Shown here in pieces: positions 1-64,000 of a stretch of 64,000 nt of DNA; position 1 is the first letter of the stretch; each line of letters begins with the position of its first letter. Location: the NCBI RefSeq assembly GCF_036170895.1, contig NZ_CP108036.1, forward strand, positions 5,573,501 to 5,637,500, given 5' to 3'. Below the pieces are notes generated by a model. The model had not been told where the DNA came from. It made no database searches and saw only the letters and a program-made list of their open reading frames with translations. Source of the stretch: Streptomyces erythrochromogenes (GTDB taxonomy: Bacteria; Actinomycetota; Actinomycetes; Streptomycetales; Streptomycetaceae). Made by a program: the position numbers and the translations under genes.

Positions 1-138
1 ATCGGGGTTCCCGGCAGGGGGTAACCATCGGTCACGCGCCGGACTCAGAAAGTGCTCGCACGCCCCTCGTGGCAGCGATGTGTCTTACCCCACACTGAAT
101 GCGGTGCCCCCGTCCTCGGAGCCCTGGAGGTCGCCCCC

Positions 139-1191
139 GTGCAGACCCGGACCCTGACCGTGAACGCGAGCGAGTCCTCGGAGGCCAAAGCCGTGGACGA
201 AGAGCCCGAGGTACTGGAGCTGATCGAGCCGGTTCCTGTACAGCGCAGGCGGGACAGCGACGGGAGCGGGAGCGGAGCGGGACCCTCCGCCGACCTGTTC
301 CGGCAGTACCTGCGCGAGATAGGCAGGATCCCGCTGCTCACCGCCGCCGAGGAGGTGGACCTGGCGCGGCGCGTCGAAGCCGGGCTGTTCGCCGAGGAGA
401 AGCTCGGCACCACCCCCGACCTCGACTCCCAGCTCGCCGTCGACCTCGACCGGCTGGTCGTCATGGGGCGCATGGCCAAACGCCGCCTCATCGAGTCGAA
501 CCTGCGGCTGGTCGTCTCCGTCGCGAAGCGGTACGTCGGCCGCGGGCTCACCATGCTCGACCTGGTCCAGGAGGGGAACCTCGGGCTGATCCGGGCCGTC
601 GAGAAGTTCGACTACGCCCGCGGGTACAAGTTCTCCACCTACGCCACCTGGTGGATCCGGCAGGCGATGTCCCGGGCCCTCGCCGACCAGGCCCGGACCA
701 TCCGGGTGCCCGTCCACGTCGTCGAGCTGATCAACCGCGTCGTCCGCGTACAGCGCCGGATGCTCCAGGAACGCGGCTACGAGCCCACCGCCGAAGAGGT
801 CGCCGTCCACCTGGAGCTGACCCCCGAGCGGGTCCTGGAAGTGCTGCGGCTCGCCCAGGAGCCGGTCTCCCTGCACGCCCCCGTCGGCGAGGAGGACGAC
901 GTCGCGCTCGGCGACCTCATCGAGGACGGGGACGCCGCCTCCCCCGTGGAGTCGGCCGCCTTCTTCCTGCTGCGCGAGCACCTGGAAGCGGTCCTGTCGA
1001 CCCTCGGCGAACGCGAGCGCAAGGTCGTGCAGTTGCGCTACGGGCTCGCCGACGGACGGCCGCGCACCCTGGAGGAGATCGGCCGGATCTTCGGCGTGAC
1101 GCGCGAGCGGATCCGCCAGATCGAGTCCAAGACCCTCAACAAGCTGCGCGACCACGCCTTCGCCGACCAGCTGCGCGGCTACCTCGACTGA
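139..1191 (+). CDS. hrdA: RNA polymerase sigma factor of the HrdB/HrdA family
   Basis: Sigma-70 family factor of 350 residues that directs RNA polymerase core to housekeeping-type promoters. Region 1.2 is at about residues 52-80 ([13 protein letters not shown]), region 2 at 115-185 with [17 protein letters not shown] and the WWIRQA helix that melts and reads the -10 element, region 3 at 190-265, and region 4 at 285-345 with the [20 protein letters not shown] helix-turn-helix. The N-terminal extension is a short acidic arm of about 50 residues, far shorter than in HrdB. GTG at 139 is chosen because GGAGG lies 8 nt upstream, although the frame stays open upstream of it. Calling it HrdA rather than HrdC or HrdD rests on remembered gene order near mbl and the fab genes; the sequence alone does not separate these paralogues. 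Confidence 0.85.
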
Positions 1192-1272
1192 AGCGGGCAC
1201 GGCACCACGGCACCCGGCCGGAACGGGAAAGGGCGCCCCGGAGGACGCCCCCACCCGCTCGCGCCGCCGCGG

Positions 1273-3195
1273 TCAGTCGACCTCGGCGACCGCCTGGGCG
1301 AACTGCGCCGCGTACAGGCGGGCGTAGGCGCCGCCCGACGCCAGCAGCTCCTCGTGCGTGCCCTGTTCCACGATCGAGCCGCTCTCCATCACCAGGATCA
1401 GGTCGGCGTCGCGGATCGTGGAGAGCCGGTGCGCGATCACGAAGGACGTACGGCCGTGCGCGAGCCGCGCCATCGCCTTCTGGATCAGCACCTCCGTGCG
1501 GGTGTCCACCGAGCTCGTCGCCTCGTCGAGGACCAGGATCACCGGGTCCGACAGGAACGCCCGGGCGATGGTGATCAGCTGCTTCTCGCCCGCGCTGACG
1601 CCCGCGCCCTCGTCGTCCAGCACGGTGTCGTAGCCGTCCGGCAGCGTCCGGACGAACCGGTCCGCGTGCGCCGCCCGCGCAGCCTCCTCGATCTCGGCGC
1701 GCGTGACCTCGCGCGAAGCGCCGTACGCGATGTTCTCCGCGATGGTGCCGCCGAACAACCAGGTGTCCTGGAGCACCATGCCGATGCCGCCGCGCAGCTC
1801 CTCGCGGGTCATCTTGGCGATGTCCACCCCGTCCAGGGCGATCTCCCCGCCCGTGACCTCGTAGAACCGCATCAGCAGGTTCACCAGGGTCGTCTTGCCG
1901 GCGCCCGTCGGGCCGACGATCGCGACCGTGTGGCCCGGGTCCACCGAGAGCGAGAGGTTCTCGATCAGCGGGCGGTCCGGCTCGTAGCGGAAGGCCACCT
2001 TGTCGAAGGTGACCTGGCCGCGCAGTTCCTGCGGACGCTCCGGCACGTCGGCGTCGCGCTCCTGCTCCGGGGCGTCCAGCAGCTCGTAGACCCGCTCCGC
2101 CGAGGCGACACCGGACTGCACGAGGTTCGCCATCGACGCGACCTGCGTCAGCGGCATCGAGAACTGCCGCGAGTACTGGATGAAGGCCTGCACGTCACCG
2201 ATCGACAGGGTGCCGGAGGCGACCCGCAGCCCGCCGACCACCGCGATCAGCACGTAGTTGATGTTCGAGATGAAGAACATCACCGGCTGCATGATGCCGC
2301 TGACCAGCTGCGCCTTGAACGAGGCCCGGTACAGCGCCTCGTTCTGCTCGGCGAAGACCGCCGCGGACTCCTTCTGCCGGCCGAAGACCTTGACCAGGTT
2401 GTGCCCCGAGTACATCTCCTCGATGTGGGCGTTGAGCGTGCCGGTCGTCTTCCACTGCTCCACGAAGTGCGGCTGCGACTTCTTGCCGATCTTCGCGGCG
2501 ACGTAGACCGAGACCGGTACGGTCCCCACCGCGACCAGCGCCAGCAGCGGCGAGATCCAGAACATCATGGCGAGCACGCCGACGATGGTCAGCAGCGAGT
2601 TCAGCAGCTGACCCATCGTCTGCTGCAGCGTCTGGCCGATGTTGTCTATGTCGTTGGTGGCCCGGCTCAGCACCTCGCCGCGCTTCTGCTGGTCGAAGTA
2701 CGACAGCGGCAGCCGCGACAGCTTCGCCTGGAGCTCCTCGCGCATCCGGTAGAGGGTGCCGTTCATGACGTGGTTCGACAGCCGGGTGGCGACCAGCATC
2801 AGCAGGCCCGCCAGGGTGAAGACCACCAGCGCCCAGATCGCCACGACCCCGACCGCGCCGAAGTCGATGCCCTGGCCCGGGGTGAAGTCGGTACCGGACA
2901 GCATGTCCGCCATGCCGTCGTCGCCCCGCGCGCGCATCCCGTCCAGCGCCTGCTGCTTCGTCACACCGGCCGGCATCTCCCGGCCGACGATGCCCGCGAA
3001 GACCAGGTCGGTCGCCTCGCCGAGGATCTTCGGCCCGACGACCGCGCAGGCGACACTGCCGACGACGGCCAGGACCATGCCCCACAGCTTGGCCCGGTCC
3101 TGTGCGATCTGGCCCAGCAGCCGTTTGCCCGATCCCTTGAAATCCAGGGACCGCTGGGCCGGCCCCATCATCATCCGTCCTCCGGGCCCGCTCAT
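1273..3195 (-). CDS. ABC exporter, half-transporter B (TMD-NBD)
   Basis: Second subunit of a probable heterodimeric ABC exporter, 640 residues, with a six-helix membrane domain in the N-terminal 350 residues followed by a nucleotide-binding domain. Walker A is GPTGAGKTT, Walker B is VILVLDEATSSVD with the catalytic Glu, and the switch His is present in IAHRLST. The signature loop reads VSAGEKQL instead of LSGGQ. The ATG at 3195 overlaps the stop of the upstream partner (ATGA), so the two are translationally coupled. An open frame continues far upstream antisense to the partner, but the coupling and the family start both favour 3195. The substrate cannot be told from sequence; such pairs export drugs, lipids or peptides. 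Confidence 0.88.
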   Translation of the reverse strand: MSGPGGRMMMGPAQRSLDFKGSGKRLLGQIAQDRAKLWGMVLAVVGSVACAVVGPKILGEATDLVFAGIVGREMPAGVTKQQALDGMRARGDDGMADMLSGTDFTPGQGIDFGAVGVVAIWALVVFTLAGLLMLVATRLSNHVMNGTLYRMREELQAKLSRLPLSYFDQQKRGEVLSRATNDIDNIGQTLQQTMGQLLNSLLTIVGVLAMMFWISPLLALVAVGTVPVSVYVAAKIGKKSQPHFVEQWKTTGTLNAHIEEMYSGHNLVKVFGRQKESAAVFAEQNEALYRASFKAQLVSGIMQPVMFFISNINYVLIAVVGGLRVASGTLSIGDVQAFIQYSRQFSMPLTQVASMANLVQSGVASAERVYELLDAPEQERDADVPERPQELRGQVTFDKVAFRYEPDRPLIENLSLSVDPGHTVAIVGPTGAGKTTLVNLLMRFYEVTGGEIALDGVDIAKMTREELRGGIGMVLQDTWLFGGTIAENIAYGASREVTRAEIEEAARAAHADRFVRTLPDGYDTVLDDEGAGVSAGEKQLITIARAFLSDPVILVLDEATSSVDTRTEVLIQKAMARLAHGRTSFVIAHRLSTIRDADLILVMESGSIVEQGTHEELLASGGAYARLYAAQFAQAVAEVD

Positions 3196-4925
3196 GCGGC
3201 CTCCGCCTCCGTCAGCTGGGAGAGCACGATCTCCCGGTAGGTCTCGTTGCCGGCCATCAGCTCGTGGTGGCGTCCCTCGCCCACGACCTGCCCCTCGTCC
3301 AGGACGATGATCCGGTCGGCGTCGCGGATCGTGGCGACCCGCTGGGCGACGATGACCACGGTCGCGTCCTCGGTCTCGCGGGCGAGCGCCGCGCGCAGCG
3401 CCGCGTCCGTCGCGTAGTCCAGGGCCGAGAAGGAGTCGTCGAAGAGGTAGATCTCCGGGCGCTGCACGAGCGTGCGGGCGATGGCCAGACGCTGGCGCTG
3501 GCCACCGGAGACGTTGGTGCCGCCCTGGGTGACGGGAGCCTCCAGGCCGCCCTCCAGCGCCGAGACGAACTCCTTGGCCTGGGCCACTTCCAGGGCCTGC
3601 CACAGCTCTTCGTCGCTGGCGTCCGGGCGCCCGTAGCGCAGGTTGGAGGCGACGGTGCCGGAGAACAGGTAGGGCTTCTGCGGCACCATGCCGACCGTCC
3701 TCGCCAGCAGTTCGGGGTCGAGTCCGCGCACGTCCTCCCCGTCGACCAGCACCTCGCCGCCGGTCGCGTCGAACAACCGCGGGACCAGGCCCAGCAGCGT
3801 GGACTTGCCGCTTCCGGTGGAGCCGATCACCGCCGTGGTCTCGCCGGGTCGGGCCACCAGGTCCACGCCGCGCAGGACCGGGGCCTCGGCGCCCGGGTAG
3901 TGGAAGTCGGCGCCGCGCAGCTCCAGGAGTCCGCTGCGGGTGAGTTCGCGCACCGGGTCGGCGGGCGGGACGACGCTGGACTCGGTGTCCAGCACCTCCT
4001 GGATGCGTTCGGCGCAGACCTCGGCGCGGGGCACCATCATGAACATGAAGGTGGCCATCATCACGGACATGACGATCTGCATCAGGTAGGCGAGGAAGGC
4101 CGTCAGCTGGCCGATCTCCATGCCGCCGCTGTCGACGCGCATCGCACCGAACCAGATGACGGCGACGCTGGAGATGTTCACGACCACGATCACGGTCGGG
4201 AACATGAGGGCCAGCAGCTTGCCCGCGGCCAGCGAGACCCCGGTGAGGTCGGCGTTGGCCTCGCGGAAGCGGTCCTTCTCGTAGTCGTCGCGGACGAAGG
4301 CGCGGATCACCCGGTTGCCGGTGATCTGCTCGCGCAGCACCCGGTTCACCGTGTCCAGGCGCTCCTGCATCTGGCGGAACAGCGGCCGCGTCCTGAAGAC
4401 GATGGCGCCGACCGCGATCCCGAGCACGGGTACCACGGCCAGCAGGACGCCCGACAGCTTCACGTCCAGGGAGAGCGCCATGGCGATGCCGCCGACGCAC
4501 ATGATCGGCGCCGAGACCATCAGGGTGAAGGTCATGAGCACCAGCATCTGGACCTGCTGGACGTCGTTCGTCGTACGGGTGATCAGGGACGGGGCGCCGA
4601 ACTGGCCGAGCTCCCGCGCGGAGAAGCTCTGCACCCGGTCGAAGACGGCGGCGCGGACGTCGCGACCGACGGCCGCGGCCGTGCGGGCGCCGTAGTAGAC
4701 GGCCCCGACGTTGCAGACGAGCTGGACGAGCGAGACGCCGAGCATCAGCGCGCCGAAGCGCAGGATGTATCCGGTGTCGCCGTTGACGACACCGTTGTCG
4801 ATGATGTCGGCGTTGAGTGTGGGCAGGTAGAGGCTGGCACTGGTCTGCAGCAGTTGCAGCAGGACCAGCGCCGCGATGGGTTTCCGGTACGGGCCCAGGT
4901 GGGTCCGCAGAAGTCGTATGAGCAC
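3192..4925 (-). CDS. ABC exporter, half-transporter A (TMD-NBD, degenerate site)
   Basis: First subunit of the ABC exporter pair, 577 residues. Membrane helices fill about residues 15-310 and the ATPase domain follows, with Walker A GSTGSGKST and signature VSGGQRQRLAIARTL. Walker B is IYLFDDSFSALD, where the usual catalytic Glu is Asp, and the switch region reads VAQRVAT, with Gln in place of His. These changes match the subunit that carries the degenerate ATP site in heterodimeric exporters such as TM287/288. The start is GTG at 4925. It is transcribed ahead of, and coupled to, half-transporter B. Confidence 0.88.
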   Translation of the reverse strand: MLIRLLRTHLGPYRKPIAALVLLQLLQTSASLYLPTLNADIIDNGVVNGDTGYILRFGALMLGVSLVQLVCNVGAVYYGARTAAAVGRDVRAAVFDRVQSFSARELGQFGAPSLITRTTNDVQQVQMLVLMTFTLMVSAPIMCVGGIAMALSLDVKLSGVLLAVVPVLGIAVGAIVFRTRPLFRQMQERLDTVNRVLREQITGNRVIRAFVRDDYEKDRFREANADLTGVSLAAGKLLALMFPTVIVVVNISSVAVIWFGAMRVDSGGMEIGQLTAFLAYLMQIVMSVMMATFMFMMVPRAEVCAERIQEVLDTESSVVPPADPVRELTRSGLLELRGADFHYPGAEAPVLRGVDLVARPGETTAVIGSTGSGKSTLLGLVPRLFDATGGEVLVDGEDVRGLDPELLARTVGMVPQKPYLFSGTVASNLRYGRPDASDEELWQALEVAQAKEFVSALEGGLEAPVTQGGTNVSGGQRQRLAIARTLVQRPEIYLFDDSFSALDYATDAALRAALARETEDATVVIVAQRVATIRDADRIIVLDEGQVVGEGRHHELMAGNETYREIVLSQLTEAEAA

Positions 4926-5032
4926 GCGCAGGCTCCGGTCGGCAATCGAGGGGGTTCAACCCATCTTCGGCCAATCGGCCCACGGATCCCCACCGGATTT
5001 CGCAAAGGCCGGTCAAAAGGACCAGCCCCGCC

Positions 5033-5054
5033 GCGGGGGTCCTACGACCCCCGC
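5033..5054 (-). terminator. Hairpin downstream of the FGGY kinase
   Basis: Inverted repeat with a 9-bp GC stem (GCGGGGGTC / GACCCCCGC) and a CTAC loop, placed just past the end of the kinase gene on the minus strand. No U-tract follows, which is usual for Streptomyces terminators. Confidence 0.55.
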
Positions 5055-5064
5055 CGCCGCCCGG

Positions 5065-6513
5065 TCAGAACGCCCCGGGGTGGATCTGCTCCCGCGTCGC
5101 GATGTACTGCTGGCGCACGCCCTGCCACGCCGGGAAGTCCTCTCCCGGCTCGAAGACCTGCGCCGCGGGGGCCGGCCAGACCGGCGGGGTGTGCGGGGCC
5201 AGCGTGCCCTGCGCCACACCGAGGGCCCAGGCCGCCTGGCGGGCCGCGCCCAGCGCCGCATAGTCCGCCGGCGCCGGCACGACGATCTGCGTCCCGAACA
5301 GTCCGGGGGCCGCAGCCTGCACGGCGGGCAGCTCCGCGGCCGCGCCCAGCAGGAACACCCGGCGGATCTCGACCCCGCGCGAGCGCAGCACGTCCAGGGC
5401 GTCCACGAGGCCGCACAGCATGCCCTCGAAGGCCGCCCGGGCCAGGTGCTCCGGCTTCATGGAGTCCCGGCGCAGCCCGGTGAGGGTGCCGGCGGAGTGC
5501 GGCAGGTTCGGCGTCCGCTCACCCTCCAGGTACGGCAGGAGCACGAGGCCGTGCGCGCCCGGCGTCGACTTCAGCGCGAGGTCGGACAGCCCCTCCAGGT
5601 CGGTGCCGAGCAGCTCGGCGGTGCCGCGCAGGGCCCGTACGGCGTTCGAGGTGTTCACCACGGGCAGGTGCATGCCGGTGGCGTCGGCCAGGGAGGTGAT
5701 CAGCCCGCCCGGCTCCGACAGCGCCTCGTGGTGCACCGCCATCACCGAACCGGAGGCGCCCAGCGAGACCACCGCGTCGCCGCGGCCCAGCCCCAGGCCG
5801 AGGGCCGCGGCCATCGTCTCGCCGGTACCGGCGGATATCAGCAGCCCCTCGGGCGTGGTCCCGGCCGCGTCGGCCGGGCCGAGCACCTCGGGCAGCAGCG
5901 CCCGGTGCCCGAGCGCCAGCTCGACCAGGTCGGGCCGCCAGGCTCCGGCGGCCGCCGACCAGTAGCCGGTTCCGGAGGCGCCGCCGCGGTCGGTGGTGCG
6001 GCGGGCCGGGCGGCCCAGCAGCTGCCAGACCAGCCAGTCGTGCGGGGACATCAGCACGGCCACCCGCCGGGCCGCCTCGGGCTCGGCGCGGGCCAGCCAG
6101 GCCAGCTTCGCGACGGGCTGGGCGGAGTGCGGGACCGAGCCCACCGCCTCGGCCCAGGCGTGCCGCCCGCCGAGGGCCTCCGTGAGGTCGGCGGCCGCGA
6201 CCTGGCCGCGCTTGTCGTTGCCGACGAGGGCCGGGCGCACCAGCGCGCCCTGCGGGTCCAGCGGCAGCAGGCCGTGCTGCTGCGCGGAGACGCCGATGGC
6301 CTGGACGCCCTCCAGGATCCCGCCGCCGGCGGCCTCGCCGAGCGAGAGCAGCCAGGCCTGTGGATCGGTCTCGTGGGGGTTGGCGCCGTCGGGTTCGCCC
6401 ACGGGCTGCGGATGGGGTGCGTACCCCTGGCGCAGCACGGCGCCGGTCTCGGTGTCACAGACGACGATGCGTGTGAAGGCGGAAGAGCTGTCCAGCCCGG
6501 CGACTATCCCCAT
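5065..6513 (-). CDS. xylB: FGGY-family carbohydrate kinase (xylulokinase-like)
   Basis: Cytoplasmic sugar kinase of 482 residues that probably phosphorylates D-xylulose or a related ketose. Two actin-like ATPase lobes are visible: the N-terminal lobe with GVSAQQHGLLPLD (the substrate-site QQHG) and NDKRG, and the C-terminal lobe with GASGSVMA and YLEGERTPN. The phosphate-1 loop near residue 6 reads GLDSSSAF rather than the common DxGTTS, a variation also found in actinobacterial XylB-like proteins. ATG at 6513 gives the natural family start; the longer upstream frame runs through tRNA genes and is not real. No isomerase or sugar transporter is next to it, so the substrate is inferred from family only. 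Confidence 0.8.
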   Translation of the reverse strand: MGIVAGLDSSSAFTRIVVCDTETGAVLRQGYAPHPQPVGEPDGANPHETDPQAWLLSLGEAAGGGILEGVQAIGVSAQQHGLLPLDPQGALVRPALVGNDKRGQVAAADLTEALGGRHAWAEAVGSVPHSAQPVAKLAWLARAEPEAARRVAVLMSPHDWLVWQLLGRPARRTTDRGGASGTGYWSAAAGAWRPDLVELALGHRALLPEVLGPADAAGTTPEGLLISAGTGETMAAALGLGLGRGDAVVSLGASGSVMAVHHEALSEPGGLITSLADATGMHLPVVNTSNAVRALRGTAELLGTDLEGLSDLALKSTPGAHGLVLLPYLEGERTPNLPHSAGTLTGLRRDSMKPEHLARAAFEGMLCGLVDALDVLRSRGVEIRRVFLLGAAAELPAVQAAAPGLFGTQIVVPAPADYAALGAARQAAWALGVAQGTLAPHTPPVWPAPAAQVFEPGEDFPAWQGVRQQYIATREQIHPGAF

Positions 6514-6551
6514 GCGGAGAATTCTGCCGCACGCGGGGCCGGTCCTGACCG

Positions 6552-6592
6552 CCCGGAGCCCCTGAAACCACATGGGTCCCAGGGGCTCCGGG
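6552..6592 (-). terminator. Hairpin between the YtxH-like gene and the kinase
   Basis: A perfect 13-bp inverted repeat (CCCGGAGCCCCTG / CAGGGGCTCCGGG) with a 15-nt loop lies downstream of the YtxH-like gene and upstream of the kinase start. It fits a stem-only terminator that separates the two minus-strand genes. Confidence 0.6.
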
Positions 6593-6608
6593 TACGGCCG
6601 GTGACGCG

Positions 6609-6914
6609 TCAGGTGTTGCTGGTGCCCCAGTCGTCGTCGGCGATCCCGCCGCCGGCCCGGCCGCGCAGTCCGCGGACCCGTCCGGCGAGCGAGTCCGGCA
6701 CGGCGTCGCCGACCTTCTCGCTCACCACGGCGAAGGCCTTCCCGGCGTACTCCCGCCCGGTGTGGCCCGCGGTCTCGGCGGCGTTGCGCACCGCCGGGTT
6801 CTGCGCGATCTGGCGGGCGGACTTCTTCAGCTGTTCGTAGCGCTCGCGCCCGGCCCGGGTCCCGAGCACGTACCCGAGGGCCAGTCCGACCACGAACGTG
6901 ACCTTGTACCGCAT
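6609..6914 (-). CDS. YtxH-like small membrane protein
   Basis: Protein of 101 residues with one N-terminal membrane segment (MRYKVTFVVGLALGYVLG) followed by TRAGRERYEQLKKSARQI, the arrangement of YtxH-domain proteins. The rest is hydrophilic and helical, ending in a Gly/Arg-rich tail (GRVRGLRGRAGGG). ATG at 6914 is chosen over a GTG nine bases upstream because GAAGGG is spaced 8 nt from the ATG but abuts the GTG. Function is unknown; family members are general stress or envelope proteins. Confidence 0.75.
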   Translation of the reverse strand: MRYKVTFVVGLALGYVLGTRAGRERYEQLKKSARQIAQNPAVRNAAETAGHTGREYAGKAFAVVSEKVGDAVPDSLAGRVRGLRGRAGGGIADDDWGTSNT

Positions 6915-7059
6915 GCCTGTCACCCTTCGTCGTGTGGTGCCCGGCCCGCTGGCGATACCGATTGGCGGAGCACCCCCCTGCTTGCGCTAATCTATGTCTC
7001 GCAGCGGGCGCTCGCCCCCCGGCAAGGCCGGAGGTGGGCTGTTCGATGCACCGCAGCAA

Positions 7060-7132
7060 TCCCCTGTAGCTCAATTGGCAGAGCAGCCGGCTGTTAACCG
7101 GCAGGTTACTGGTTCGAGTCCAGTCGGGGGAG
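7060..7132 (+). tRNA. tRNA-Asn (GTT), first copy
   Basis: Cloverleaf is complete: acceptor stem TCCCCTG with CGGGGGA, discriminator G7132, D-arm AGCTCAATTGGCAGAGC, anticodon GTT at 7093-7095 in a CTGTTAA loop, T-arm GGTTCGAGTCC. CCA is not encoded. A near-identical copy begins 5 nt after the discriminator base. Confidence 0.96.
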
Positions 7133-7137
7133 CGCAG

Positions 7138-7210
7138 TCCCCTGTAGCTCAATTGGCAGAGCATTCGGCTGTTAACCGGAGGGTTGCTGGTTCGAGTCCA
7201 GCCGGGGGAG
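7138..7210 (+). tRNA. tRNA-Asn (GTT), second copy
   Basis: Same acceptor, D and T arms as the first copy, with anticodon GTT at 7171-7173. It differs at the anticodon-stem flanks, the variable loop and one T-stem pair. The two copies are probably co-transcribed and end at the hairpin at 7221-7246. CCA is not encoded. Confidence 0.96.
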
Positions 7211-7220
7211 CAGGAAGAGG

Positions 7221-7246
7221 AGAGGGCCCTACGGGGCCCTCTTCTT
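7221..7246 (+). terminator. Terminator after the tRNA-Asn pair
   Basis: A 9-bp stem AGAGGGCCC / GGGCCCTCT with a TACG loop is followed by a pyrimidine, T-rich run (TCTTTCTTT). This is close to a canonical intrinsic terminator and unusually T-rich for this genome. Confidence 0.8.
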
Positions 7247-7397
7247 TCTTTGCCGCCCTTTTCGGGAACCGGGCAGCCCGCAGCGCGGTCTCTCTGAACA
7301 GGCGAAGCCGATCATGCGAGGCATCCGAAGCAGGAGATCGTATGAGCGGCTATGCTGCGGCAGACGGCGCGCACAGATGTACGCGCCACGCCGTGAA

Positions 7398-7474
7398 GGG
7401 GCGGTAGCTCAGCCGGTTAGAGCAGCGGACTCATAATCCGTCGGCCGTGGGTTCGAGTCCCACCCGCCCCACCA
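7398..7474 (+). tRNA. tRNA with CAT anticodon (elongator Met, or Ile2)
   Basis: Seventy-seven nucleotides including an encoded CCA. The acceptor stem GGGGCGG pairs fully with CCGCCCC, so it is not the initiator tRNA, which needs an unpaired first position. The anticodon CAT is at 7432-7434 in the loop CTCATAA. Pair 27-43 is G-T, as in E. coli tRNA-Ile2 (lysidine-modified), whereas E. coli elongator tRNA-Met has C-G there, so amino-acid identity is uncertain. Confidence 0.9.
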
Positions 7475-7476
7475 CG

Positions 7477-7520
7477 AGCCGCAGGTGCAGAAACGATTGC
7501 ACCTGCGGCTTCGGCGTTTT
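7477..7520 (+). terminator. Terminator after the CAT tRNA
   Basis: Perfect 13-bp inverted repeat AGCCGCAGGTGCA / TGCACCTGCGGCT with an 8-nt loop, followed by TCGGCGTTTT. It lies 2 nt past the tRNA CCA end and just before the convergent ligase gene, so it may serve both directions. Confidence 0.8.
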
Positions 7521-7533
7521 CCGGGGTGCCCGG

Positions 7534-8691
7534 CTAGAAGTCCTCCGTTTCGTCCACGAGCTGGCGCAGTACGTCCGTCAGGTCCTGGCGGCGGGCGTAG
7601 GCCGCGCGTTGGCGGTGGGCTCCCGAGCCGTCGCGCAGGAGCCCGGCCAGGGTCTTGGCCGCGTGGTCCAGGTCGCCGGCGGCGGCCAGTTCCGGGGCGA
7701 CCAGGTCCAGCAGGGCCTCCGCGAGGTCGGCCGCCGGGAGTTCCGTGCCCGTGTACGGGTCGAGGCCGAAGCCCTCCAGGCCGTCGTGGGCCGCCCGCCA
7801 GCGCGCCAGGCGCAGTACGTCGTCCCGCAAGGCCGGCTCCGGACGCCGCTCGGCGATCTCGCGCAGCGCCGTCGCCACCAGTGCGCGGGCCAGTTCCGCC
7901 TGGAGGACCGCCGAGTCGACGTCCGGGGACATGTCCGGCGCGCGGAACTCCAGCGTCGGCCAGTGCCCGGAGGGCCGGAGGTCCCAATAGACCATCTTGG
8001 TGTCCAGGGCCGCTCCGGAGCCGAGCAGGGTCTGCACGGAGCGCCGGAAGTGGGCCGTGGACGTGAACTGCGGAGGCAGGCCCGCCGAGGGCCAGCCGGA
8101 CCAGGCCATCGCCCGCCAGCTGGAGTGACCGGTGTCACGGCCGCCCCAGAACGGCGAGTTGGCGGCCAGCGCGATCAGTGTGGGCAGCCACGGTCTGATC
8201 CGGTTGGACACCGCCACCGCCGTGTCCACGTCGAGCGTGCCGATGTGGATGTGGCGGCCGCAGCTGACCAGGGTGTCGGTGAGCGCGCCGAAGCGGCGGT
8301 GCTGCTCGCGCTGGCGCGGCAGGTCGTCCGTCAGGTGCAGCGGCCCCTCCACCGCGACGACCGGCGAGGGCGCGGCCAGCAGCCGGCAGCCGTGGGCGCG
8401 GGCCGCCCGGCCGAGGGTGCGCCGCAGCGCGGCGAGCTCGGCGCGCAGCGAGGCCGCCGAGTCGGCGATCGGGGTGGATATCTCCACCTGGTAGCGGGTG
8501 CCCTCGGGGTGCATTTCGCCCGGCAGCCCGCCGGCCGTCGCCAGGACCTGCGGGGCGGCGGGGACCACCCGGAGAGTGCGGGCGTCGACGAGCAGGAACT
8601 CCTCCTCGACGCCGACCGTGAGGGGCACGGTGGGGCGCACCGTGTTCTGCGTCGTGCCGGTGCTCGTGGTGCTGTTGCCAGGTTCGATCAC
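7534..8691 (-). CDS. Carboxylate-amine ligase, YbdK/glutamate-cysteine ligase type 2 family
   Basis: ATP-dependent ligase of 385 residues that joins a carboxylate to an amine; family members form gamma-glutamylcysteine-like bonds. The N-terminal GVEEEFLLVD motif near residue 27 holds the acidic metal/ATP ligands, CGRHIHIG is the typical mid-protein motif, and FRAPDMSPDVDSAVLQAEL matches the C-terminal part. The length is normal for YbdK. The start is GTG at 8691 with GGAGG 4 nt upstream, a short spacing. It diverges from an MFS exporter gene. The natural substrate in Streptomyces is not known, and mycothiol-producing bacteria do not need it for glutathione. Confidence 0.83.
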   Translation of the reverse strand: MIEPGNSTTSTGTTQNTVRPTVPLTVGVEEEFLLVDARTLRVVPAAPQVLATAGGLPGEMHPEGTRYQVEISTPIADSAASLRAELAALRRTLGRAARAHGCRLLAAPSPVVAVEGPLHLTDDLPRQREQHRRFGALTDTLVSCGRHIHIGTLDVDTAVAVSNRIRPWLPTLIALAANSPFWGGRDTGHSSWRAMAWSGWPSAGLPPQFTSTAHFRRSVQTLLGSGAALDTKMVYWDLRPSGHWPTLEFRAPDMSPDVDSAVLQAELARALVATALREIAERRPEPALRDDVLRLARWRAAHDGLEGFGLDPYTGTELPAADLAEALLDLVAPELAAAGDLDHAAKTLAGLLRDGSGAHRQRAAYARRQDLTDVLRQLVDETEDF

Positions 8692-8906
8692 TACGCCTCC
8701 CTGGACATACGAGTCTTTTCATCATGAGCTGAACGAGAGGCGAGGAGCGCACGTCGATTCAGTCAAATGTGCGGTGATAGTGGCGAGTTAGCGGCAATGG
8801 CCCGCCTGCTCCGGGAGCCCGGAGCAGGGTGGGGCGACTGTTGCCGGTGTGTGAAAGGGCCGGAAATCCCCGCGGACCGGCGGCGGGCTGCTGGTTATCA
8901 TCCGAT

Positions 8907-10169
8907 GTGACTCGTGCGACCGCTCCGACCGCTCCGAGGCGGCGCATATTCGCCGACCTCACCCCCCTGCGCACCTCCGCCGACTACCAGCGGCTGTGGA
9001 TCGGCGGGACCATCTCCTGGGTCGGCCAGGCCATGACCACCCTGGCGATCTCGCTCCAGGTCTACGACATCACCCGCTCCAGCTTCTCGGTCGGGCTGGT
9101 CGGCCTCTTCTCGCTCGTCCCGCTCGTCGTCTTCGGCCTGTACGGCGGCGCCATCGCCGACACCGTCGACCGGCGCAAGCTCGGCCTGTACAGCTCCCTC
9201 GGCGCCGCCGTGCTGTCCGTCGCGCTCGCCGCGGCCGCGCTGCTCGGCTTCCACCGGGTCTGGTTCCTGTACGGCATCGTCGCGCTCCAGGCGGTCTGCG
9301 GGGCGCTCACCGGGCCGGCGCGGTCCGCCATGATCCCGAGGCTCCTGCCGGCCGAGCAACTGCCCGCCGCCAACGCCCTGAACTCCGTGACCATGACCTT
9401 CGGGACGATGGTCGGCCCCGCGCTGGGCGGACTGGTCGTCGCCGTCGGGGGGTACGAGTGGGCGTACCTGATCGACGCCGTGACCTTCTGCGCCGCGCTC
9501 TACGCGATGTGGCGGCTGCCGTCCATGAAGCCGGACCGGGCCGAGGGAGTGCGGGGGAGGGCCTCGGTCGTCGACGGGCTGCGCTTCCTCGGCACCCGGC
9601 CCAACATCCGGATGACCTTCTTCACCGACATGGCCGCCATGGTGCTGGCGCAGCCGAAGGCGCTGTTCCCCGCCATCGCCGTGCTCTGGTACGGCGACGA
9701 CGCGAAGACGGTCGGCCTGATGGTGGCCGCGATCGCCGCCGGGGCGCTCTTGGGCGGGCTGTTCTCCGGCTGGCAGGCCCGCGTCCGGCGGCACGGGCTG
9801 GCGATCCTGCTGGCGGTCGCGGCATGGGGGCTGGCCATCGCGGTGTTCGGGCTCACGCGGAACCTCTGGCTCGGGCTGTTCTTCCTGGCCCTCGCCGGGT
9901 ACGCGGACACCGTCTCGATGGTGTTCCGCACCACCATGCTCCAGGCCGCCACGCCGGACGACATGCGCGGGCGCCTCCAGGGCGTCTTCATCGTGGTCGT
10001 CGCGGGCGGGCCCCGGCTCGGGGACTTCCTCGCCGGGACCGCCGCCGACCTGACCTCGCCCGCCGTCGCCGTCACCGGCGGCGGCCTGGCCTGCGTGCTG
10101 CTGGTGGGCCTGCTCGCCCTGCGCTGGCGGAACTTCGCCCACTACGACGCCCGCTCGCCCCAGGCCTAG
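8907..10169 (+). CDS. MFS transporter, EntS-like exporter
   Basis: Major facilitator of 420 residues with about twelve membrane helices. The N-terminal block LRTSADYQRLWIGGTISWVG and the later TGPARSAMIPRLLPAEQL stretch are typical of the enterobactin-exporter (EntS)/MFS_3 group. The loop DTVDRRKLG corresponds to the DxxxRR motif between helices 2 and 3. GTG at 8907 is chosen because it opens the conserved region with a short tail; an in-frame GTG further upstream has no better ribosome site. No siderophore genes are nearby, so the substrate is unknown. Confidence 0.82.
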   Translation: MTRATAPTAPRRRIFADLTPLRTSADYQRLWIGGTISWVGQAMTTLAISLQVYDITRSSFSVGLVGLFSLVPLVVFGLYGGAIADTVDRRKLGLYSSLGAAVLSVALAAAALLGFHRVWFLYGIVALQAVCGALTGPARSAMIPRLLPAEQLPAANALNSVTMTFGTMVGPALGGLVVAVGGYEWAYLIDAVTFCAALYAMWRLPSMKPDRAEGVRGRASVVDGLRFLGTRPNIRMTFFTDMAAMVLAQPKALFPAIAVLWYGDDAKTVGLMVAAIAAGALLGGLFSGWQARVRRHGLAILLAVAAWGLAIAVFGLTRNLWLGLFFLALAGYADTVSMVFRTTMLQAATPDDMRGRLQGVFIVVVAGGPRLGDFLAGTAADLTSPAVAVTGGGLACVLLVGLLALRWRNFAHYDARSPQA

Positions 10170-10184
10170 GCCGGGCCCGGCGGG

Positions 10185-10547
10185 CTACGCGTCCACCGGT
10201 TCTCGGGTGCGGGTGCCGCCCGCGGTGCCGGTGTTGGTGGTGCCGGACGGTTCGAAGAGCAGGATGTGGGCCTCCTGGTCCGCCGCCGGGCAGTGTTCCG
10301 TCCCGCGCGGGACGACGTACATCTCGCCGGGGCCCAGGACCACGTCCCCGTCCCGCAGGCGGATCGTCAGGGTGCCGGCGACGACGAGGAAGAGCTCGTC
10401 GGTGTCCTCGTGGGTGTGCCACACGAACTCGCCCCGGACCTTGGCGACTTTGACCTCGTAGTCGTTGACGCGGGCGATGCGGCGCGGCGCCCACTGCTCG
10501 GTGAAACCGGCCAGCTTCCCGGCGATGTCGATCTTCTGTGTCGTCAT
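10185..10547 (-). CDS. Small cupin-domain protein
   Basis: Single-domain cupin of 120 residues. Cupin motif 1 is visible as WHTHEDTDELFLVVAGTL (HxH...E metal ligands) and motif 2 as GEMYVVPRGTEHCP, where the last His is the fourth ligand. The barrel is preceded by a helix typical of the DUF861/mannose-isomerase-like group. It is divergent from an AraC-type regulator with only 48 bp between starts, so that regulator probably controls it. The enzyme reaction, if any, is unknown. Confidence 0.82.
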   Translation of the reverse strand: MTTQKIDIAGKLAGFTEQWAPRRIARVNDYEVKVAKVRGEFVWHTHEDTDELFLVVAGTLTIRLRDGDVVLGPGEMYVVPRGTEHCPAADQEAHILLFEPSGTTNTGTAGGTRTREPVDA

Positions 10548-10595
10548 GCGGACAGCCTGGCGGCGGGCGCGCGGGCGGTCTTGTACGTTCCTGAC

Positions 10596-11429
10596 ATGGC
10601 CGCGATACGTCCGCGCAGCACCGTCAGCGCCTGGAGGCCGCCGGTCGCGGGGATCGCCGAGGTCTTGCACGCCCGGTTCACCGACCACGCCTACCCGGTG
10701 CACGTGCACGACACCTGGGCCCTGATGATCCTGGACGGTGGGAGGGTCGACTTCGCACTGGACGGCGAGCGGCACGGCGTCGGCGTCCGGGACACGGTCA
10801 TCCTGCTGCCGCCCGGGGTGGCCCACGACGGGCGGACGGTCACCGAGGCCGGGTTCCGCAAGCGCGTCCTCCACCTCGACGCCTCCGTCCTGCCCGAGGG
10901 CCTGACCGGGGCCGCCGTCGACGCCCCGCTGCTGCCCGACCCGGCGCTGCGGGAGCGCGTGCACGGCCTGCACCTGGCGCTGGGCGCGCGGGAGCTGCCG
11001 GCCGGAGCGGTCGAGCGGCTGGAGGCCGAGTCCCGGCTGGCCTTCGTACGGGAACGGCTGCGCCGGTGGCTCGCGGGGCGCGCGCCGACGGAGTACGGGG
11101 CGCCGGCCGCAGGGCTCGCCGTACGGCTGCGCGAGCTGCTCGACGCGCGGGTGGCCGAGGGAATCGGCCTGGAGGAGGCCTCGGCGGAGCTGGGCCACGT
11201 CCACCCCACCCACCTGATCCGGAGCTTCCGGGCGGCGTACGGGCTGCCGCCGCACGCGTACCTCACCGGGCGGCGGGTGGAGCTGGCGCGGCGGCTGCTG
11301 CTGGCGGGGATGCGGCCGGCCGAGGTGGCGACGGCCGCGGGCTTCTACGACCAGGCGCACCTGACCCGGCACTTCGGACGGCACGTGGGGACCAGCCCGG
11401 CGCGGTTCGCCCGGTCCGCCCGGACGTGA
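10596..11429 (+). CDS. AraC-family transcriptional regulator
   Basis: Regulator of 277 residues with an N-terminal cupin-like ligand domain (PVHVHDTWALMILDGG and LLPPGVAHDGRTV, residues 30-90) and a C-terminal double helix-turn-helix at about 175-275. The second HTH region contains ATAAGFYDQAHLTRHF, the classical AraC signature. ATG at 10596 gives this layout. It probably binds the 48-bp gap to the divergent cupin gene. The inducer is unknown. Confidence 0.88.
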   Translation: MAAIRPRSTVSAWRPPVAGIAEVLHARFTDHAYPVHVHDTWALMILDGGRVDFALDGERHGVGVRDTVILLPPGVAHDGRTVTEAGFRKRVLHLDASVLPEGLTGAAVDAPLLPDPALRERVHGLHLALGARELPAGAVERLEAESRLAFVRERLRRWLAGRAPTEYGAPAAGLAVRLRELLDARVAEGIGLEEASAELGHVHPTHLIRSFRAAYGLPPHAYLTGRRVELARRLLLAGMRPAEVATAAGFYDQAHLTRHFGRHVGTSPARFARSART

Positions 11430-11467
11430 AGGCCGGGGGGAAGTCCCGCGGGAGAACCGCGGTGGCC

Positions 11468-11900
11468 CTACCGGAGCCAGCCGCGCCGGGCCGCCTTCAG
11501 TCCGGCCTCGAACCGGCTCGACGCGTCCAGGCGTTCCATGAGCCCCGACATCTGCCGCCGCACGCTGCGGGCCGAGATGCCGAGCCGCCGCCCCGGACCT
11601 CGTCGGTGAGGCCGGACGCGAGGAGCGTGAGCAGTTCCTGCTCGGACGTACTGAGTCCGGTGCGGGCGTCCTTGGAGCGGTCGGCACCGAGCGGGACCGC
11701 GGAGTGCCATGTCTGCTCGAACAGGGCGACCATGGAGGCGACGACCCCGGCTTCGCTGATGCAGATCGCACCGCGCTTCGTGTCGGCCGGGTCGATCGGC
11801 ACGACGGCGACCCGGCGGTCGAAGACGAGCATGCGGGGGGGGCGTCGGGCAGGTGCGCACCATGCCCCCGCGCTCGGTCAGATTCCGACCGGGTCATCTA
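11468..11900 (-). pseudogene. Decayed LuxR-type regulator with two frameshifts
   Basis: Three frame segments together resemble the C-terminal half of a Streptomyces TrmB-like/LuxR regulator. Segment 1 (LTERGGMVRTCPTPP) reads from about 11900; a run of eight G at 11835-11842 then shifts the frame into RMLVFDRRVAVVPIDPADTK and on to STSEQELLTLLASGLTDE; near 11595 the frame changes again to RRLGISARSVRRQMSGLMERL, the recognition part of the LuxR helix-turn-helix, ending ARRGWLR at 11468. A stop sits a few codons upstream of segment 1 and the N-terminal domain is missing. Sequencing errors could explain the shifts but not the missing N-terminus. Confidence 0.72.
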
Positions 11901-12019
11901 CAGCGTCCGGTTCGGCGTTCCCGGTGACGTCCCGATCACCGGGCGGTGGTGACGGAACACCGAAACCGCTGCTGACCCCTTCCACCGAGCAGCTCCGCCT
12001 CCCCGGGTCCCGCCGGTCC

Positions 12020-13369
12020 TCAAGGTGTACGTCCCGGGCCGACGATGCCGCGGGCGACGCCCAGGGCCACCAGGTCCTGGGGGCGGATGCGCAGCTGGTC
12101 CGCCGTGGCCGGGGCGGCCGACGGGGGGCGCTTGAGGATGGCCGCGGCCGGCTCCGGGGCGATGACCGAGAAGTAGCTGTCCGGGGTGACCCAGGTGTTC
12201 CCCGGAGCGGCCAGCGCGAGGGCGCCGCCCGAACCGCCCTCGCCGATCAGCAGGGTGGTGACGGGGACGGTGGCCGCCGCCAGCGCCGCGAAGGTGTCGG
12301 CGATGGACGCGCCGGCGCCCGCGTGCTCGGCGGCGGCGTCGTTGGCCGCGCCCGGGGTGTCCACCAGGGTGAGCACGGGGATGCCGAGCCGGTCCGCGAG
12401 GCGGACCACGCGGGTTGCCGTGCGGTATCCCGCCGGGCGGGTGGCCGTCCCGCACTGGGCGGCGTAGGCCACGGCCCGGCCCTCCCGCAGCCCGAACCCG
12501 CACAGCATCCCCGGGTCCGTACCGCCGGCCCGGTCCCCGGAGAGGTGCAGGCGGAGCTCGAAATACGCGTCCAGGTACGCCTCGGCGCGCGGTCGGCCGG
12601 GGTCGCGGGCCTGCCGTACCGCGTCCCAGCCGGTGGCGGGCGGGCTTACGTCGGCCAGCGCGGCCGGCGGCTCGACCGGCCCGCCGGAGCGGGGCGCGGC
12701 CAGGACGCGGAGCCAGTTCGCGAGGGTGCCCGGCAGATGGGCGGCGGGGACCACGGCGTCCACGTGACCGGCGGCGTACTGCCCCTCGGCGCAGTACGCC
12801 GCCGGGTCCGCGTCGGCCGGGCGCACCCGGGACCCGGCGAAGCCGACCTGGGCGCCGGGCAGCGCGAGGACCACGTCGGCGCCGGCCCCGAGGGTGGCCC
12901 AGCCGCCGCCGGTGGTCGGATCGCGCAGGACGGCGAGCTGGGGGAGCCCGGCGGCACGGGTCAGGACGCTCTGGCGGGCCACGCGCTGCAGCTGGGTCAG
13001 CGCGAGCATGCCCTCCTGCATCCGGGAGCCGCCCGTGGCGATGAGCGAGACGAGGGGGAGGCGGTGCTCGCGGGCGTGCGTGTACGCGGCTTCGAGCCGG
13101 TCTCCGGTGCGCTGCCCCAGGGAGCCGCCCAGGAAGCCGAACTCGAAGGAGATCAGGACGGCTTCGCGGCCGCCGAGGCGGGCGGTGCCGGTGACGACGG
13201 ACTCCTGCTCGCCGGTGCGTTCGGCGGCGCGGGCGCGTGAGGCGTCGTAGCCGGCCCAGGCCAGCGGGCCGTCGGCGGGGGACTCCCGTCGGGGGGCAAG
13301 CAGTTCGGCGAAGCTGCCGGGGTCGGTCACGGAGGCGATGGCCGCGCGGGCCGAGAGGCGGGTCGTCAC
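12020..13369 (-). CDS. Carboxyltransferase, fused beta/alpha acyl-CoA carboxylase type
   Basis: Protein of 449 residues with two crotonase-like carboxyltransferase halves. The N-terminal half shows ESVVTGTARLGGREAVL, SGGSRMQEG-like TGGSRMQEGMLAL and DPTTGGGWATLG; the C-terminal half shows RLADRLGIPVLTLVDTPGA and IGEGGSGGALALA with the typical oxyanion glycines. It would transfer a carboxyl group from carboxybiotin to an acyl-CoA. It is shorter than AccB/PccB-type beta subunits (about 530) and has no zinc ribbon. No biotin carboxylase or carrier is adjacent, so its partner and substrate are open. The start is GTG at 13369. Confidence 0.8.
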   Translation of the reverse strand: MTTRLSARAAIASVTDPGSFAELLAPRRESPADGPLAWAGYDASRARAAERTGEQESVVTGTARLGGREAVLISFEFGFLGGSLGQRTGDRLEAAYTHAREHRLPLVSLIATGGSRMQEGMLALTQLQRVARQSVLTRAAGLPQLAVLRDPTTGGGWATLGAGADVVLALPGAQVGFAGSRVRPADADPAAYCAEGQYAAGHVDAVVPAAHLPGTLANWLRVLAAPRSGGPVEPPAALADVSPPATGWDAVRQARDPGRPRAEAYLDAYFELRLHLSGDRAGGTDPGMLCGFGLREGRAVAYAAQCGTATRPAGYRTATRVVRLADRLGIPVLTLVDTPGAANDAAAEHAGAGASIADTFAALAAATVPVTTLLIGEGGSGGALALAAPGNTWVTPDSYFSVIAPEPAAAILKRPPSAAPATADQLRIRPQDLVALGVARGIVGPGRTP

Positions 13370-13448
13370 CCTTTCACCCTAGGGGGCGCGGTCGAATTCC
13401 CGTCCGGGCGACAGGACTTCGGCGGCGATTCCCGGCCGCCGCGGCGCG

Positions 13449-14231
13449 TCAGGTCAGGAACTGGGCGGCGTACAGCGCGCCGATGGCCGTGGCCAGGGTG
13501 GCGAGCAGCAGCCGGAGCGCCGTCTCGGGCAGGCGGGGCTGGAGCCGGGCGCCGAGGTGTCCGCCGAGCAGGCCGCCGGCCCCGCAGGACAGCCCGAGGA
13601 ACCAGTCCGGGGACACGTCGCCCGTGGCGGCGAGGGAGAGCAGCGCGTACGTGGCCGCGCCGACGACCGAGGTGACGAAGGTGGCGGCCAGGGCGGCGGG
13701 CGCGACGACGGCGACCGGCGCCCCGCGGCCGACCAGAACGGGGCCGAGCAGGGAGCCGCCGCCGATCCCGTAGACGCCCCCGGCCACGCCGACGGTCAGG
13801 GCCAGTGCGGTCGTGGCGCGGGGCGAGGGCGGGCGGGGAGTGCGGGCCGGCGCCGGGCGCAGCGTGCGCAGCAGCAGCCACAGCCCCAGGGGCAGCAGAA
13901 GGGCGGCTATGAGGAGGCGGAAGATGCGCGGGCCGGGGACGGCGAACACGCGGATCACCGCGCCGAGGACGACGCCGGGCACGGTCCCGGCGATGAGCAG
14001 GCGGGTGAGCGGCCCCCTCAGGCTCCCCGTCCTGTGGTGGCGCAGCAGGGCCCCGGGGCCGGCCACGACGTTGTAGAGGAGGTTGGTCGGTGCCACGGCC
14101 GGGCTCGGCACGCCCAGGACGCTGACCTGGACGGGCAGCAGGAAGACCGCTCCGGAGACCCCCACGGGCGCGGTGACCACGGATATGAGGAGCCCGGCGG
14201 CGAATCCGAGCAGCCCGGTCGACCACGTCAC
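13449..14231 (-). CDS. TauE/SafE (TSUP) family membrane permease
   Basis: Membrane protein of 260 residues with about eight helices. The internal duplication typical of TSUP proteins is visible as GVSGAVFLLPVQVSVLG in the first half (residues 23-39) and GGVYGIGGGSLLGPVLVGRG in the second (about 155-174). Family members export sulfite, sulfoacetate or similar organic anions. The start is GTG at 14231. No sulfur-metabolism genes flank it, so the substrate is unassigned. Confidence 0.84.
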   Translation of the reverse strand: MTWSTGLLGFAAGLLISVVTAPVGVSGAVFLLPVQVSVLGVPSPAVAPTNLLYNVVAGPGALLRHHRTGSLRGPLTRLLIAGTVPGVVLGAVIRVFAVPGPRIFRLLIAALLLPLGLWLLLRTLRPAPARTPRPPSPRATTALALTVGVAGGVYGIGGGSLLGPVLVGRGAPVAVVAPAALAATFVTSVVGAATYALLSLAATGDVSPDWFLGLSCGAGGLLGGHLGARLQPRLPETALRLLLATLATAIGALYAAQFLT

Positions 14232-14306
14232 GCCGCCCGCCCCCGGGCCTCTTCACCGTCCACCGGCCCAGAATGGCGCATCAGGCGGACCGGGTGCGTG
14301 ACGATC

Positions 14307-14831
14307 TCATGAACACGGTCGGGGCACCGGCTCGTACCGGACGAATCCGGGCGGAGTCGGGCCGACTTCGATGCTGTTCTCGTCGAGTCCGTTGGCGATC
14401 CGCAGGCGTCCCGCGTCGAAGACGAACTCCAGCGCGACGGTTCCGTCCGCCAGGTCACGGCCCGCCGGCCGCCATTCGAGCAGTGCGACGCCGAGCAGCC
14501 TGTGACCGGCGAACGCTTCGAGGCGTTCGTCGCGGTGGGACCACTGCGGCGTCAGCTCGGACCACTCCCAGCCGGTGATCGCCGCCGAGGTGTGGATCGT
14601 GTCCCAGCCGAGGGAGAGTTCGTCGAACGTGCGGTGGCAGATCTCCACTCGGGTGCCCTCGAAGTCCAGCACCACCGGGCAGTCGGCGTACCAGTCGCCG
14701 TCCTCGGCGAAACGCACCAGGGCGAAGCCCGTCAGGCGTCTGCCGGCGAGCGCCGCGAGACGCGGGCCGTGTGCCTGCCGTACGGCGTCGATCCCGATCA
14801 GGTAGGCCGGTTCGAAGCCGGAGATCCCCAT
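14307..14831 (-). CDS. Hypothetical protein with an internal two-fold repeat
   Basis: Protein of 174 residues that I do not recognise. It seems to contain two related units of about 65 residues: GRRLTGFALVRF followed by VVLDFEGTRVEICH, and GHRLLGVALLEW followed by VALEFVFDAGRLRIANGLDE. Both end in a beta-rich acidic stretch, suggesting a duplicated small beta-domain. There is no signal peptide or membrane segment. ATG at 14831 is used; GTG at 14837 in the same frame is an alternative and neither has a strong ribosome site. Confidence 0.6.
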   Translation of the reverse strand: MGISGFEPAYLIGIDAVRQAHGPRLAALAGRRLTGFALVRFAEDGDWYADCPVVLDFEGTRVEICHRTFDELSLGWDTIHTSAAITGWEWSELTPQWSHRDERLEAFAGHRLLGVALLEWRPAGRDLADGTVALEFVFDAGRLRIANGLDENSIEVGPTPPGFVRYEPVPRPCS

Positions 14832-14898
14832 GTTCACGGCAGGGGAGTCTCCCGGCCGTCCGCCGTGCGGGCAAGCGCTTTGCCGGGACCGGCGGCCG

Positions 14899-15555
14899 TC
14901 AGGGGAGCGGGAGGGCGATCTTCACCGCGTAGGCGGCGACCAGGCCGTAGCCCAGGCGGAAGGTCCAGACGCGGGCGGTGGCGGAGATGCGGGCGCCCGC
15001 GAAGGAGCCGAGGGCGACGAGGGACTGCTGCCAGAGGAGGGAGGCCGCGCCGACGCCGACGAGGAAGGCCGCTCCGGCCGGGCCGGTGCCCAGGCTCGCG
15101 CCCTGGGCGGTGGTGAGGGCCGCGAAATAGAGGGCGGTGGTGGGGTTGATCGCGGTGAGGGCGACGAAGCGGGCGAAGGCCTTGGCCGGCCGCACGCCGG
15201 TGGTGGTCCGCGTGGCGCCCGGTGCGGCGGCGGGATCCGGTGCCGGCACGGGCGGGGCCGCCTCGGGACGGGCCCCGGCCAGGCCGTGCGCCGCGATGGC
15301 CAGCAGGATCGCCGCCGAGGCCAGCCGGACCCACGCCTCGACGGGGGAGACGTGGGAGGCCGCCCAGGGGCCGACGGCGGTGGCGAGGGCCGCGTAGCCC
15401 AGGTCGACCACCGCGATGCCCATGGCCGCGGCCACCGCCGTCCGCCGGTGCCGCATCGCCTCCTGGAGCAGCAGCACGCTCATCGCACCCATCGGCATCG
15501 CCACGCCCAGACCGGCGGCGGCACCCGCCAGGGCCGGTGTCATCAGTTCGCTCAT
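14899..15555 (-). CDS. LysE-family amino-acid exporter
   Basis: Membrane translocator of 218 residues with six predicted helices. The N-terminal signature ALAGAAAGLGVAMPMGAMSVLLLQ (read in two parts) has the PxGP-like PMGAM turn, and the later AINPTTALYFAAL is the second-half family motif. A hydrophilic Pro/Ala linker at about residues 115-135 separates the halves. It diverges from an Lrp-type regulator with a 70-bp gap, the classical LysE/LysG-like arrangement, so it probably exports an amino acid sensed by that regulator. Confidence 0.85.
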   Translation of the reverse strand: MSELMTPALAGAAAGLGVAMPMGAMSVLLLQEAMRHRRTAVAAAMGIAVVDLGYAALATAVGPWAASHVSPVEAWVRLASAAILLAIAAHGLAGARPEAAPPVPAPDPAAAPGATRTTTGVRPAKAFARFVALTAINPTTALYFAALTTAQGASLGTGPAGAAFLVGVGAASLLWQQSLVALGSFAGARISATARVWTFRLGYGLVAAYAVKIALPLP

Positions 15556-15625
15556 ACGGGCGAGGGTCGGCCCTCACCCCCGGGATACGAGCGCCAATAC
15601 CGGGCTTGACTGCGAGAATCGCGGC

Positions 15626-16066
15626 ATGGACCGCCTCGACAGGGAAATCCTCGGCATCCTCCAGCAGGATGCGCGGATCTCGTACCGGGACCTCGGCGTC
15701 CGCGTCGGCCTCAGCGCCAACGCCACCGCCGACCGGGTGCGGCGGATGCGCCGGGACGGCGTGATCCGCGGGTTCACCGTCGTGGTGGACCCGGCCGCCG
15801 ACACCGCCGGCGGTCTCGTCGTCTTCATCGACGTCACGCTGCGCCAGGACACCACCAACGAGGAGTTCGAGCGCCAGGTCGCCAAGCTCCCCGGGATCAC
15901 CGAGGTCGTCCACGTGACGGGGGCGCACGACTACCTCGTACGGGCCCGGGCCGCCGACCCCGCCGCCCTCGACGCGCTGCTGCGCCGTCTGAAGCGGGAG
16001 GCGGGGGTCGCCCAGTCCAACACCCGGATCGCCCTGCGCGCCGCCGAACGCCCCGGCCGGCCCTGA
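15626..16066 (+). CDS. Lrp/AsnC-family transcriptional regulator
   Basis: Regulator of 146 residues. The winged helix-turn-helix spans residues 2-60 (LDREILGILQQDARISYRDL, then LSANATADRVRRMRRDGVI) and the RAM/effector domain follows with GITEVVHVTGAHDYLVRARA. Proteins of this type form octamers or hexadecamers that respond to amino acids. It is divergent from the LysE-family exporter and is its likely regulator. Confidence 0.9.
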   Translation: MDRLDREILGILQQDARISYRDLGVRVGLSANATADRVRRMRRDGVIRGFTVVVDPAADTAGGLVVFIDVTLRQDTTNEEFERQVAKLPGITEVVHVTGAHDYLVRARAADPAALDALLRRLKREAGVAQSNTRIALRAAERPGRP

Positions 16067-16103
16067 GGGCCCCGCACCCGCACCCGCACCGCGCCGCTCG
16101 CCG

Positions 16104-17684
16104 TCAGAGTGCCGACTCCCAGGTCACCGTGGTGTCCCGCGCACCCCGCTCCGTACGGCCGTCGTCCGTCACGGTCAGGCGGACCCGGGCCGGGGACGCA
16201 TCCACCACCACCTCGATCGAGGTGACCCCGCTGCGCCGGTGCGCCGCGGCCAGGGCGCCGCGCAGGGCCGTGAGCAGATCGGCCGCCACGGCCGCCGGGA
16301 GCAGGGCGTCCACCGCGCCCGCGAAGTGCACCGACGGCTGGAAGCCGAGCAGGACCGCCGCGCCGCCCGTCTCGCGCAGGACCCGGCCCCGGAAGGTGGT
16401 CGGGGCATCGGTCGGCGGCTGCTGGAGGGCGAAGATGGCGGTGCGGACCTCCTGGATGGTGGAGTCCAGCTCGTCGACGGCGCGGGTGAGTTCGTCGCCG
16501 ACGGTGTCCCCGGAGGGGGCGTTCGCGGCGCGCCGCCGGGTGCTCTCCAGCATCATCTCGGTGGCGAAGAGCCGCTGGACCACCAGGTCGTGCAGGTCCC
16601 GGGCGATCCGGTCGCGGTCCTCGTACACCGCGAGCTGCTCCCGGTCGTGCGCTGCGTCCGCCAGTACGAGGGCCAGCGCGGCCTGGGAGGCGAACTGCGA
16701 GGCCAGCAGCCGGTCCACCGCGTCGTACGCCGGGCCGCCCCGGGCGCGCGGCAGGGCCAGGGTGCCGATCAGCCGGCCGCCGCTCTGGAGCGGGAGCATC
16801 ATGCTCGGCCCGAACCGCATCCGGACGTGGGTGGTCATCCGGGGATCGGTGGCCGAGTCGTCGATGAAGACGGGTTCGCCGCCGAGGAGTTGTTCCAGCA
16901 CCGGCGATCCGGGGGCGATCGCCGTCCCGACCAGGTCCCCGGGGTCCCCCTGGGTGGAGGCGGCCACGATCTCCATGCCGCCTTCGGGGGTCGGCTGGAG
17001 CACCACCCCGGCCGCGGCGTCGGCGAGCAGCCGGGCCCGTTCCGCCACGCACATCAGGGCGTCCGCCGCAGGGCGTCCCGCCAGCAGCGTCGTCGTCACG
17101 GCGGCGGCCCCGTCGATCCAGCGCTCCCGGCGGCGCGCGGTCTCGTAGAGCCTGGCGTTGCCGATCGCTATGCCCGCCTGCGCGGCCAGGACGCGCACCA
17201 GGGCGAGGTCCTCCTCGGTGAAGGGGCCGCCACCGTGCTTCTCGGTGAGGTAGAGGTTGCCGAAGACCTCGTTGTGGACCCGGATCGGGACGCCGAGGAA
17301 GCTGTGCATGGGCGGGTGGCCGGGCGGGAAGCCGGCAGCCCGCGGGTCCCGGGTGAGGTCGTCCAGGAGCAGCGGCCGCGGGTCCCGGGCGAGGACCCCG
17401 AGCAGGCCGGAGCGACCGTCCGGCAGATGGGGGACGGCCGCCCGCTGCTCCTCGGTCAGCCCTGCCGTGAACAGCGCGGTCACCAGGGCGCGCTCGGGGT
17501 CGAGGATCCCGAGCGCGCCGTACCGGGCCGAGCACAGCTCGGCCGCCGAATCCACGATGTGCTGGAGGGTGGCGCGCAGCTCCAGTTCGGAGCCGACGCT
17601 CAGTACGGCCTCCAGCAGCACGGGGAGGCTCGCCGCGTCCTCGTCGGACCGCCCGGCGGGCCTCCCGTGCCCTTCGTCCGTCAT
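16104..17684 (-). CDS. GAF-domain histidine kinase with a degenerate ATPase domain
   Basis: DevS/NarX-like protein of 526 residues. Two GAF domains occupy about residues 30-170 (with FLGVPIRVHNEVFGNLYLTE) and 195-340. The dimerisation/H-box is DRIARDLHDLVVQRLF with the phospho-acceptor His. The C-terminal ATPase domain is abnormal: the N-box reads LTALRGALAAAHRR without the usual Asn, and VTDDGRTERGARDTTVTW jumps from the D-box to the final strand, so the G-box and ATP lid are missing. It may lack kinase activity. ATG at 17684 overlaps the stop of the MreB-like gene, so translation is coupled. No response regulator lies next to it. Confidence 0.85.
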   Translation of the reverse strand: MTDEGHGRPAGRSDEDAASLPVLLEAVLSVGSELELRATLQHIVDSAAELCSARYGALGILDPERALVTALFTAGLTEEQRAAVPHLPDGRSGLLGVLARDPRPLLLDDLTRDPRAAGFPPGHPPMHSFLGVPIRVHNEVFGNLYLTEKHGGGPFTEEDLALVRVLAAQAGIAIGNARLYETARRRERWIDGAAAVTTTLLAGRPAADALMCVAERARLLADAAAGVVLQPTPEGGMEIVAASTQGDPGDLVGTAIAPGSPVLEQLLGGEPVFIDDSATDPRMTTHVRMRFGPSMMLPLQSGGRLIGTLALPRARGGPAYDAVDRLLASQFASQAALALVLADAAHDREQLAVYEDRDRIARDLHDLVVQRLFATEMMLESTRRRAANAPSGDTVGDELTRAVDELDSTIQEVRTAIFALQQPPTDAPTTFRGRVLRETGGAAVLLGFQPSVHFAGAVDALLPAAVAADLLTALRGALAAAHRRSGVTSIEVVVDASPARVRLTVTDDGRTERGARDTTVTWESAL

Positions 17685-18718
17685 CCGGCCAGCGGGTTGA
17701 GGACCATCGGGGCGATCTTCCCTTCGAGCATCGCGCCGAGTCCCATCACGGCGCACACGTCGGGCCGTTCGGCGATGGCAACGGGCATTCCGGTGGCGTC
17801 CCGCAGCATCTGGTCCAGGCCCGGCAGCAGGGCGCTGCCGCCCACCATCATGATCCCCCGGTCCGTCAGGTCGGCCACCAGGTCGGGCGGGCAGTCCCGC
17901 AGCACCTTGCCGATCCCGTCGAGGACCGCGGTCAGCGGCGTGTGGATGGCGTCCCGCACGGCCGCGGTGTCCACGTGGACGGAACGGGCCAGACCGGTGG
18001 CCACGTCACGGCCGTGGATGAGGGTGGAGGCCGGCCCCTCGGAGGTGAGGCCGTTGCCGTGCAGGGCCAGTTGGAGCGGCCGGACGGCCTGGCTGGGCAG
18101 CATCAGCTCGTGCGCGTGGCGCAGGTGCTGGACGACGGCGTGGTCGATGGCCTCGCCGCCGACCGGGATCCGCTCGGCGGTGACGATCGAACCGAGGGAG
18201 AGGACTGCGACCTGGGTGGCCGCGGCCCCGCACACCATGATCATCGTCGCGGTCGGCTGCTCCACGGGCAGTCCGCAGCCGACGGCCGCCGCGATCAGGG
18301 TGTCGACGAGTTCGACGCGCCGCGCCCCGAGCCCGACCAGGGTCTCCACGGCCGCGCGCTGGGCGAGCGGATCCGCGTCGTGCGGGGTGCAGGCGGCGGC
18401 CCGCAGCCGCGGCTTGCGCCGCAGGGCGCGCCGCAGCTTCTCGCCGAGGAGGTGGCGCAGCATCCGCTGGGCCATCTCGATGTCGACGACGGTGCCGCCG
18501 GAGACGGGGCGCACGACCCGGATGTAGTCGGGCGTACGGCCGGTCATCCGCTCGGCGAAGGTTCCGACGGCGATGAGTGCGCCGGTGCGCGTGTTGACCG
18601 CGGCGACGCTGGGTTCGTCGACCACGAGGCCGGCGCCCTTGACGTACACGCGGGTCCTGGCCGCCCCCAGGTCGACGGCGACGTGGCAGCGGCGCAACTG
18701 CTCAAGACTGACGGTCAC
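17681..18718 (-). CDS. mbl: MreB-like actin homologue (Mbl type)
   Basis: Actin-fold protein of 345 residues. The phosphate-1 loop is VAVDLGAARTRVYVKG near residues 12-27, the helix DPLAQRAAVETLVGLGARRV follows, and the phosphate-2/adenosine region has IMMVGGSALLPGLDQML near residue 300. It lacks some strongly conserved MreB stretches, for example the usual IGGGTTD-like loop is VCGAAATQVAVLSLG, as expected for the divergent Mbl that assists MreB in spore-wall synthesis. GTG at 18718 is chosen because GGGAGG sits 7 nt upstream. The downstream kinase gene starts within its stop codon. Confidence 0.75.
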   Translation of the reverse strand: MTVSLEQLRRCHVAVDLGAARTRVYVKGAGLVVDEPSVAAVNTRTGALIAVGTFAERMTGRTPDYIRVVRPVSGGTVVDIEMAQRMLRHLLGEKLRRALRRKPRLRAAACTPHDADPLAQRAAVETLVGLGARRVELVDTLIAAAVGCGLPVEQPTATMIMVCGAAATQVAVLSLGSIVTAERIPVGGEAIDHAVVQHLRHAHELMLPSQAVRPLQLALHGNGLTSEGPASTLIHGRDVATGLARSVHVDTAAVRDAIHTPLTAVLDGIGKVLRDCPPDLVADLTDRGIMMVGGSALLPGLDQMLRDATGMPVAIAERPDVCAVMGLGAMLEGKIAPMVLNPLAG

Positions 18719-18929
18719 GGCAGTACCTCCCGAGAGCGCTGACGCAAAGGGACCGGCGGAAGTGCCGGTCGCTTTACATATCATCCCGGGCATTTGGGGC
18801 TATCCGCCCGTTGGAATGCTCCGGCCGTGGGTGTGTCGGGGCTGCATGGGGGTGGATTTCTGTACCGACAGGCAGCACCATGCCCGCACTGCACGTGCTA
18901 CTCGCACGTAACAAGGTATGGGGGAACCG

Positions 18930-19643
18930 ATGCTGACGGCCCGACAGGCACTGGTCGCGCTCCTGACGCTCTGCCTGGCCTCGCTCGCGGCGCCCGCCGC
19001 GGCCCGTGCCTCCGACCGGGGTCCGGTCCCCGCCCCTGACCGGGCATCACCGCGCAGTCCGGTGGTCTTCGTCCACGGGTACAACGCCGACCCGGGCGTA
19101 TGGGGAGCCCTCCGCGCCGACCTGCGCGCCGACGGGTACGCCGACGCGGAGCTCTTCTCCTTCGGCTACGACACCCACCAGTCCGTCAACGAGGTCCTCG
19201 CCGGCCGGCTCGGCGCCTACGTCGAACAGGTCCGCCGGGAGACCGGCGCCGCCAAGGTCGACGTCGTGGCGCACTCCTTCGGCTCGCTGGTGAGCCGCTG
19301 GTACGTCAAGTTCGGCGGGGGCACGGCCACCGTCGACCACTGGGTCTCACTGGCCGGCCCCAACCGCGGCACCTCCACCGCCTGGGCCTGCGCCCTGTGG
19401 GACCAGGCCTGCCGGGACATGACCCCCGGGTCGTACGTGGTGAAGAACCTGGGCGGCGGCGACCCGACCCCGGGCGCGGTGAAGTACGCGACCTTCTGGT
19501 CGAACTGCGACGAGGTGATCAACCCCGACGACAGCGTCCCGCTCACGGGCGCCGCCAACACGCCGGTCGGCTGCCTGGGGCACAACGACCTGCTCGGCGA
19601 CGACGGCACCTCGGCCGGAGTGCGCGCCTTCCTCGCGTCGTAG
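18930..19643 (+). CDS. Secreted lipase/esterase, alpha/beta hydrolase
   Basis: Exported hydrolase of 237 residues. Residues 1-27 form a Sec signal peptide ending AAARA. The mature part has the oxyanion motif VVFVHGYNADPGVW, the nucleophile elbow VVAHSFGSL (Ser), a probable catalytic Asp in DDSVPL and a His in LGHNDLL, like Bacillus LipA-type small lipases. Two Cys in the second half may form a disulfide. ATG at 18930 is preferred over ATG at 18918 because GGGGGAA precedes it at a usable distance. A 6-bp inverted repeat (ACGTGC-N5-GCACGT, 18893-18909) lies just upstream. Confidence 0.84.
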   Translation: MLTARQALVALLTLCLASLAAPAAARASDRGPVPAPDRASPRSPVVFVHGYNADPGVWGALRADLRADGYADAELFSFGYDTHQSVNEVLAGRLGAYVEQVRRETGAAKVDVVAHSFGSLVSRWYVKFGGGTATVDHWVSLAGPNRGTSTAWACALWDQACRDMTPGSYVVKNLGGGDPTPGAVKYATFWSNCDEVINPDDSVPLTGAANTPVGCLGHNDLLGDDGTSAGVRAFLAS

Positions 19644-19745
19644 GCGCGCGCCCCGTGCGGGGGCGGCGACGGTGCTGACGCGCTGCTTAGGGGGTACGGG
19701 CAACAGTGGGGAGGCCGTCACGTCCTGAGGGGGAAGGAAGTGCCG

Positions 19746-20177
19746 ATGCCGTACCGGGTCCGCGCCCGTGCCGCCGACGAGCGGCCCGCGCCGCCGCGGC
19801 GTTCCGTCACCCGTCTGCGCCTCACCTGCCTCTACGGCGGGGTGTTCATGCTGACCGGGACGGCGTTCCTCGTCGTGGCCCTCCTGCTGGCCGAACAGGC
19901 CGTGAACAGGGGGAGCCGACCGGTTCTGGGGCTGGGCCCCGAGAGCACCGCCGTCCTGGCGCCCGCCGGCTGCGAGGGCCCGGGGGCCGGCGGGCCGTCC
20001 TCCTGTCCGTCCCCCGGGCGGGACCGCGTCCACGCCCCGCTGTTCCTGTCCGCCCTGCCGGTCCTGGCCGCGCTCGGGCCCCTGTCGGTCGGCGCGGGGT
20101 ACGTGACGGCCGGGTACGCCCTGTCGCGGGTCCGCCGGATCACCCACACGGCCCGGGGCGCCTACCGCTGCGTCTGA
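19746..20177 (+). CDS. Truncated sensor histidine kinase (sensory half only)
   Basis: Protein of 143 residues with the layout of the N-terminus of a two-component sensor: RLRLTCLYGGVFMLTGTAFL membrane helix, an extracytoplasmic loop of about 65 residues with two Cys, a second helix and the start of a HAMP linker (YALSRVRRITHTARG). The frame stops five residues later, so the dimerisation and ATPase domains are absent. The stop lies inside the 3' end of a convergent gene. It may be a remnant, or a membrane protein that no longer signals. ATG at 19746 or GTG at 19740 could start it, both served by GGGGAAGGAA. Confidence 0.6.
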   Translation: MPYRVRARAADERPAPPRRSVTRLRLTCLYGGVFMLTGTAFLVVALLLAEQAVNRGSRPVLGLGPESTAVLAPAGCEGPGAGGPSSCPSPGRDRVHAPLFLSALPVLAALGPLSVGAGYVTAGYALSRVRRITHTARGAYRCV

Positions 20178-20722
20178 GGACCGACGCGCTGGAGCAGGCC
20201 GTAGGTGAACTCCGCCACGCAGGGTCGGCCCTGCGCGGTGAAGGCCAGGCGCCAGCGCGTCGGCGCGGTGCCCTCCATCGGCCGCACCGGCGCGAAGGCC
20301 CGCGCCACCTCGTCCACCGTCGCCGACCAGGGCAGCAGGTCGTCCGGCGACCGGAGTACGGGCCCCCGCGCGCCCGGGGCCCGTACGAGCCACTCGTTCC
20401 ACACCGCCCCGTCCGGCGCGGCCAGCACCTCGAAGCGCAGGTCCGGCCAGAGCGGCAGCGGCCACAGCAGGGCCTCGCACTCCAGGTCGCCGATCGTGCG
20501 GTGCTCGGCGGACTCCGGTGGACCGAGCACCGAGCGGTACCGGGCCAGCGCTCCGCGGGAGCGCGGCGAGCGGACCATGGCCTGCCAGTGCTTGTTCGCC
20601 TCCCGCTGGTCCGCGAGCGAGGCGCCCAGCCGGCGGCGGGCCTCGTCGGCGCGGTCCGGCTGGAAGTCGGCCATCCGCCGCAATAGCACCAACTGGAACC
20701 CTGTAGGCCCGAAAGATGTCAT
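20162..20722 (-). CDS. Hypothetical protein
   Basis: Protein of 186 residues that I do not recognise. The N-terminal part is a charged helical region (ADFQPDRADEARRRLGASLA) followed by a Trp-rich alpha/beta region (LLWPLPLWPDLRFEVL and AVWNEWLVRAP), and there is no signal or membrane segment. Its end overlaps the truncated sensor gene by 16 bp on the opposite strand. ATG at 20722 is the first convincing start; the frame further upstream is antisense to the next gene. Confidence 0.6.
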   Translation of the reverse strand: MTSFGPTGFQLVLLRRMADFQPDRADEARRRLGASLADQREANKHWQAMVRSPRSRGALARYRSVLGPPESAEHRTIGDLECEALLWPLPLWPDLRFEVLAAPDGAVWNEWLVRAPGARGPVLRSPDDLLPWSATVDEVARAFAPVRPMEGTAPTRWRLAFTAQGRPCVAEFTYGLLQRVGPQTQR

Positions 20723-20800
20723 GGAAGGAACGATTCCACACAGGATCCTTACGTTCTCGGGATCCGGATGTTGCCGCACACCGCGTAGCCTGCGGGCGCC

Positions 20801-21532
20801 ATGAACTATTGCCACGCCTGCCGGAGGCACCTCAACGGCGCGCTGGCGTGCGCCGGATGCGGAACGCCTGCCGAGTACCTGATACCCGCCGCGCCCGCTG
20901 CGGCCGGGCCGCCCGTGCCGCCCGTCGTCGAGGGGCCCGCCGCCGATCCGCCGGCCGTCCTGGCCGACGTGTACGCGGACTCGCTCGTGGTGCTCTCCGC
21001 CCCGAACGAACGCAGGGCCGGCGCCCGCCGCCGGGTCACGCACCGGCGGCGCCGCCGCACCGTGCTGTCCCTCTCGCTCGGCGTGCTGCTCGCGACCGCG
21101 GGCTCCCTGATGGTCGTGAGCATGGCAGCCGACGGGGAGCGCACCGACCGGGCCTCCGACGTCGTCCTGGTGGACGACGCGCCCCAGGATCCCGCTCCGC
21201 TGTCGGAAGCGCCGACGGCCGGAGCGCCCACGGGCTCCGGCAAGGCCACCGCGAAGGCCGGCGGCTCGACCACGAAGAAATCCGGCAGCGGCGCGCCGAC
21301 CGGGAGCGCCGGTCAGCCCGGACCGACGGAGTCCGCCCCCGCTCCGACGACGTCGGGGCGGACGTCCGGTACCCCCGGCCCGGGGAAGTCCGTCCAGGGT
21401 GGGACGGGGCAGCCCTCGCAGGGTGCTTCCGGCAGTGCGACGGCGTCGCCCGCGCCGCCGCCCCCGCCGAAGCCCACGCCGACGCCGACCAAGGACTGCG
21501 GTTTCCTGGGCATGCTGTGCTGGGGCGACTGA
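20801..21532 (+). CDS. Zinc-ribbon, single-span membrane protein (SCO2400-like)
   Basis: Protein of 243 residues. An N-terminal four-Cys zinc ribbon (CHAC at 4-7, CAGC at 17-20) is followed by a variable linker, a basic patch RRRVTHRRRRRTV, one membrane helix at about 88-108, and a long Ser/Thr/Pro/Gly-rich tail ending in a PPPPPKPTPTPTK stretch and a small Cys motif (DCGFLGMLCWGD). The ribbon is predicted inside the cell and the low-complexity tail outside. I recall Streptomyces proteins named SCO2400 family with this architecture. Function is unknown. Confidence 0.72.
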   Translation: MNYCHACRRHLNGALACAGCGTPAEYLIPAAPAAAGPPVPPVVEGPAADPPAVLADVYADSLVVLSAPNERRAGARRRVTHRRRRRTVLSLSLGVLLATAGSLMVVSMAADGERTDRASDVVLVDDAPQDPAPLSEAPTAGAPTGSGKATAKAGGSTTKKSGSGAPTGSAGQPGPTESAPAPTTSGRTSGTPGPGKSVQGGTGQPSQGASGSATASPAPPPPPKPTPTPTKDCGFLGMLCWGD

Positions 21533-21958
21533 CTAGCCCCCCAGCATCCGCTTGAGCAGGTCCCGCAGCACGGCCCGCTCCGCCGGGGACAGCCCGGCCA
21601 GGGGCTCGCGCGCGAAGTCCAGCGACTCGCGCAGCCGCTCCGCCGTCTGCAGCCCCTCCTCGGTGGGGGCGGCCAGCTTGACCCGCCGGTCGGCCGGGTC
21701 CGGACGGCGCTCCACCAGACCGCGGCTCTCCAGCCGGTCGATGATGCCCGTCACGTTCGAGGGCTCGCACCGCAGCTTCTGCGCTATGCGGCGCATGGGC
21801 GTCGGCTCCAGGGAGAGCAGGTTCAGCACCTTGGCCTGGGCGCCGGTCAGCTGATGGGTGGCGGCCGCATGCTCGTACTCCATGTGGTACCGGCTCACGA
21901 CGTCACCGATGAGTTCGACGACCTCGACGGTCACTGGGTCTACACGACGACTGGGCAT
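21533..21958 (-). CDS. MarR-family transcriptional regulator
   Basis: Regulator of 141 residues with the MarR winged helix: LTGAQAKVLNLLSLEP, RRIAQKLRCEPSNVTGIIDRL (recognition helix) and a wing with RRPDPADRRVKLAAPTEEG. A single Cys (residue 64) lies at the edge of the recognition helix; the N-terminal Cys that defines OhrR is absent. It diverges from a quinone-type reductase and an Ohr gene and probably represses them. ATG at 21958 removes a spurious AT-rich extension. Confidence 0.88.
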   Translation of the reverse strand: MPSRRVDPVTVEVVELIGDVVSRYHMEYEHAAATHQLTGAQAKVLNLLSLEPTPMRRIAQKLRCEPSNVTGIIDRLESRGLVERRPDPADRRVKLAAPTEEGLQTAERLRESLDFAREPLAGLSPAERAVLRDLLKRMLGG

Positions 21959-21979
21959 GGATCCAGAGTACCCATTTAC

Positions 21980-22025
21980 TTGACAACATGAAATATCCAG
22001 GCGCATGGTTGTTTCACCTAGTGAA
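21980..22025 (+). promoter_or_regulatory. Candidate promoter and MarR operator
   Basis: TTGACA at 21980-21985 is a perfect -35 hexamer and CATGGT at 22004-22009 a possible -10 at 18-bp spacing. The inverted repeat TTCAC-CTA-GTGAA (22013-22025) overlaps the expected start point, a good place for repression by the divergent MarR protein. The region is AT-rich compared with its surroundings. Confidence 0.5.
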
Positions 22026-22050
22026 GCAATTCGTTACCAGGAGCGCCGCA

Positions 22051-23073
22051 ATGTCTGAGATTCCCGCCGTGAGCCGCGAGTGGCACCTCGTCCGTCGCCC
22101 GCAGGGCTGGCCCGTCGCCGAGGACTTCGCCCTGCGTGAGGTGCCCGTCAACGCCGAGCCCGCCGCCGGCCGGATCCTCGTGCGCAACCTGCACATGTCC
22201 GTGGACCCGTACATGCGCGGCCGGATGAACGACGTGAAGTCCTACGTCCCGCCCTTCCAGCTCGACCGCCCGATGGACGGCGGCGCGGTCGGCGAGATCG
22301 TCGCCTCCGCCGCCGAGGGCTTCGCCGTCGGCGACCACGTCCTGCACGGCCTGGGCTGGCGCGAGTACGCGGAGCTCGACGCGAAGTACGCCACCAAGGT
22401 CGACGCCTCCCTCGCCCCGCTCTCCGCCTACCTCGGCGTCCTCGGCATGCCGGGCCTGACCGCCTACGCCGGGCTCTTCGAGGTCGCCTCCTTCAAGGAG
22501 GGCGACTCCGTCTTCGTCTCCGGCGCCGCGGGTGCGGTCGGCGGCCTCGTCGGCCAGTTCGCGAAGATCAAGGGCGCGTCCCGGGTGATCGGCTCCGCCG
22601 GCTCGGACGAGAAGGTGACGCTCCTCACGGAGAAGTACGGCTTCGACGCCGCCTTCAACTACAAGAACGGCCCCGTCGCCGAGCAGCTGCGCGCCGCCGC
22701 CCCCGAGGGCGTCGACGTCTACTTCGACAACGTCGGCGGCGACCACCTGGAGGCCGCCATCTCCTCCATGAACGTGCACGGCCGCGCCACCCTGTGCGGC
22801 GCGATCGCCCACTACAACGACACCGAGGCCGCACCCGGCCCGCGCAACCTGATGCAGGTCATCGGCAAGCGGCTGCGGCTCCAGGGCATCCTCGTCAGCG
22901 ACCACGCCGGACTGCAGCAGCAGTTCGTCCAGGACGTGGCCGGATGGCTGCGCTCCGGTGAGCTGAGCTACGACGAGACGGTCGTCGAGGGCGTCGAGAA
23001 CGCGACCTCCGCCTTCCTCGGCATGCTCCGCGGAGAGAACACCGGAAAGATGATCGTTTCCTTCACCGGTTAG
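22051..23073 (+). CDS. NADP-dependent oxidoreductase, MDR/quinone-reductase-like
   Basis: Medium-chain reductase of 340 residues without the zinc ligands of alcohol dehydrogenases, resembling leukotriene B4 dehydrogenase/CurA-type enzymes. The N-terminal part has NLHMSVDPYMRGRMND, and the Rossmann motif GAAGAVGGLVGQFAKIKG lies near residues 155-172, followed by GVDVYFDNVGGDHLEAAI. It would reduce an enone or quinone with NADPH. ATG at 22051 is preceded by CAGGAG at the correct distance. The Ohr gene follows 66 bp later, so both probably answer the MarR regulator. Confidence 0.87.
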   Translation: MSEIPAVSREWHLVRRPQGWPVAEDFALREVPVNAEPAAGRILVRNLHMSVDPYMRGRMNDVKSYVPPFQLDRPMDGGAVGEIVASAAEGFAVGDHVLHGLGWREYAELDAKYATKVDASLAPLSAYLGVLGMPGLTAYAGLFEVASFKEGDSVFVSGAAGAVGGLVGQFAKIKGASRVIGSAGSDEKVTLLTEKYGFDAAFNYKNGPVAEQLRAAAPEGVDVYFDNVGGDHLEAAISSMNVHGRATLCGAIAHYNDTEAAPGPRNLMQVIGKRLRLQGILVSDHAGLQQQFVQDVAGWLRSGELSYDETVVEGVENATSAFLGMLRGENTGKMIVSFTG

Positions 23074-23139
23074 GCTCACCCCACAACCGTCGTGACCGTG
23101 GGCGCGAGTCGCGGCGATTACCAGGAGGAACATTTCTTC

Positions 23140-23562
23140 ATGTCCATCCAGCAGTCCGACGTCGCGTACACCGCCGTGGCCACCGCCGAGAACGGCCGTG
23201 ACGGCCGCGTCGCCACCAACGACGGCCAGCTCGACGTCGTCGTGAACCCGCCCAAGGAACTCGGTGGCTCCGGCGCCGGCACCAACCCGGAGCAGCTCTT
23301 CGCAGCCGGCTACAGCGCCTGCTTCCAGGGCGCCCTGGGCGTCGTCGCCAAGAACGTGAACGCCGACATCTCCGGCTCCACGGTCACCGCCGAGGTCGGC
23401 ATCGGCAAGAACGACGAGGGCTTCGGCCTGATCGTCAAGATCTCCGCCGTGATCCCGAACGTGGACGCCGCCACCGCCAAGGAGCTCATCGAGAAGGCCC
23501 ACGAGGTCTGCCCGTACTCCAAGGCCACCCGCGGCAACATCACCGTCGAGCTCGCCGTCTGA
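23140..23562 (+). CDS. ohr: Organic hydroperoxide resistance protein (Ohr/OsmC)
   Basis: Thiol peroxidase of 140 residues that reduces organic and fatty-acid hydroperoxides using lipoylated partners. The two redox cysteines are in SACFQGAL (about residue 60) and HEVCPYSKA (about 125), spaced as in Ohr, and the N-terminal TAVATAENGRDGRV strand region is typical. ATG at 23140 follows CAGGAGGAA; the longer frame upstream lacks Ohr similarity. It lies downstream of the reductase gene and before a strong hairpin. Confidence 0.93.
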   Translation: MSIQQSDVAYTAVATAENGRDGRVATNDGQLDVVVNPPKELGGSGAGTNPEQLFAAGYSACFQGALGVVAKNVNADISGSTVTAEVGIGKNDEGFGLIVKISAVIPNVDAATAKELIEKAHEVCPYSKATRGNITVELAV

Positions 23563-23574
23563 TCCGGCAGCCGC

Positions 23575-23616
23575 ACGGCGAAGGCCGCACCCCGACCGGG
23601 GTGCGGCCTTCGCCGT
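23575..23616 (+). terminator. Strong hairpin after ohr
   Basis: Perfect 19-bp inverted repeat (starts ACGGCGAAGGCCGCACCCC) with a GACC loop, starting 12 nt past the ohr stop. It ends 11 nt before the next start, so it separates ohr from the EI24 gene. Confidence 0.8.
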
Positions 23617-23627
23617 AGACTGACGCC

Positions 23628-24428
23628 ATGCATGATCTTGCGGGGGGCTTCCGGTACCTGCTGGCCGGACAGCGATGGGTGTTGCGACACGGCCGGTGGC
23701 TGGGCTTCGGGCTGCTGCCCGGGCTCGTCTCGTTCGCCCTCTACGTCGGCGCCCTCGTCGGGCTCGGCTACGGCGCCGACGACCTGACCACCTGGGCGAC
23801 CCCCTTCGCCGACGACTGGTCCGCCCCGTGGATCGGACTCTTCCGCGGCTTCCTCACCGCCCTGTTCTTCGGCCTGGGGCTCTTCCTCGCGGTGATCACC
23901 TTCACCGCGGTCACCCTGCTGATCGGCCAGCCCTTCTACGAGTCCCTCTCGGAGCAGGTCGACCGCAGCGAGGGCGGCGACGCCCCGCAGTCCGGCCTCC
24001 CGCTCTGGCGGGAGCTGTGGATCTCGGCCCGGGACAGTGTGAAGGTGCTCGGGCGGGTGCTGCTGTACGGCCTCGTGCTCTTCGCCCTCGGCTTCGTCCC
24101 GGTGATCGGCCAGACGGTCGTCCCGGTGCTCGGGTTCTGCGTCTCCGGCTACTTCCTGACCCAGGAACTCACCTCCGTGGCCCTCCAGCGCCGCAAGATG
24201 GAGCTGCCCGAGCGGCTGGTGCTGCTGCGGTCCCGGCGGCTGCTGGTGCTGGGCTTCGGAGTGCCGCTGGTGCTGGCGTTCCTGGTGCCGCTCGTCGCGG
24301 TGCTCCTGATGCCCGGCGCGGTGGCGGGAGCCACGCTGATGGCGCGCGACCTGATGCGCACCGACGAGGCCCCGGCCGCCGAGGCCGCACCGGCCGGCTT
24401 CGGACCGCCGCCGCCGGCGTTCCCGTAG
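23628..24428 (+). CDS. EI24/CysZ-like membrane protein
   Basis: Integral membrane protein of 266 residues with four to six helices. GGFRYLLAGQRWVLRHGRWL at the N-terminus and the later GQPFYESLSEQVDRSEGG plus LGFVPVIGQTVVPVLGF blocks match the EI24 domain family, which includes the sulfate permease CysZ. The C-terminus is a short Pro/Ala tail. Sulfate transport is possible but unproved; no cysteine-biosynthesis gene is near. Confidence 0.8.
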   Translation: MHDLAGGFRYLLAGQRWVLRHGRWLGFGLLPGLVSFALYVGALVGLGYGADDLTTWATPFADDWSAPWIGLFRGFLTALFFGLGLFLAVITFTAVTLLIGQPFYESLSEQVDRSEGGDAPQSGLPLWRELWISARDSVKVLGRVLLYGLVLFALGFVPVIGQTVVPVLGFCVSGYFLTQELTSVALQRRKMELPERLVLLRSRRLLVLGFGVPLVLAFLVPLVAVLLMPGAVAGATLMARDLMRTDEAPAAEAAPAGFGPPPPAFP

Positions 24429-24434
24429 CCACCG

Positions 24435-25328
24435 CTAGCGCTCCTTCTTCAGCAGCAGGAGGGCTCCCGCCGTGTCCTCCCCGCCGTGGGCGGCCGGGTC
24501 CGCCGTCAGGCGGCGGCGCATCAGGTCCAGGTACGGGGAGATCAGCTCGGCACTGACCCCCTGCTCCTCGGCGGTCCGCAGCAGGGTGCCGGTCGCCGCG
24601 ACCTGCATGGCCAGGTTGGACACCACCCCGGTGGTGAAGTCCCGCGAAGTGAGCCGCTCGGCGGCGTTGCCGACGAAGAAGCCCATCGCGCCCAGCCACT
24701 CGGACAGCAGCGGAGCCAGTTCCTTCGGGGCGATGTCCTCGCCCTCGGTCAGCGCGTAGGCGTGCGAGATGCCGGCGAAGAGTCCGTACATCGCGCTGAG
24801 CAGCGCCACGTCGTGCAGGGCGGCGTGCCCGGGGTCCTCCCCGACGAAGCGGGCCCCGGCCGGGACCTCCAGCGTCGCGCGGTGGGTGTCGAAGAGGGCG
24901 CGCGAGCCGCTGTAGAAGACGTATCCGCCGGCCTCCGGTACGCCGATCATCGTGGGCGTGGCCATGATCCCGCCGTCCGTGTACCGGGCGCCGCGGGCCT
25001 CGGCCCAGGCGGCCCGGGCGCGGGCCTCGGCCGGGGTGCCGGTGGTGAGGTCGACGAGGTCCTTGCCGGTCAGGTCGATGCCGTCCAGGGTGGAGCGGAC
25101 GCTGGCGTCGTCCAGCAGACAGGTCACGACCAGTCCGTTCGCGGCGACCGCCGCAGCCGCGGTCGGGGCGACGACGGCGCCCTCTGCGGCGAGCGGTCCG
25201 GCCTTGGCGGGAGTGCGGTTCCAGACGGTGAGGGAATGCCCGGCGGCGAGCCAGGTGCGGGCGAGGGCGGTGCCCATGTCGCCGAGTCCGAGCAGGGTGA
25301 GCGAATTCCGCGGTGTGGTGTCGGTCAT
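24435..25328 (-). CDS. NADPH-dependent reductase, imine-reductase-like
   Basis: Beta-hydroxyacid-dehydrogenase-fold enzyme of 297 residues. The Rossmann motif GLGDMGTAL is at 14-22 and the NADP-selecting WNRTP at 36-40. The stretch DGGIMATPTMIGVPEAG and the helix GHAALHDVALLSAMYGLF, with Asp173 where imine reductases keep their proton donor, point to the IRED subgroup rather than 3-hydroxyisobutyrate dehydrogenases, which need a catalytic Lys. It would reduce a cyclic imine or iminium. The start is ATG at 25328. It is divergent from an HxlR-type regulator. Confidence 0.78.
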   Translation of the reverse strand: MTDTTPRNSLTLLGLGDMGTALARTWLAAGHSLTVWNRTPAKAGPLAAEGAVVAPTAAAAVAANGLVVTCLLDDASVRSTLDGIDLTGKDLVDLTTGTPAEARARAAWAEARGARYTDGGIMATPTMIGVPEAGGYVFYSGSRALFDTHRATLEVPAGARFVGEDPGHAALHDVALLSAMYGLFAGISHAYALTEGEDIAPKELAPLLSEWLGAMGFFVGNAAERLTSRDFTTGVVSNLAMQVAATGTLLRTAEEQGVSAELISPYLDLMRRRLTADPAAHGGEDTAGALLLLKKER

Positions 25329-25362
25329 GGCGTTTAGCCTGGTTGCAGGCAGTGCGGTGCTC

Positions 25363-25374
25363 AAGTACGCACTT
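25363..25374. promoter_or_regulatory. Candidate HxlR operator
   Basis: Inverted repeat AAGT-ACGC-ACTT in the 96-bp gap between the divergent reductase and HxlR genes. Its position, 51 bp before the regulator start and 35 bp before the reductase start, would allow control of both. Confidence 0.4.
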
Positions 25375-25424
25375 CGGAGTAGGTGGTTACCCCGAGGTGA
25401 GCGAGCAGGTGGGGAGGGTGTGCG

Positions 25425-25760
25425 ATGGCGGTGACACGGAGGCCCGGTGCGGATGAGTGCGGGATCGCCGCGGCGATGTCCGTGATCGACGGCAAGTGGA
25501 AGGTGTCGCTCCTGTGGATGCTGGAGCAGCGTCCGCGCCGCTTCGGCGAGCTGCGCCGGCTCGTCCCCGGTGTCTCCGAGAAGGTGCTCGCCGCCCAGCT
25601 GCGCGAGCTGGAGACCGACGGCATCGTGCACCGCGAGGTGTACGACGAGGTCCCGCCGCGCGTGGAGTACTCCCTGACCGCGCTGGGCCAGGACCTGAAC
25701 GCGGCCCTGGGGCCGTTGGGGGCGTGGGGTGCGAAGCACCTGCTCCCGGATTCGGCCTGA
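25425..25760 (+). CDS. HxlR-family transcriptional regulator
   Basis: Small winged-helix regulator of 111 residues. It starts DECGIAAAMSVIDGKWKVSLLW, the HxlR N-terminal Cys followed by DGKW, then RFGELRRLVPGVSEKVLAAQLRELE as the DNA-binding helices and EVPPRVEYSLTALGQDLN as the wing. The N-terminal Cys could sense electrophiles, as in YodB/HypR. It is divergent from the imine-reductase-like gene, which it probably controls. Confidence 0.9.
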   Translation: MAVTRRPGADECGIAAAMSVIDGKWKVSLLWMLEQRPRRFGELRRLVPGVSEKVLAAQLRELETDGIVHREVYDEVPPRVEYSLTALGQDLNAALGPLGAWGAKHLLPDSA

Positions 25761-25959
25761 CCGGCCGGAGATCGGTTACCGGCCCCCGCCTACCCGTGGC
25801 GGGCCCGTAGTATGCATGGCAGCAAGTGCCAAGGCTGTCTCTCACTGCCCTTGAGTTCGCCCTGGCCCGGAGCTTCGGCGGGGGGCCGGAGTCGCGCAGC
25901 GGCTTGCCGAGCCACGCCGGCCACCGGGCCGAGGACCGACCAGCAGTAGGGACACAGCA

Positions 25960-27645
25960 GTGACAGTCAGTACCGAGGGCATCGCGACCGTGCTGCCCCC
26001 GGGCGGACCGGCCGCGCCCGCCCGCCCGATACCGGCCGCCCGGCGCGGCATCGGCTCACGCGGCACGCTCCTGTTCCTCGAAGCCGTCGTCGCGTTCGCC
26101 GCGGCGCTCGTGCTCCCGCTGCTCGCCCGCGGCTTCAAGCTCAATCCCCTGGACCGGATCGCGCAGGTCAGCGGCCTCGCCGCCATCCAGCTGCGGTTCG
26201 CGCTCATAGGTCTGCTCTTCATCGGCGTGGTGGCGCTGGCCGTGCGGCTGCGCAGGGGGCGGCACTTCGACCTGGCCACGCGGTTCGCCTCCGCCGCCCT
26301 CGCCGGCCTGGCCAGCGGCTTCGTCGCCGCCGGCGCGGTCGTCGCCCTCCACGGGACGCCCTGGCCGATGTTCGGCCTCAACGGCGACAGCGGCCGCATC
26401 GTCGAGTGGGCCCAGGCGGTGGCCAACGGCCGCCCCTCCGGCTCCCCGGTCTACCCGCCGGCCCCCCTCTACACCCTCGGCTACTACGCCGAGTGGTTCC
26501 GCGGCGGCAACACCGCGTACGCCTTCAAGGACCTGCAGATCCTCGGCGCCGCGGCGTTCGGACCGCTGGTCTACCTCTGCTGGCGCATGCTGCTCGGCCC
26601 GGTCCGGGCCCTCGCCTTCGGCGTGGCCCCCGCCTTCGCACTGATCGACGCCTACAAGCCGTACAGCCAGACCGTCCTCGTCGTGCTGGTCCCGGTCCTG
26701 GTCGCGATGGTGGTGTCGCTGAGCCGCAGCGGTACGCAGGGCTGGCGGACGCTCCTGCTCAAGGGCGCGGGATTCGGCGCGCTGCTCGGCGTCATGTTCC
26801 TCACCTACTCGGGCTGGTTCCTGTGGAGCGCGGCGGGCGTGCTGTTCGCCGCACTGCTGTACTTCCCGTGGCGGGACGGCCGGCTCGGCCGGATCAAGGG
26901 CGCGGCCTTCCTCGGCGCCTCCCTGGCGGCGTTCCTCGTGGTCGCCGGGCGCTACCTCATGGTCATGCTGACCGAGGGGCAGACCACCAAGGACTACAAC
27001 TTCCGGTTCGACAACTTCACCGACCCGGCGTACTACCTCATGTGGCGCACGGACATGCCCGGCAAGGTCGGCGAGTGGCCCCTGCCCGGCGAGTACGGCG
27101 GGGTCGGGCTGTTCGCCCTGGTCACCTTCGTCGGTGTGGGCGCCGCGATCTGGCTGGGCATGCGCAAGCCGATGGTGATCACCATCGCCGCGATGTTCAT
27201 CAGCGCGTGGGTGATGCGCATGTACATCGCCTCGCACATGTACGAGACGCAGACCGTCCAGCTCTACACCCGCACGAACAACCAGCTGCTCTACTGCGGG
27301 CTGCTGCTGTGCGCGCTCGTCGTCCACCTGGTCTCGCTGCGGATCGCCGCGCGCCGGTCGCAGCCCGGCGCCGGAACCGGGCAGGGTGCGGCGAACGCGG
27401 CGGGCACCGGCTTCCCCGGTCGCGAAGGCGCGGTGATCGGGACCCTGTGCGCCCTGCTGCTGCTCCTCGGCACCGTCTCCTCCTCGATGGCCGACCGCTA
27501 CATGCCGGCCAAGGAGAACACGTACCGGATCCTGCCCTGGGTCTCGCACACCATCACGGAGCGGGACGGGAGCTGCCCGAAGTACGCGCCCGGCGGCACG
27601 TGCTCCAAGGACGGCGACCAGAGCTGGCTCGGCTTCATCCGATGA
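25960..27645 (+). CDS. Polytopic membrane protein, GT-C glycosyltransferase (AftA-like)
   Basis: Protein of 561 residues with about eleven membrane helices and a short extracytoplasmic C-terminal domain with two Cys (DGSCPKYAPGGTCSK). The first large loop has FGLNGDSGRIVEWAQA and SPVYPPAPLYTLGYY, a charged GDS-type motif followed by a YPP motif like that of the arabinofuranosyltransferase AftA and other lipid-linked-sugar GT-C enzymes. It is expected to transfer a sugar from a polyprenyl-phosphate donor outside the membrane. The start is GTG at 25960. The next gene, also a membrane enzyme candidate, begins at or next to its stop. Acceptor and sugar are unknown. Confidence 0.65.
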   Translation: MTVSTEGIATVLPPGGPAAPARPIPAARRGIGSRGTLLFLEAVVAFAAALVLPLLARGFKLNPLDRIAQVSGLAAIQLRFALIGLLFIGVVALAVRLRRGRHFDLATRFASAALAGLASGFVAAGAVVALHGTPWPMFGLNGDSGRIVEWAQAVANGRPSGSPVYPPAPLYTLGYYAEWFRGGNTAYAFKDLQILGAAAFGPLVYLCWRMLLGPVRALAFGVAPAFALIDAYKPYSQTVLVVLVPVLVAMVVSLSRSGTQGWRTLLLKGAGFGALLGVMFLTYSGWFLWSAAGVLFAALLYFPWRDGRLGRIKGAAFLGASLAAFLVVAGRYLMVMLTEGQTTKDYNFRFDNFTDPAYYLMWRTDMPGKVGEWPLPGEYGGVGLFALVTFVGVGAAIWLGMRKPMVITIAAMFISAWVMRMYIASHMYETQTVQLYTRTNNQLLYCGLLLCALVVHLVSLRIAARRSQPGAGTGQGAANAAGTGFPGREGAVIGTLCALLLLLGTVSSSMADRYMPAKENTYRILPWVSHTITERDGSCPKYAPGGTCSKDGDQSWLGFIR

Positions 27646-27659
27646 CTTCCGGGGGACCG

Positions 27660-29243
27660 ATGACTTCCGCACTGACGCGGCTGGCCGACTGGTCGGCCGG
27701 AACACCCAAGCGGCTCTGGCTGATCTCTTTCGCCCTGTTCTTCACGCTCGCGGGCTCGTGGGCGGCCGCCAGCCCCCTCGGGAGCTCCCCCGACGAGCAC
27801 GCGCACTTCATCCGCGCCGCCGCCGTCGCCAGGGGCCAGATCGGCGGGACCGAGGTGATGGTCCCGCACACGGTGGCGGGCATCGAGGGACACTTCGCCG
27901 AGACCGGCGTGCAGCTCCCGGAGTGGTACCGCAACCTGCCCAAGGTGCACGAGTGCTACTCGTGGCACGAGGCGCAGCCCGCGTCCTGTGCCCCCTCGCT
28001 CGGCACGTCCGAGAAGATCGCGCAGGCCACCACGGCGGCCGGCCGCTACCACCCCGGCTACTACCTGGTGACCGGCTGGCCGAGCCTGCTGGCCGACGGC
28101 CCCAAGGGGCTGTACCTCATGCGCTTCATGTCGGCGCTGCTCTGCTCGGCGCTGCTGGCCAGTGCGGTGGTCACGGCCGCCGAATGGCGCCGGCGCTCGC
28201 TGGCGATGCTCGGCGTGTTCGCCGCCGCCACCCCGATGACGCTCTACATGGCCGGCATGGTCAACCCCAGCGGCGGCGAGATCGCCGCCGGGATCCTGGT
28301 GTGGACGGCCCTGCTGTCGATCGTCCTGTCGCCCGACCCCGTGCTGCTGAACCGCAGACTGGCCCGGCTGGGCATCGGCGGCCTGGTGCTGATCAACATC
28401 CGACCGCTCGGACTGATCTGGTTCGGCGGGGCGGTCGTCTTCTGCCTGATGCTGACGCAGCGGCGCGGACTGCTGGGACAGGTGCTGCGCCGCAAGGCCC
28501 TGTGGCTCTGGACGGCCCTGCTGGGCCTGGCGACGGCCGGCGCGCTGCTCTGGGCGGCGGGGCACCCCGACAACTCGAAGATCGACATCCCTGACTCGCT
28601 GACCACGGGAGTGGCCGCGAAGAAGACCCTCGGCAACACCGAGGTCTACATCAAGCAGATGCTCGGCTTCTTCGGCTGGCTGGACACCCCCGCCCCGGCC
28701 CTCATGTACGTGGTGTGGATGGCGGTGCTCGCCACCGTCGTCGTGCTGGCGCTCGTGCACGGCCGTGCCCGCGAGGTGGTGGCGATGCTCGGCATGCTGG
28801 TGGCCGTCGTGATGGTGCCGGTGGTCGCGCAGGCCTCGCAGGCGGAGCGCATCGGCATGGTGTGGCAGGGCCGCTACCTGCTGCCCTTCGCCGTCGGACT
28901 GCCGCTGATGGCCGTGGCCGTCTGCGCCACGCGCGCCCCGGAGCACGGCTTGCGCTGGCGGCGGCTGGTGGGCCTGTCCGTCGTCGGCCTCGCGCTGGTG
29001 AACCTCTCGGCCTTCTACTGGACGCTGCGCCGGTTCGCCGTCGGCACCGGCGGTTCGTGGGTGGCGACCTCGGCGCACTGGGCCCCGCCCGGCGGCTGGG
29101 TCTTCTGGACCTGCGTGTACGCGGTGGCGGCCGTCGCCGTCGTGCTGCCCGCCCTGATGCGCGACCGCGGGGGCGCCGCCCGGCTCCCGGACCTCGACAC
29201 CCCGCGTCCGGACCGCCGCCGGCGGGTGCCCGAGCCCGCCTGA
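27660..29243 (+). CDS. DUF2142-like membrane protein, probable glycosyltransferase
   Basis: Protein of 527 residues with about eleven membrane helices. The first outer loop carries SSPDEHAHFIRAAAVARG, whose Asp-Glu pair is the expected catalytic site of DUF2142/GT-C proteins, and a Cys-containing loop HECYSWHEAQPASCAP. An ATG at 27642 overlaps the stop of the upstream gene (ATGA); ATG at 27660 is used because GGGGGA precedes it, so either start gives coupling with the AftA-like gene. The long frame further upstream is antisense-type noise. Together the pair looks like a two-gene operon for decorating a surface polymer. Confidence 0.72.
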   Translation: MTSALTRLADWSAGTPKRLWLISFALFFTLAGSWAAASPLGSSPDEHAHFIRAAAVARGQIGGTEVMVPHTVAGIEGHFAETGVQLPEWYRNLPKVHECYSWHEAQPASCAPSLGTSEKIAQATTAAGRYHPGYYLVTGWPSLLADGPKGLYLMRFMSALLCSALLASAVVTAAEWRRRSLAMLGVFAAATPMTLYMAGMVNPSGGEIAAGILVWTALLSIVLSPDPVLLNRRLARLGIGGLVLINIRPLGLIWFGGAVVFCLMLTQRRGLLGQVLRRKALWLWTALLGLATAGALLWAAGHPDNSKIDIPDSLTTGVAAKKTLGNTEVYIKQMLGFFGWLDTPAPALMYVVWMAVLATVVVLALVHGRAREVVAMLGMLVAVVMVPVVAQASQAERIGMVWQGRYLLPFAVGLPLMAVAVCATRAPEHGLRWRRLVGLSVVGLALVNLSAFYWTLRRFAVGTGGSWVATSAHWAPPGGWVFWTCVYAVAAVAVVLPALMRDRGGAARLPDLDTPRPDRRRRVPEPA

Positions 29244-29265
29244 CGCGCCCCGCCCCGCGGCCCCG

Positions 29266-29982
29266 TCAGAGGGCGGGGCCGACCGGGGCGGTCACCACCG
29301 ACGGGGTGCGGTCGTCCGCCTCGGCGAGCAGCGCTCCGCCCGGGGCCCACACGGCCGAGCGGCCGCAGCCGGTCCACGGGCCCGCCGGGCCGACGTGGTT
29401 GGCGAGGACGACGTACAGGCCGCTGCGCTCCGCGATCCCCGGGTACACGGTGGCGCGCTCGCGGATCCCGTCGCCGGTCCCGTACAGGGAGCTCGCCAGG
29501 TGGACCCGGCAGCCGTCGGCCGCGCCCCGGCCCGGGAGTCCGGGGAAGTGGTTGTCGTAGCAGACGCCCAGCGAGAAGCGGACCCCGAGGAGTTCGAAGC
29601 GCCCGTCGGCCGTGCCGGGCTCGAAGACGTCCTGCTCGTGGCGGAAGAGGTGCTGCTTGCGGTACGTCGTCACGTGCGCGCCGTCCGCGTCGTGGACCAG
29701 CGTCGCGATGGCCGGACGCGGGCCGTCGCCGGGCAGCGCCACGTTGACCGCGGTGGCGATCCCGGCGGCGCGCAGCGGGTCCAGCCGGGGGTCGTCGGCG
29801 GCGGTCCACAGGCCCGGGTCGGCGGCGAGCGCGTCCAGTTCGTAGCCGGTGAGGGTGAACTCGGGGAACACCACCAGTGCGGCGCCCTGCTCACGGGCCG
29901 TGGCGGCGAGGGCGGCGGCCCGCGCGGCGTTCGCGCGGACATCGGCGGGGACGCACGTCATCTGTGCTGCGGCGATCTTCAC
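29266..29982 (-). CDS. Carbon-nitrogen hydrolase (nitrilase superfamily)
   Basis: Amidase-type enzyme of 238 residues. The Glu-Lys-Cys triad is present: Glu41 in FPEFTLTGYE, Lys109 in TTYRKQHLF and Cys141 in LGVCYDNHFPGL. The YRKxHLF and CYDxxFP motifs suggest a small-amide hydrolase rather than a nitrilase, but the substrate is unknown. The stop lies 22 bp from that of the convergent DUF2142-like gene, with a short GC hairpin (GGCCCCG / CGGGGCC, 29259-29280) across it. The LysR gene ends 4 bp upstream of its ATG, so the two are likely co-transcribed. Confidence 0.86.
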   Translation of the reverse strand: MKIAAAQMTCVPADVRANAARAAALAATAREQGAALVVFPEFTLTGYELDALAADPGLWTAADDPRLDPLRAAGIATAVNVALPGDGPRPAIATLVHDADGAHVTTYRKQHLFRHEQDVFEPGTADGRFELLGVRFSLGVCYDNHFPGLPGRGAADGCRVHLASSLYGTGDGIRERATVYPGIAERSGLYVVLANHVGPAGPWTGCGRSAVWAPGGALLAEADDRTPSVVTAPVGPAL

Positions 29983-29986
29983 CGGG

Positions 29987-30886
29987 TCAGGATGCCAACC
30001 CGTCCGCGGCTTCCTTCAGGAGGGTCAGCAGGGCCGCGGCGGCCGGTGACGGGGCGATCCCGCGCGGGGTGGCCGCGTAGACCCCGCGGCGCGGGGTGTC
30101 GTCCGGGTGCAGCGGGACCAGCACGAGGTCGGGCCGTACGGAGGAGGCGGCGAGCTCCGGGACGAGGGTGACGCCGAGCCCGGCCGCGACGAAGCCCTGC
30201 TTGGCGATCCAGTCGGCGGCGACGAAGCCCGTACGGGGGCGGAAACCACCCCCCAGCGCGGAGTGCATGAGGGTCTCCTCGGGGCGGGTGCCGGCGGCGA
30301 TCCACTCCTCGTCGGCCAGTTCGGCCAGCCGCAGCCCGGTGCGTCCGGCGAGCCGGTGGCCGCTCGGCAGGGCCACGTACATGCGCTCGTCGAGCAGGTG
30401 GTGCGGGGTACAGTCCCGGGGCGGCCGCCCGGAGGTGTCGGCGACGACGGCGAGGTCGAGCTCCCCGGTCGCGAGGAGGGCGAGGTGCTTGGCGGACGGC
30501 CCCTCGGTACGGGTGACCGCGACGGCGGGATGCCGGGCCCGGAAGGCGGCCAGCGCGCGCGGCAGCAGCGCGGCGTCCGCAGTGGAGAAGGAGCCGATCC
30601 GCAGCCGGCCGGCCCCCAGGGTGCGCAGCGCGTCGAGCTCGGCGCGGGCGGTGCGCAGGCGTTCGCCGACGGCCTCGGCGTGCGGGAGCAGGACGCGGCC
30701 GGCCTCGGTGAGGCGGACGCCGCGCGGGAGGCGGTCGAAGAGCGGGGCGCCCCACTCGCCCTCCAGGGTCTGGATCTGCCGGGAGACGGCGGACTGGGTG
30801 TAGCCCAGGGAGCGGGCGGCGGCGGTGAAGGAGGCCAGGCGCGCCACGCGCAGGAAGACCTCGTACAGGCTGTGCGGAGTCGGCAT
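29987..30886 (-). CDS. LysR-family transcriptional regulator
   Basis: Regulator of 299 residues. The HTH is at the N-terminus ([20 protein letters not shown], then [12 protein letters not shown]) and the periplasmic-binding-like effector domain covers about 90-295, including [16 protein letters not shown] at 30886 is used; ATG at 30895 in the same frame is possible. It diverges from a 3-hydroxyisobutyrate-dehydrogenase-like gene and runs into the amidase gene, so it may control both. Confidence 0.88.
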
Positions 30887-30903
30887 GGCAGCCATGCTAG
30901 ACA

Positions 30904-30920
30904 TTCGCTTGTCGCATGAA
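30904..30920. promoter_or_regulatory. Candidate LysR box
   Basis: TTC-N11-GAA inverted repeat (with the T-N11-A core of LysR sites) lies in the 58-bp gap between the LysR gene and the divergent dehydrogenase gene, where an autoregulatory LysR site is expected. Confidence 0.4.
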
Positions 30921-30944
30921 CGGCCCGGACCTAGCGTCGTGGGC

Positions 30945-31745
30945 ATGGACACAGCGCAGCAGATCGCATTCCTCGGCGTCGGCCGCATGGGTGCCCCGAT
31001 GGCCCGTCACCTGCTGGCCCGCGGGCACGGGCTGATGGTGTGGAACCGGACGCCGGAGAAGGCGCGGCGGCTGGCGGAGGCCGGCGCGACGGTCGCCGCC
31101 ACGCCCGCCGAGGCCGTCCGCGACGCGGACCTCGTCATCACCATGCTGGCCGACCCGGCGGCCCTGTGGGCCGTCGCGGAGAGCGTGCTGCCCGCCCTGC
31201 GCCCCGGCGTCCACTGGATCGACACCTCGACGGTCGGCCCGGAGCCGGTACGGGAGCTCGCCGGGCGGCTGCCGGAGGGGGTGACGCTGACCGACGCGCC
31301 CGTGATGGGGAGCGTCGACCGGGCGGCGACGGGGGAGTTGTGGGTGCTGGCGGGCGGCGACCCGCTGCCCGGCCCGGTCAGGCGGGTCCTCGACGCCCTC
31401 GGCGAGGTCACCGTGTGCGGCCCGGCGGGTTCGGGCGCGGCGCTGAAGCTGGTGCTGATCAACACGGCGGTCGGCGGGGTGGCCCTGGTGGCCGAGGCGC
31501 TGAGGCTGGGTGGAGCGCTGGGCCTGCCGGAGGACCTGGTCCGCGCGCAACTGGCCCGCGGACCGCTGGCGGGCGCGGTGGCCCGTGCTTACGCCGACGC
31601 CTCGCACTTCCCGGTCGCCCTGGCAGCGAAGGACGTGGCCCTGGCCACGGCCCGCGCGCCGCTGCCGATCCTGGAGTCGGTCCACGCCGCGCTGACGTCC
31701 CGTCCGGAGCTGGCGGGCCGGGACCTCTCCGCCCTGCGCCCCTGA
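30945..31745 (+). CDS. 3-hydroxyisobutyrate-dehydrogenase-like NAD(P) reductase
   Basis: Beta-hydroxyacid dehydrogenase of 266 residues. The Rossmann motif is [15 protein letters not shown] near residue 9-23, the cofactor selector is WNRTPEKA, the substrate motif is [15 protein letters not shown], and the catalytic Lys is in [15 protein letters not shown] (GxxxKxxxN). Unlike the related enzyme at 24435-25328 it keeps this Lys, so a hydroxyacid or beta-hydroxy-carboxylate substrate is likely. It is shorter than most family members (about 290) because the C-terminal helix bundle ends early. It is divergent from a LysR gene. Confidence 0.86.
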
Positions 31746-31810
31746 CCCGGCCGGGGCCGCGGGCGGGGGAGTCCGCCCGCAGGGTGGATCGACCTGCATA
31801 AAATGCCGGT

Positions 31811-32134
31811 GTGATCTTCATTGTGGTGAAATTCCCCGTCAAGCCCGAATACGTCGACGCGTGGCCCGACAAGGTCGCGCCGTTCACCCGCGCCACCCGC
31901 GCCGAACCCGGGAACCTGTGGTTCGAGTGGTCGCGCAGCCTGGAGGAGCCGAACACCTACGTACTGGTCGAGGCCTTCCAGGACGACGCCGCCGAAGCGC
32001 ACGTCACCTCCGAGCACTTCAGCGCCGCGCTGGAGACCATGCGGCCGATGGTGACCCGTACGCCCGAGATCGTCAGCACCACCATCGAGGGTGCGACCGG
32101 CTGGAGCCGGATGGGCGAGCTCCAGGTCGACTAG
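31811..32134 (+). CDS. Antibiotic-biosynthesis-monooxygenase (ABM) domain protein
   Basis: Small ferredoxin-like-fold protein of 107 residues: MIFIVVKFPVKPEYVDAW first strand and helix, then TRATRAEPGNLWFEWSRS and EEPNTYVLVEAFQDDAA, then an HVTSEHF helix. These are the marks of YgiN-like quinol monooxygenases that act on quinones without a cofactor. The GTG start at 31811 has a poor ribosome site. It stands alone between a dehydrogenase and a convergent TetR gene. Confidence 0.83.
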   Translation: MIFIVVKFPVKPEYVDAWPDKVAPFTRATRAEPGNLWFEWSRSLEEPNTYVLVEAFQDDAAEAHVTSEHFSAALETMRPMVTRTPEIVSTTIEGATGWSRMGELQVD

Positions 32135-32139
32135 GCCCT

Positions 32140-32721
32140 TCAGGCCTCCGGGCCCCGCAGCAGGGTCAGGAAGGCGCGGAAGGCGGCGGGCATGTCCACG
32201 GACTCGGGGGCCAGCAGCCACTGGTACTGGAGGCCGTCCATGACCGCCGTCAGCAGCGGGGCCGCCTGCTCCGGGGTGAGACCCGAGGGCAGGCGGTCGC
32301 CGAACTCGGCGCGCAGCACCGCCGCCATCTCCGAACGGACCTGGGCGTAGCGCTCGGTGAAGAACTCCCGGGCCGGGTGCCCGTCGGTGACGCTCTCGCC
32401 CAGCAGCGCCGAGAAGGTCTGCACGATGCCCGGGCGCATCGCGTTGTACTCCACCAGCGAGGCCAGCAGGTCCAGGCGCCAGGTGTCCGCCGCGGCGCGC
32501 GAGCCGCCGCCCGTGTCCCACCGGTCGCGTTCTTCCAGCACCGCGACGAGCAGCGCCTCCTTGGTCGGGAAGTAGTGCAACAGCCCCTGCTGGGTCAGGC
32601 CCACGCGCTCCGCGACCGTGCCCAGGGACGCCCCCCGGTAGCCGCGCTCCGCGATCACCTCGACGGCCGCGCGGACGATCTCCCCGCGGCGCTCCTCGCT
32701 CCTCGCCCTGGGCATCGCCAT
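32140..32721 (-). CDS. TetR-family transcriptional regulator
   Basis: Regulator of 193 residues with the HTH at about 10-55 (RRGEIVRAAVEVIAERGYRG, then VAERVGLTQQGLLHYFPTKE) and a BetI-like C-terminal ligand domain. ATG at 32721 is preceded by GGAAGG at a good distance; ATG at 32715 is an alternative. It is divergent from a GH3 beta-glucosidase gene with a 174-bp gap and probably represses it, so a sugar or aglycone may be its ligand. Confidence 0.88.
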   Translation of the reverse strand: MAMPRARSEERRGEIVRAAVEVIAERGYRGASLGTVAERVGLTQQGLLHYFPTKEALLVAVLEERDRWDTGGGSRAAADTWRLDLLASLVEYNAMRPGIVQTFSALLGESVTDGHPAREFFTERYAQVRSEMAAVLRAEFGDRLPSGLTPEQAAPLLTAVMDGLQYQWLLAPESVDMPAAFRAFLTLLRGPEA

Positions 32722-32752
32722 GGCACCCCTTCCGTGCAGTCCCGTCGTCGGC

Positions 32753-32772
32753 AGGACCGTAGGAGGACCGTA
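32753..32772. repeat. Tandem AGGACCGTA repeats in the tetR-GH3 gap
   Basis: Two copies of AGGACCGTA begin 11 bp apart (32753 and 32764), one DNA turn, in the divergent promoter region. A weaker inverted repeat TTCG-N7-CGAA is at 32778-32792. Either could be the regulator's site. Confidence 0.45.
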
Positions 32773-32895
32773 CGACATTCGCATATCACGAACAGATAAC
32801 AAACCCTACCGCTCGCCAGGTGGCAGGTCCACGATGGGGGCACCGCACAGCGCCGCACCGCGCAACCGCACCGCTCTCGACGAGGAGGCACGGCC

Positions 32896-35373
32896 GTGAC
32901 CGATGCCGATCAGGTCCGTGATCAGATACGGGACGACGCCGTGGAGGCGGCGCTCGGCAAGCTCGACCTCGACACCAAGGCCTTTCTGCTGGCGGGCCAG
33001 GACATGTGGTCCCTGCCCGCGATCCCGGCCATCGGGCTGCAGTCCCTGGTCATGTCCGACGGCCCCATCGGGGTGCGCGGCGTGCGCTGGACCGCCGACG
33101 ACCCGTCCGTCGCCCTGCCCTCCCCGACGTCGCTCGCCGCCGCCTGGGACCCGGAACTCGCCCGCCGCGCCGGCCGGCTCCTCGCCCAGGAGGCCCGCCG
33201 CAAGGGCGTCCACGTCCTGCTGGCGCCCACCGTCAACCTGCACCGCTCTCCGCTCGGCGGCCGCCACTTCGAGTGCTACTCCGAGGACCCGTACCTCACC
33301 GGCGCCATCGGCAGCGGCTACGTGAACGGCGTCCAGGACGGCGGAGTCGGGACCACGGTCAAGCACTTCGTCGGCAACGACGCCGAGACCGACCGGTTCA
33401 CCGTCGACAGCGTCATCGCCCCGCGCCCGCTGCGCGAGCTCTACCTCGCGCCCTTCGAGGCCATCGTCGCCAATGCCCACCCCTGGGGCATCATGACCGC
33501 CTACAACCAGGTCAACGGCACGACGATGACCGAACACCGGTACCTGGTGAACGAGGTCCTGCGCGGCGAGTGGGGCTTCGACGGCTGCAACGTCTCCGAC
33601 TGGATGGCCGCCCGCTCCACCACCGGCGACATCCTGGGCGGCATGGACGTCGCCATGCCCGGCCCGACCACCGTCTACGGACCCGCCCTCGCCGAGGCCG
33701 TCCGCGCCGGGGAGGTCCCCGGGTCCGCCGTCGACGACGCCGTGCGCAACGTCCTGCGCCTCGCCGCCCGCGTCGGGGCCCTGGAGGGCGCCCCCGCCGT
33801 CGTCGAGACCGCTCCGGACCCGGTCGACGGCCAGGCGCTCGCCCGCGAGCTCGCCGCCCGCGGGTTCGTCCTCGTGCGCAACGAGGAGGGCGTCCTGCCG
33901 CTGGACGCCTCCGCCGGGCGCACCGTCGCCCTGCTCGGGGCCGCCGCGCGCGACGCCCGGGTGCTCGGCGGCGGCAGCGCCACCGTCTTCCCCGAGCGGG
34001 TGGTCTCCCCGCTCGACGGGCTCACCGCGGCCCTCCCGGAAGGAGCCCTGGCCTATGCCGTCGGGGCCGACCCCTCCGAGGAGCCCACCCCCGCCGACAA
34101 GGGGTTCGAGCTCCTCGCCTTGTGCCGCGACGCCTCCGGGGCCGTCCTCGGCGAGGGCGGCCTGCCCACCGGCCAGGTCCAGTGGATCGGGGACGACCTG
34201 CCCGCGGGCGCCACGTACGAGGCGATGGCGAGCATCGAGGTCCGCGGCACGTTCGTGCCGCGCGAGAGCGGTGAGCACACCTTCGGCACCCGCGGACTCG
34301 GCGCCTTCACCCTCGCGGTCGACGGACGGCACCTGTGGAGCGGCGTCCAGGAGATGGGCGACGAGGCCGACCCCTTCGAGGCCTTCTTCGGGGCGCCCAG
34401 CGAGCGCGCCCGCGTCACGCTCACCGAGGGCGAGCCCGTCGAGGTGTCGCTGACCTACCAGGTCCCCGACATGACCGCGATGCCGCTCAAGGCGATCATG
34501 TTCTCGCTGCTCCACCTCGGCCCGCGGCGCGACCCCGACGAGCTGATCGCCGAGGCGGTGGAGGCCGCCCGCGCCGCCGACACCGCCGTCGTGGTCGTCG
34601 CCACCACCGAACGCGTGGAGTCCGAGGGCTTCGACCGCCCCGACCTCGGCCTCCCGGGCCGCCAGGACGACCTCGTGAGGGCCGTCGCCGCCGTCAACCC
34701 GAACACCGTGGTCGTCGTCAACGCCGGCTCCCCGGTGGAGCTCCCGTGGCGCGAGGACGTCGCCGCCGTCCTGCTGACCTGGTTCCCCGGGCAGGAGGGC
34801 GGGGCCGCGCTGGCCGACGTACTCCTCGGCGAGGCGGAGCCGGGCGGCCGGCTGCCCACCACCTGGCCCGCCCGGTTCGCGGACGCGCCCGTCACCGAGG
34901 TCGTCCCCGCCGACGGGCGCCTGGAGTACGGCGAGGGCCTCTTCATCGGCTACCGGGCCTACGAGAAGCACGGCGTCGTCCCCGCCTACCCCTTCGGGCA
35001 CGGCCTCGGCTACACCGACTGGGCGTACGAGTCCCTGGAGGCCACCGCCGACGCCGTACGGGTCCGCGTCACCAACACCGGTACCCGGCCCGGCCGCGAG
35101 GTCGTCCAGGTCTACCTGGCCCCCCTCGACACCGCGTCCGACCGCGCGGGGAGCACGACGGTGGAGCGCCCGGCGAGCTGGCTGGCCGGCTTCGCGAGCG
35201 TCGCCGCGGGCCCCGGCGAGAGCGTCGAGACCGAGATCCCGCTGCCCGCCCGGGCCTTCGAGATCTGGGACGAGGAGGCCCGCGGATGGCGGCGGATCGG
35301 CGGCGCGTACGAGGTCCGCGCGAGCCGCGCGCACGGCGACACCCGGCTGACCGCGACGCTCGACATCGCGTGA
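32896..35373 (+). CDS. Glycoside hydrolase family 3 beta-glucosidase with PA14 insert
   Basis: Intracellular enzyme of 825 residues (no signal peptide) that removes beta-linked glucose or related sugars. The order is the GH3 N-terminal barrel (about 15-290), with MSDGPIGVRG, KHFVGNDAETDR and the nucleophile Asp in FDGCNVSDWMAARS; then the GH3 C-terminal sandwich, interrupted at about 400-530 by a PA14 domain (ESGEHTFGTRGLGAFTLAVD); then a fibronectin-III-like C-terminal domain (EVRASRAHGDTRLTATLDIA). The start is GTG at 32896 with GAGGAGG upstream. PA14 inserts in this position usually set specificity for oligosaccharides. A terminator hairpin follows. Confidence 0.92.
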   Translation: MTDADQVRDQIRDDAVEAALGKLDLDTKAFLLAGQDMWSLPAIPAIGLQSLVMSDGPIGVRGVRWTADDPSVALPSPTSLAAAWDPELARRAGRLLAQEARRKGVHVLLAPTVNLHRSPLGGRHFECYSEDPYLTGAIGSGYVNGVQDGGVGTTVKHFVGNDAETDRFTVDSVIAPRPLRELYLAPFEAIVANAHPWGIMTAYNQVNGTTMTEHRYLVNEVLRGEWGFDGCNVSDWMAARSTTGDILGGMDVAMPGPTTVYGPALAEAVRAGEVPGSAVDDAVRNVLRLAARVGALEGAPAVVETAPDPVDGQALARELAARGFVLVRNEEGVLPLDASAGRTVALLGAAARDARVLGGGSATVFPERVVSPLDGLTAALPEGALAYAVGADPSEEPTPADKGFELLALCRDASGAVLGEGGLPTGQVQWIGDDLPAGATYEAMASIEVRGTFVPRESGEHTFGTRGLGAFTLAVDGRHLWSGVQEMGDEADPFEAFFGAPSERARVTLTEGEPVEVSLTYQVPDMTAMPLKAIMFSLLHLGPRRDPDELIAEAVEAARAADTAVVVVATTERVESEGFDRPDLGLPGRQDDLVRAVAAVNPNTVVVVNAGSPVELPWREDVAAVLLTWFPGQEGGAALADVLLGEAEPGGRLPTTWPARFADAPVTEVVPADGRLEYGEGLFIGYRAYEKHGVVPAYPFGHGLGYTDWAYESLEATADAVRVRVTNTGTRPGREVVQVYLAPLDTASDRAGSTTVERPASWLAGFASVAAGPGESVETEIPLPARAFEIWDEEARGWRRIGGAYEVRASRAHGDTRLTATLDIA

Positions 35374-35407
35374 CACGCCGTATGGCCGGAAATAACCCCT
35401 GAAAGCC

Positions 35408-35443
35408 GGTCCGGGGGCGGGCCCTGACTCCCGCCCCCGGACC
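35408..35443. terminator. Bidirectional hairpin between GH3 and SGNH genes
   Basis: Perfect 13-bp repeat GGTCCGGGGGCGG / CCGCCCCCGGACC with a 10-nt loop, between two convergent stops at 35373 and 35461. Confidence 0.75.
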
Positions 35444-35460
35444 CTCCGCGCACGAGGACG

Positions 35461-36357
35461 TCAACGCGGCGGTTCGGCCGCCGTCACCTGGCGGTGCGCC
35501 AGTTCCGCCAGCCGCGCCTGCCCGTCCTTGCCCGGGTGGAACCAGTCCCAGCGGCTCAACTGCTCCGCCGCGAAGGGGTACTGGAACACCGCGCCGCCGT
35601 CGTAGCGGCACAGCGCGTCCTTCCCGCAGACCTCGCGCAGCACCTCGTTGTACTCGACCACCCGCGCCCGCACCTGCTCGCGCCGGGCCGTGGCCCCCGT
35701 GGCCAGCGACAGCGGATCGGCGAGCATCGACTGGCAGATGCCCAGCTTCCAGACCTGGCGCACCATCGGGAGGTCCTTGCCCTGCTCCCACAGCCGTTGC
35801 AGGTCGGGCACGCTGGAGACGTACACCTGGGAGGCCGGGGACGCGGCCCGCAGCTGCGCGAGGGCCTGCTCGAAACCGGACCGGAACTCCGCCACCGGGG
35901 TCATCGACGAAGCGGTGGGCCGGCAGGCGTCGTTCGACCCCACCATCACCGTGACCAGGTCGGGCTTGTGCGCGGCGGCCGCCGTCAGCTGGCCCGGAAG
36001 GTCCGCCATCCGCGAGCCGGTGACCGCGTAGTTCCAGCTGCGTCCGGGCACCGCGGCGTCCCCGAGCAGCCGGGCGGCGAGGGAGCGGACGGCGGGGTCG
36101 CTCCCGGTGGCCCAGGACACCTCGGGGCAGTCGGCGAGGACCGAACAGGCGTCGAAACCACGCGTGATGGAGTCGCCGGCGGCCGCGATCGAGGTGGGCG
36201 CCGTGTTCCACCGGGGAGCCGACTGCGCCCCGCGCTCGCCCGGGGCGGCCGATCCGCCCGACTGGCACCCGGTCAGGGCCCCGGCCAGCAGCGCGACCGT
36301 CGCGCCCGCACCCGCGAGAGCACGGCGCGCGCGGCGGCGGGGAGCGGTGGTGCGCAT
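35461..36357 (-). CDS. SGNH/GDSL-hydrolase lipoprotein
   Basis: Exported esterase-like lipoprotein of 298 residues. The signal peptide ends in the lipobox LTGC (Cys about 31). The GDSL motif reads IAAAGDSITRGFD with the nucleophile Ser, block III Asn is in VMVGSNDACRP, and the Asp/His pair is in WDWFHPGKDG. Several further Cys may form disulfides. ATG at 36357 has AAGGAGGGG 8 nt upstream. It may act on acylated cell-wall or extracellular polymers; the substrate is not evident. Confidence 0.85.
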   Translation of the reverse strand: MRTTAPRRRARRALAGAGATVALLAGALTGCQSGGSAAPGERGAQSAPRWNTAPTSIAAAGDSITRGFDACSVLADCPEVSWATGSDPAVRSLAARLLGDAAVPGRSWNYAVTGSRMADLPGQLTAAAAHKPDLVTVMVGSNDACRPTASSMTPVAEFRSGFEQALAQLRAASPASQVYVSSVPDLQRLWEQGKDLPMVRQVWKLGICQSMLADPLSLATGATARREQVRARVVEYNEVLREVCGKDALCRYDGGAVFQYPFAAEQLSRWDWFHPGKDGQARLAELAHRQVTAAEPPR

Positions 36358-36605
36358 GGGAAGGACCCCTCCTTGTGGCCCCCACGCGTTCGGGGGGTCC
36401 TGCTGAGTGAAAGCTCTGTGTTTACCGGCCTCGGAGCGACCGTACGTCACACCAGGACCCCTGGCGCACGGTAGCTTTTTCCCGTGGCGTTTCGGCCGCA
36501 GGTCCCGTTGCGCAATGTCAAATAATTTCCGTTACATTACATCACGTCACATACTGTCCGTTTTCTGGAGTTTATTCCCGACCTCGTCCACCACTGGAGG
36601 TCCCG

Positions 36606-37100
36606 GTGACGACACGTGGAGTTCTGTACGTGCATTCCGCACCGCGCGCGCTCTGCCCGCACGTGGAATGGGCCGTAGCGGGCGTGCTCGGGGTGCGGGT
36701 GAACCTCGACTGGATCCGGCAGCCCGCCTCCCCGGGCACCTGGAGAGCCGAGTTCTCCTGGCAGGCCGAAGCGGGCACCGCCTCGAAACTCGCCTCCGCG
36801 CTGCGCGGCTGGCACCTGCTGCGCTTCGAGGTGACCGCGGAGCCCTGTCCGACCGCCGAGGGCGAGCGCTACAGCTCCACACCGGAGCTCGGCATCTTCC
36901 ACGCCGTCACCGGCCTGCACGGCGACATCCTGATCCCGGAGGACCGGCTGCGCGCCGCGCTGGCCCGGTCCTCGCGCGGCGAGACCGACTTGGAGGCGGA
37001 GATCGCCAAACTGCTCGGCAAGCCCTGGGACGACGAACTGGAACCCTTCCGCTACGCGGGCGAGGGCGCACCGGTCCGCTGGCTCCACCAGGTGGTCTGA
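36606..37100 (+). CDS. DUF3145-family protein
   Basis: Protein of 164 residues of the actinobacterial family DUF3145: TTRGVLYVHSAPRALCPHVE at the N-terminus, LDWIRQPASPGTWRAEFSW, and RYSSTPELGIFHAVTGLHGD followed by an acidic C-terminal helix with GKPWDDELEPFR. It is cytoplasmic and of unknown function. The GTG start has GGAGGTCCCG just before it. The upstream 248 bp (36358-36605) is unusually AT-rich, with TTACATTACATCACGTCACAT around 36531-36552, and probably holds its promoter (CATACT as a possible -10). It sits beside the fatty-acid operon and is convergent with fabF. Confidence 0.85.
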   Translation: MTTRGVLYVHSAPRALCPHVEWAVAGVLGVRVNLDWIRQPASPGTWRAEFSWQAEAGTASKLASALRGWHLLRFEVTAEPCPTAEGERYSSTPELGIFHAVTGLHGDILIPEDRLRAALARSSRGETDLEAEIAKLLGKPWDDELEPFRYAGEGAPVRWLHQVV

Positions 37101-37122
37101 CCGGAGGCACGGTCGGGCGGAA

Positions 37123-37166
37123 CGTGAAGGGCCCCGCACGGCGACTGCCGTGCGGGGCCCTTCACG
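37123..37166. terminator. Bidirectional terminator between DUF3145 and fabF
   Basis: A 20-bp perfect stem (starts CGTGAAGGGCCCCGCACGGC) with a GACT loop, between convergent stops at 37100 and 37176. It is the strongest hairpin in this part and would insulate the fab operon. Confidence 0.85.
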
Positions 37167-37175
37167 TCGAACGGG

Positions 37176-38441
37176 TCAGACGCTGCGGAAGGCGAGCGTC
37201 ACGTTGTGGCCGCCGAAGCCGAAGGAGTTGTTGATCGCGGAGATCGGGCCGTCGGCCGGCAGCTTGCGCGGCTCGTCCCGGACGATGTCCGCGTCGATGT
37301 CGTCGTCGAGCGCGTCGATGTTGATCGTCGGCGGGGCCAGACGGTGGTACAGCGCCAGCACGGTCGCGACGGTCTCGATACCGCCCGCGCCGCCCAGCAG
37401 GTGACCGGTCATCGACTTGGTCGCGGAGATCGCGATGTGGTCGAGGTCGTCGCCCAGGACCTTGCGCAGGGCCTTGATCTCGGCCGTGTCACCCTGCGGG
37501 GTGGACGTGGCGTGGGCGTTGACGTGGACCAGCTCGGCCGGGTCGAGACCCGTGTTGTCGAGCAGGTTCTGCACGGCCGCGGCGACACCGCGGCCGGTCG
37601 GCTCGGGCTGCGCGATGTGGTGGCTGTCCGCGGACAGGCCCTGGCCCAGCACCTCGCAGTAGACCCGGGCGCCGCGCTTGGCCGCGTGCTCGGCGGACTC
37701 CAGGATGACGACGCCCGCGCCCTCGCCCAGGACGAAGCCGTCACGGGCCTTGTCGTACGGACGGGAGGCCGTCTCGGGGCTCTCGTTGTTCTTCGACATC
37801 GCCATCATGTTGGCGAAGGCGGCGATCGGCAGCGGGTGGATCGCGGCCTCGGTGCCGCCCGCGACGACCACGTCGGCGCGGCCGGTGCGGATCATCTCGA
37901 CGGCGTAGCCGATGGCCTCGGCACCGGACGCGCAGGCGCTCACCGGAGTGTGCACGCCGGCCTGGGCGTTGACCTCGAGGCCGACGTTGGCCGACGGGCC
38001 GTTCGGCATGAGCATGGGGACGGTGTGCGGGGAGACCCGGCGCACGCCCTTCTCCTTCAGTACGTCGTACTGGTCGAGCAGAGTGGTGACGCCGCCGATG
38101 CCGGAGGCGATCACGGTGCCCAGGCGGTCGGGAGCGACGGACTCGTCCTCGCCGGCCGGGGCGGTGTAGCCGGCGTCGGCCCACGCCTCGCGGGCCGCGA
38201 TGACGGCGAACTGCGCCGAGCGGTCCAGCTTGCGGGCCAGCGGCCGGGGCAGGACCTCACTCGGGTCCACGGCGACCGGGGCGGCGATGCGTACCGGGAG
38301 TTCGGCGAAGCGCTCGCCCTCCAGGGGCTTGACGCCGGAACGGCCGGCGAGCAGACCTTCCCAGGTCGAAGCGCTGTCGCCACCCAGCGGAGTGGTTGCG
38401 CCGATACCGGTGACGACCACGGTGCGATTGGTCGGGCTCAC
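37176..38441 (-). CDS. fabF: Beta-ketoacyl-ACP synthase II
   Basis: Condensing enzyme of 421 residues that extends acyl-ACP with malonyl-ACP in fatty-acid synthesis. The active-site Cys170 is in TPVSACASGAEA, His310 in VHVNAHATSTPQGD, Lys342 and His347 in ATKSMTGHLLGGAGG. The start is GTG at 38441, giving VSPTNRTVVVTGIGATTPLG. It is the last gene of the leftward operon fabD-fabH-acpP-fabF and has a 79-bp gap to acpP. The operon should be under FasR and malonyl/acyl-CoA supply control, as known in S. coelicolor. Confidence 0.95.
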   Translation of the reverse strand: MSPTNRTVVVTGIGATTPLGGDSASTWEGLLAGRSGVKPLEGERFAELPVRIAAPVAVDPSEVLPRPLARKLDRSAQFAVIAAREAWADAGYTAPAGEDESVAPDRLGTVIASGIGGVTTLLDQYDVLKEKGVRRVSPHTVPMLMPNGPSANVGLEVNAQAGVHTPVSACASGAEAIGYAVEMIRTGRADVVVAGGTEAAIHPLPIAAFANMMAMSKNNESPETASRPYDKARDGFVLGEGAGVVILESAEHAAKRGARVYCEVLGQGLSADSHHIAQPEPTGRGVAAAVQNLLDNTGLDPAELVHVNAHATSTPQGDTAEIKALRKVLGDDLDHIAISATKSMTGHLLGGAGGIETVATVLALYHRLAPPTINIDALDDDIDADIVRDEPRKLPADGPISAINNSFGFGGHNVTLAFRSV

Positions 38442-38520
38442 AGGAATTCTTTCTCCACGTCTCAGAGGGTGCTGAATTGTCACGGCGCCACCGCCGGGTG
38501 GCGACAAACGCTCGTCAGGC

Positions 38521-38769
38521 TCAGGCCTGGTGCTTCAGGATGTAGTCCGCGGCGTCGCCGACCGTCTTGAGGTTCTTGACGTCCTCGTCCGGGATCTTGA
38601 CGTCGAAGCGCTCTTCGGCGGCGACGACGACCTCGACCATGGACAGGGAGTCGACGTCCAGGTCGTCGGTGAAGGACTTGTCGATCTCGACGTCCTCGAC
38701 CGGGATGCCCGCGATCTCGTTGACGATCTCGGCGAGGCCCTCGACGATCTCCTGCTGCGTGGCGGCCAT
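38521..38769 (-). CDS. acpP: Acyl carrier protein
   Basis: Carrier protein of 82 residues that holds growing acyl chains on a phosphopantetheine arm. The attachment site is Ser41 in DLDVDSLSMVEVV, and the four-helix acidic fold is complete (NEIAGIPVEDVEIDKSF to DAADYILKHQA). ATG at 38769 follows GAAGGAG. It lies between fabH and fabF in the operon. Confidence 0.96.
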   Translation of the reverse strand: MAATQQEIVEGLAEIVNEIAGIPVEDVEIDKSFTDDLDVDSLSMVEVVVAAEERFDVKIPDEDVKNLKTVGDAADYILKHQA

Positions 38770-38824
38770 GTGGCGCTCCTTCTCTGGGTAACTGGGTAGA
38801 AAGACCGGGATGTGGATCCCGGCC

Positions 38825-39829
38825 CTAGGGGAGGGTAACGACCGTCGCGGCGTAGACGAGCCCCGCCCCGAAGCCGATGACGAGCGCGGTGTCGCCGCTC
38901 TTCGCCGCTCCGGTCGCCAGGAGCCGCTCCATGGCGAGCGGGATCGAGGCGGCCGACGTGTTGCCGGTGGTCTCCACGTCACGGGCGACCGTGACGTGCT
39001 CCGGCAGCTTCAGAGTCTTCACCATCGAGTCGATGATCCGCATGTTCGCCTGGTGCGGGATGAAGACGTCCAGGTCTTCCGCGGTGATCCCGGCGGCGTC
39101 GAGCGCCTGCTGGGCCACCTTGGCCATCTCGAAGACGGCCCAGCGGAAGACCGCCTGACCCTCCTGCGTGATGGCCGGGAACTTCTCTCCGGCGTCCTTG
39201 CCGAGGTACTCGTCCCACGGCACGGTCTGCTTGATCGTGTCGGACTTGTCGCCCTCCGAGCCCCACACCGTGGGGCCGATGGCCGGCTCGTCCGAGGGAC
39301 CGACGACGACGGCGCCGGCGCCGTCGCCGAACAGGAAGGCCGTCGCGCGGTCCTCCAGGTCCGTGAGGTCCGAGAGCCGCTCCACGCCGATGACGAGGAC
39401 GTACTCCGCGGAACCTTCCACCACCATGCCCTTGGCAAGGGTCAGGCCGTAGCCGAAACCGGCACAGCCCGCGGAGATGTCGAAGGCGGCGGGCTTGACC
39501 GCGCCGACCCGGTGCGCGATCTCGGTCGCGACGGCCGGGGTCTGCTTGAAGTGCGAGACCGTGGAGACGATCACCGCACCGATCTGCTCGGGGGCGACAC
39601 CGGCGTCGGCCAGCGCCTTGCCCGAGGCCTCCACCGACATCGCGGCGACGGTCTCCTGGGGCGAGGCCCAGTGCCGGGTCGCGATGCCGGAGCGGGAGCG
39701 GATCCACTCGTCGGAGGAGTCGATGGTCTCGAGGATGACCTCGTTGGGCACCACACGGGTCGGGCGGTAGCCGCCGACGCCGAGGATGCGGGCGTAGGGG
39801 GAGCCCTTGGCCGGCTTGATCTTGGACAT
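38825..39829 (-). CDS. fabH: Beta-ketoacyl-ACP synthase III
   Basis: Initiating condensing enzyme of 334 residues; in Streptomyces it prefers branched-chain acyl-CoA starters plus malonyl-ACP. The Cys-His-Asn triad is Cys122 (DISAGCAGFGYG), His259 (IPHQANMRI) and Asn290 (ETTGNTSAASI). The loop GDGAGAVVVGPSD is typical. The 20 bp to fabD suggest co-transcription. Confidence 0.96.
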   Translation of the reverse strand: MSKIKPAKGSPYARILGVGGYRPTRVVPNEVILETIDSSDEWIRSRSGIATRHWASPQETVAAMSVEASGKALADAGVAPEQIGAVIVSTVSHFKQTPAVATEIAHRVGAVKPAAFDISAGCAGFGYGLTLAKGMVVEGSAEYVLVIGVERLSDLTDLEDRATAFLFGDGAGAVVVGPSDEPAIGPTVWGSEGDKSDTIKQTVPWDEYLGKDAGEKFPAITQEGQAVFRWAVFEMAKVAQQALDAAGITAEDLDVFIPHQANMRIIDSMVKTLKLPEHVTVARDVETTGNTSAASIPLAMERLLATGAAKSGDTALVIGFGAGLVYAATVVTLP

Positions 39830-39848
39830 GCTGTGTGGGCTCCTTCTC

Positions 39849-40766
39849 TCAGGCCGTCAGTTCGGCGACCAGCGCCGCGGCCTTCTCGAGATCGTCCGGG
39901 GTCTTCAGCGCCACGCTCGGTACGCCCTTCAGCGCGCGCTTGGCCAGACCCGTCAGGGTGCCGCCGGGGGACAGCTCGATGATCCCCGTGACGCCCAGCT
40001 CGGCGAACGTCTCCATGCACAGGTCCCAGCGGACCGGGTTCGCGACCTGGCCCACCAGGCGGGCGACGACGTCGGCGCCCGTGGTGACGACGAGGCCGTC
40101 CTTGTTCGAGACGTACTTCAGGGCCGGGTCCGCCGGGGCGAGGGCCTCGGCGGCCTTCTCCAGCTCGGCGACCGCAGGGGCCATGTGGTGCGTGTGGAAG
40201 GCGCCCGCGACCTTGAGGGGAACGACCTTCATGGAACCCTCGGGCTTGTCGGCCTGCAGGGCTTCGATCTGCTCCATCGTGCCGGCGGCCACGATCTGGC
40301 CCGCGCCGTTGATGTTGGCCGGGGTCAGGCCGAGCTTCTCGAGGTGCGCGACGACGACGGCGGGATCCCCGCCGAGAATCGCGGCCATGCCCGTCTCGGT
40401 GACGGCGGCGGCCGCCGCCATGCCCAGCCCGCGGGTCCGGACGAACGACAGCGCGTCCTCCTCGGGCAGCACGCCGGCGATGGCCGCGGCGGTGATCTCA
40501 CCGACGCTGTGGCCGGCGACGGCGCCGAAGACCGAGGTGGAACCCAGCGCGGAGGCGGACAGCAGACCGGCGGCCACCAGCAGGGGCTGGGCGACCGCGG
40601 TGTCGCGGATCTCCTCGGCGTCGGCCGTCGTGCCGTAGCGGGCAAGGTCCAGCTTGATGGCGTCGGACCACTCGGCGACGCGGTCAGCGGCACCGGGGAG
40701 GTCGAGCCAGGGAGTCAAGAAGCCGGGCGTCTGAGCGCCTTGGCCGGGAGCGACGAGTACGAGCAC
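39849..40766 (-). CDS. fabD: Malonyl-CoA:ACP transacylase
   Basis: Transacylase of 305 residues that loads malonate onto ACP. The nucleophile is Ser87 in GAVAGHSVGEI, the partner His191 is in AGAFHTHHMAP, and the N-terminal oxyanion loop is VAPGQGAQ. The start is taken as GTG at 40766 (LVLVAPGQG next); GTG two codons upstream at 40772 is possible. It is the first fab gene, 89 bp after fasR. Confidence 0.95.
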   Translation of the reverse strand: MLVLVAPGQGAQTPGFLTPWLDLPGAADRVAEWSDAIKLDLARYGTTADAEEIRDTAVAQPLLVAAGLLSASALGSTSVFGAVAGHSVGEITAAAIAGVLPEEDALSFVRTRGLGMAAAAAVTETGMAAILGGDPAVVVAHLEKLGLTPANINGAGQIVAAGTMEQIEALQADKPEGSMKVVPLKVAGAFHTHHMAPAVAELEKAAEALAPADPALKYVSNKDGLVVTTGADVVARLVGQVANPVRWDLCMETFAELGVTGIIELSPGGTLTGLAKRALKGVPSVALKTPDDLEKAAALVAELTA

Positions 40767-40834
40767 CCTCACACTCTCTCTTGTGGATGGTCCCTGCCGC
40801 CCGTGGGGACAGGGACCAAGAACCGTCGGGGTAA

Positions 40835-40851
40835 TTGTTGATGTCCGACAA
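40835..40851. promoter_or_regulatory. Candidate FasR operator upstream of fabD
   Basis: Inverted repeat TTGT-N9-ACAA in the 89-bp gap between fasR and fabD, in a locally AT-richer stretch. FasR is known to activate fabDHPF from this gap in S. coelicolor; I do not recall its exact consensus, so this dyad is only a positional candidate. Confidence 0.35.
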
Positions 40852-40855
40852 AAGT

Positions 40856-42073
40856 CTAGGACTGGCCATCGCCGTCGGCCAGACGCCCCAGAATCAGGGC
40901 GATACGCAGCGTGAACGCCGATCGGACATCGGACGGCGACCATCCGGTGACGTCGGTCACACGTCGTAGCCGGTAGCGCACCGTATTGGGGTGCACGAAC
41001 AGCATCCGAGCTGCCCCTTCGAGGCTGCTCGCCTGCTCCAGATAGACGCTCAACGTCTCCAGCAGTGCCGACCCCGCCTCCTCAAGCGGTCTGTAGATCT
41101 CCTCCACCAGCTGTTCTCTGGCAGCCGGATCCGAGGCGATCGCGCGTTCCGGCAGGAGATCATCCGCCAGGACCGGCCGCGGCGCGTCCTGCCACGCCGT
41201 ACAGGCCTTCAGTCCGGCCGCCGCGGCCTGCGCCGACTTCGTCGCGTTCAGCAGGTCGGGCACCACCGGGCCGGCCACCACGGGACCCGCCGCGAACGGC
41301 CCGATCAGGGACTTCGCCACCTGCATCGGGTTGTCGCTGCCGCCCGCGATGACGACCAGACGGTCCCCGAGCACACCCGTCAGGACCTGGAGCTTGTGGT
41401 GGCGGGCCGCCCGCCGGATGGCCTCGACCGTGAGCTCGCTGTCGCCCTCCGGCGCGGTGCCGAGCACCACGCACACGTGCTCCGGGGAGTTCCAGCCCAG
41501 CGCCGCCGCCCGCGACAGCGCGCCCTCGTCGGCCTCGCCGGACAGCACCGCGTTGACGACCAGGGACTCCAGCCGGGCGTCCCACGCCCCGCGCGCCTCG
41601 GCGGCCTGCGCGTACACCTGGGCGGTCGCGAAGGCGATCTCCCGCGCGTACACCAGCAGCGCCTCGCGCAGGATCGACTCGTCGCCGGGGGCCGCCACCT
41701 CCTCGATCGCGGTCTCCATGACCTCGATCGTGGTGCGGACCATCTCGACGGTCTGACGCAGGGTGATCGCCCGGGTCAGCTCGCGCGGAGCCGTCCCGAA
41801 GACGTCGGTGGAGATCGCCTGCGGAGTCTCCGGATGCCGGAACCACTCGGTGAACGCGGCGATACCGGCCTGCGCGACCAGACCGATCCACGAGCGGTTC
41901 TCGGGTGGCATCGCCCGGTACCACGGCAGGGTCTCGTCCATGCGCGCGATCGCGTTGGCGGCGAGCCGGCCGGAGGACTTCTCCAGACGGCGCAGCGTCG
42001 CGGTGTGCGGATGGGCGGGAGCGGGATGCGCGGCGTGTGTGGCGGGCGAATGCTCACGTTCGGGTTGAGGCAC
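40856..42073 (-). CDS. fasR: Fatty-acid synthesis regulator FasR (PucR/CdaR type)
   Basis: Regulator of 405 residues that activates the fab operon. The N-terminal part is an acyl-sensor-like helical domain (about 25-180, ETLPWYRAMPPENRSWIGLV); the middle is a GGDEF-like CdaR region (about 180-300); the C-terminal PucR helix-turn-helix (about 340-400) contains LFVHPNTVRYRLRRVTDVTG. The identity is supported by its place just ahead of fabD, as in S. coelicolor and, for the homologue Rv2242, in Mycobacterium. In the latter the ligand is long-chain acyl-CoA. Confidence 0.93.
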   Translation of the reverse strand: MPQPEREHSPATHAAHPAPAHPHTATLRRLEKSSGRLAANAIARMDETLPWYRAMPPENRSWIGLVAQAGIAAFTEWFRHPETPQAISTDVFGTAPRELTRAITLRQTVEMVRTTIEVMETAIEEVAAPGDESILREALLVYAREIAFATAQVYAQAAEARGAWDARLESLVVNAVLSGEADEGALSRAAALGWNSPEHVCVVLGTAPEGDSELTVEAIRRAARHHKLQVLTGVLGDRLVVIAGGSDNPMQVAKSLIGPFAAGPVVAGPVVPDLLNATKSAQAAAAGLKACTAWQDAPRPVLADDLLPERAIASDPAAREQLVEEIYRPLEEAGSALLETLSVYLEQASSLEGAARMLFVHPNTVRYRLRRVTDVTGWSPSDVRSAFTLRIALILGRLADGDGQS

Positions 42074-42165
42074 GGGACAAGACTGCCTTATCGGGAAGGC
42101 TGCGCCGAGTCCGGTCCCGTGTCCGGGCCCGGCTCCGTCCCACGGCTGGGGCTACCGTGGCCCTC

Positions 42166-42822
42166 ATGATTGAAGTACGCCGCGGCGCCGACCGGTACGA
42201 GGGAGGAGACCCGGCAGCCGGGATCACCACCCGGCACGCCTTCTCCTTCGGGTCCTCCTACGACCCGGACAACCTGCGCTTCGGCCCCGTCCTGGCCTGC
42301 AACGAGGAGACCCTCGCGGCCGGCGCGGGCTTCGACGAGCACCCGCACAGCCACACCGAGATCGTGACCTGGGTGATCGACGGCGAGCTCACCCACCAGG
42401 ACAGCACCGGCGAGAAGAGCCTCGTCCGGCCCGGGGACGTGCAGCGGCTCAGCGCCGGGTCGGGGGCGCGCCACGTGGAGCGCAACGACGGCGACCGGCC
42501 GCTGCGCTTCGTGCAGATGTGGCTCTCGCCGCTCGCCGCGGGCGGCGATCCCTCGTACGAGGTGCTGCGGGGCGTCCCCGACGGCACGCCCTACGAGGTT
42601 CCCGCGGCCGGCGCCGCCCTGCACGTACGGCGCCCCGGCGCGGGCGAGCGGGTCGCCGTACCGGCCGCCGAGCGGGTGTACCTGCACGTGGTGCGCGGGG
42701 ACCTGCGCCTGGACGGGGCGGAGCTGGGCCCCGGGGACTCGGCGCGGATCACCGCCGAGAAGGGCCTGGAGATCATCGCCGGGTCCCCGGGGGAACTGCT
42801 GATCTGGGAACTGCCGGCCTAG
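42166..42822 (+). CDS. Pirin-family protein (YhhW/quercetinase-like)
   Basis: Bicupin of 218 residues. The metal site is in the N-terminal cupin: GFDEHPHSHTEIVTWVIDG (His, His, His) and LSAGSGARHVERN. The C-terminal cupin (about 125-215) is without ligands. The N-terminal FSFGSSYDPDNLRFGPVLA matches YhhW-type pirins, some of which oxidise quercetin. It diverges from fasR and is the first of eight genes that separate fasR from aceE. Confidence 0.88.
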   Translation: MIEVRRGADRYEGGDPAAGITTRHAFSFGSSYDPDNLRFGPVLACNEETLAAGAGFDEHPHSHTEIVTWVIDGELTHQDSTGEKSLVRPGDVQRLSAGSGARHVERNDGDRPLRFVQMWLSPLAAGGDPSYEVLRGVPDGTPYEVPAAGAALHVRRPGAGERVAVPAAERVYLHVVRGDLRLDGAELGPGDSARITAEKGLEIIAGSPGELLIWELPA

Positions 42823-42856
42823 CCGCCCGCCCGGCCCGCCCGGCCCCCGGTCCGGT

Positions 42857-43702
42857 CTACGCGGAGCGGAGTTCGGCCAGGACCGCGTCGGTGAACGGGG
42901 TCCAGGCCTCGACCGCCCACGGGCCGAAGGGCCGGTCGGTCAGCGCCACGCACGCGGCGCGCGCGTCCGGGTCCACCCACAGGAAGGTGCCGGCCTGGCC
43001 GAAGTGGCCGAAGGTGCGCCGGGAGGAGGTCAGGCCCGTCCAGTGCGGGGACTTGCCGTCGCGGATCTCCATGCCGAGGCCCCAGTCGTTGGGGGACTGG
43101 CTCCCGTACCCCGGCAGGACGCCCTTGAGCCCGGGGTGGACGACCGAGGTGGCCTCGGCGACCGTGCGGACGTCGAGCAGCCGGGGCGCCTGCAGTTCGG
43201 CGGCGAAGCGCAGCAGGTCGGAGACGGTGGAGACGCCGTCCTTGGCGGGCGACCCGTCCAGGGTGGTCGACGCCATGCCCAGCGGCTCGAAGACGGCCTG
43301 GTGCACGTACTCCGCGAAGGGGATGCCGGTGGCCTTGGCGATGTGGTCGCCGAGCACCTCGAAGCCGGCGTTCGAGTACAGCCGGCGCGTACCGGGCGCG
43401 GCCATCGCGCGGTGCTCGTCGAACGCCAGGCCGCTGGTGTGCGCGAGCAGGTGACGGACCGTCGACCCCTCGGGCCCGGCCGGCTCGTCCAGCTCGATCG
43501 CCCCTTCCTCGTGGGCGACGAGGGCGGCGTACGCGGCGAGCGGTTTGGTGACCGACGCCAGCGCGAAGCGGTGGTCGACGGGCCCGTGCGAGCCGGCGAG
43601 GCTCCCGTCGGCGGTGACGACGGCCGCCGCGGCGGTGTCCACGGGCCAGGTCTCGATGATCCGCAGGCTTTCCATGCCGCTCAGGGCCTCCTTGCTGTCC
43701 AT
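42857..43702 (-). CDS. Serine hydrolase, class C beta-lactamase/DD-peptidase fold
   Basis: Serine hydrolase of 281 residues with no signal peptide. The SxxK motif is in FALASVTKPLAAY, the YxN motif is LYSNAGFEVLG, and the third motif is replaced by FGHFGQAGT. It belongs to the penicillin-binding-protein-like/EstB esterase group, so an ester or small-amide substrate is more likely than beta-lactams. ATG at 43702 lies 18 bp from the MerR operator, so its promoter overlaps that site. Confidence 0.85.
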   Translation of the reverse strand: MDSKEALSGMESLRIIETWPVDTAAAAVVTADGSLAGSHGPVDHRFALASVTKPLAAYAALVAHEEGAIELDEPAGPEGSTVRHLLAHTSGLAFDEHRAMAAPGTRRLYSNAGFEVLGDHIAKATGIPFAEYVHQAVFEPLGMASTTLDGSPAKDGVSTVSDLLRFAAELQAPRLLDVRTVAEATSVVHPGLKGVLPGYGSQSPNDWGLGMEIRDGKSPHWTGLTSSRRTFGHFGQAGTFLWVDPDARAACVALTDRPFGPWAVEAWTPFTDAVLAELRSA

Positions 43703-43716
43703 GCGGCCGAGCCTAC

Positions 43717-43746
43717 TTGCTTGGAGTGCACTCAAGGGTTTTAGCG
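43717..43746 (+). promoter_or_regulatory. MerR-type operator-promoter
   Basis: The dyad CTTGGAGTGCACTCAAG (43720-43736) with a -35-like TTGCTT (43717-43722) lies just upstream of the MerR gene. MerR-family promoters place a dyad between -35 and -10 with long spacing. A perfect form would read CTTGGAGTGCACTCCAAG; here one C is missing from the right arm. Confidence 0.65.
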
Positions 43747-43753
43747 TGGGGCC

Positions 43754-44164
43754 ATGAGCCAGAGCCACAGCCTGAGCCTGACGCAGACGCGCTACACGAT
43801 CAGCGAGGTGGAGGCCCGGACCGGTCTGAGCCAGCACACCCTGCGCTGGTACGAGCGGATCGGTCTGATGCCGCACGTGGACCGCTCCCACTCGGGCCAG
43901 CGCCGCTTCACCGACAAGGACCTCGACTGGCTGGGCTTCGTGGGCAAGCTGCGTGCCACGGGGATGTCGGTGGCCGACATGGTCCGCTACGCCGAGCTGG
44001 TCCGCGAGGGCGAGCACACCGTCGAGGAACGCCGTGAGCTGCTGGAACGGACGCGGTGCGAGGTGCGGGCGCGGATCGGGGAGCTGACGGACGCACTGGC
44101 CGTACTGGACTACAAGATCGACATGTATGCGATGAGGACGGTCTCGGGGAAGGGACAGCAATGA
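43754..44164 (+). CDS. MerR-family transcriptional regulator
   Basis: Regulator of 136 residues. The N-terminal winged helix is YTISEVEARTGLSQHTLRWY followed by RSHSGQRRFTDKDLDWL; the coiled-coil dimer helix is about 85-120 and the ligand end is short, with one Cys (TRCEVR). It is probably autoregulated through the dyad at 43720-43736. Its stop overlaps the aldo/keto reductase start (ATGA), so the reductase is the regulated partner. Confidence 0.9.
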   Translation: MSQSHSLSLTQTRYTISEVEARTGLSQHTLRWYERIGLMPHVDRSHSGQRRFTDKDLDWLGFVGKLRATGMSVADMVRYAELVREGEHTVEERRELLERTRCEVRARIGELTDALAVLDYKIDMYAMRTVSGKGQQ

Positions 44165-45183
44165 CGGAGTACCGCGACACCCTGGAGCAGGCCGAGCTCG
44201 GCAAGGGCGGCCCGGTGGTCGGCATCCAGGGCCTGGGCTGCATGGGTATGAGCGAGTTCTACGGGGACACCGACGAGGCGGCCGCCCGGGAGACCCTGGA
44301 TGCGGCGCTGGCCGCCGGGGTCACCCTCTTCGACACGGCGGACGTCTACGGCCGGGGCCGCAACGAGGAGTTCCTGGCCCCGTTCGTGGCCGCGCACCGG
44401 GACGACATCACCCTGGCGACGAAGTTCGCCATAGAGCGCAACGACGACCCCGCCTTCCGGGGCATCCGCAACGACCGCGCGTACGTCCGCGCCGCCGTCG
44501 AGGGCAGCCTGCGCCGGCTCGGCGCGGAGGTCATCGACCTCTACTACATGCACCGGCGCGACCCGGCCGTGCCGCTCGCCGAGTCGGTGGGCGCCATGGC
44601 GGAGCTGGTGCGGGAGGGCAAGGTGCGCCACCTGGGGCTGAGCGAGGTCACCGGCGCGGAGCTGCGCGAGGCGTACGCCGTGCACCCGATCGCGGCGCTC
44701 CAGTCGGAGTGGTCGCTGTTCAGCCGGGACGTGGAGCGCAGCGCCGTGGCCGCGGCGGCGGAGCTGGGCGTGGCCATCGCGGCGTACTCCCCGCTCGGCC
44801 GGGGCTTCCTGACCGGGGCCTTCGCGGACGCGTCCGTGGAGCTGTCGCAGAACGACTTCCGGCGCCACCAGCCGCGGTTCACCGGCGACAACGCGAAGAC
44901 CAACGCGGCGCTGCTGGCCCCGGTCCGGGAGATCGCGGCGCAGCGGGGCGCGAGCCCCGCGCAGATCGCCCTCGCCTGGGTACAGCAGCGTGCGGCGGTG
45001 CACGGACTGACCGTGGTCCCGATCCCGGGCACCCGCCGGGCGGAGCGGCTGCGCGAGAACACCGCTGCGACCCGGATCACCCTGACCCGGGCGGAGCTGG
45101 CTCTGCTGGAGCCCATCGCCGGGCAGGTCGCCGGGGACCGCTACCCGGACATGACCTCCACGTCGGCGGCCCGGGAGGCGTAG
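44161..45183 (+). CDS. Aldo/keto reductase
   Basis: NADPH-dependent carbonyl reductase of 340 residues with a TIM barrel. The tetrad is visible: Asp in LFDTADVYGRGRNEE, Tyr in the same motif, Lys in LATKFAIERND, His in LYYMHRRDP. The SPLGRGFLTG motif and the C-terminal PIPGTRRAERLREN loop for NADPH phosphate are typical of the AKR11/13 group. It is coupled to the MerR gene, which suggests induction by reactive aldehydes or quinones. Confidence 0.91.
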   Translation: MTEYRDTLEQAELGKGGPVVGIQGLGCMGMSEFYGDTDEAAARETLDAALAAGVTLFDTADVYGRGRNEEFLAPFVAAHRDDITLATKFAIERNDDPAFRGIRNDRAYVRAAVEGSLRRLGAEVIDLYYMHRRDPAVPLAESVGAMAELVREGKVRHLGLSEVTGAELREAYAVHPIAALQSEWSLFSRDVERSAVAAAAELGVAIAAYSPLGRGFLTGAFADASVELSQNDFRRHQPRFTGDNAKTNAALLAPVREIAAQRGASPAQIALAWVQQRAAVHGLTVVPIPGTRRAERLRENTAATRITLTRAELALLEPIAGQVAGDRYPDMTSTSAAREA

Positions 45184-45192
45184 CCGTTCCCG

Positions 45193-45224
45193 GCGCGACC
45201 TGCACGGCCTGCGCGACCTGCACG
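45193..45224. repeat. Short direct repeat between convergent genes
   Basis: Two copies of GCGCGACCTGCACG start 18 bp apart (45193 and 45211) in the 43-bp gap between the reductase and DUF4429 stops. No function is evident. Confidence 0.5.
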
Positions 45225-45226
45225 AC

Positions 45227-46069
45227 CTACTGGGGCTCGGTGGTGAAGCGGTCCCGGAGGGTGGCGTATTCGCCGTCGGTCAGGAGGCCGGCCGAGTAGA
45301 GCTCGCTCAGGTGCCGCAGCCGTTCGTCGCCGGAGCGGCCGCGGGCGGCGGCGACCGGGGTGCGGCTGCGCGCGGCGGCGAGGACGGCCGCGGCGAACGG
45401 CAGCGACTCGTGCACCGCCCCGTAGCCCACGCCGAAGACGGCCGTCGCGAGGTCGTGGTCCGGCCGGGGGTCTGCCGGGGTCTGCTGGGGCTCCCGCAGC
45501 AGCAGCCGCAGGTGGCCGCCGGTGCCGCCCGGGGAGCGCCACTCGACGCCGGTGAGCTCGGCCAGCGGGTACCGCTGGTCGCCCGCCTTCCACTTCGTGC
45601 CGGTGGCGCCGGTGCGCGACCAGTGGAAGTCGACGGAGGAGCCGTCGAATCCCACCCGCGCGTCGTACGCCTTCAGCTGGAGGGGCGGCTGCGGCACGTC
45701 GACCAGGAAGCGCGGGGCCGGCTCGGCGGCGTCGTCCCCGAGCTGCGCGCGCAGGGCGGCGGCGAACGCGGCGGCCGACGTCGCCCGGTCGCCCGGCAGC
45801 ACCATCCGGTACGGGTCGCACGCCTCCTTCAGCTGCCCGGCGGCGGCCTCCATCAGCGGATCCGCGCCCGGGCGCGGGACGGCACGCAGAACCACCGTGT
45901 CCCGCCTTCCGGCGGTCACGGTCACAGCGGACACCGCTTCCAGAGGGATCCGGCGCGAACCCAGCGCTTGCCACAGTCTTGGCGTTCGCATCCCCCGTGC
46001 GAAGCGGATGAGCACCGAGTCCGAGTCGAACTCCCAGACGGCATGGTTTCCGGCCAGTACGTCACCCAT
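45227..46069 (-). CDS. DUF4429-family protein with SHOCT tail
   Basis: Protein of 280 residues with two DUF4429-like units: GDVLAGNHAVWEFDSDSVLI with RIPLEAVSAV, and KAYDARVGFDGSSVDFHW with YPLAELTGVEWRSPG. The C-terminal DERLRHLSELYSAGLLTDGE stretch is a SHOCT-type oligomerisation helix. PH-like beta domains of this kind are of unknown role. ATG at 46069 is used; MWR- at 46078 is also in frame. Confidence 0.8.
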   Translation of the reverse strand: MGDVLAGNHAVWEFDSDSVLIRFARGMRTPRLWQALGSRRIPLEAVSAVTVTAGRRDTVVLRAVPRPGADPLMEAAAGQLKEACDPYRMVLPGDRATSAAAFAAALRAQLGDDAAEPAPRFLVDVPQPPLQLKAYDARVGFDGSSVDFHWSRTGATGTKWKAGDQRYPLAELTGVEWRSPGGTGGHLRLLLREPQQTPADPRPDHDLATAVFGVGYGAVHESLPFAAAVLAAARSRTPVAAARGRSGDERLRHLSELYSAGLLTDGEYATLRDRFTTEPQ

Positions 46070-46144
46070 GCGCCACATGGTAAAGGGAGCCACCCCCGTG
46101 CGTCCCCCTCGATGCGGTGGCCGATTTCCGTGCCTCTACGCGCG

Positions 46145-47380
46145 TCAGTCCTGCTCTGTCCCGGAAATTCCCCGTCGACACGCGTCGTCGCCGGTCGCGC
46201 ACACAACGGAACCGAACGCGCCGGTTCCGATCTTGGCGAAGTTCGTCATCGAGTCCGTACCTGGCGCGAAATAGCCGGTGTGGCTCTTCGCCCTGGCCGA
46301 GGACAGCAGCCGGGCACCGAACTCCGGGGACACCGGATCGGCGCCGTGGCCCACGCCGCCGACCTCCAGGTGCGGCACGTCCGCGATCCAGTCGCCCTCG
46401 TCGCGCGTCGCCCAGACCCGCGCCGTGGTGTGCAGACCCGCGACGTTCTCCGCCCGCATGCCGGGGCTGCCCGCCACCACCACGTCCGTCACCCGCCTGG
46501 GCAGCTCGTGCGCGGCGACCCCGCACACCACCGATCCGTAGCTGTGGCAGAACAGCGCCACGCTCGAGTTCCCGGGCAGGGACACCGTCAGGGCCTTCAG
46601 TCGGACGGCGCCGTCGAAGGCCATCCGGCCCGTCGCGGCGTCCATGCCGACCCCGGTGGGGGCGGTGTAGCCGGCCCAGGCGATGACAGCCGTCCGGCTC
46701 TTCGGCGCGGCCGTCCGCTCCGCCTCGTACAGGGCCTCGGCCATGCCGACCGGGGAGGTCAGCCGGCGTTGGGTGCGCTCGAAGGTGAGGAGGTCGGTGT
46801 CCACGCCGGGGACGATCACCGAGACCCGCTCGGCGCCGTCGAGGTCGCCGAAGACCTCGGCCACCCGGCCGCCGCCGGTGGGGTCGAACGCGAGGATCTG
46901 CCGGCCGGGTTCGGCGAGCGAGGCGAAGCGGTGGGAACGCCGGGTGGCCTCGGCCCGGTCGGCCGGGGTCAGCGCGACGTCGCGACTGCGGGCCTCCTCG
47001 ACCAGGCGGGCCTTTTCCAGGCCGTGTTGGTTGGCCCGGTAGCGGGTGGCGACCGGCGCCCCGTCGAGGTTGCCGACCACGAGCGGGTAGCCGGCGGCGA
47101 GGCGGGCCCGCTGAGCGCCGTCGAGGCCGGCGAAGAAGCGGGCCACCGTCCGTACGGGGGCGTCCGCCGCCGGCACCGGGCGGCCGTCCAACCGGGCCTT
47201 GGACCAGGCGTCGAGGGCGGCTGCGCGCAGCGGCGTGCCCCCCTCGGGGCGGTGCACGGCCGTCCAGCCGGTCGTCGCCAGCATGATGAAGACGACCGCC
47301 AGCGCGAGCAGGGTGCGCAGGGCGGCCGGGCGCGGGTCGGCGCCTGGAACGGTGGTGTGGGCGAGGCCGGGCAGGTTCAC
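46145..47380 (-). CDS. Membrane-anchored alpha/beta hydrolase, DUF1023 type
   Basis: Protein of 411 residues with one N-terminal membrane anchor (about 19-40, LLALAVVFIMLATTGW). The hydrolase domain of DUF1023 type covers about 180-390, with VSVIVPGVDTDL, the nucleophile elbow LFCHSYGSVVC (Ser), an Asp in the TRDEGDWIADVPH region and a His in the GVGHGADPV loop. The domain faces outside the membrane. Substrates of this family are unknown. The start is GTG at 47380. Confidence 0.82.
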   Translation of the reverse strand: MNLPGLAHTTVPGADPRPAALRTLLALAVVFIMLATTGWTAVHRPEGGTPLRAAALDAWSKARLDGRPVPAADAPVRTVARFFAGLDGAQRARLAAGYPLVVGNLDGAPVATRYRANQHGLEKARLVEEARSRDVALTPADRAEATRRSHRFASLAEPGRQILAFDPTGGGRVAEVFGDLDGAERVSVIVPGVDTDLLTFERTQRRLTSPVGMAEALYEAERTAAPKSRTAVIAWAGYTAPTGVGMDAATGRMAFDGAVRLKALTVSLPGNSSVALFCHSYGSVVCGVAAHELPRRVTDVVVAGSPGMRAENVAGLHTTARVWATRDEGDWIADVPHLEVGGVGHGADPVSPEFGARLLSSARAKSHTGYFAPGTDSMTNFAKIGTGAFGSVVCATGDDACRRGISGTEQD

Positions 47381-47522
47381 TGGGACCAGCGTAGGAGACC
47401 GATTCCGGGCGTGGCGCGCCGGGTGACGGGGTTCACGCCCGACCGTGGGACGACGTGAGCGGCCGGCCGCCGGCCGCCGAGACCCGGGCGAAAGATCCGA
47501 AATGCCGTCTTTCGGGGGTGGG

Positions 47523-48179
47523 TCAGCTCCAGCGCCCCGCGAGAGCTGGGCCGATGCCGTCGAGGTAAGTGTCCGTCAGCCGGCGGATCGCCTCCACGCT
47601 CGTGTCGTCCCCCTGTCCCCAGAGCCGCCCCGTGACCCTCATCACTCCGAAGAACGCGGCGACGGCCACCCGGGGCCGCGGGTCGGCGTCCACGTCCAGG
47701 CCCTCGCGGGCGGCGATCAGCCGGGAGATCCGCTCCTCCAGCTCCGTGGAACGCCGCAGGTGCACCGCGAGCAGGGCCGGGGTGGACTCGATCAGCCGGT
47801 AGCTGCGCATGTAGAGGTCGACCGGGACCACCTCGCGGAGGGCGCCGTCGACCGTGTCCCACGCGGCGAGCACGGCGCCCCGCAGCGCATCGAGGGGCCC
47901 CTCGTCCGCCGGGCGGGCGTGCAGCTCGTTGACGAAGTGCGACTCCACCAGGTCCTGGACGGCGAAGACGACCTCTTCCTTGTTGGCGAAGTAGCGGAAG
48001 AAGGTGCGCTGGGAAACGCCCACCGCCGCGGTGATCTCGTCCACGGTGGTGCGCTCGTACCCCCGGGACACGAAGAGCACGAGCGCGGCGCGCAGGAGCG
48101 CGCTGCGGGTGCGCCGCTTCCTGCGTTCGCGCAGTCCGGCCGCCGGCGCCGCCGGCGCCGTCCGCTCGTCGATCGCCAC
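47523..48179 (-). CDS. TetR-family transcriptional regulator
   Basis: Regulator of 218 residues with an N-terminal extension, then the HTH (RSALLRAALVLFVSRGYERT with VSQRTFFRYFANKEE) at about 25-70 and a C-terminal ligand domain of MftR-like type. GTG at 48179 is preferred because AAAGGAG lies 7 nt upstream; the frame before it is open but unlike TetR. The neighbours give no clear target, so it may control itself through dyads upstream. Confidence 0.88.
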   Translation of the reverse strand: MAIDERTAPAAPAAGLRERRKRRTRSALLRAALVLFVSRGYERTTVDEITAAVGVSQRTFFRYFANKEEVVFAVQDLVESHFVNELHARPADEGPLDALRGAVLAAWDTVDGALREVVPVDLYMRSYRLIESTPALLAVHLRRSTELEERISRLIAAREGLDVDADPRPRVAVAAFFGVMRVTGRLWGQGDDTSVEAIRRLTDTYLDGIGPALAGRWS

Positions 48180-48550
48180 CGCCGGGCTCCTTTCTGACGC
48201 CGAGTGGGCGGTCAGAGTACCCGTGACCGACGGCCCGGAGGCCGATTGGCCTAGCCGTGCCGAGCCGTTTGCGAAGGGGCGCCCCGCCGGTCCCTCATCA
48301 CACGTTTGGGGCGGCCGTGCGGGGCGACCGCAGCTGCACCGGGGCGGCCGCGGGCCCGCCGCAAAGGCTGCCGGACGGGTCAACTCCGTACCGGTGAAAG
48401 GCCCGCCGGACGGTTCCAGCGAGGCTGTCGCCTATCAGGGTGGACCCGCCGGGCGCCTCTTCCGCCCGAGCGTCACCGCAGGTCAGCGTGGTGTCAGCGG
48501 AGCACCGGAAGCGGTCCGGGCGCCCGCCGTCCACAAGGAGTTGACCCGTC
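48180..48550. other. Intergenic region, 371 bp
   Basis: No gene is recognised here. It holds the ribosome site of the TetR gene at the left end (AAAGGAG on the minus strand), two perfect inverted repeats (48210-48228 and 48239-48252) close to that gene, and AAGGAG before the I36 protein at the right end. The middle, about 48260-48530, has GC-rich sequence with no clear feature. Confidence 0.6.
48210..48228. promoter_or_regulatory. Candidate TetR operator
   Basis: Inverted repeat GGTCA-N9-TGACC, 31 bp upstream of the TetR gene start, with a second dyad AGGCC-GATT-GGCCT at 48239-48252. The size and place fit autoregulation. Confidence 0.4.
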
Positions 48551-48946
48551 ATGCGTACGTGTGGAACCACGCGCCTCACCACCGTCCTCGCCGCGACCGC
48601 CCTGGCCCTCACCGCCCTCATCCCGACCACCGCAGGCACGGCGCACGCCGCGGGGCCGCCGGGCCTCGGGGCCTGCGCCAGCGGACAGCTGTGCCTGTGG
48701 GCGAAACCGGACTTCAAGGGCACCCGGCAGACCCATGAGCTGAGCACCCTCGACATCAACAGCTGTACCGCCCTGCCCGCCGGCACCAGCGCCCAGTCGC
48801 TGGTCAACCGCACCGGGCGCCCGGTCACGACCTACCAGTCGGCGGAGTGCGCGGAGACCGGCGAGTTCCAGACCTACCCGGGCGACGGGGTCTGGCTGCC
48901 CCAGTCCCCCTACCAGGTGAGGGCCTTCAAGGTGTGGGAGCGGTAG
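48551..48946 (+). CDS. Secreted peptidase-inhibitor I36-like protein
   Basis: Exported protein of 131 residues. A Sec signal peptide of about 33 residues ends THAAG or thereabouts. The mature part resembles family I36 (Streptomyces metalloprotease inhibitor type and beta/gamma-crystallin-like): CASGQLCLWAKPDFKGTRQT, then SCTALPAGTSAQSLVNRTGR and YQSAECAETGEFQTYPGDG. Four Cys would give two disulfides. Inhibitory activity is not proven. The last 20 bp overlap the 3' end of the potassium-channel gene on the other strand. Confidence 0.84.
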   Translation: MRTCGTTRLTTVLAATALALTALIPTTAGTAHAAGPPGLGACASGQLCLWAKPDFKGTRQTHELSTLDINSCTALPAGTSAQSLVNRTGRPVTTYQSAECAETGEFQTYPGDGVWLPQSPYQVRAFKVWER

Positions 48947-49751
48947 CTTCCCGCTGCGCCGGGGCGCCCGGCCCGGTGGCGGGCGGGGCGACGGCCGGCC
49001 GGACGGCGGCCGCGTCCGCCGCGCCGCCCAGCCGGGCGACCTCGCCGCGCAGCGCCCGTACCTCCGCCTGGAGCTCGCGGATCGCCGCCAGCTGGAGCCG
49101 CTCCGCCTGGTCGTCGCGCTCGAAGCGGGAGATGAACCACGCGGCGATGTTGGCGGTCACCACACCGAGCAGGGCGATCCCCGACAGCATCAGCCCGACC
49201 GCCAGGACGCGGCCGAGGCCGGTGGTGGGGGAGTGGTCGCCGTACCCGACCGTCGTCATCGTGGTGAAGGACCACCACACGGCGTCGCCCAGGTTCTTGA
49301 TGTTCCCGTCGGGCGCGTCCCGCTCCACGCTCAGCACGGCCAGTGAGCCGAACATCAGCAGCCCGACGACCGACCCGGCCACGTACGTCGTCAGCTGGAT
49401 CTGCGGGGCCATCCGGGCCCGCCGGCCCACCAGCATCAAGGTGGCCACGAGCCGCAGCAGCCGCAGCGGCTGCACGAGCGGCAGCAGCACGGCCGCCAGG
49501 TCCAGCCAGTGGGTCCGCACGAACCGCCCGCGGTCCGCCGAGAGGACCAGGCGCACCAGGTAGTCGGCGGCGAAGGCCCCCCACACCGCCCACTCCACGT
49601 AGGTGCAGGCGCCGTGCACCCGCGCGCTCGCGTCCGGAGCGACGATGGGCACGGCGTACGCCACGGCGAAGGCCACGGCGAGGACGAGCAGCGGGGTCTG
49701 GCTCCGCCGCTCCCACAGCAGCTGGCGGGATGGTTCCTTCATGCGGAGCAT
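48927..49751 (-). CDS. Potassium channel, six-helix ion-transporter family
   Basis: Membrane channel of 274 residues. Helices S1-S4 occupy about 20-115, with LDLAAVLLPLVQPLRLLRL as a partly charged S4 region; the pore loop has WWSFTTMTTVGYGDHSP with selectivity filter TVGYGD at 167-172, and the last membrane helix ends about 210. A C-terminal coiled-coil follows (QAERLQLAAIRELQAEVRAL). The S4 has few regularly spaced Arg, so voltage gating may be weak. ATG at 49751 is used; ATG at 49742 is also possible. Confidence 0.88.
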   Translation of the reverse strand: MLRMKEPSRQLLWERRSQTPLLVLAVAFAVAYAVPIVAPDASARVHGACTYVEWAVWGAFAADYLVRLVLSADRGRFVRTHWLDLAAVLLPLVQPLRLLRLVATLMLVGRRARMAPQIQLTTYVAGSVVGLLMFGSLAVLSVERDAPDGNIKNLGDAVWWSFTTMTTVGYGDHSPTTGLGRVLAVGLMLSGIALLGVVTANIAAWFISRFERDDQAERLQLAAIRELQAEVRALRGEVARLGGAADAAAVRPAVAPPATGPGAPAQREATAPTP

Positions 49752-49770
49752 CGTAGGCACCACGTAAAGA

Positions 49771-49804
49771 GGCGCGGGCCCCGGCCGAAGCCGGGACCCG
49801 CGCC
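49771..49804 (-). terminator. Terminator downstream of aceE
   Basis: Stem-loop GGCGCGGG(CC)CCGGC-CGAA-GCCGG(GA)CCCGCGCC with one small internal loop, 41 bp past the aceE stop on the minus strand. Confidence 0.65.
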
Positions 49805-49845
49805 CAGGACCGCGTACGCGGCGTCCACCCGGTTCCCGGCAGGGG

Positions 49846-52578
49846 TCAGGCGTCGCCGCCGGCCGCGCCCGGGTCCGCCGCCGCCACGTCGAGCAGCTGG
49901 TACTTGTCGACGGCCTGCTTCAGCAGCGAGCGGTCCACCTTCCCCGCCTTGGCCAGCTCGGTCAGCGTCGCCAGCACCACCGACTGGGCGTCGATGTGGA
50001 AGAAGCGCCGGGCCGCACCGCGCGTGTCCGCGAAGCCGAAGCCGTCCGCGCCCAGCGAGGTGTACGGGCCGGGCACCCACCGCGAGATCTGGTCCGGAAC
50101 CGACCGCATCCAGTCCGAGACCGCCACGAACGGCCCCTCCGCACCCGACAGCTTCCGCGTCACGTACGGGACGTGCTGCTCCTCCTCCGGGTGGAGCAGG
50201 TTGTACTCCTCCACCTCGACGGCCTCGCGCCGCAGCTCGTTCCAGGAGGTCGCCGACCAGACGTCCGCCCGGACGTTCCACTCCTCGGCGAGGATCCGCT
50301 GGGCCTCCAGCGCCCACGGCACCGCCACGCCGGACGCCATGAGCTGTGCCCCGATGGTCCCCGAGGTGCCCTGCGAGACCCGGTGGATGCCCTTGAGGAT
50401 GCCGTCCACGTCGACGCCCTCCGGCTCCGCCGGGTGCTGGATCGGCTCGTTGTAGACCGTCAGGTAGTAGAAGACGTCCTCGGCCTCGGGGCCGTACATC
50501 CGGCGCAGACCGTCCTGGACGATGTGCGCGATCTCGTACCCGTAGGCCGGGTCGTACGCCACACAGCCCGGGTTGGTCGAGGCCAGGAGCTGGGAGTGAC
50601 CGTCCGCGTGCTGCAGGCCCTCACCCGTGAGGGTGGTCCGGCCGGCGGTCGCACCCAGTACGAAACCGCGCGCCAGCTGGTCGGCCATCTGCCAGAACTG
50701 GTCACCCGTGCGCTGGAAACCGAACATCGAGTAGAAGACGTAGACCGGGATCAGCGGCTCGCCGTGCGTCGCGTACGCCGAACCCGCGGCGATCAGCGAG
50801 GCCGTGCAGCCCGCCTCCGAGATGCCGTCGTGCAGCATCTGGCCGGTCGGGGACTCCTTGTACGCGAGCAGCAGGTCGCGGTCGACCGCCTCGTACTGCT
50901 GGCCCAGCGGGTTGTAGATCTTGGCGCTCGGGAAGAAGGCGTCCATACCGAAGGTGCGGTACTCGTCGGGCGCGATCAGCACGAAGCGCTTGCCGATCTC
51001 CTTGTCCCGCATCAGGTCCTTCAGGATGCGGACGAAGGCCATCGTGGTGGCGATCGACTGCTGGCCCGAGCCCTTCTTGGCGGCCGCGTAGGTCTTCTCG
51101 TCCGGCAGCTGCAGCGGCTTGGCGCGCACCACACGGGTCGGCACGTAGCCGCCGTGCGCGTTGCGCTGGTCGTGCATGTACTGGATTTCGGGCGAATTGC
51201 GGCCCGGGTGGTAGTACGGCGGGGCGCCGCTCTCCAGCTGCGCGTCCGTGATCGGGATGTGGAGGCGGTCGCGGAAGCGCTTGAGGTCGTCGACCGTCAG
51301 CTTCTTCATCTGGTGCGTGGCGTTGCGGCCCTCGAAGTTCGGGCCGAGCGTCCAGCCCTTCACCGTCTGGGCCAGGATCACCGTCGGCTGGCCCTTGTGC
51401 GCCTTGGCCGCCGCGTACGCCGCGTAGACCTTCTTGTGGTCGTGACCGCCGCGGCCCAGGTGCTGGATCTGGTAGTCGGTCATGTTCTCGACCATCGCGC
51501 GCAGCCGCTGGTCGCCGCCGAAGAAGTGCTCACGGATGTACGCGCCCGACTCGGTGGCGTACGTCTGGAACTGCCCGTCGGGCGTGGAGTTCATCTTGTT
51601 GACCAGGATGCCGTCGCGGTCCTGGGCCAGCAGCGGGTCCCAGGAGCGGTCCCAGATCAGCTTGATGACGTTCCAGCCGGCGCCCCGGAACTGCGACTCC
51701 AGCTCCTGGATGATCTTGCCGTTGCCGCGGACCGGGCCGTCGAGGCGCTGCAGGTTGCAGTTCACGACGAAGGTCAGGTTGTCCAGGCCCTCGCGGGCGG
51801 CGATCGACAGCTGGCCGAGCGACTCCGGCTCGTCCATCTCACCGTCGCCGAGATACGCCCAAACGTGGGACTTGGAGGTGTCCGCGATGCCGCGCGCCTC
51901 CATGTACCGGTTCATCCGGGCCTGGTAGATGGCCCCCAGCGGACCGAGGCCCATCGAGACGGTCGGGAACTCCCAGAAGTCCGGCATCAGCCGCGGGTGC
52001 GGGTAGCTGGAGAGGCCGTACGGCGCCTTCGACTTCTCCTGGCGGAACGCGTCGAGCTGCTGCTCGGTGAGCCGGTCCAGGAGGTAGGCGCGGGCGTAGA
52101 TACCGGGAGAGGCGTGGCCCTGGAAGAAGATCTGGTCGCCGCCGTCGCCCTCGTCCTTGCCCCGGAAGAAGTGGTTGAAGCCCACGTCGTAGAGGGAGGC
52201 GGAGGAGGCGAACGTGGCGATGTGGCCGCCGACGCCGATCCCGGGACGCTGGGCGCGCGAGACCATGACGGCCGCGTTCCACCGGGTGGCGTTCAGGACC
52301 TTGCGCTCGATCTCCTCGTTGCCGGGGAAGAACGGCTCGTCCTTGGTGGCGATCGTGTTGACGTAGTCCGTGCTGCGCATCTCGGGCACGGCCACGCGCT
52401 TCTCGCGCGCCCGCTCGATCAGCCGCAGCATGAGGTAGCGGGCCCGTTCACGGCCCCGCTCGTCGACCGCTGCGTCCAGGGAGTCGAGCCACTCCTGCGT
52501 CTCCTCCGGATCGAAGTCCGGGACCTGACTCGGCAGGCCGCCAATGATGATCGGATTGCGATCGGATGCGGAAGCCAC
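49846..52578 (-). CDS. aceE: Pyruvate dehydrogenase E1, homodimeric
   Basis: Thiamine-diphosphate enzyme of 910 residues that decarboxylates pyruvate and acetylates the E2 lipoyl group. The thiamine motif is in [16 protein letters not shown] running on to [15 protein letters not shown], about residues 245-290. The catalytic loop regions [18 protein letters not shown] and [20 protein letters not shown] match AceE, and the middle and C-terminal transketolase-like domains are intact ([20 protein letters not shown]). GTG at 52578 follows GAAGGAA. It is transcribed alone, away from the DUF3052 gene, with a long 471-bp regulatory gap. Confidence 0.96.
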
Positions 52579-52650
52579 GCTGTTCCTTCGCTGTCGGGGA
52601 GTCCTGCTGAAGCTGTAACTGGGGGGCGCCGCCTCCCATGGTCTTACGCT

Positions 52651-52665
52651 CGGCCGTAATCGTCA
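52651..52665. repeat. Copy 1 of a 15-bp direct repeat (CGGCCGTAATCGTCA)
   Basis: Near the aceE side of the gap, 73 bp from its start. The identical copy at 52912-52926 has the same orientation. The repeat contains the palindrome CGGCCG. Confidence 0.7.
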
Positions 52666-52911
52666 TCCGTACCACTGGGTAATCCCTGCGATCGGCGGGG
52701 AGACCCGGCAAGGTGCGGACCGGTCCGGTTCCGCGGTGCGGGGTGGCGGGTGCGACCAAATCGCAACCTTACGCCCAGCCCGGTCACCGCTCCCGGGAGG
52801 CCGTTCGTCCCTCAAACAGGTAGGAAAGTCCTCATGCGACGCGAATGAGCTGGAATGGTGTGGGATGAATCACCAGAGGTGCACACGGGCACGCCGAAAG
52901 TTGCGGCGAGA

Positions 52912-52926
52912 CGGCCGTAATCGTCA
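52912..52926. repeat. Copy 2 of the 15-bp direct repeat
   Basis: Near the DUF3052 side, 124 bp upstream of its GTG, directly followed by the dyad ACCGT-TTCG-ACGGT. Confidence 0.7.
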
Positions 52927-53049
52927 CCGTTTCGACGGTCTCGGCGGCCGGGTACTTGCGCGATCCGCCGCGCCCGTGTGGACTACGCCCAATGCTGCGC
53001 GTACGCGCGCCGCCGAAGACATTCACCGAACATGAGCAGGAGGCACCCC

Positions 53050-53478
53050 GTGAGCGCGACCGCGGACCACGCGGAGAGCCTGGCCGCCCGGCTGGGTTTC
53101 CAGTCCGAACAGGTGGTCCAGGAGATCGGCTACGACAACGACGTCGATCAGGAATTCCGTGACCTCGTCGAAGAACTCGTCGGCGAACTCGTCGACGAGG
53201 AGTACGACGACGTCGCCGACGCGGTTCTGCTGTGGTTCCGCGAGGACGACGGCGATCTGACGGACGCGCTGGTCGATGCCACCGAGCTGGTCGAGGACGG
53301 CGCACTGATCCTGCTGCTGACCCCCAAGACGGGCCGTGACGGCTACGTCGAGGCCAGCGACATCAGCGAGGCCGCCGAGACCGCCGGCCTCTCGCAGACC
53401 AGGAGCGTCAGCGTCGGCAAGGAATGGGCCGCCACCAAGCTGGTGACGCCCAAGACCGCCGCCAAGTCCAAGCGCTGA
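53050..53478 (+). CDS. DUF3052-family protein
   Basis: Acidic cytoplasmic protein of 142 residues of the actinobacterial DUF3052 family (M. tuberculosis Rv2239c-like). Seen are LAARLGFQSEQVVQEIGYDN, a strongly acidic helical stretch around 40-60 (VEELVGELVDEEYDDVADAV), WFREDDGDLTDALVDA and a basic C-terminus (TPKTAAKSKR). Function is unknown. GTG at 53050 has AGGAGG 6 nt upstream; the frame further upstream is unlike the family. Its position between aceE and the ahpE-like gene is conserved in actinobacteria. Confidence 0.88.
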   Translation: MSATADHAESLAARLGFQSEQVVQEIGYDNDVDQEFRDLVEELVGELVDEEYDDVADAVLLWFREDDGDLTDALVDATELVEDGALILLLTPKTGRDGYVEASDISEAAETAGLSQTRSVSVGKEWAATKLVTPKTAAKSKR

Positions 53479-53508
53479 GCCGCGCCCGCTGCCGAGCGGA
53501 CACGCTTC

Positions 53509-53548
53509 CACACCCCGCCGACCAGGTGACCCCGGTCGGCGGGGTGTG
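53509..53548 (+). terminator. Terminator after the DUF3052 gene
   Basis: Perfect 15-bp stem CACACCCCGCCGACC / GGTCGGCGGGGTGTG with a 10-nt loop, followed by TGCGTTT, 31 bp past the stop. Confidence 0.75.
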
Positions 53549-53653
53549 TGCGTTTCGTGCGTTTCACGGACCCGGGTACGCCCGGTCAGGATCTAGGCTG
53601 TGACTCACCCGAACAGCCCAACGCGGGGATGCGGGAACGAAGGGATGCGAGAG

Positions 53654-54112
53654 ATGGCGATCGAGGTCGGCGACAAGGCCCCGGACTTCGAGCTCAAGGA
53701 CAACCACGGCGCCACCGTGCGGCTCTCCGACTTCCGGGGGGAGAAGGCCGTGGTGCTGCTCTTCTACCCGTTCGCGTTCACCGGTGTCTGCACCGGCGAG
53801 CTGTGCGAGCTGCGCGACCAGCTGCCGCGCTTCCAGAACGACGATGTCCAGCTCCTCGCCGTCTCCAACGACTCCGTGCCGACCCTGCGGGTCTTCGGCG
53901 AGCAGGAGGGCCTGGAGTACCCGCTGCTGTCGGACTTCTGGCCGCACGGCGAGACCTCGCGCGCCTACGGCGTCTTCGACGAGGACAAGGGCTGCGCGGT
54001 CCGCGGCACCTTCATCATCGACAAGGACGGCGTGGTGCGCTGGACTGTCGTCAACGGACTGCCCGACGCACGTGACCTGAACGAGTACATCAAGGCGCTC
54101 GACTGCCTCTGA
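53654..54112 (+). CDS. ahpE: Peroxiredoxin, AhpE-like
   Basis: Thioredoxin-fold peroxidase of 152 residues that reduces hydroperoxides and peroxynitrite. The peroxidatic Cys46 is in [15 protein letters not shown] and a second Cys51 is five residues on, with the conserved Arg in [15 protein letters not shown]. AhpE acts with mycothiol/mycoredoxin in M. tuberculosis. ATG at 53654 is chosen over ATG at 53645 because AAGGGA lies at the better distance. Position beside DUF3052 and aceE matches the Mycobacterium ahpE locus. Confidence 0.9.
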
Positions 54113-54165
54113 GTGCGTCTGCACGGTCCGTTACGTGCAGTTCCCTGCGAAAACCGCTTACAGGC

Positions 54166-54193
54166 GGGAACCCGTCACTAGGATCGAAACGTT
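54166..54193 (+). promoter_or_regulatory. Possible ECF-sigma promoter of terD1
   Basis: GGGAAC at 54166-54171 and CGTT at 54190-54193 are arranged like stress (ECF) promoters, but the 18-bp spacing is longer than usual for that class. It is 59 bp upstream of the terD1 start. Confidence 0.3.
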
Positions 54194-54251
54194 GATCCGG
54201 TAGCAACCGCACGACGGGGCACCGCCCCACACAGAACCCAATGGAGGACCC

Positions 54252-54827
54252 GTGGGAGTCAGCCTCAGCAAGGGCGGCAACGTCTCGCTGACCAAGGCCG
54301 CGCCTAACCTGACGGCGGTCATCGTCGGTCTGGGCTGGGACGCTCGCACCACCACCGGTGTCGACTTCGACCTCGACGCCAGCGCGATCCTGACCAACGA
54401 CCAGGGCAAGGTCGCCAGCGACGCGAACTTCGTCTTCTTCAACAACCTCAAGAGCCCCGACGGCTCGGTCGAGCACACCGGTGACAACACCACCGGTGAG
54501 GGCGAGGGCGACGACGAGGCGATCAAGGTCAACCTCGCCGGTGTCCCGGGCGACGTCGCCAAGATCGTCTTCCCGGTCTCGATCTACGAGGCCGAGACCC
54601 GCCAGCAGAGCTTCGGCCAGGTCCGCAACGCCTACATCCGCGTGGTGAACCAGGCCGACAACACCGAGCTCGCCCGCTACGACCTCTCCGAGGACGCCTC
54701 GACCGAGACCGCCATGGTCTTCGGCGAGCTCTACCGCAACGGTGCGGAGTGGAAGTTCCGCGCCATCGGCCAGGGCTACGCCTCCGGCCTGCGCGGCATC
54801 GCGCAGGACTTCGGCGTCAACGTCTGA
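54252..54827 (+). CDS. terD1: TerD-family tellurium/stress protein, copy 1
   Basis: Calcium-binding TerD protein of 191 residues. The family start [19 protein letters not shown] is followed by VDFDLDASA and the acidic loop [17 protein letters not shown], which carry the Ca ligands, then [20 protein letters not shown] and [20 protein letters not shown]. Length is normal. The GTG start follows ATGGAGGA. TerD proteins form membrane-linked complexes with TerC and respond to metal, redox and phage stress. In S. coelicolor the homologues also influence development. Confidence 0.94.
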
Positions 54828-54889
54828 GTCCGAGAGCAGTTCATCCGTCCGGCGCCGTGCACTGTGTGTACGGCGCCGGACGTGCTTGG

Positions 54890-54970
54890 CCCGCACCACC
54901 GCACCGCTGCTGCGCCCGCTTGACCGCACCACTGCCTCACCGCTCCACCGCCACATCGCCACACCGTCGT
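54890..54970 (+). other. C-rich, G-poor leader tract before terD2
   Basis: A run of CACC/CACCG-type units (CACCACCGCACCG, TCACCGCTCCACCG, CACACCG) of about 80 nt with much more C than G fills the spacer upstream of terD2. Such transcripts are weakly structured and resemble Rho loading regions. It is noted as composition only. Confidence 0.45.
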
Positions 54971-54987
54971 CCGGGGAGGACCACAAC

Positions 54988-55563
54988 ATGGGCGTCACAC
55001 TCGCCAAGGGGGGCAATGTCTCCCTGTCCAAGGCCGCGCCGAACCTCACCAGGGTTCTGATCGGTCTCGGATGGGACGCGCGCTCGACCACGGGAGCCGA
55101 CTTCGACCTCGACGCCAGCGCGCTGCTCTGCAACGGCGGCCGGGTGCTGGGGGACGAGTACTTCGTCTTCTACAACAACCTGAAGAGCCCCGAGGGCTCC
55201 GTCGAACACACGGGGGACAACCTCACGGGCGAGGGCGACGGCGACGACGAGTCGATCATCATCGACCTCACCAAGGTGCCGGCGAATGTGGACAAGATCG
55301 TCTTCCCGGTCTCGATCCACGAGGCGGACACCCGCCGGCAGAGCTTCGGCCAGGTCAGCAACGCCTTCATCCGCGTGGTCAACCAGGCCGACGGCCAGGA
55401 ACTGGCCCGCTACGACCTTTCCGAGGACGCTTCCAGCGAGACCGCGATGATCTTCGGCGAGGTCTACCGGTACGGCGGCGAATGGAAGTTCCGTGCGGTG
55501 GGGCAGGGGTACGCGTCGGGGCTCCGGGGCATCGCTCTAGACTTCGGGGTCAACGTTTCGTAA
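54988..55563 (+). CDS. terD2: TerD-family tellurium/stress protein, copy 2
   Basis: TerD protein of 191 residues, the tandem paralogue of terD1, with the same motifs: [47 protein letters not shown] and [20 protein letters not shown]. About three-quarters of positions seem to match copy 1; the Gln/Thr loop near residue 50 differs ([11 protein letters not shown] against [10 protein letters not shown], with a Cys). ATG at 54988 follows GGGGAGGA. The TerC-like gene starts just after its TAA. Confidence 0.94.
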
Positions 55564-55590
55564 AGCCGTACAAGACGCATGGGGTGCCAG

Positions 55591-56709
55591 GTGCCAGTGG
55601 TTCTGAAAACCTTCGGCTGGTCGTTCGCCATCACGGCGCTCGGCCTCGCCTTTGCCGCGTGGCAGTGGGGGTGGGAGGCGTTCGGGGTCGTACTGATCCT
55701 GTCGATCCTCGAAATCTCGCTGTCCTTCGACAACGCGGTCGTCAATGCCGGAATCCTGAAGAAGATGAATGCCTTCTGGCAGAAGATCTTCCTCACCGTC
55801 GGCATCCTGATCGCCGTCTTCGGTATGCGGCTGGTCTTCCCGGTGGCGATCGTCGCCATCAGCGCGAAGGTCGGCCCCATCGAGGCGATCGAGCTGGCCC
55901 TGGACCAGCCGGAGCAGTACGAGGCCCTGGTCACCGACGCCCACCCGGCCATCGCCGCGTTCGGCGGAATGTTCCTGCTGATGATCTTCCTGGACTTCAT
56001 CTTCGAGGAGCGCGAGCACAAGTGGCTCGCGTGGCTGGAGCGTCCGCTGGCCAAGCTCGGCAAGGTCGACATGCTGTCGGTCTGCATCGCCCTGATCGCG
56101 CTGCTGGTCTCGGCGATGACCTTCGCCGTCCACGCCCACACCAGCACCGGCGCCCAGGACAAGTCCGCCACCGTGCTGCTCGCCGGCGTCGCCGGCCTGA
56201 TCACGTACCTGATCGTCGGCGGTCTGTCCTCGTACTTCGAGGACAAGCTGGAGGAGGAAGAGGAGCGCGAGCACGAGGAGGAGGAGAAGGCCAAGGCCGC
56301 GGGCAAGCCCGTCTCCGCCGTCGGCCTCGCCGGCAAGGCCGCCTTCTTCCTCTTCCTCTACCTCGAGGTCCTCGACGCCTCGTTCTCCTTCGACGGGGTC
56401 ATCGGCGCCTTCGCCATCACCAACCACATCTTCTGGATGGCGCTCGGCCTCGGCATCGGAGCCATGTACGTCCGTTCGCTCACGGTCTACCTGGTCCGCC
56501 AGGGCACCCTGGACGACTACGTCTACCTGGAGCACGGCGCGCACTACGCGATCGGCGCGCTCGCCGTCATCCTGCTGGTCACCATCCAGCACGAGATCAG
56601 CGAGATCATCACCGGCCTCATCGGCGTGGTGTTGATCGCCGCCTCCTTCTGGTCCTCGGTGCGCCGCAACAAGCGCCTGGAACCGGAGGGTTCCACCGTC
56701 GACGCATGA
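55591..56709 (+). CDS. TerC-like membrane protein (DUF475)
   Basis: Integral membrane protein of 372 residues with about eight or nine helices. Two acidic membrane motifs typical of the TerC superfamily occur: LSFDNAVVNAGIL in the first third and ASFSFDGVIGAFAIT in the last third, likely the metal-binding sites. A charged cytoplasmic loop rich in Glu (EEEEEREHEEEEKAKA) separates the halves. TerC proteins bind TerD/TerB and are linked to Mn and other metal export at the membrane. GTG at 55591 is used, giving VPVVLKTFGWSF; ATG at 55579 is also in frame. Confidence 0.88.
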   Translation: MPVVLKTFGWSFAITALGLAFAAWQWGWEAFGVVLILSILEISLSFDNAVVNAGILKKMNAFWQKIFLTVGILIAVFGMRLVFPVAIVAISAKVGPIEAIELALDQPEQYEALVTDAHPAIAAFGGMFLLMIFLDFIFEEREHKWLAWLERPLAKLGKVDMLSVCIALIALLVSAMTFAVHAHTSTGAQDKSATVLLAGVAGLITYLIVGGLSSYFEDKLEEEEEREHEEEEKAKAAGKPVSAVGLAGKAAFFLFLYLEVLDASFSFDGVIGAFAITNHIFWMALGLGIGAMYVRSLTVYLVRQGTLDDYVYLEHGAHYAIGALAVILLVTIQHEISEIITGLIGVVLIAASFWSSVRRNKRLEPEGSTVDA

Positions 56710-56738
56710 CCGCGCCGTTAATGCGGAACGCTCCACTG

Positions 56739-56784
56739 CGGGGCGGTCCGCCGGGTTCACGGACCCGGCGGACCGCCCCGTTTT
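56739..56784 (+). terminator. Intrinsic terminator after the TerC-like gene
   Basis: Perfect 18-bp stem CGGGGCGGTCCGCCGGGT with its complement and a 6-nt loop, followed by TTTT. It separates the TerD-TerC unit from the TerA-like gene. Confidence 0.85.
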
Positions 56785-56831
56785 CCGTAGGCTTCGCGGG
56801 GACCAGGGGATCAGGACCAGGGGGGTAGGGG

Positions 56832-57572
56832 ATGGGCTTCTTCGACGGCATCTTGGGCAGCCGGGCGGTGCAGTTCCAGTCGGGCAGTGCCTCGTCGAAC
56901 GCGATCGAGCTGACCAAGCGACATTCGACGGTGTCGCTCACCAGGCAGGGCGCCGTCCACGGCAACCTGCGCGTCAACCTGTCCTGGCGCATGCGCACCT
57001 CGGACATCGGGGGCCGCTCCGGCCAGAGCGGCCAGCTCTTCCGCCACCCGTTCAAGCTGTTCAAGCCGGAAATGGTGCAGGCGCACACCCAGGGCATGGT
57101 CAACGTCGACCTCGACATGGGCTGCCTGTACGAGCTGACCGACGGCACCCGCGGCGCCGTCCAGCCGCTGGGCAATCTGCTGGGCGACCTCAACGACCCG
57201 CCGTACGTCAAGCTCAGCGGCGACGACCGGTTCGGATCGGGGTCCGGGGAGACCCTTTACATCAACCTCGACCACGCCGACGAGATCAAGCGGCTGCTGG
57301 TCTTCGTCTACATCTACGACCAGACCCCGGCCTTCGACCGGACGCACGCCATGGTCACCCTCTACCCCGTGACGGGCCCGAGGATCGAGATCCCGCTGGA
57401 CGAGCGGCACCCGCAGGCCCGCTCCTGCGCCGTCGTCTCCCTGGAGAAGGCCAAGGGCGAGCTCGTCGTCAAGCGCGAGGTGAAGTTCGTGTACGGGTTC
57501 CAGTCCGAGCTGGACCGGCTGTACGGCTGGGGGCTCCAGTGGGGGCGGGGCTACAAGAGCACCAAGAGGTGA
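56832..57572 (+). CDS. TerA-like tellurium-resistance protein
   Basis: Protein of 246 residues related to the C-terminal (TerD-like) part of TerA. Seen are AIELTKRHSTVSLTRQG and LRVNLSWRMRTSDIGGRSG, then VNVDLDMGCLYELTDGTRGA (the acidic Ca-type site) and KLSGDDRFGSGSGETLYINL, and FVYIYDQTPAFDRTHAMVTL. There is no membrane segment. It is expected to join the TerD complex. It is convergent with the next TerD gene, 18 bp from its stop. Confidence 0.83.
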   Translation: MGFFDGILGSRAVQFQSGSASSNAIELTKRHSTVSLTRQGAVHGNLRVNLSWRMRTSDIGGRSGQSGQLFRHPFKLFKPEMVQAHTQGMVNVDLDMGCLYELTDGTRGAVQPLGNLLGDLNDPPYVKLSGDDRFGSGSGETLYINLDHADEIKRLLVFVYIYDQTPAFDRTHAMVTLYPVTGPRIEIPLDERHPQARSCAVVSLEKAKGELVVKREVKFVYGFQSELDRLYGWGLQWGRGYKSTKR

Positions 57573-57590
57573 CCGGAGCCCCCCCGGCCC

Positions 57591-58343
57591 TCAGCGGCGG
57601 ATGAACTGCGGGCCCTGCGCCGGCAGCCGGAAGGACGGGTCGCCGCCCGGGCCCGGCACCGGAGCCGGGGACACCGGCTGCGGGTACCCGTAGGCGGGCT
57701 GGGAGGTCGGCGGAGCCTGCGTCGGCGGGGTCATCAGGGCCGTCTGCTCCGAGACCGGCCCCGCCGCGGCGCCCGCGACCGCGTCGGGCTCGGCCGCGTT
57801 CTCGTCGACCGAGATCCCGTGGTCGGTCGCCAGGCCCACCAGGCCGTCGGAGTAGCCCTCGCCGAGCGCCCGGAACTTCCATCCGTCGCCCCGGCGGTAC
57901 AGCTCCCCGCAGATCAGCGCCGTCTCCGCGCCGGTCTCGGGCCGTACGTCGAAGTAGGCCAGCGGCTCGGAGCCACCGGTCGCGGTGGCGTCGTAGAGCA
58001 GGATCCGCAGGTCGCGGACCCGCTCGAAGGGGACGTCCTCGGCCGAGGCGACCACCAGGATCCGGTCCACGCTCGGGGTCACCGTGCGCAGGTCCGCCTG
58101 GACGGCGTCGGTGATCGCGTCGCCGATCTGCTTCTTGCCGAGGCGCCAGACGGCCCCCGAGGGGTGCCGGGGCTGGTTGTAGAAGACGAAGTCCTCGTCC
58201 GAACGCACCCGGCCGTCCGGGCCCACCAGCAGCGCCGAAGCGTCCACGTCCGGCACCTCGGGGCCGCCGGTCCAGCGCAGCACCGCCCGGACCGCCACGG
58301 GGGCCACCGGGATGTTCGAGCCCTTCTGCATCGCGTGCGTCAT
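57591..58343 (-). CDS. TerD-domain protein with proline-rich tail
   Basis: Protein of 250 residues. The TerD domain (about 1-180) has VLRWTGGPEVPDVDASALLV, DEDFVFYNQPRHPSGAVWRL and GWKFRALGEGYSDGLVGL; the acidic Ca loops are weaker than in terD1/terD2. The C-terminal 70 residues are Pro/Gln/Tyr-rich (PPTQAPPTSQPAYGYPQP), a flexible, perhaps protein-binding tail. ATG at 58343 is used; an ATG at 58352 is also served by GGGAGG. It diverges from the biosynthetic operon, with a 194-bp shared gap. Confidence 0.85.
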   Translation of the reverse strand: MTHAMQKGSNIPVAPVAVRAVLRWTGGPEVPDVDASALLVGPDGRVRSDEDFVFYNQPRHPSGAVWRLGKKQIGDAITDAVQADLRTVTPSVDRILVVASAEDVPFERVRDLRILLYDATATGGSEPLAYFDVRPETGAETALICGELYRRGDGWKFRALGEGYSDGLVGLATDHGISVDENAAEPDAVAGAAAGPVSEQTALMTPPTQAPPTSQPAYGYPQPVSPAPVPGPGGDPSFRLPAQGPQFIRR

Positions 58344-58467
58344 GCACGTCATCCTGCCCTCCCGGGGTGGAGCGGGACAATGCGGCCCCCCGTAGGGCCT
58401 TGTACCGATCGCGAGAGCTGGGCATGGTGCAAGAGGGTTACCTGAACTTCATGTGCTTGAGGAACTC

Positions 58468-58497
58468 TTGACTCACGTTCGTACGTACTATTACCGG
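58468..58497 (+). promoter_or_regulatory. Candidate promoter of the biosynthetic ter operon
   Basis: TTGACT at 58468-58473 and TACCGG at 58492-58497 with 18-bp spacing form a plausible sigma-70-type promoter about 45 bp upstream of the aldolase ATG. The spacer holds the 8-bp palindrome GTACGTAC (58481-58488), a possible operator. Confidence 0.45.
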
Positions 58498-58537
58498 CCA
58501 TGCCAGTTGGGCCGCCGAGGCAGTACGGGGGAAGCAC

Positions 58538-59704
58538 ATGCGTCACTTTGGGCACGTATCGCCCACGGTCCGTAAGGACCTCTTCCACCAGGAACCGGCG
58601 GAATTCACCGGGGCCTCGCCCGCCCGCGTCCTCGCGGCGGCGCTCGGCGCCACCCTCTACAGTCCCGCCACCCGCCCCGCGCTGGCTGCGGACATCCGCA
58701 AGCAGGCAGGCCGCGGAGTCGTCTCCATGGTCCTCTGCCTGGAGGATTCCATCAGCGACGCCGATGTCGTCGGGGCCGAGGAGAACCTCGTTCGCCAGTT
58801 CTCCGACCTCGACGGCGACGCCGCCGAGGTTCCGCTGCTGTTCATCCGCGTCCGCACGCCCGAGCAGATTCCGGACCTGGCGCGCCGCCTGGGCCCCTCG
58901 GTGCGGCACCTGGCCGGATTCGTACTCCCGAAGTTCGACGAGCGGCGCGGCATCCCCTTCCTCGAAGCCGTCGCCGACGCGGAGGCCGCGAGCGGGCGGG
59001 ACCGGCTGTATGCCATGCCGGTCCTGGAGACCCCGGAGCTCCTCCACCTCGAAACCCGCGTCGAAGCCCTCGCCGGCATCTCCCGCACGGTCAACAGCCA
59101 CCGCGAGCGGGTCCTGGCGCTGCGCCTCGGCGTGACCGACTTCTGCTCCGCCTACGGGCTGCGCCGCACCCCCGACATGACCGCCTACGACGTCAAGATC
59201 GTCGCCGGCGTCATCGCGGACGTCGTCAACATCCTGAGCAGGGCGGACGGCACCGGCTTCACCGTGACCGGCCCCGTCTGGGAGTACTTCCGCAGCCAGC
59301 AGCGCCTCTTCAAGCCGCAGCTGCGCCGCAGCCCCTTCCTGGAAGAGGGCGTCGAGGAACTGCGCACCGCGCTGATCGAGCACGACCTGGACGGGCTACT
59401 GCGCGAGATCGAGCTCGACCGGGCCAACGGGCTGCTCGGCAAGACCTGCATCCACCCCGCCCACGTCACGCCCGTGCACGCCCTGTCGGTGGTTTCCCAC
59501 GAGGAGTTCTGCGACGCCCAGGACATCCTGCGGCCCGAGCGCGGCGGCGGCGGAGTGATGCGTTCTGCTTATACGAACAAAATGAATGAGGTGAAGCCCC
59601 ACCGGGCCTGGGCCGAGCGCACCATGCTGCGCGCCGAGGTCTTCGGTGTGGCGAAGGAGCAGGTCGGCTTCGTCGACCTGCTCACGGCCGGGCTCCAGGT
59701 GTGA
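58538..59704 (+). CDS. HpcH/HpaI aldolase, CitE-like (ter module)
   Basis: TIM-barrel C-C lyase of 388 residues, CitE-like. Metal and carboxylate motifs are VVSMVLCLEDSISDAD (Glu), FIRVRTPEQ, FVLPKFDERRG, YAMPVLETPELL (Glu) and RLGVTDFCSAYGLRR (Asp). It is longer than CitE (about 300), with a C-terminal extension ending GFVDLLTAGLQV. A CitE-like enzyme is one of the typical Ter-module biosynthesis genes. It opens the operon; the next gene starts in its stop (GTGA overlap), showing coupling. The true substrate is unknown. Confidence 0.85.
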   Translation: MRHFGHVSPTVRKDLFHQEPAEFTGASPARVLAAALGATLYSPATRPALAADIRKQAGRGVVSMVLCLEDSISDADVVGAEENLVRQFSDLDGDAAEVPLLFIRVRTPEQIPDLARRLGPSVRHLAGFVLPKFDERRGIPFLEAVADAEAASGRDRLYAMPVLETPELLHLETRVEALAGISRTVNSHRERVLALRLGVTDFCSAYGLRRTPDMTAYDVKIVAGVIADVVNILSRADGTGFTVTGPVWEYFRSQQRLFKPQLRRSPFLEEGVEELRTALIEHDLDGLLREIELDRANGLLGKTCIHPAHVTPVHALSVVSHEEFCDAQDILRPERGGGGVMRSAYTNKMNEVKPHRAWAERTMLRAEVFGVAKEQVGFVDLLTAGLQV

Positions 59705-62247
59705 GCGGGCCGGTGCCGAAGCAGACGACGAGGAAGGGCAAGACGATCGACGAGGTGTGGTCGGGTACCTGGGTCGCGGACCGGCTGGGCGTCGGCCTGC
59801 ACGACTCCGAAGGGGGTCCGCGGCCGGGTCCGAGGCTGAGCCCGCGGCTGACGGAGCTGCTGGGCCTGGCCCTGCGGCGCAACCCCAAGCGCGCGCACCT
59901 GCTCGTCTCGCAGGTGCTGGGCAAGCACGTCCCGCAGTCCCCGCACACGGTGTACGCCGCCGGATACGGGCTCGGGACCCGCGTACGGGCGCTGCTCGGC
60001 GACGAGGCCGCGGCGACCGCCGTGGTCCTCGGCTACGCCGAGACCGCCACCGGGCTCGGCCACTGCGTCGCGGACGGCCTGGGCTCCGCCCCGTACCTGC
60101 ACTCCACCCGCCGGCCCGTGCCGGGCGTGGCGACGGCCGGCGGCTTCGAGGAGGCGCACTCGCACGCCACCTCCCACCTGCTGCTGCCCGAGAACCCCGC
60201 GCTCCTCGCCGGCGACGGGCCCCTCGTCCTCGTCGACGACGAGTTCTCCACCGGCAACACGGTCCTCAACACCATCCGCGACCTGCACGCCCGCCACCCC
60301 CGCTCGCGCTACGTGGTCGTCGCCCTCGTCGACATGCGCTCCCCGGCCGACCGCGACCGGCTCACGGCCTTCGCCGCCGAGCTGGGCGCCCGGGTGGACC
60401 TGATCGCCCTCGCCTCCGGCACGGTCTCCCTCCCGGACGGCGTCCTCGCCAAGGGACAGGCGCTGGTCGAGGAGTACGAGCAGACGGCCGCGGCGGACGC
60501 GGCCGGGCCGGCAGGCTCCCCCCGGCCCGTCCTGCGCGTCGACCTGCAGTGGCCGCACGGCCTCCCGGACGGCGGCCGCCACGGCTTCACCCCCGCACAC
60601 CGCCAGCGCCTGGAGGCCGCCCTGCCGGACCTCGCCGCCCGGCTCACGGCCGCGCTCGGCACCGAGCCCGGACGGGTCCTCGTACTCGGCAACGAGGAGC
60701 TCATGTACGCGCCGCTGCGCCTCGCCAAGGCGCTGGAGGAGACGGGCGCGGCAGCCGAGGTCCGCTTCTCCACCACCACCCGCTCCCCGGTGCTCGCCGT
60801 GGACGACCCCGGCTACGCCATCCGCACCCGGCTCGTCTTCCCGGCCCACGACACCCCCGCCGACGGCCCCGGCGACCGCTACGCCTACAACGTGGCCCGC
60901 CCGTCGGACGGCGCCGGCTTCGACACCGTCGTCGCCGTCGTCGACTCGGCCGGCGACACCCCCGCACTGCACACGGGGCTCCTCGCGGCCCTCGCCCCGC
61001 ACACCGGCCGACTCGTCCTGGCCGTCGTCCCGTCCTACATGCCGCCCAAGGCGTCCATACCGTCCGGTACGCCCGCCGGCACCCCCGACCACCGGCAGGA
61101 GCCGATCATGACCGAGCCCCTGCGCGGCCCCGCCTTCTCCTCCTACGCCCCCGAGGACGTCGGCTGGCTGCTCCAGGACCTCTCCGGCGTCCAGCTCGAA
61201 GCCCCGACCGAGGAGCGCGAGGAGGCCATCCAGGCCGGCGGCGCCCACTACGCCGAGTCCCTGCCCGTCGAGTACCAGCCCTCGCCCCAGTACCAGGAGC
61301 TCTACCGCAGCGCGCTGACCGCCTCCGCCGCCCGCGTGGCCCGCGCCGTCGGCACGGTCACCGAGACCGTCCTCGCCGAACGCTCCCCCTCCCCGGTCCT
61401 GGTCTCCCTGGCCCGCGCCGGCACCCCCGTCGGCGTCCTGATGCGCCGCTGGGCCCACGCCCGGCACGGCCTGGACCTGCCGCACTACGCCGTCTCCATC
61501 GTGCGCGGCCGCGGCATCGACGCCAACGCCCTGCGCTGGCTGGCCGCCCACCACGACCCCGCCGACGTCGTCTTCGTCGACGGCTGGACCGGCAAGGGCG
61601 CCATCACCCGCGAGCTGAAGGAAGCCCTGGCGCAGTTCCCCGGCTTCGACCCGGAGATCGTCGTCCTCGCCGACCCCGGCTCCTGCGTGCCCACCTACGG
61701 CACCCGGGAGGACTTCCTGATCCCCTCCGCCTGTCTCAATTCCACCGTCTCCGGACTCATCTCGCGTACGGTTCTGAGGTCCGACCTGGTCGGACCCGCC
61801 GACTTCCACGGCGCGAAGTTCTACCGCGAGCTCGCCGGAGCCGACGTCTCCGTCGAATTCGTCGACGCCGTCGCCGCCCACTTCGACGAAGTGGCGGACG
61901 CCGTCGACGAGGAGGTCAAGGAGCTCCTCGCGGCCGACCGCACCCCGACCTGGGAGGGCTGGGCGGCGGTCGAGCGGATCAGCGAGGAGTACGGCATCCA
62001 CGACGTGAACCTCGTCAAGCCCGGCGTCGGAGAGACCACCCGCGTGCTGCTGCGCCGGGTGCCGTGGAAGATCCTGGCGCAGCGCGGCGCCGGGGCCGAC
62101 CTGGACCACGTACGCCTGCTCGCCGAGCAGCGCGGCGTCCCGGTGGAAGAGGTCGACGGGCTGCCCTACACCTGCGTCGGGCTCATCCACCCCCGATTCA
62201 CGCGCGGCGCCACCGGCGCCGACGGAAAGGCTGTGGCCTCCAAGTGA
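59701..62247 (+). CDS. Fused double phosphoribosyltransferase with TRSP and PELOTA-like domains
   Basis: Large protein of 848 residues. The first phosphoribosyltransferase (about 60-270) has the PRPP loop LVLVDDEFSTGNTVLN (178-187). A TRSP domain follows (about 275-440) with FSTTTRSPVLAVDDP. A linker of about 30 residues (PKASIPSGTPAGTP) leads to a second unit (470-845) annotated elsewhere as StiP-like: PRPP-type loop DVVFVDGWTGKGAITREL (621-638), a metal/thiol-bearing ADPGSCVPTYG, and a C-terminal PELOTA-like stretch PWKILAQRG to CVGLIHPR. It would act in making a nucleoside-like compound. An internal ATG at 61108 with AGGAG could start the second half alone. Other genomes may carry the halves separately. 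Confidence 0.82.
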   Translation: MSGPVPKQTTRKGKTIDEVWSGTWVADRLGVGLHDSEGGPRPGPRLSPRLTELLGLALRRNPKRAHLLVSQVLGKHVPQSPHTVYAAGYGLGTRVRALLGDEAAATAVVLGYAETATGLGHCVADGLGSAPYLHSTRRPVPGVATAGGFEEAHSHATSHLLLPENPALLAGDGPLVLVDDEFSTGNTVLNTIRDLHARHPRSRYVVVALVDMRSPADRDRLTAFAAELGARVDLIALASGTVSLPDGVLAKGQALVEEYEQTAAADAAGPAGSPRPVLRVDLQWPHGLPDGGRHGFTPAHRQRLEAALPDLAARLTAALGTEPGRVLVLGNEELMYAPLRLAKALEETGAAAEVRFSTTTRSPVLAVDDPGYAIRTRLVFPAHDTPADGPGDRYAYNVARPSDGAGFDTVVAVVDSAGDTPALHTGLLAALAPHTGRLVLAVVPSYMPPKASIPSGTPAGTPDHRQEPIMTEPLRGPAFSSYAPEDVGWLLQDLSGVQLEAPTEEREEAIQAGGAHYAESLPVEYQPSPQYQELYRSALTASAARVARAVGTVTETVLAERSPSPVLVSLARAGTPVGVLMRRWAHARHGLDLPHYAVSIVRGRGIDANALRWLAAHHDPADVVFVDGWTGKGAITRELKEALAQFPGFDPEIVVLADPGSCVPTYGTREDFLIPSACLNSTVSGLISRTVLRSDLVGPADFHGAKFYRELAGADVSVEFVDAVAAHFDEVADAVDEEVKELLAADRTPTWEGWAAVERISEEYGIHDVNLVKPGVGETTRVLLRRVPWKILAQRGAGADLDHVRLLAEQRGVPVEEVDGLPYTCVGLIHPRFTRGATGADGKAVASK
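61097..61110 (+). promoter_or_regulatory. Internal ribosome site and ATG within the fused gene
   Basis: AGGAG at 61097-61101 is spaced 6 nt from ATG at 61108, in frame with the fused gene at residue 470, exactly at the end of the Pro/Gly/Thr linker and just before the second catalytic unit (MTEPLRGPAFSSYAPEDVG). Confidence 0.5.
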
Positions 62248-63074
62248 CTGTCCTCGTAGCCAGTGACCTCGACCGTACGCTCATCTACTCGGCGGCCGCC
62301 CTCGGTCTGACCGTGCCCGACCCGGTGGCCCCGCGGCTGCTGTGCGTCGAGGTCCACGAGAGCAAGCCGCTGTCCTACATGACGGAGACGGCCGCGGCCC
62401 TGCTGGCGGAGCTCACCGAGGACCCGTCCGTCGTCTTCGTCCCCACCACCACCCGCACGCGCAAGCAGTACCAGCGCATCCGCTTCCCCGGCCGCCCGGC
62501 CCGGTACGCGATCTGCGCCAACGGCGGGCAGCTCCTCGTCGACGGCGTGCCGGACCGCGACTGGCGGCGGCAGGTCGCGGCCCGCCTGGCCGAGGAGTGC
62601 GCCCCGCTGGAGGAGGTCCACGAGCACATGCTGTCCGCCGCCGACCCGGCGTGGCTGCGCAAGGCCCGGTTGGCGGAGGACCTCTTCGCCTACCTCGTCG
62701 TCGAACGCGCCCTGGTCCCCGACGAATGGCTGAAGTCCCTGACCGAATGGGCCGGGGCCCGCGGCTGGACGGTCTCCCTCCAGGGCCGGAAGATCTACGC
62801 CGTGCCGCGCCCGCTCACCAAGAGCGCCGCGATGCACGAGGTCGCCCGCCGGACCGGAGCGACCACGACCCTGGCCGCCGGCGACTCGCTCCTCGACGCC
62901 GACCTGCTGCTCGCGGCCGACGCCGCCTGGCGCCCGGGCCACGGCGAACTGGCCGACGCGCGCTGGACGGCGCCTTCGGTGACCGCCCTCGCCGAGGCGG
63001 GCGTCCTGGCCGGCGAGGAAATAGTGCGCGCATTCACCCGCGAGGCCGGGCGGCTCGGCAGACTGGACGCATGA
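62244..63074 (+). CDS. HAD-family phosphatase (ter module)
   Basis: HAD hydrolase of 276 residues, Cof-like. The nucleophile Asp8 and Asp10 are in VASDLDRTLIYS, motif II is VPTTTRTRKQ, the Lys is in RPLTKSAAMHEVARR, and the second acid pair is LAAGDSLLDADLLLAA. It would remove phosphate from a sugar or nucleotide intermediate. The GTG at 62244 overlaps the stop of the fused gene, and its own stop overlaps the methyltransferase ATG, so the four genes are strictly coupled. Confidence 0.88.
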   Translation: MTVLVASDLDRTLIYSAAALGLTVPDPVAPRLLCVEVHESKPLSYMTETAAALLAELTEDPSVVFVPTTTRTRKQYQRIRFPGRPARYAICANGGQLLVDGVPDRDWRRQVAARLAEECAPLEEVHEHMLSAADPAWLRKARLAEDLFAYLVVERALVPDEWLKSLTEWAGARGWTVSLQGRKIYAVPRPLTKSAAMHEVARRTGATTTLAAGDSLLDADLLLAADAAWRPGHGELADARWTAPSVTALAEAGVLAGEEIVRAFTREAGRLGRLDA

Positions 63075-63730
63075 GCAAAGGCAACAGCACGAAGATCACG
63101 GACGAGCTGTACCAGTACATGCTCGACCACAACCCCCCGCTGGACTCCGTTCAGCGGGGGCTGGTGGCGAGGACCTACGCCACGTTCCCGGACGTCGCCG
63201 GGATGCAGTCCGCGGAGGAGCAGGGGCCGCTGCTGGCCTTCCTCGTCCGCCTGACCGGCGCCCGCCACATCGTCGAGGTCGGCACCTTCACCGGCTTCTC
63301 GGCCCTGTCGATGGCCCAGGCACTGCCCGCCGACGGCCGCATCATCGCCTGCGACGTCTCCGAGGAGTGGACGGCGTACGGCAGGGAGGCCTGGGAGCAG
63401 GCCGGCGTCGCCGACCGCATCGAGCTGCGCATCGCGCCGGCCCTGGAGACCCTGCGCGCGATGCCCGCCGAACCCCACATCGACATGGCGTACGTGGACG
63501 CCGACAAGGAGAGCCAGATCTCCTACTGGGAGGAGCTCGTACCGCGGCTCCGCCCCGGCGGCCTGATCGTCACGGACAACACGCTGTACCACGGCACGGT
63601 CCTCGACGAGTCGGCCACCGGCTCGGCGGCGGGCGTACGCGCCTTCAACGACCACGTCGCGGCCGACCCGCGTATGGACTCCGTCCTGCTGGCGATCTCG
63701 GACGGCCTGACGCTCTCGCGCAAGCGGTAG
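63071..63730 (+). CDS. O-methyltransferase, SAM-dependent (ter operon)
   Basis: Catechol-type methyltransferase of 219 residues. The SAM motif I is HIVEVGTFTGFSALSMA (about 65-80), followed by ADGRIIACDVSEEW, HIDMAYVDADKESQISYWEE (metal-site Asp) and GGLIVTDNTLYHG (metal-site Asp-Asn). It resembles the CCoAOMT/YrrM group. ATG at 63071 overlaps the HAD stop. Its coupling to the Ter biosynthesis genes suggests that the product is methylated, but it could be a separate function. The stop is close to a convergent small gene. Confidence 0.88.
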   Translation: MSKGNSTKITDELYQYMLDHNPPLDSVQRGLVARTYATFPDVAGMQSAEEQGPLLAFLVRLTGARHIVEVGTFTGFSALSMAQALPADGRIIACDVSEEWTAYGREAWEQAGVADRIELRIAPALETLRAMPAEPHIDMAYVDADKESQISYWEELVPRLRPGGLIVTDNTLYHGTVLDESATGSAAGVRAFNDHVAADPRMDSVLLAISDGLTLSRKR

Positions 63731-63756
63731 CCCCGATTCTCCGGCCGCCCCTTCGG

Positions 63757-63978
63757 TCAGCCGCAGCCGCCGCCGCAGCAGCCCCCGCCGCCCGCGCCGC
63801 CCATGGGGCGCGCGGCCGCGGGGGCGCTGCTCGACCCGCCCACGGCGACGGCGGACAGCAGCTTGACGGTGTCGGCGTGCCCGGCCGGGCAGTCGGCAGG
63901 GGCGGAGGACTCGGCCATGGGGCGGCTGACCTCAAAGGTGTCGTCGCAGGTCCGGCAGCGGAATTCGTAACGAGGCAT
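63757..63978 (-). CDS. FmdB-family zinc-ribbon protein
   Basis: Small protein of 73 residues. The N-terminal FmdB zinc ribbon is PRYEFRCRTCDDTFEVSRPM followed by CPAGH, giving three Cys and a His as likely zinc ligands. The rest is low-complexity Gly/Ala with a Cys cluster CCGGGCG at the end, which could bind metal. ATG at 63978 gives MPRYEF, the family start. Function is unknown. Confidence 0.82.
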   Translation of the reverse strand: MPRYEFRCRTCDDTFEVSRPMAESSAPADCPAGHADTVKLLSAVAVGGSSSAPAAARPMGGAGGGGCCGGGCG

Positions 63979-64000
63979 GCGCACAGGCTAAGCGCGCCCG

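Follow-up and report, generated by a model that had tools for sequence, protein, structure and literature searches.

Anantharaman, Iyer and Aravind reportedly predicted in 2012 a Ter stress response accompanied by a pathway for a nucleoside-like metabolite. The prediction is cited in passages of PMC7824862, PMC8115787 and PMC12839542, and according to those of PMC8115787, the product of the gene set is still only a predicted nucleoside-like metabolite. By its domain content, the module that we analysed in the window (the whole stretch of 64,000 nucleotides) belongs to this Ter biosynthetic system already predicted in 2012. It has TerD, a TerC-type protein, TerA, a CitE-like lyase, PRTase-TRSP, StiP-PELOTA and HAD in common with the published system, but here there is no ATP-grasp, PRTase-TRSP and StiP-PELOTA are fused, and an O-methyltransferase follows in some species.

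Related gene sets are found on plasmids and in a phage. The ter locus of a Klebsiella plasmid (L024) likewise combines these four core enzymes with ter genes, but it is plasmid-borne, its enzymes are separate genes in the order ATP-grasp, PRTase, HAD, StiP and CitE, and it also carries VWA, TerY-C, kinase-like and phosphatase genes. Plasmids of Tsukamurella, Mycolicibacterium and Prescottella (L022, L169 and L170) resemble the locus described here in having CitE, PRTase, StiP and HAD together with DUF475 and TerD, and in having no ATP-grasp that we could find, but PRTase and StiP are separate genes. A coiled-coil gene stands directly before CitE in these three plasmids, whereas in Streptomyces it is located downstream on the other strand. 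The Ter system of jumbo phage ME3 (L026), treated in passages of PMC7824862, shares DUF475, TerD, PRTase, HAD and StiP with our locus, but neither CitE nor ATP-grasp was found in its 22.8-kb stretch.

StiP was recovered from 195 of 199 genomes of the genus, from 69 of 296 class-sampled genomes (68 above the family cut-off) and from six of 149 phylum-sampled genomes, four of which are Streptomyces. Comparisons within the genus were made on 80 Streptomyces loci, which are the best 80 of 587 confirmed places and hence the closest relatives. In all 65 of these that extend far enough upstream for the gene-order test, the order TerD-TerD-DUF475-TerA-antisense TerD-CitE-fusion-HAD is kept. The features of the Streptomyces version are a four-domain fused enzyme, the lack of ATP-grasp and two conserved promoter-like elements. 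A chromosomal version this frequent in a tractable genus, with four core enzyme activities and promoter-like elements, is a good hunting ground for the metabolite.

The Ter half of the module begins with two TerD genes on the forward strand (54252-54827 and 54988-55563), which match Pfam family PF02342 with 283 and 281 bits, respectively. The domain of the second begins at residue 83 of the mechanically called ORF, which corresponds to the ATG at 54988. Both proteins align along their whole length to the solved TerD proteins 3ibz and 2kxt, the former being the nearest solved structure of the first TerD, and the Ca loops that had been noticed in both show acidic stretches matching the Ca-site residues in these alignments. 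We take the acidic residues aligned in the solved TerD proteins to be Ca-binding. The next gene on the same strand (55579-56709) encodes a DUF475/TerC-type membrane protein with 446 bits to PF04332 (DUF475) and 76 bits to PF03741 (TerC), in agreement with its first description as TerC-like. For the protein at 56832-57572 (forward strand) nothing was above the Pfam threshold and the TerD profile reached it at E 0.051 only; its alignment at 35 % to the terA gene on a Klebsiella plasmid bears out the designation as TerA-like, and a Pseudomonas plasmid has a TerD-family gene to which it aligns at 38 %. The half closes with a TerD-domain protein on the reverse strand (57591-58352; PF02342, 140 bits), which has the Pro-rich tail reported for it and, in the alignment to 3ibz, is without most Ca-loop residues. 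All genes of the module lie where the initial annotation had placed them.

Four enzyme genes follow on the forward strand and are joined by 4-base stop/start overlaps at their three junctions (59701-59704, 62244-62247 and 63071-63074). The first encodes a CitE-like C-C bond lyase (58538-59704; PF15617, C-C_Bond_Lyase, 402 bits) with a weak match to a solved malyl-CoA lyase, and the second the fused enzyme characterised below. The third (62244-63074) encodes a HAD-type phosphatase, which reached no Pfam family and matched NCBIfam HAD-IIB-MPGP at E 3.7e-4, under its cut-off. It aligns at 46 % to the Tsukamurella gene after StiP and is homologous to the HAD genes of other loci, which were scanned with a HAD profile that has this very gene among its seeds. 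HAD-like catalytic motifs can be made out by eye in the protein. The fourth gene (63071-63730; PF01596, 180 bits) encodes an O-methyltransferase, which is found directly after HAD in only 24 of the 76 Streptomyces loci with 2 kb of downstream sequence, and elsewhere in the locus in four more. Because of this low adjacency it is not a core member and was ruled out as such; it is a clade-specific neighbour outside the conserved operon. The four-gene operon initially described keeps its stop/start overlaps and loses its last gene as a conserved member.

The gene at 59701-62247 (forward strand) encodes an 848-aa fusion, in which Pfam places four domains: PRTase_2 (59857-60420, residues 53-240, 233 bits), TRSP (60568-60993, residues 290-431, 131 bits), StiP with a PRTase-like fold (61138-61872, residues 480-724, 357 bits) and the L7Ae/L30e-like PELOTA_1 (61951-62190, residues 751-830, 118 bits). 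The fusion is intact in 79 of the 80 Streptomyces loci and the remaining one ends at a contig end. The proteins nearest to it are those of Streptomyces erythrochromogenes and its kin, and the window, at 5573501-5637500 of an 8.5-Mb contig, evidently comes from a Streptomyces. The protein had been read as a double PRTase-TRSP. Its membership in the PRTase-TRSP family holds, with both PF15609 and PF12500 far above threshold, but there is one PRTase_2-TRSP only and the second half is StiP-PELOTA, so that a second TRSP was ruled out.

In its structural model, the PRTase_2 domain matches the PRTase fold, and the model of StiP points with moderate confidence to a second phosphoribosyltransferase fold, while structure comparison showed the model of the PELOTA domain to be L7Ae-like. 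The invariant StiP stretch FVDGW-x2-KG-x-I was aligned to the PRPP loop of PRTase_2 in one comparison (P 0.0065) and not in another. Using hhalign, TRSP matched PRTase_2 with P 1.8e-4 over 57 columns, StiP with P 0.004 and the four classical PRTases of the same genome with 0.02 or worse, and the structural match list of the PRTase-TRSP model was filled by the PRTase half. TRSP is possibly a degenerate PRTase-like domain.

Searches with tblastn gave 2566 plasmid records that carry relatives of the fused enzyme, for the most part enterobacterial ones from Klebsiella, Escherichia, Enterobacter and Salmonella, and four phage records. We scanned 16 non-Streptomyces loci with our own profiles, several of these loci being profile seeds; two more (L109 and L110) were excluded as near-copies of L023 and L026. 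Co-occurrence with TerD extends outside Streptomyces, as TerD is located in the same stretch in 14 of the 16 loci (it was not found in L108 and L166), and HAD was detected in 12. The order CitE-PRTase-StiP-HAD is found in seven loci (Tsukamurella, Mycolicibacterium, Prescottella, G050, Alkaliphilus, Lactococcus and the viral-catalogue contig L108) and the order ATP-grasp-PRTase-HAD-StiP-CitE in four (Pseudomonas, Klebsiella, Aromatoleum and Polaromonas). The remaining five are incomplete or arranged otherwise: Brevibacillus has CitE-PRTase-StiP, Vibrio PRTase-StiP-CitE, phage ME3 PRTase-HAD-StiP, scaffold L027 PRTase-StiP with CitE antisense, and G130 diverged PRTase and StiP. As far as these profiles can tell, the shared core is the lyase, PRTase-TRSP, StiP-PELOTA and usually HAD.

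By profile, ATP-grasp was not found in 11 of the 16 loci and found in five, namely the four with the ATP-grasp-PRTase-HAD-StiP-CitE order and L108, all five being seeds of the profile used. Since most of these loci are without it, ATP-grasp does not define the whole Ter biosynthetic system. In the sequence fetched for the 80 Streptomyces loci, 5.5 to 21 kb each, the profile found none, in line with the first observation that no such gene was in view. The region beyond 64000 had been named as the place to look; the only ATPgrasp_Ter match in the whole genome was one of 28.5 bits in a 1106-aa frame, obtained with a profile that gave matches in 13 of 14 control genomes, too. With no convincing candidate in this genome or in the 80 loci, an ATP-grasp gene just past the window was ruled out. 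Strong ATPgrasp_Ter matches (>100 bits) do occur in 80 of the 199 genomes of the genus by an eye count, and in the four of these neighbourhoods that we checked no Ter or pathway query matched besides ATP-grasp itself. Judged by these searches, this branch ordinarily does without ATP-grasp, and the gene is a lineage-specific extra; our results thus set apart two non-core genes, ATP-grasp and the methyltransferase.

When the upstream regions were aligned, a deeply conserved block stood out ahead of the first TerD and another ahead of CitE. The former holds an ECF-sigma-type element GGAAC-N18-CGTTGA (54167-54195, forward strand), present in all 64 Streptomyces upstream regions, and an inverted repeat GGATC-N8-GATCC (54181-54198), which overlaps the -10 region and is present in 58 of the 64. 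Mean pairwise identity is 0.90 over the block (54167-54198) and falls to 0.38 immediately upstream and to 0.64 downstream of it. Before CitE, the ECF-type element reads GGAAC-N18-CGTACT and then ATTACCGGCC (58461-58499, forward strand); the CGTACT form was found in 62 of 75 upstream regions and GGAAC-N18-CGT in 68. Here the identity is 0.97 for GGAAC and 0.98 for the -10 block, but 0.54 for the spacer and 0.30 to 0.66 for the flanks, and conserved GGAAC and -10 boxes around a variable spacer are the pattern expected of a promoter. The -10 boxes of the two elements are located at 54190-54195 (first TerD) and 58484-58489 (CitE). GGAAC-N18-CGT was not found in the 250 bases before the second TerD (0/65), DUF475 (0/67), the antisense TerD (0/75) or HAD (0/80), and precedes TerA in six of 66 cases. 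The consensus alone is non-specific, with 11 and 10 places in the same genome, so the evidence lies in the conservation. The exact 19-mer core before TerD occurs once per genome in 79 of 101 genomes of the genus and the 16-mer CGTACTATTACCGGCC of the CitE element once per genome in 77, the position of these matches relative to StiP having been compared by eye in a few genomes; the reversed patterns of both occur in none of the 101.

The GGAAC at -35, the CGT at -10 and the conserved spacing suggest ECF-sigma-type elements with a putative promoter function at both sites. In S. coelicolor, a sigma-E study combining ChIP-seq and motif search (PMC6767563, Table 1) counts sco2368 among the targets and predicts its promoter 317 bp upstream. 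The string tabulated there corresponds here to 53948-53976, inside the AhpC/TSA-family gene upstream of 54252, and the -35 AAC of this tabulated site is kept in 14 of the 59 loci, among 64, in which the anchor was found. Judging from this upstream gene, the TerD at 54252 is probably the ortholog of SCO2368, and the conserved element 85 bp upstream of it is suggested to be the actual ECF promoter, which sigma-E or another ECF factor may use. As the same type of element precedes the first TerD and CitE, co-regulation of the two halves of the module is suggested, possibly by envelope-stress sigma factors. Passages of work on Klebsiella tie ter to envelope stress as well (PMC9933665), and we suggest cell-envelope stress as an inducer of the module.

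Taken as a whole, we consider it somewhat more probable than a coin toss that the locus is a Ter-type stress module of the Streptomyces core whose two parts are co-regulated, one of them being an ATP-grasp-free pathway. The initial proposal of a Ter module coupled to a nucleoside-like-metabolite pathway stands in its domains and its linkage to TerD, without the second PRTase-TRSP and without the methyltransferase in the operon. We infer the promoter status of the elements and the sigma factor as well as the reaction order, the product and its signal role as follows. Envelope or related stress would lead an ECF sigma factor of the same class to switch on both operons. The membrane-linked set of TerD, TerD, DUF475 and TerA would probably sense or handle Ca or another divalent metal at the membrane. 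The CitE-like lyase would make or trim a small carbon acid, and PRTase_2 would use PRPP to place ribose-5-phosphate on a base or acid. StiP may catalyse a second step that depends on PRPP or a nucleotide, with RNA or a nucleotide bound by PELOTA, and HAD would take off a phosphate to give the nucleoside-like product.

Instead of a pathway enzyme, StiP-PELOTA could be a regulator of the PyrR kind, sensing nucleotides and binding RNA, that is fused to the maker of its ligand. We find this unlikely, as PyrR and HGPRT rows were tied for the StiP model (Z difference <1), StiP is mostly a separate gene within the enzyme cluster in the non-Streptomyces loci, and the 39 StiP residues ahead of PELOTA that are invariant in 29 sequences look like those of an active site. 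A bolder variant of an enzymatic StiP is a long shot: the fusion would be an RNA-associated phosphoribosyl machine with two sites (three if TRSP is PRTase-like), in which the PRTase-fold domains assemble or swap a base, either on the RNA that PELOTA holds or on a tethered nucleotide. The result would be an envelope-stress signal for TerD/DUF475 to read, all within one ECF regulon.

It is similarly improbable that the pathway serves salvage or repair of NAD/ADP-ribose-type damage and not the synthesis of a signal. In the viral-catalogue contig L108, Macro and ADP-ribosylglycohydrolase genes do follow the pathway, and in phage ME3 Appr-1-p processing and NAD synthetase are annotated about 5 and 6 kb upstream of PRTase, but such genes are near the pathway in these two loci only and none was annotated in the other plasmid stretches read.

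Synteny of the core region is general in Streptomyces, and the genes might be mere neighbours in it with no functional unit behind them, of which the methyltransferase gives an example. We rate this lower still, because PRTase and StiP, mostly with CitE, are linked with one another and with TerD, in differing orders, across Bacillota, Pseudomonadota, further Actinomycetota and a phage, and the promoter-like type common to both halves also argues against it. Least credible of all is a StiP cysteine protease through which the module signals by proteolysis, as the title of Pfam PF11202 and NCBI product names would have it, since there is no invariant Cys in 29 StiP sequences (the commonest columns have it in 24, 25 and 24 of 29 and it is replaced in distant members), the StiP model resembles PRTases, and passages of PMC7824862 use the plural "PRTases" for phage ME3, in which StiP is the second gene of this kind. 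Cysteine-protease rows are also absent from the 50 shown for StiP in both structural lists, which by itself proves nothing. The name "cysteine protease StiP" used by Pfam and NCBI is probably misleading.

A search with Rfam at gathering thresholds gave nothing in 45000-64000. Beyond the window, on the minus strand (L010:3957-5297), we noticed a coiled-coil-like gene with a weak match to EzrA. Its protein aligns at 36 % to that of the Tsukamurella gene immediately ahead of CitE, and the family was found ahead of CitE by profile in L022, L119, L169 and L170, three of which (L022, L169 and L170) are seeds of the profile. Among the 66 Streptomyces loci that offer 8 kb of sequence, 65 have a homolog on the minus strand past HAD in the downstream direction, so this gene is likely a further member of the module.

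Just beyond the end of the window (by ~1 kb), a gene for a coiled-coil-like protein follows the Ter module (L010:3957-5297 of the fetched own-genome stretch, C1:5638457-5639797 on the chromosome contig). A homolog lies close to the module in 65 of 66 Streptomyces loci, and in Tsukamurella its homolog is the gene immediately preceding CitE. Next comes a tRNA-Val followed by genes for a phage-type integrase and for DUF3631 and Prim-Pol proteins (L010:5306-10471), which looks like an integrated element adjoining the module.

At the other end, the stretch corresponding to the sigma-E site published for sco2368 (PMC6767563, Table 1) was located at window 53948-53976, inside the upstream AhpC/TSA-family gene. 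The -35 element reads GGCGAG here versus GGCAAC in the published site. Across the whole of the window's own genome, we recovered 12 TerD matches, most of them distant from the module locus.

In several other hosts (Tsukamurella locus L022, the Mycolicibacterium plasmid locus L169, and loci L119, L120 and L164), the Ter module has AIM24-family genes next to it, recognised partly by annotation and partly by similarity. In L120 (genome G130), TerD and TerA-like genes adjoin a diverged PRTase and StiP-like pair, beside which neither CitE nor HAD was found. The viral-catalogue contig IMGVR_UViG_3300019373_000210 (L108) carries the pathway, ATP-grasp included, with no TerD in view. Its pathway adjoins genes for VWA, FtsK-type and papain-fold toxin-domain proteins, and is followed by Macro and ADP-ribosylglycohydrolase genes.
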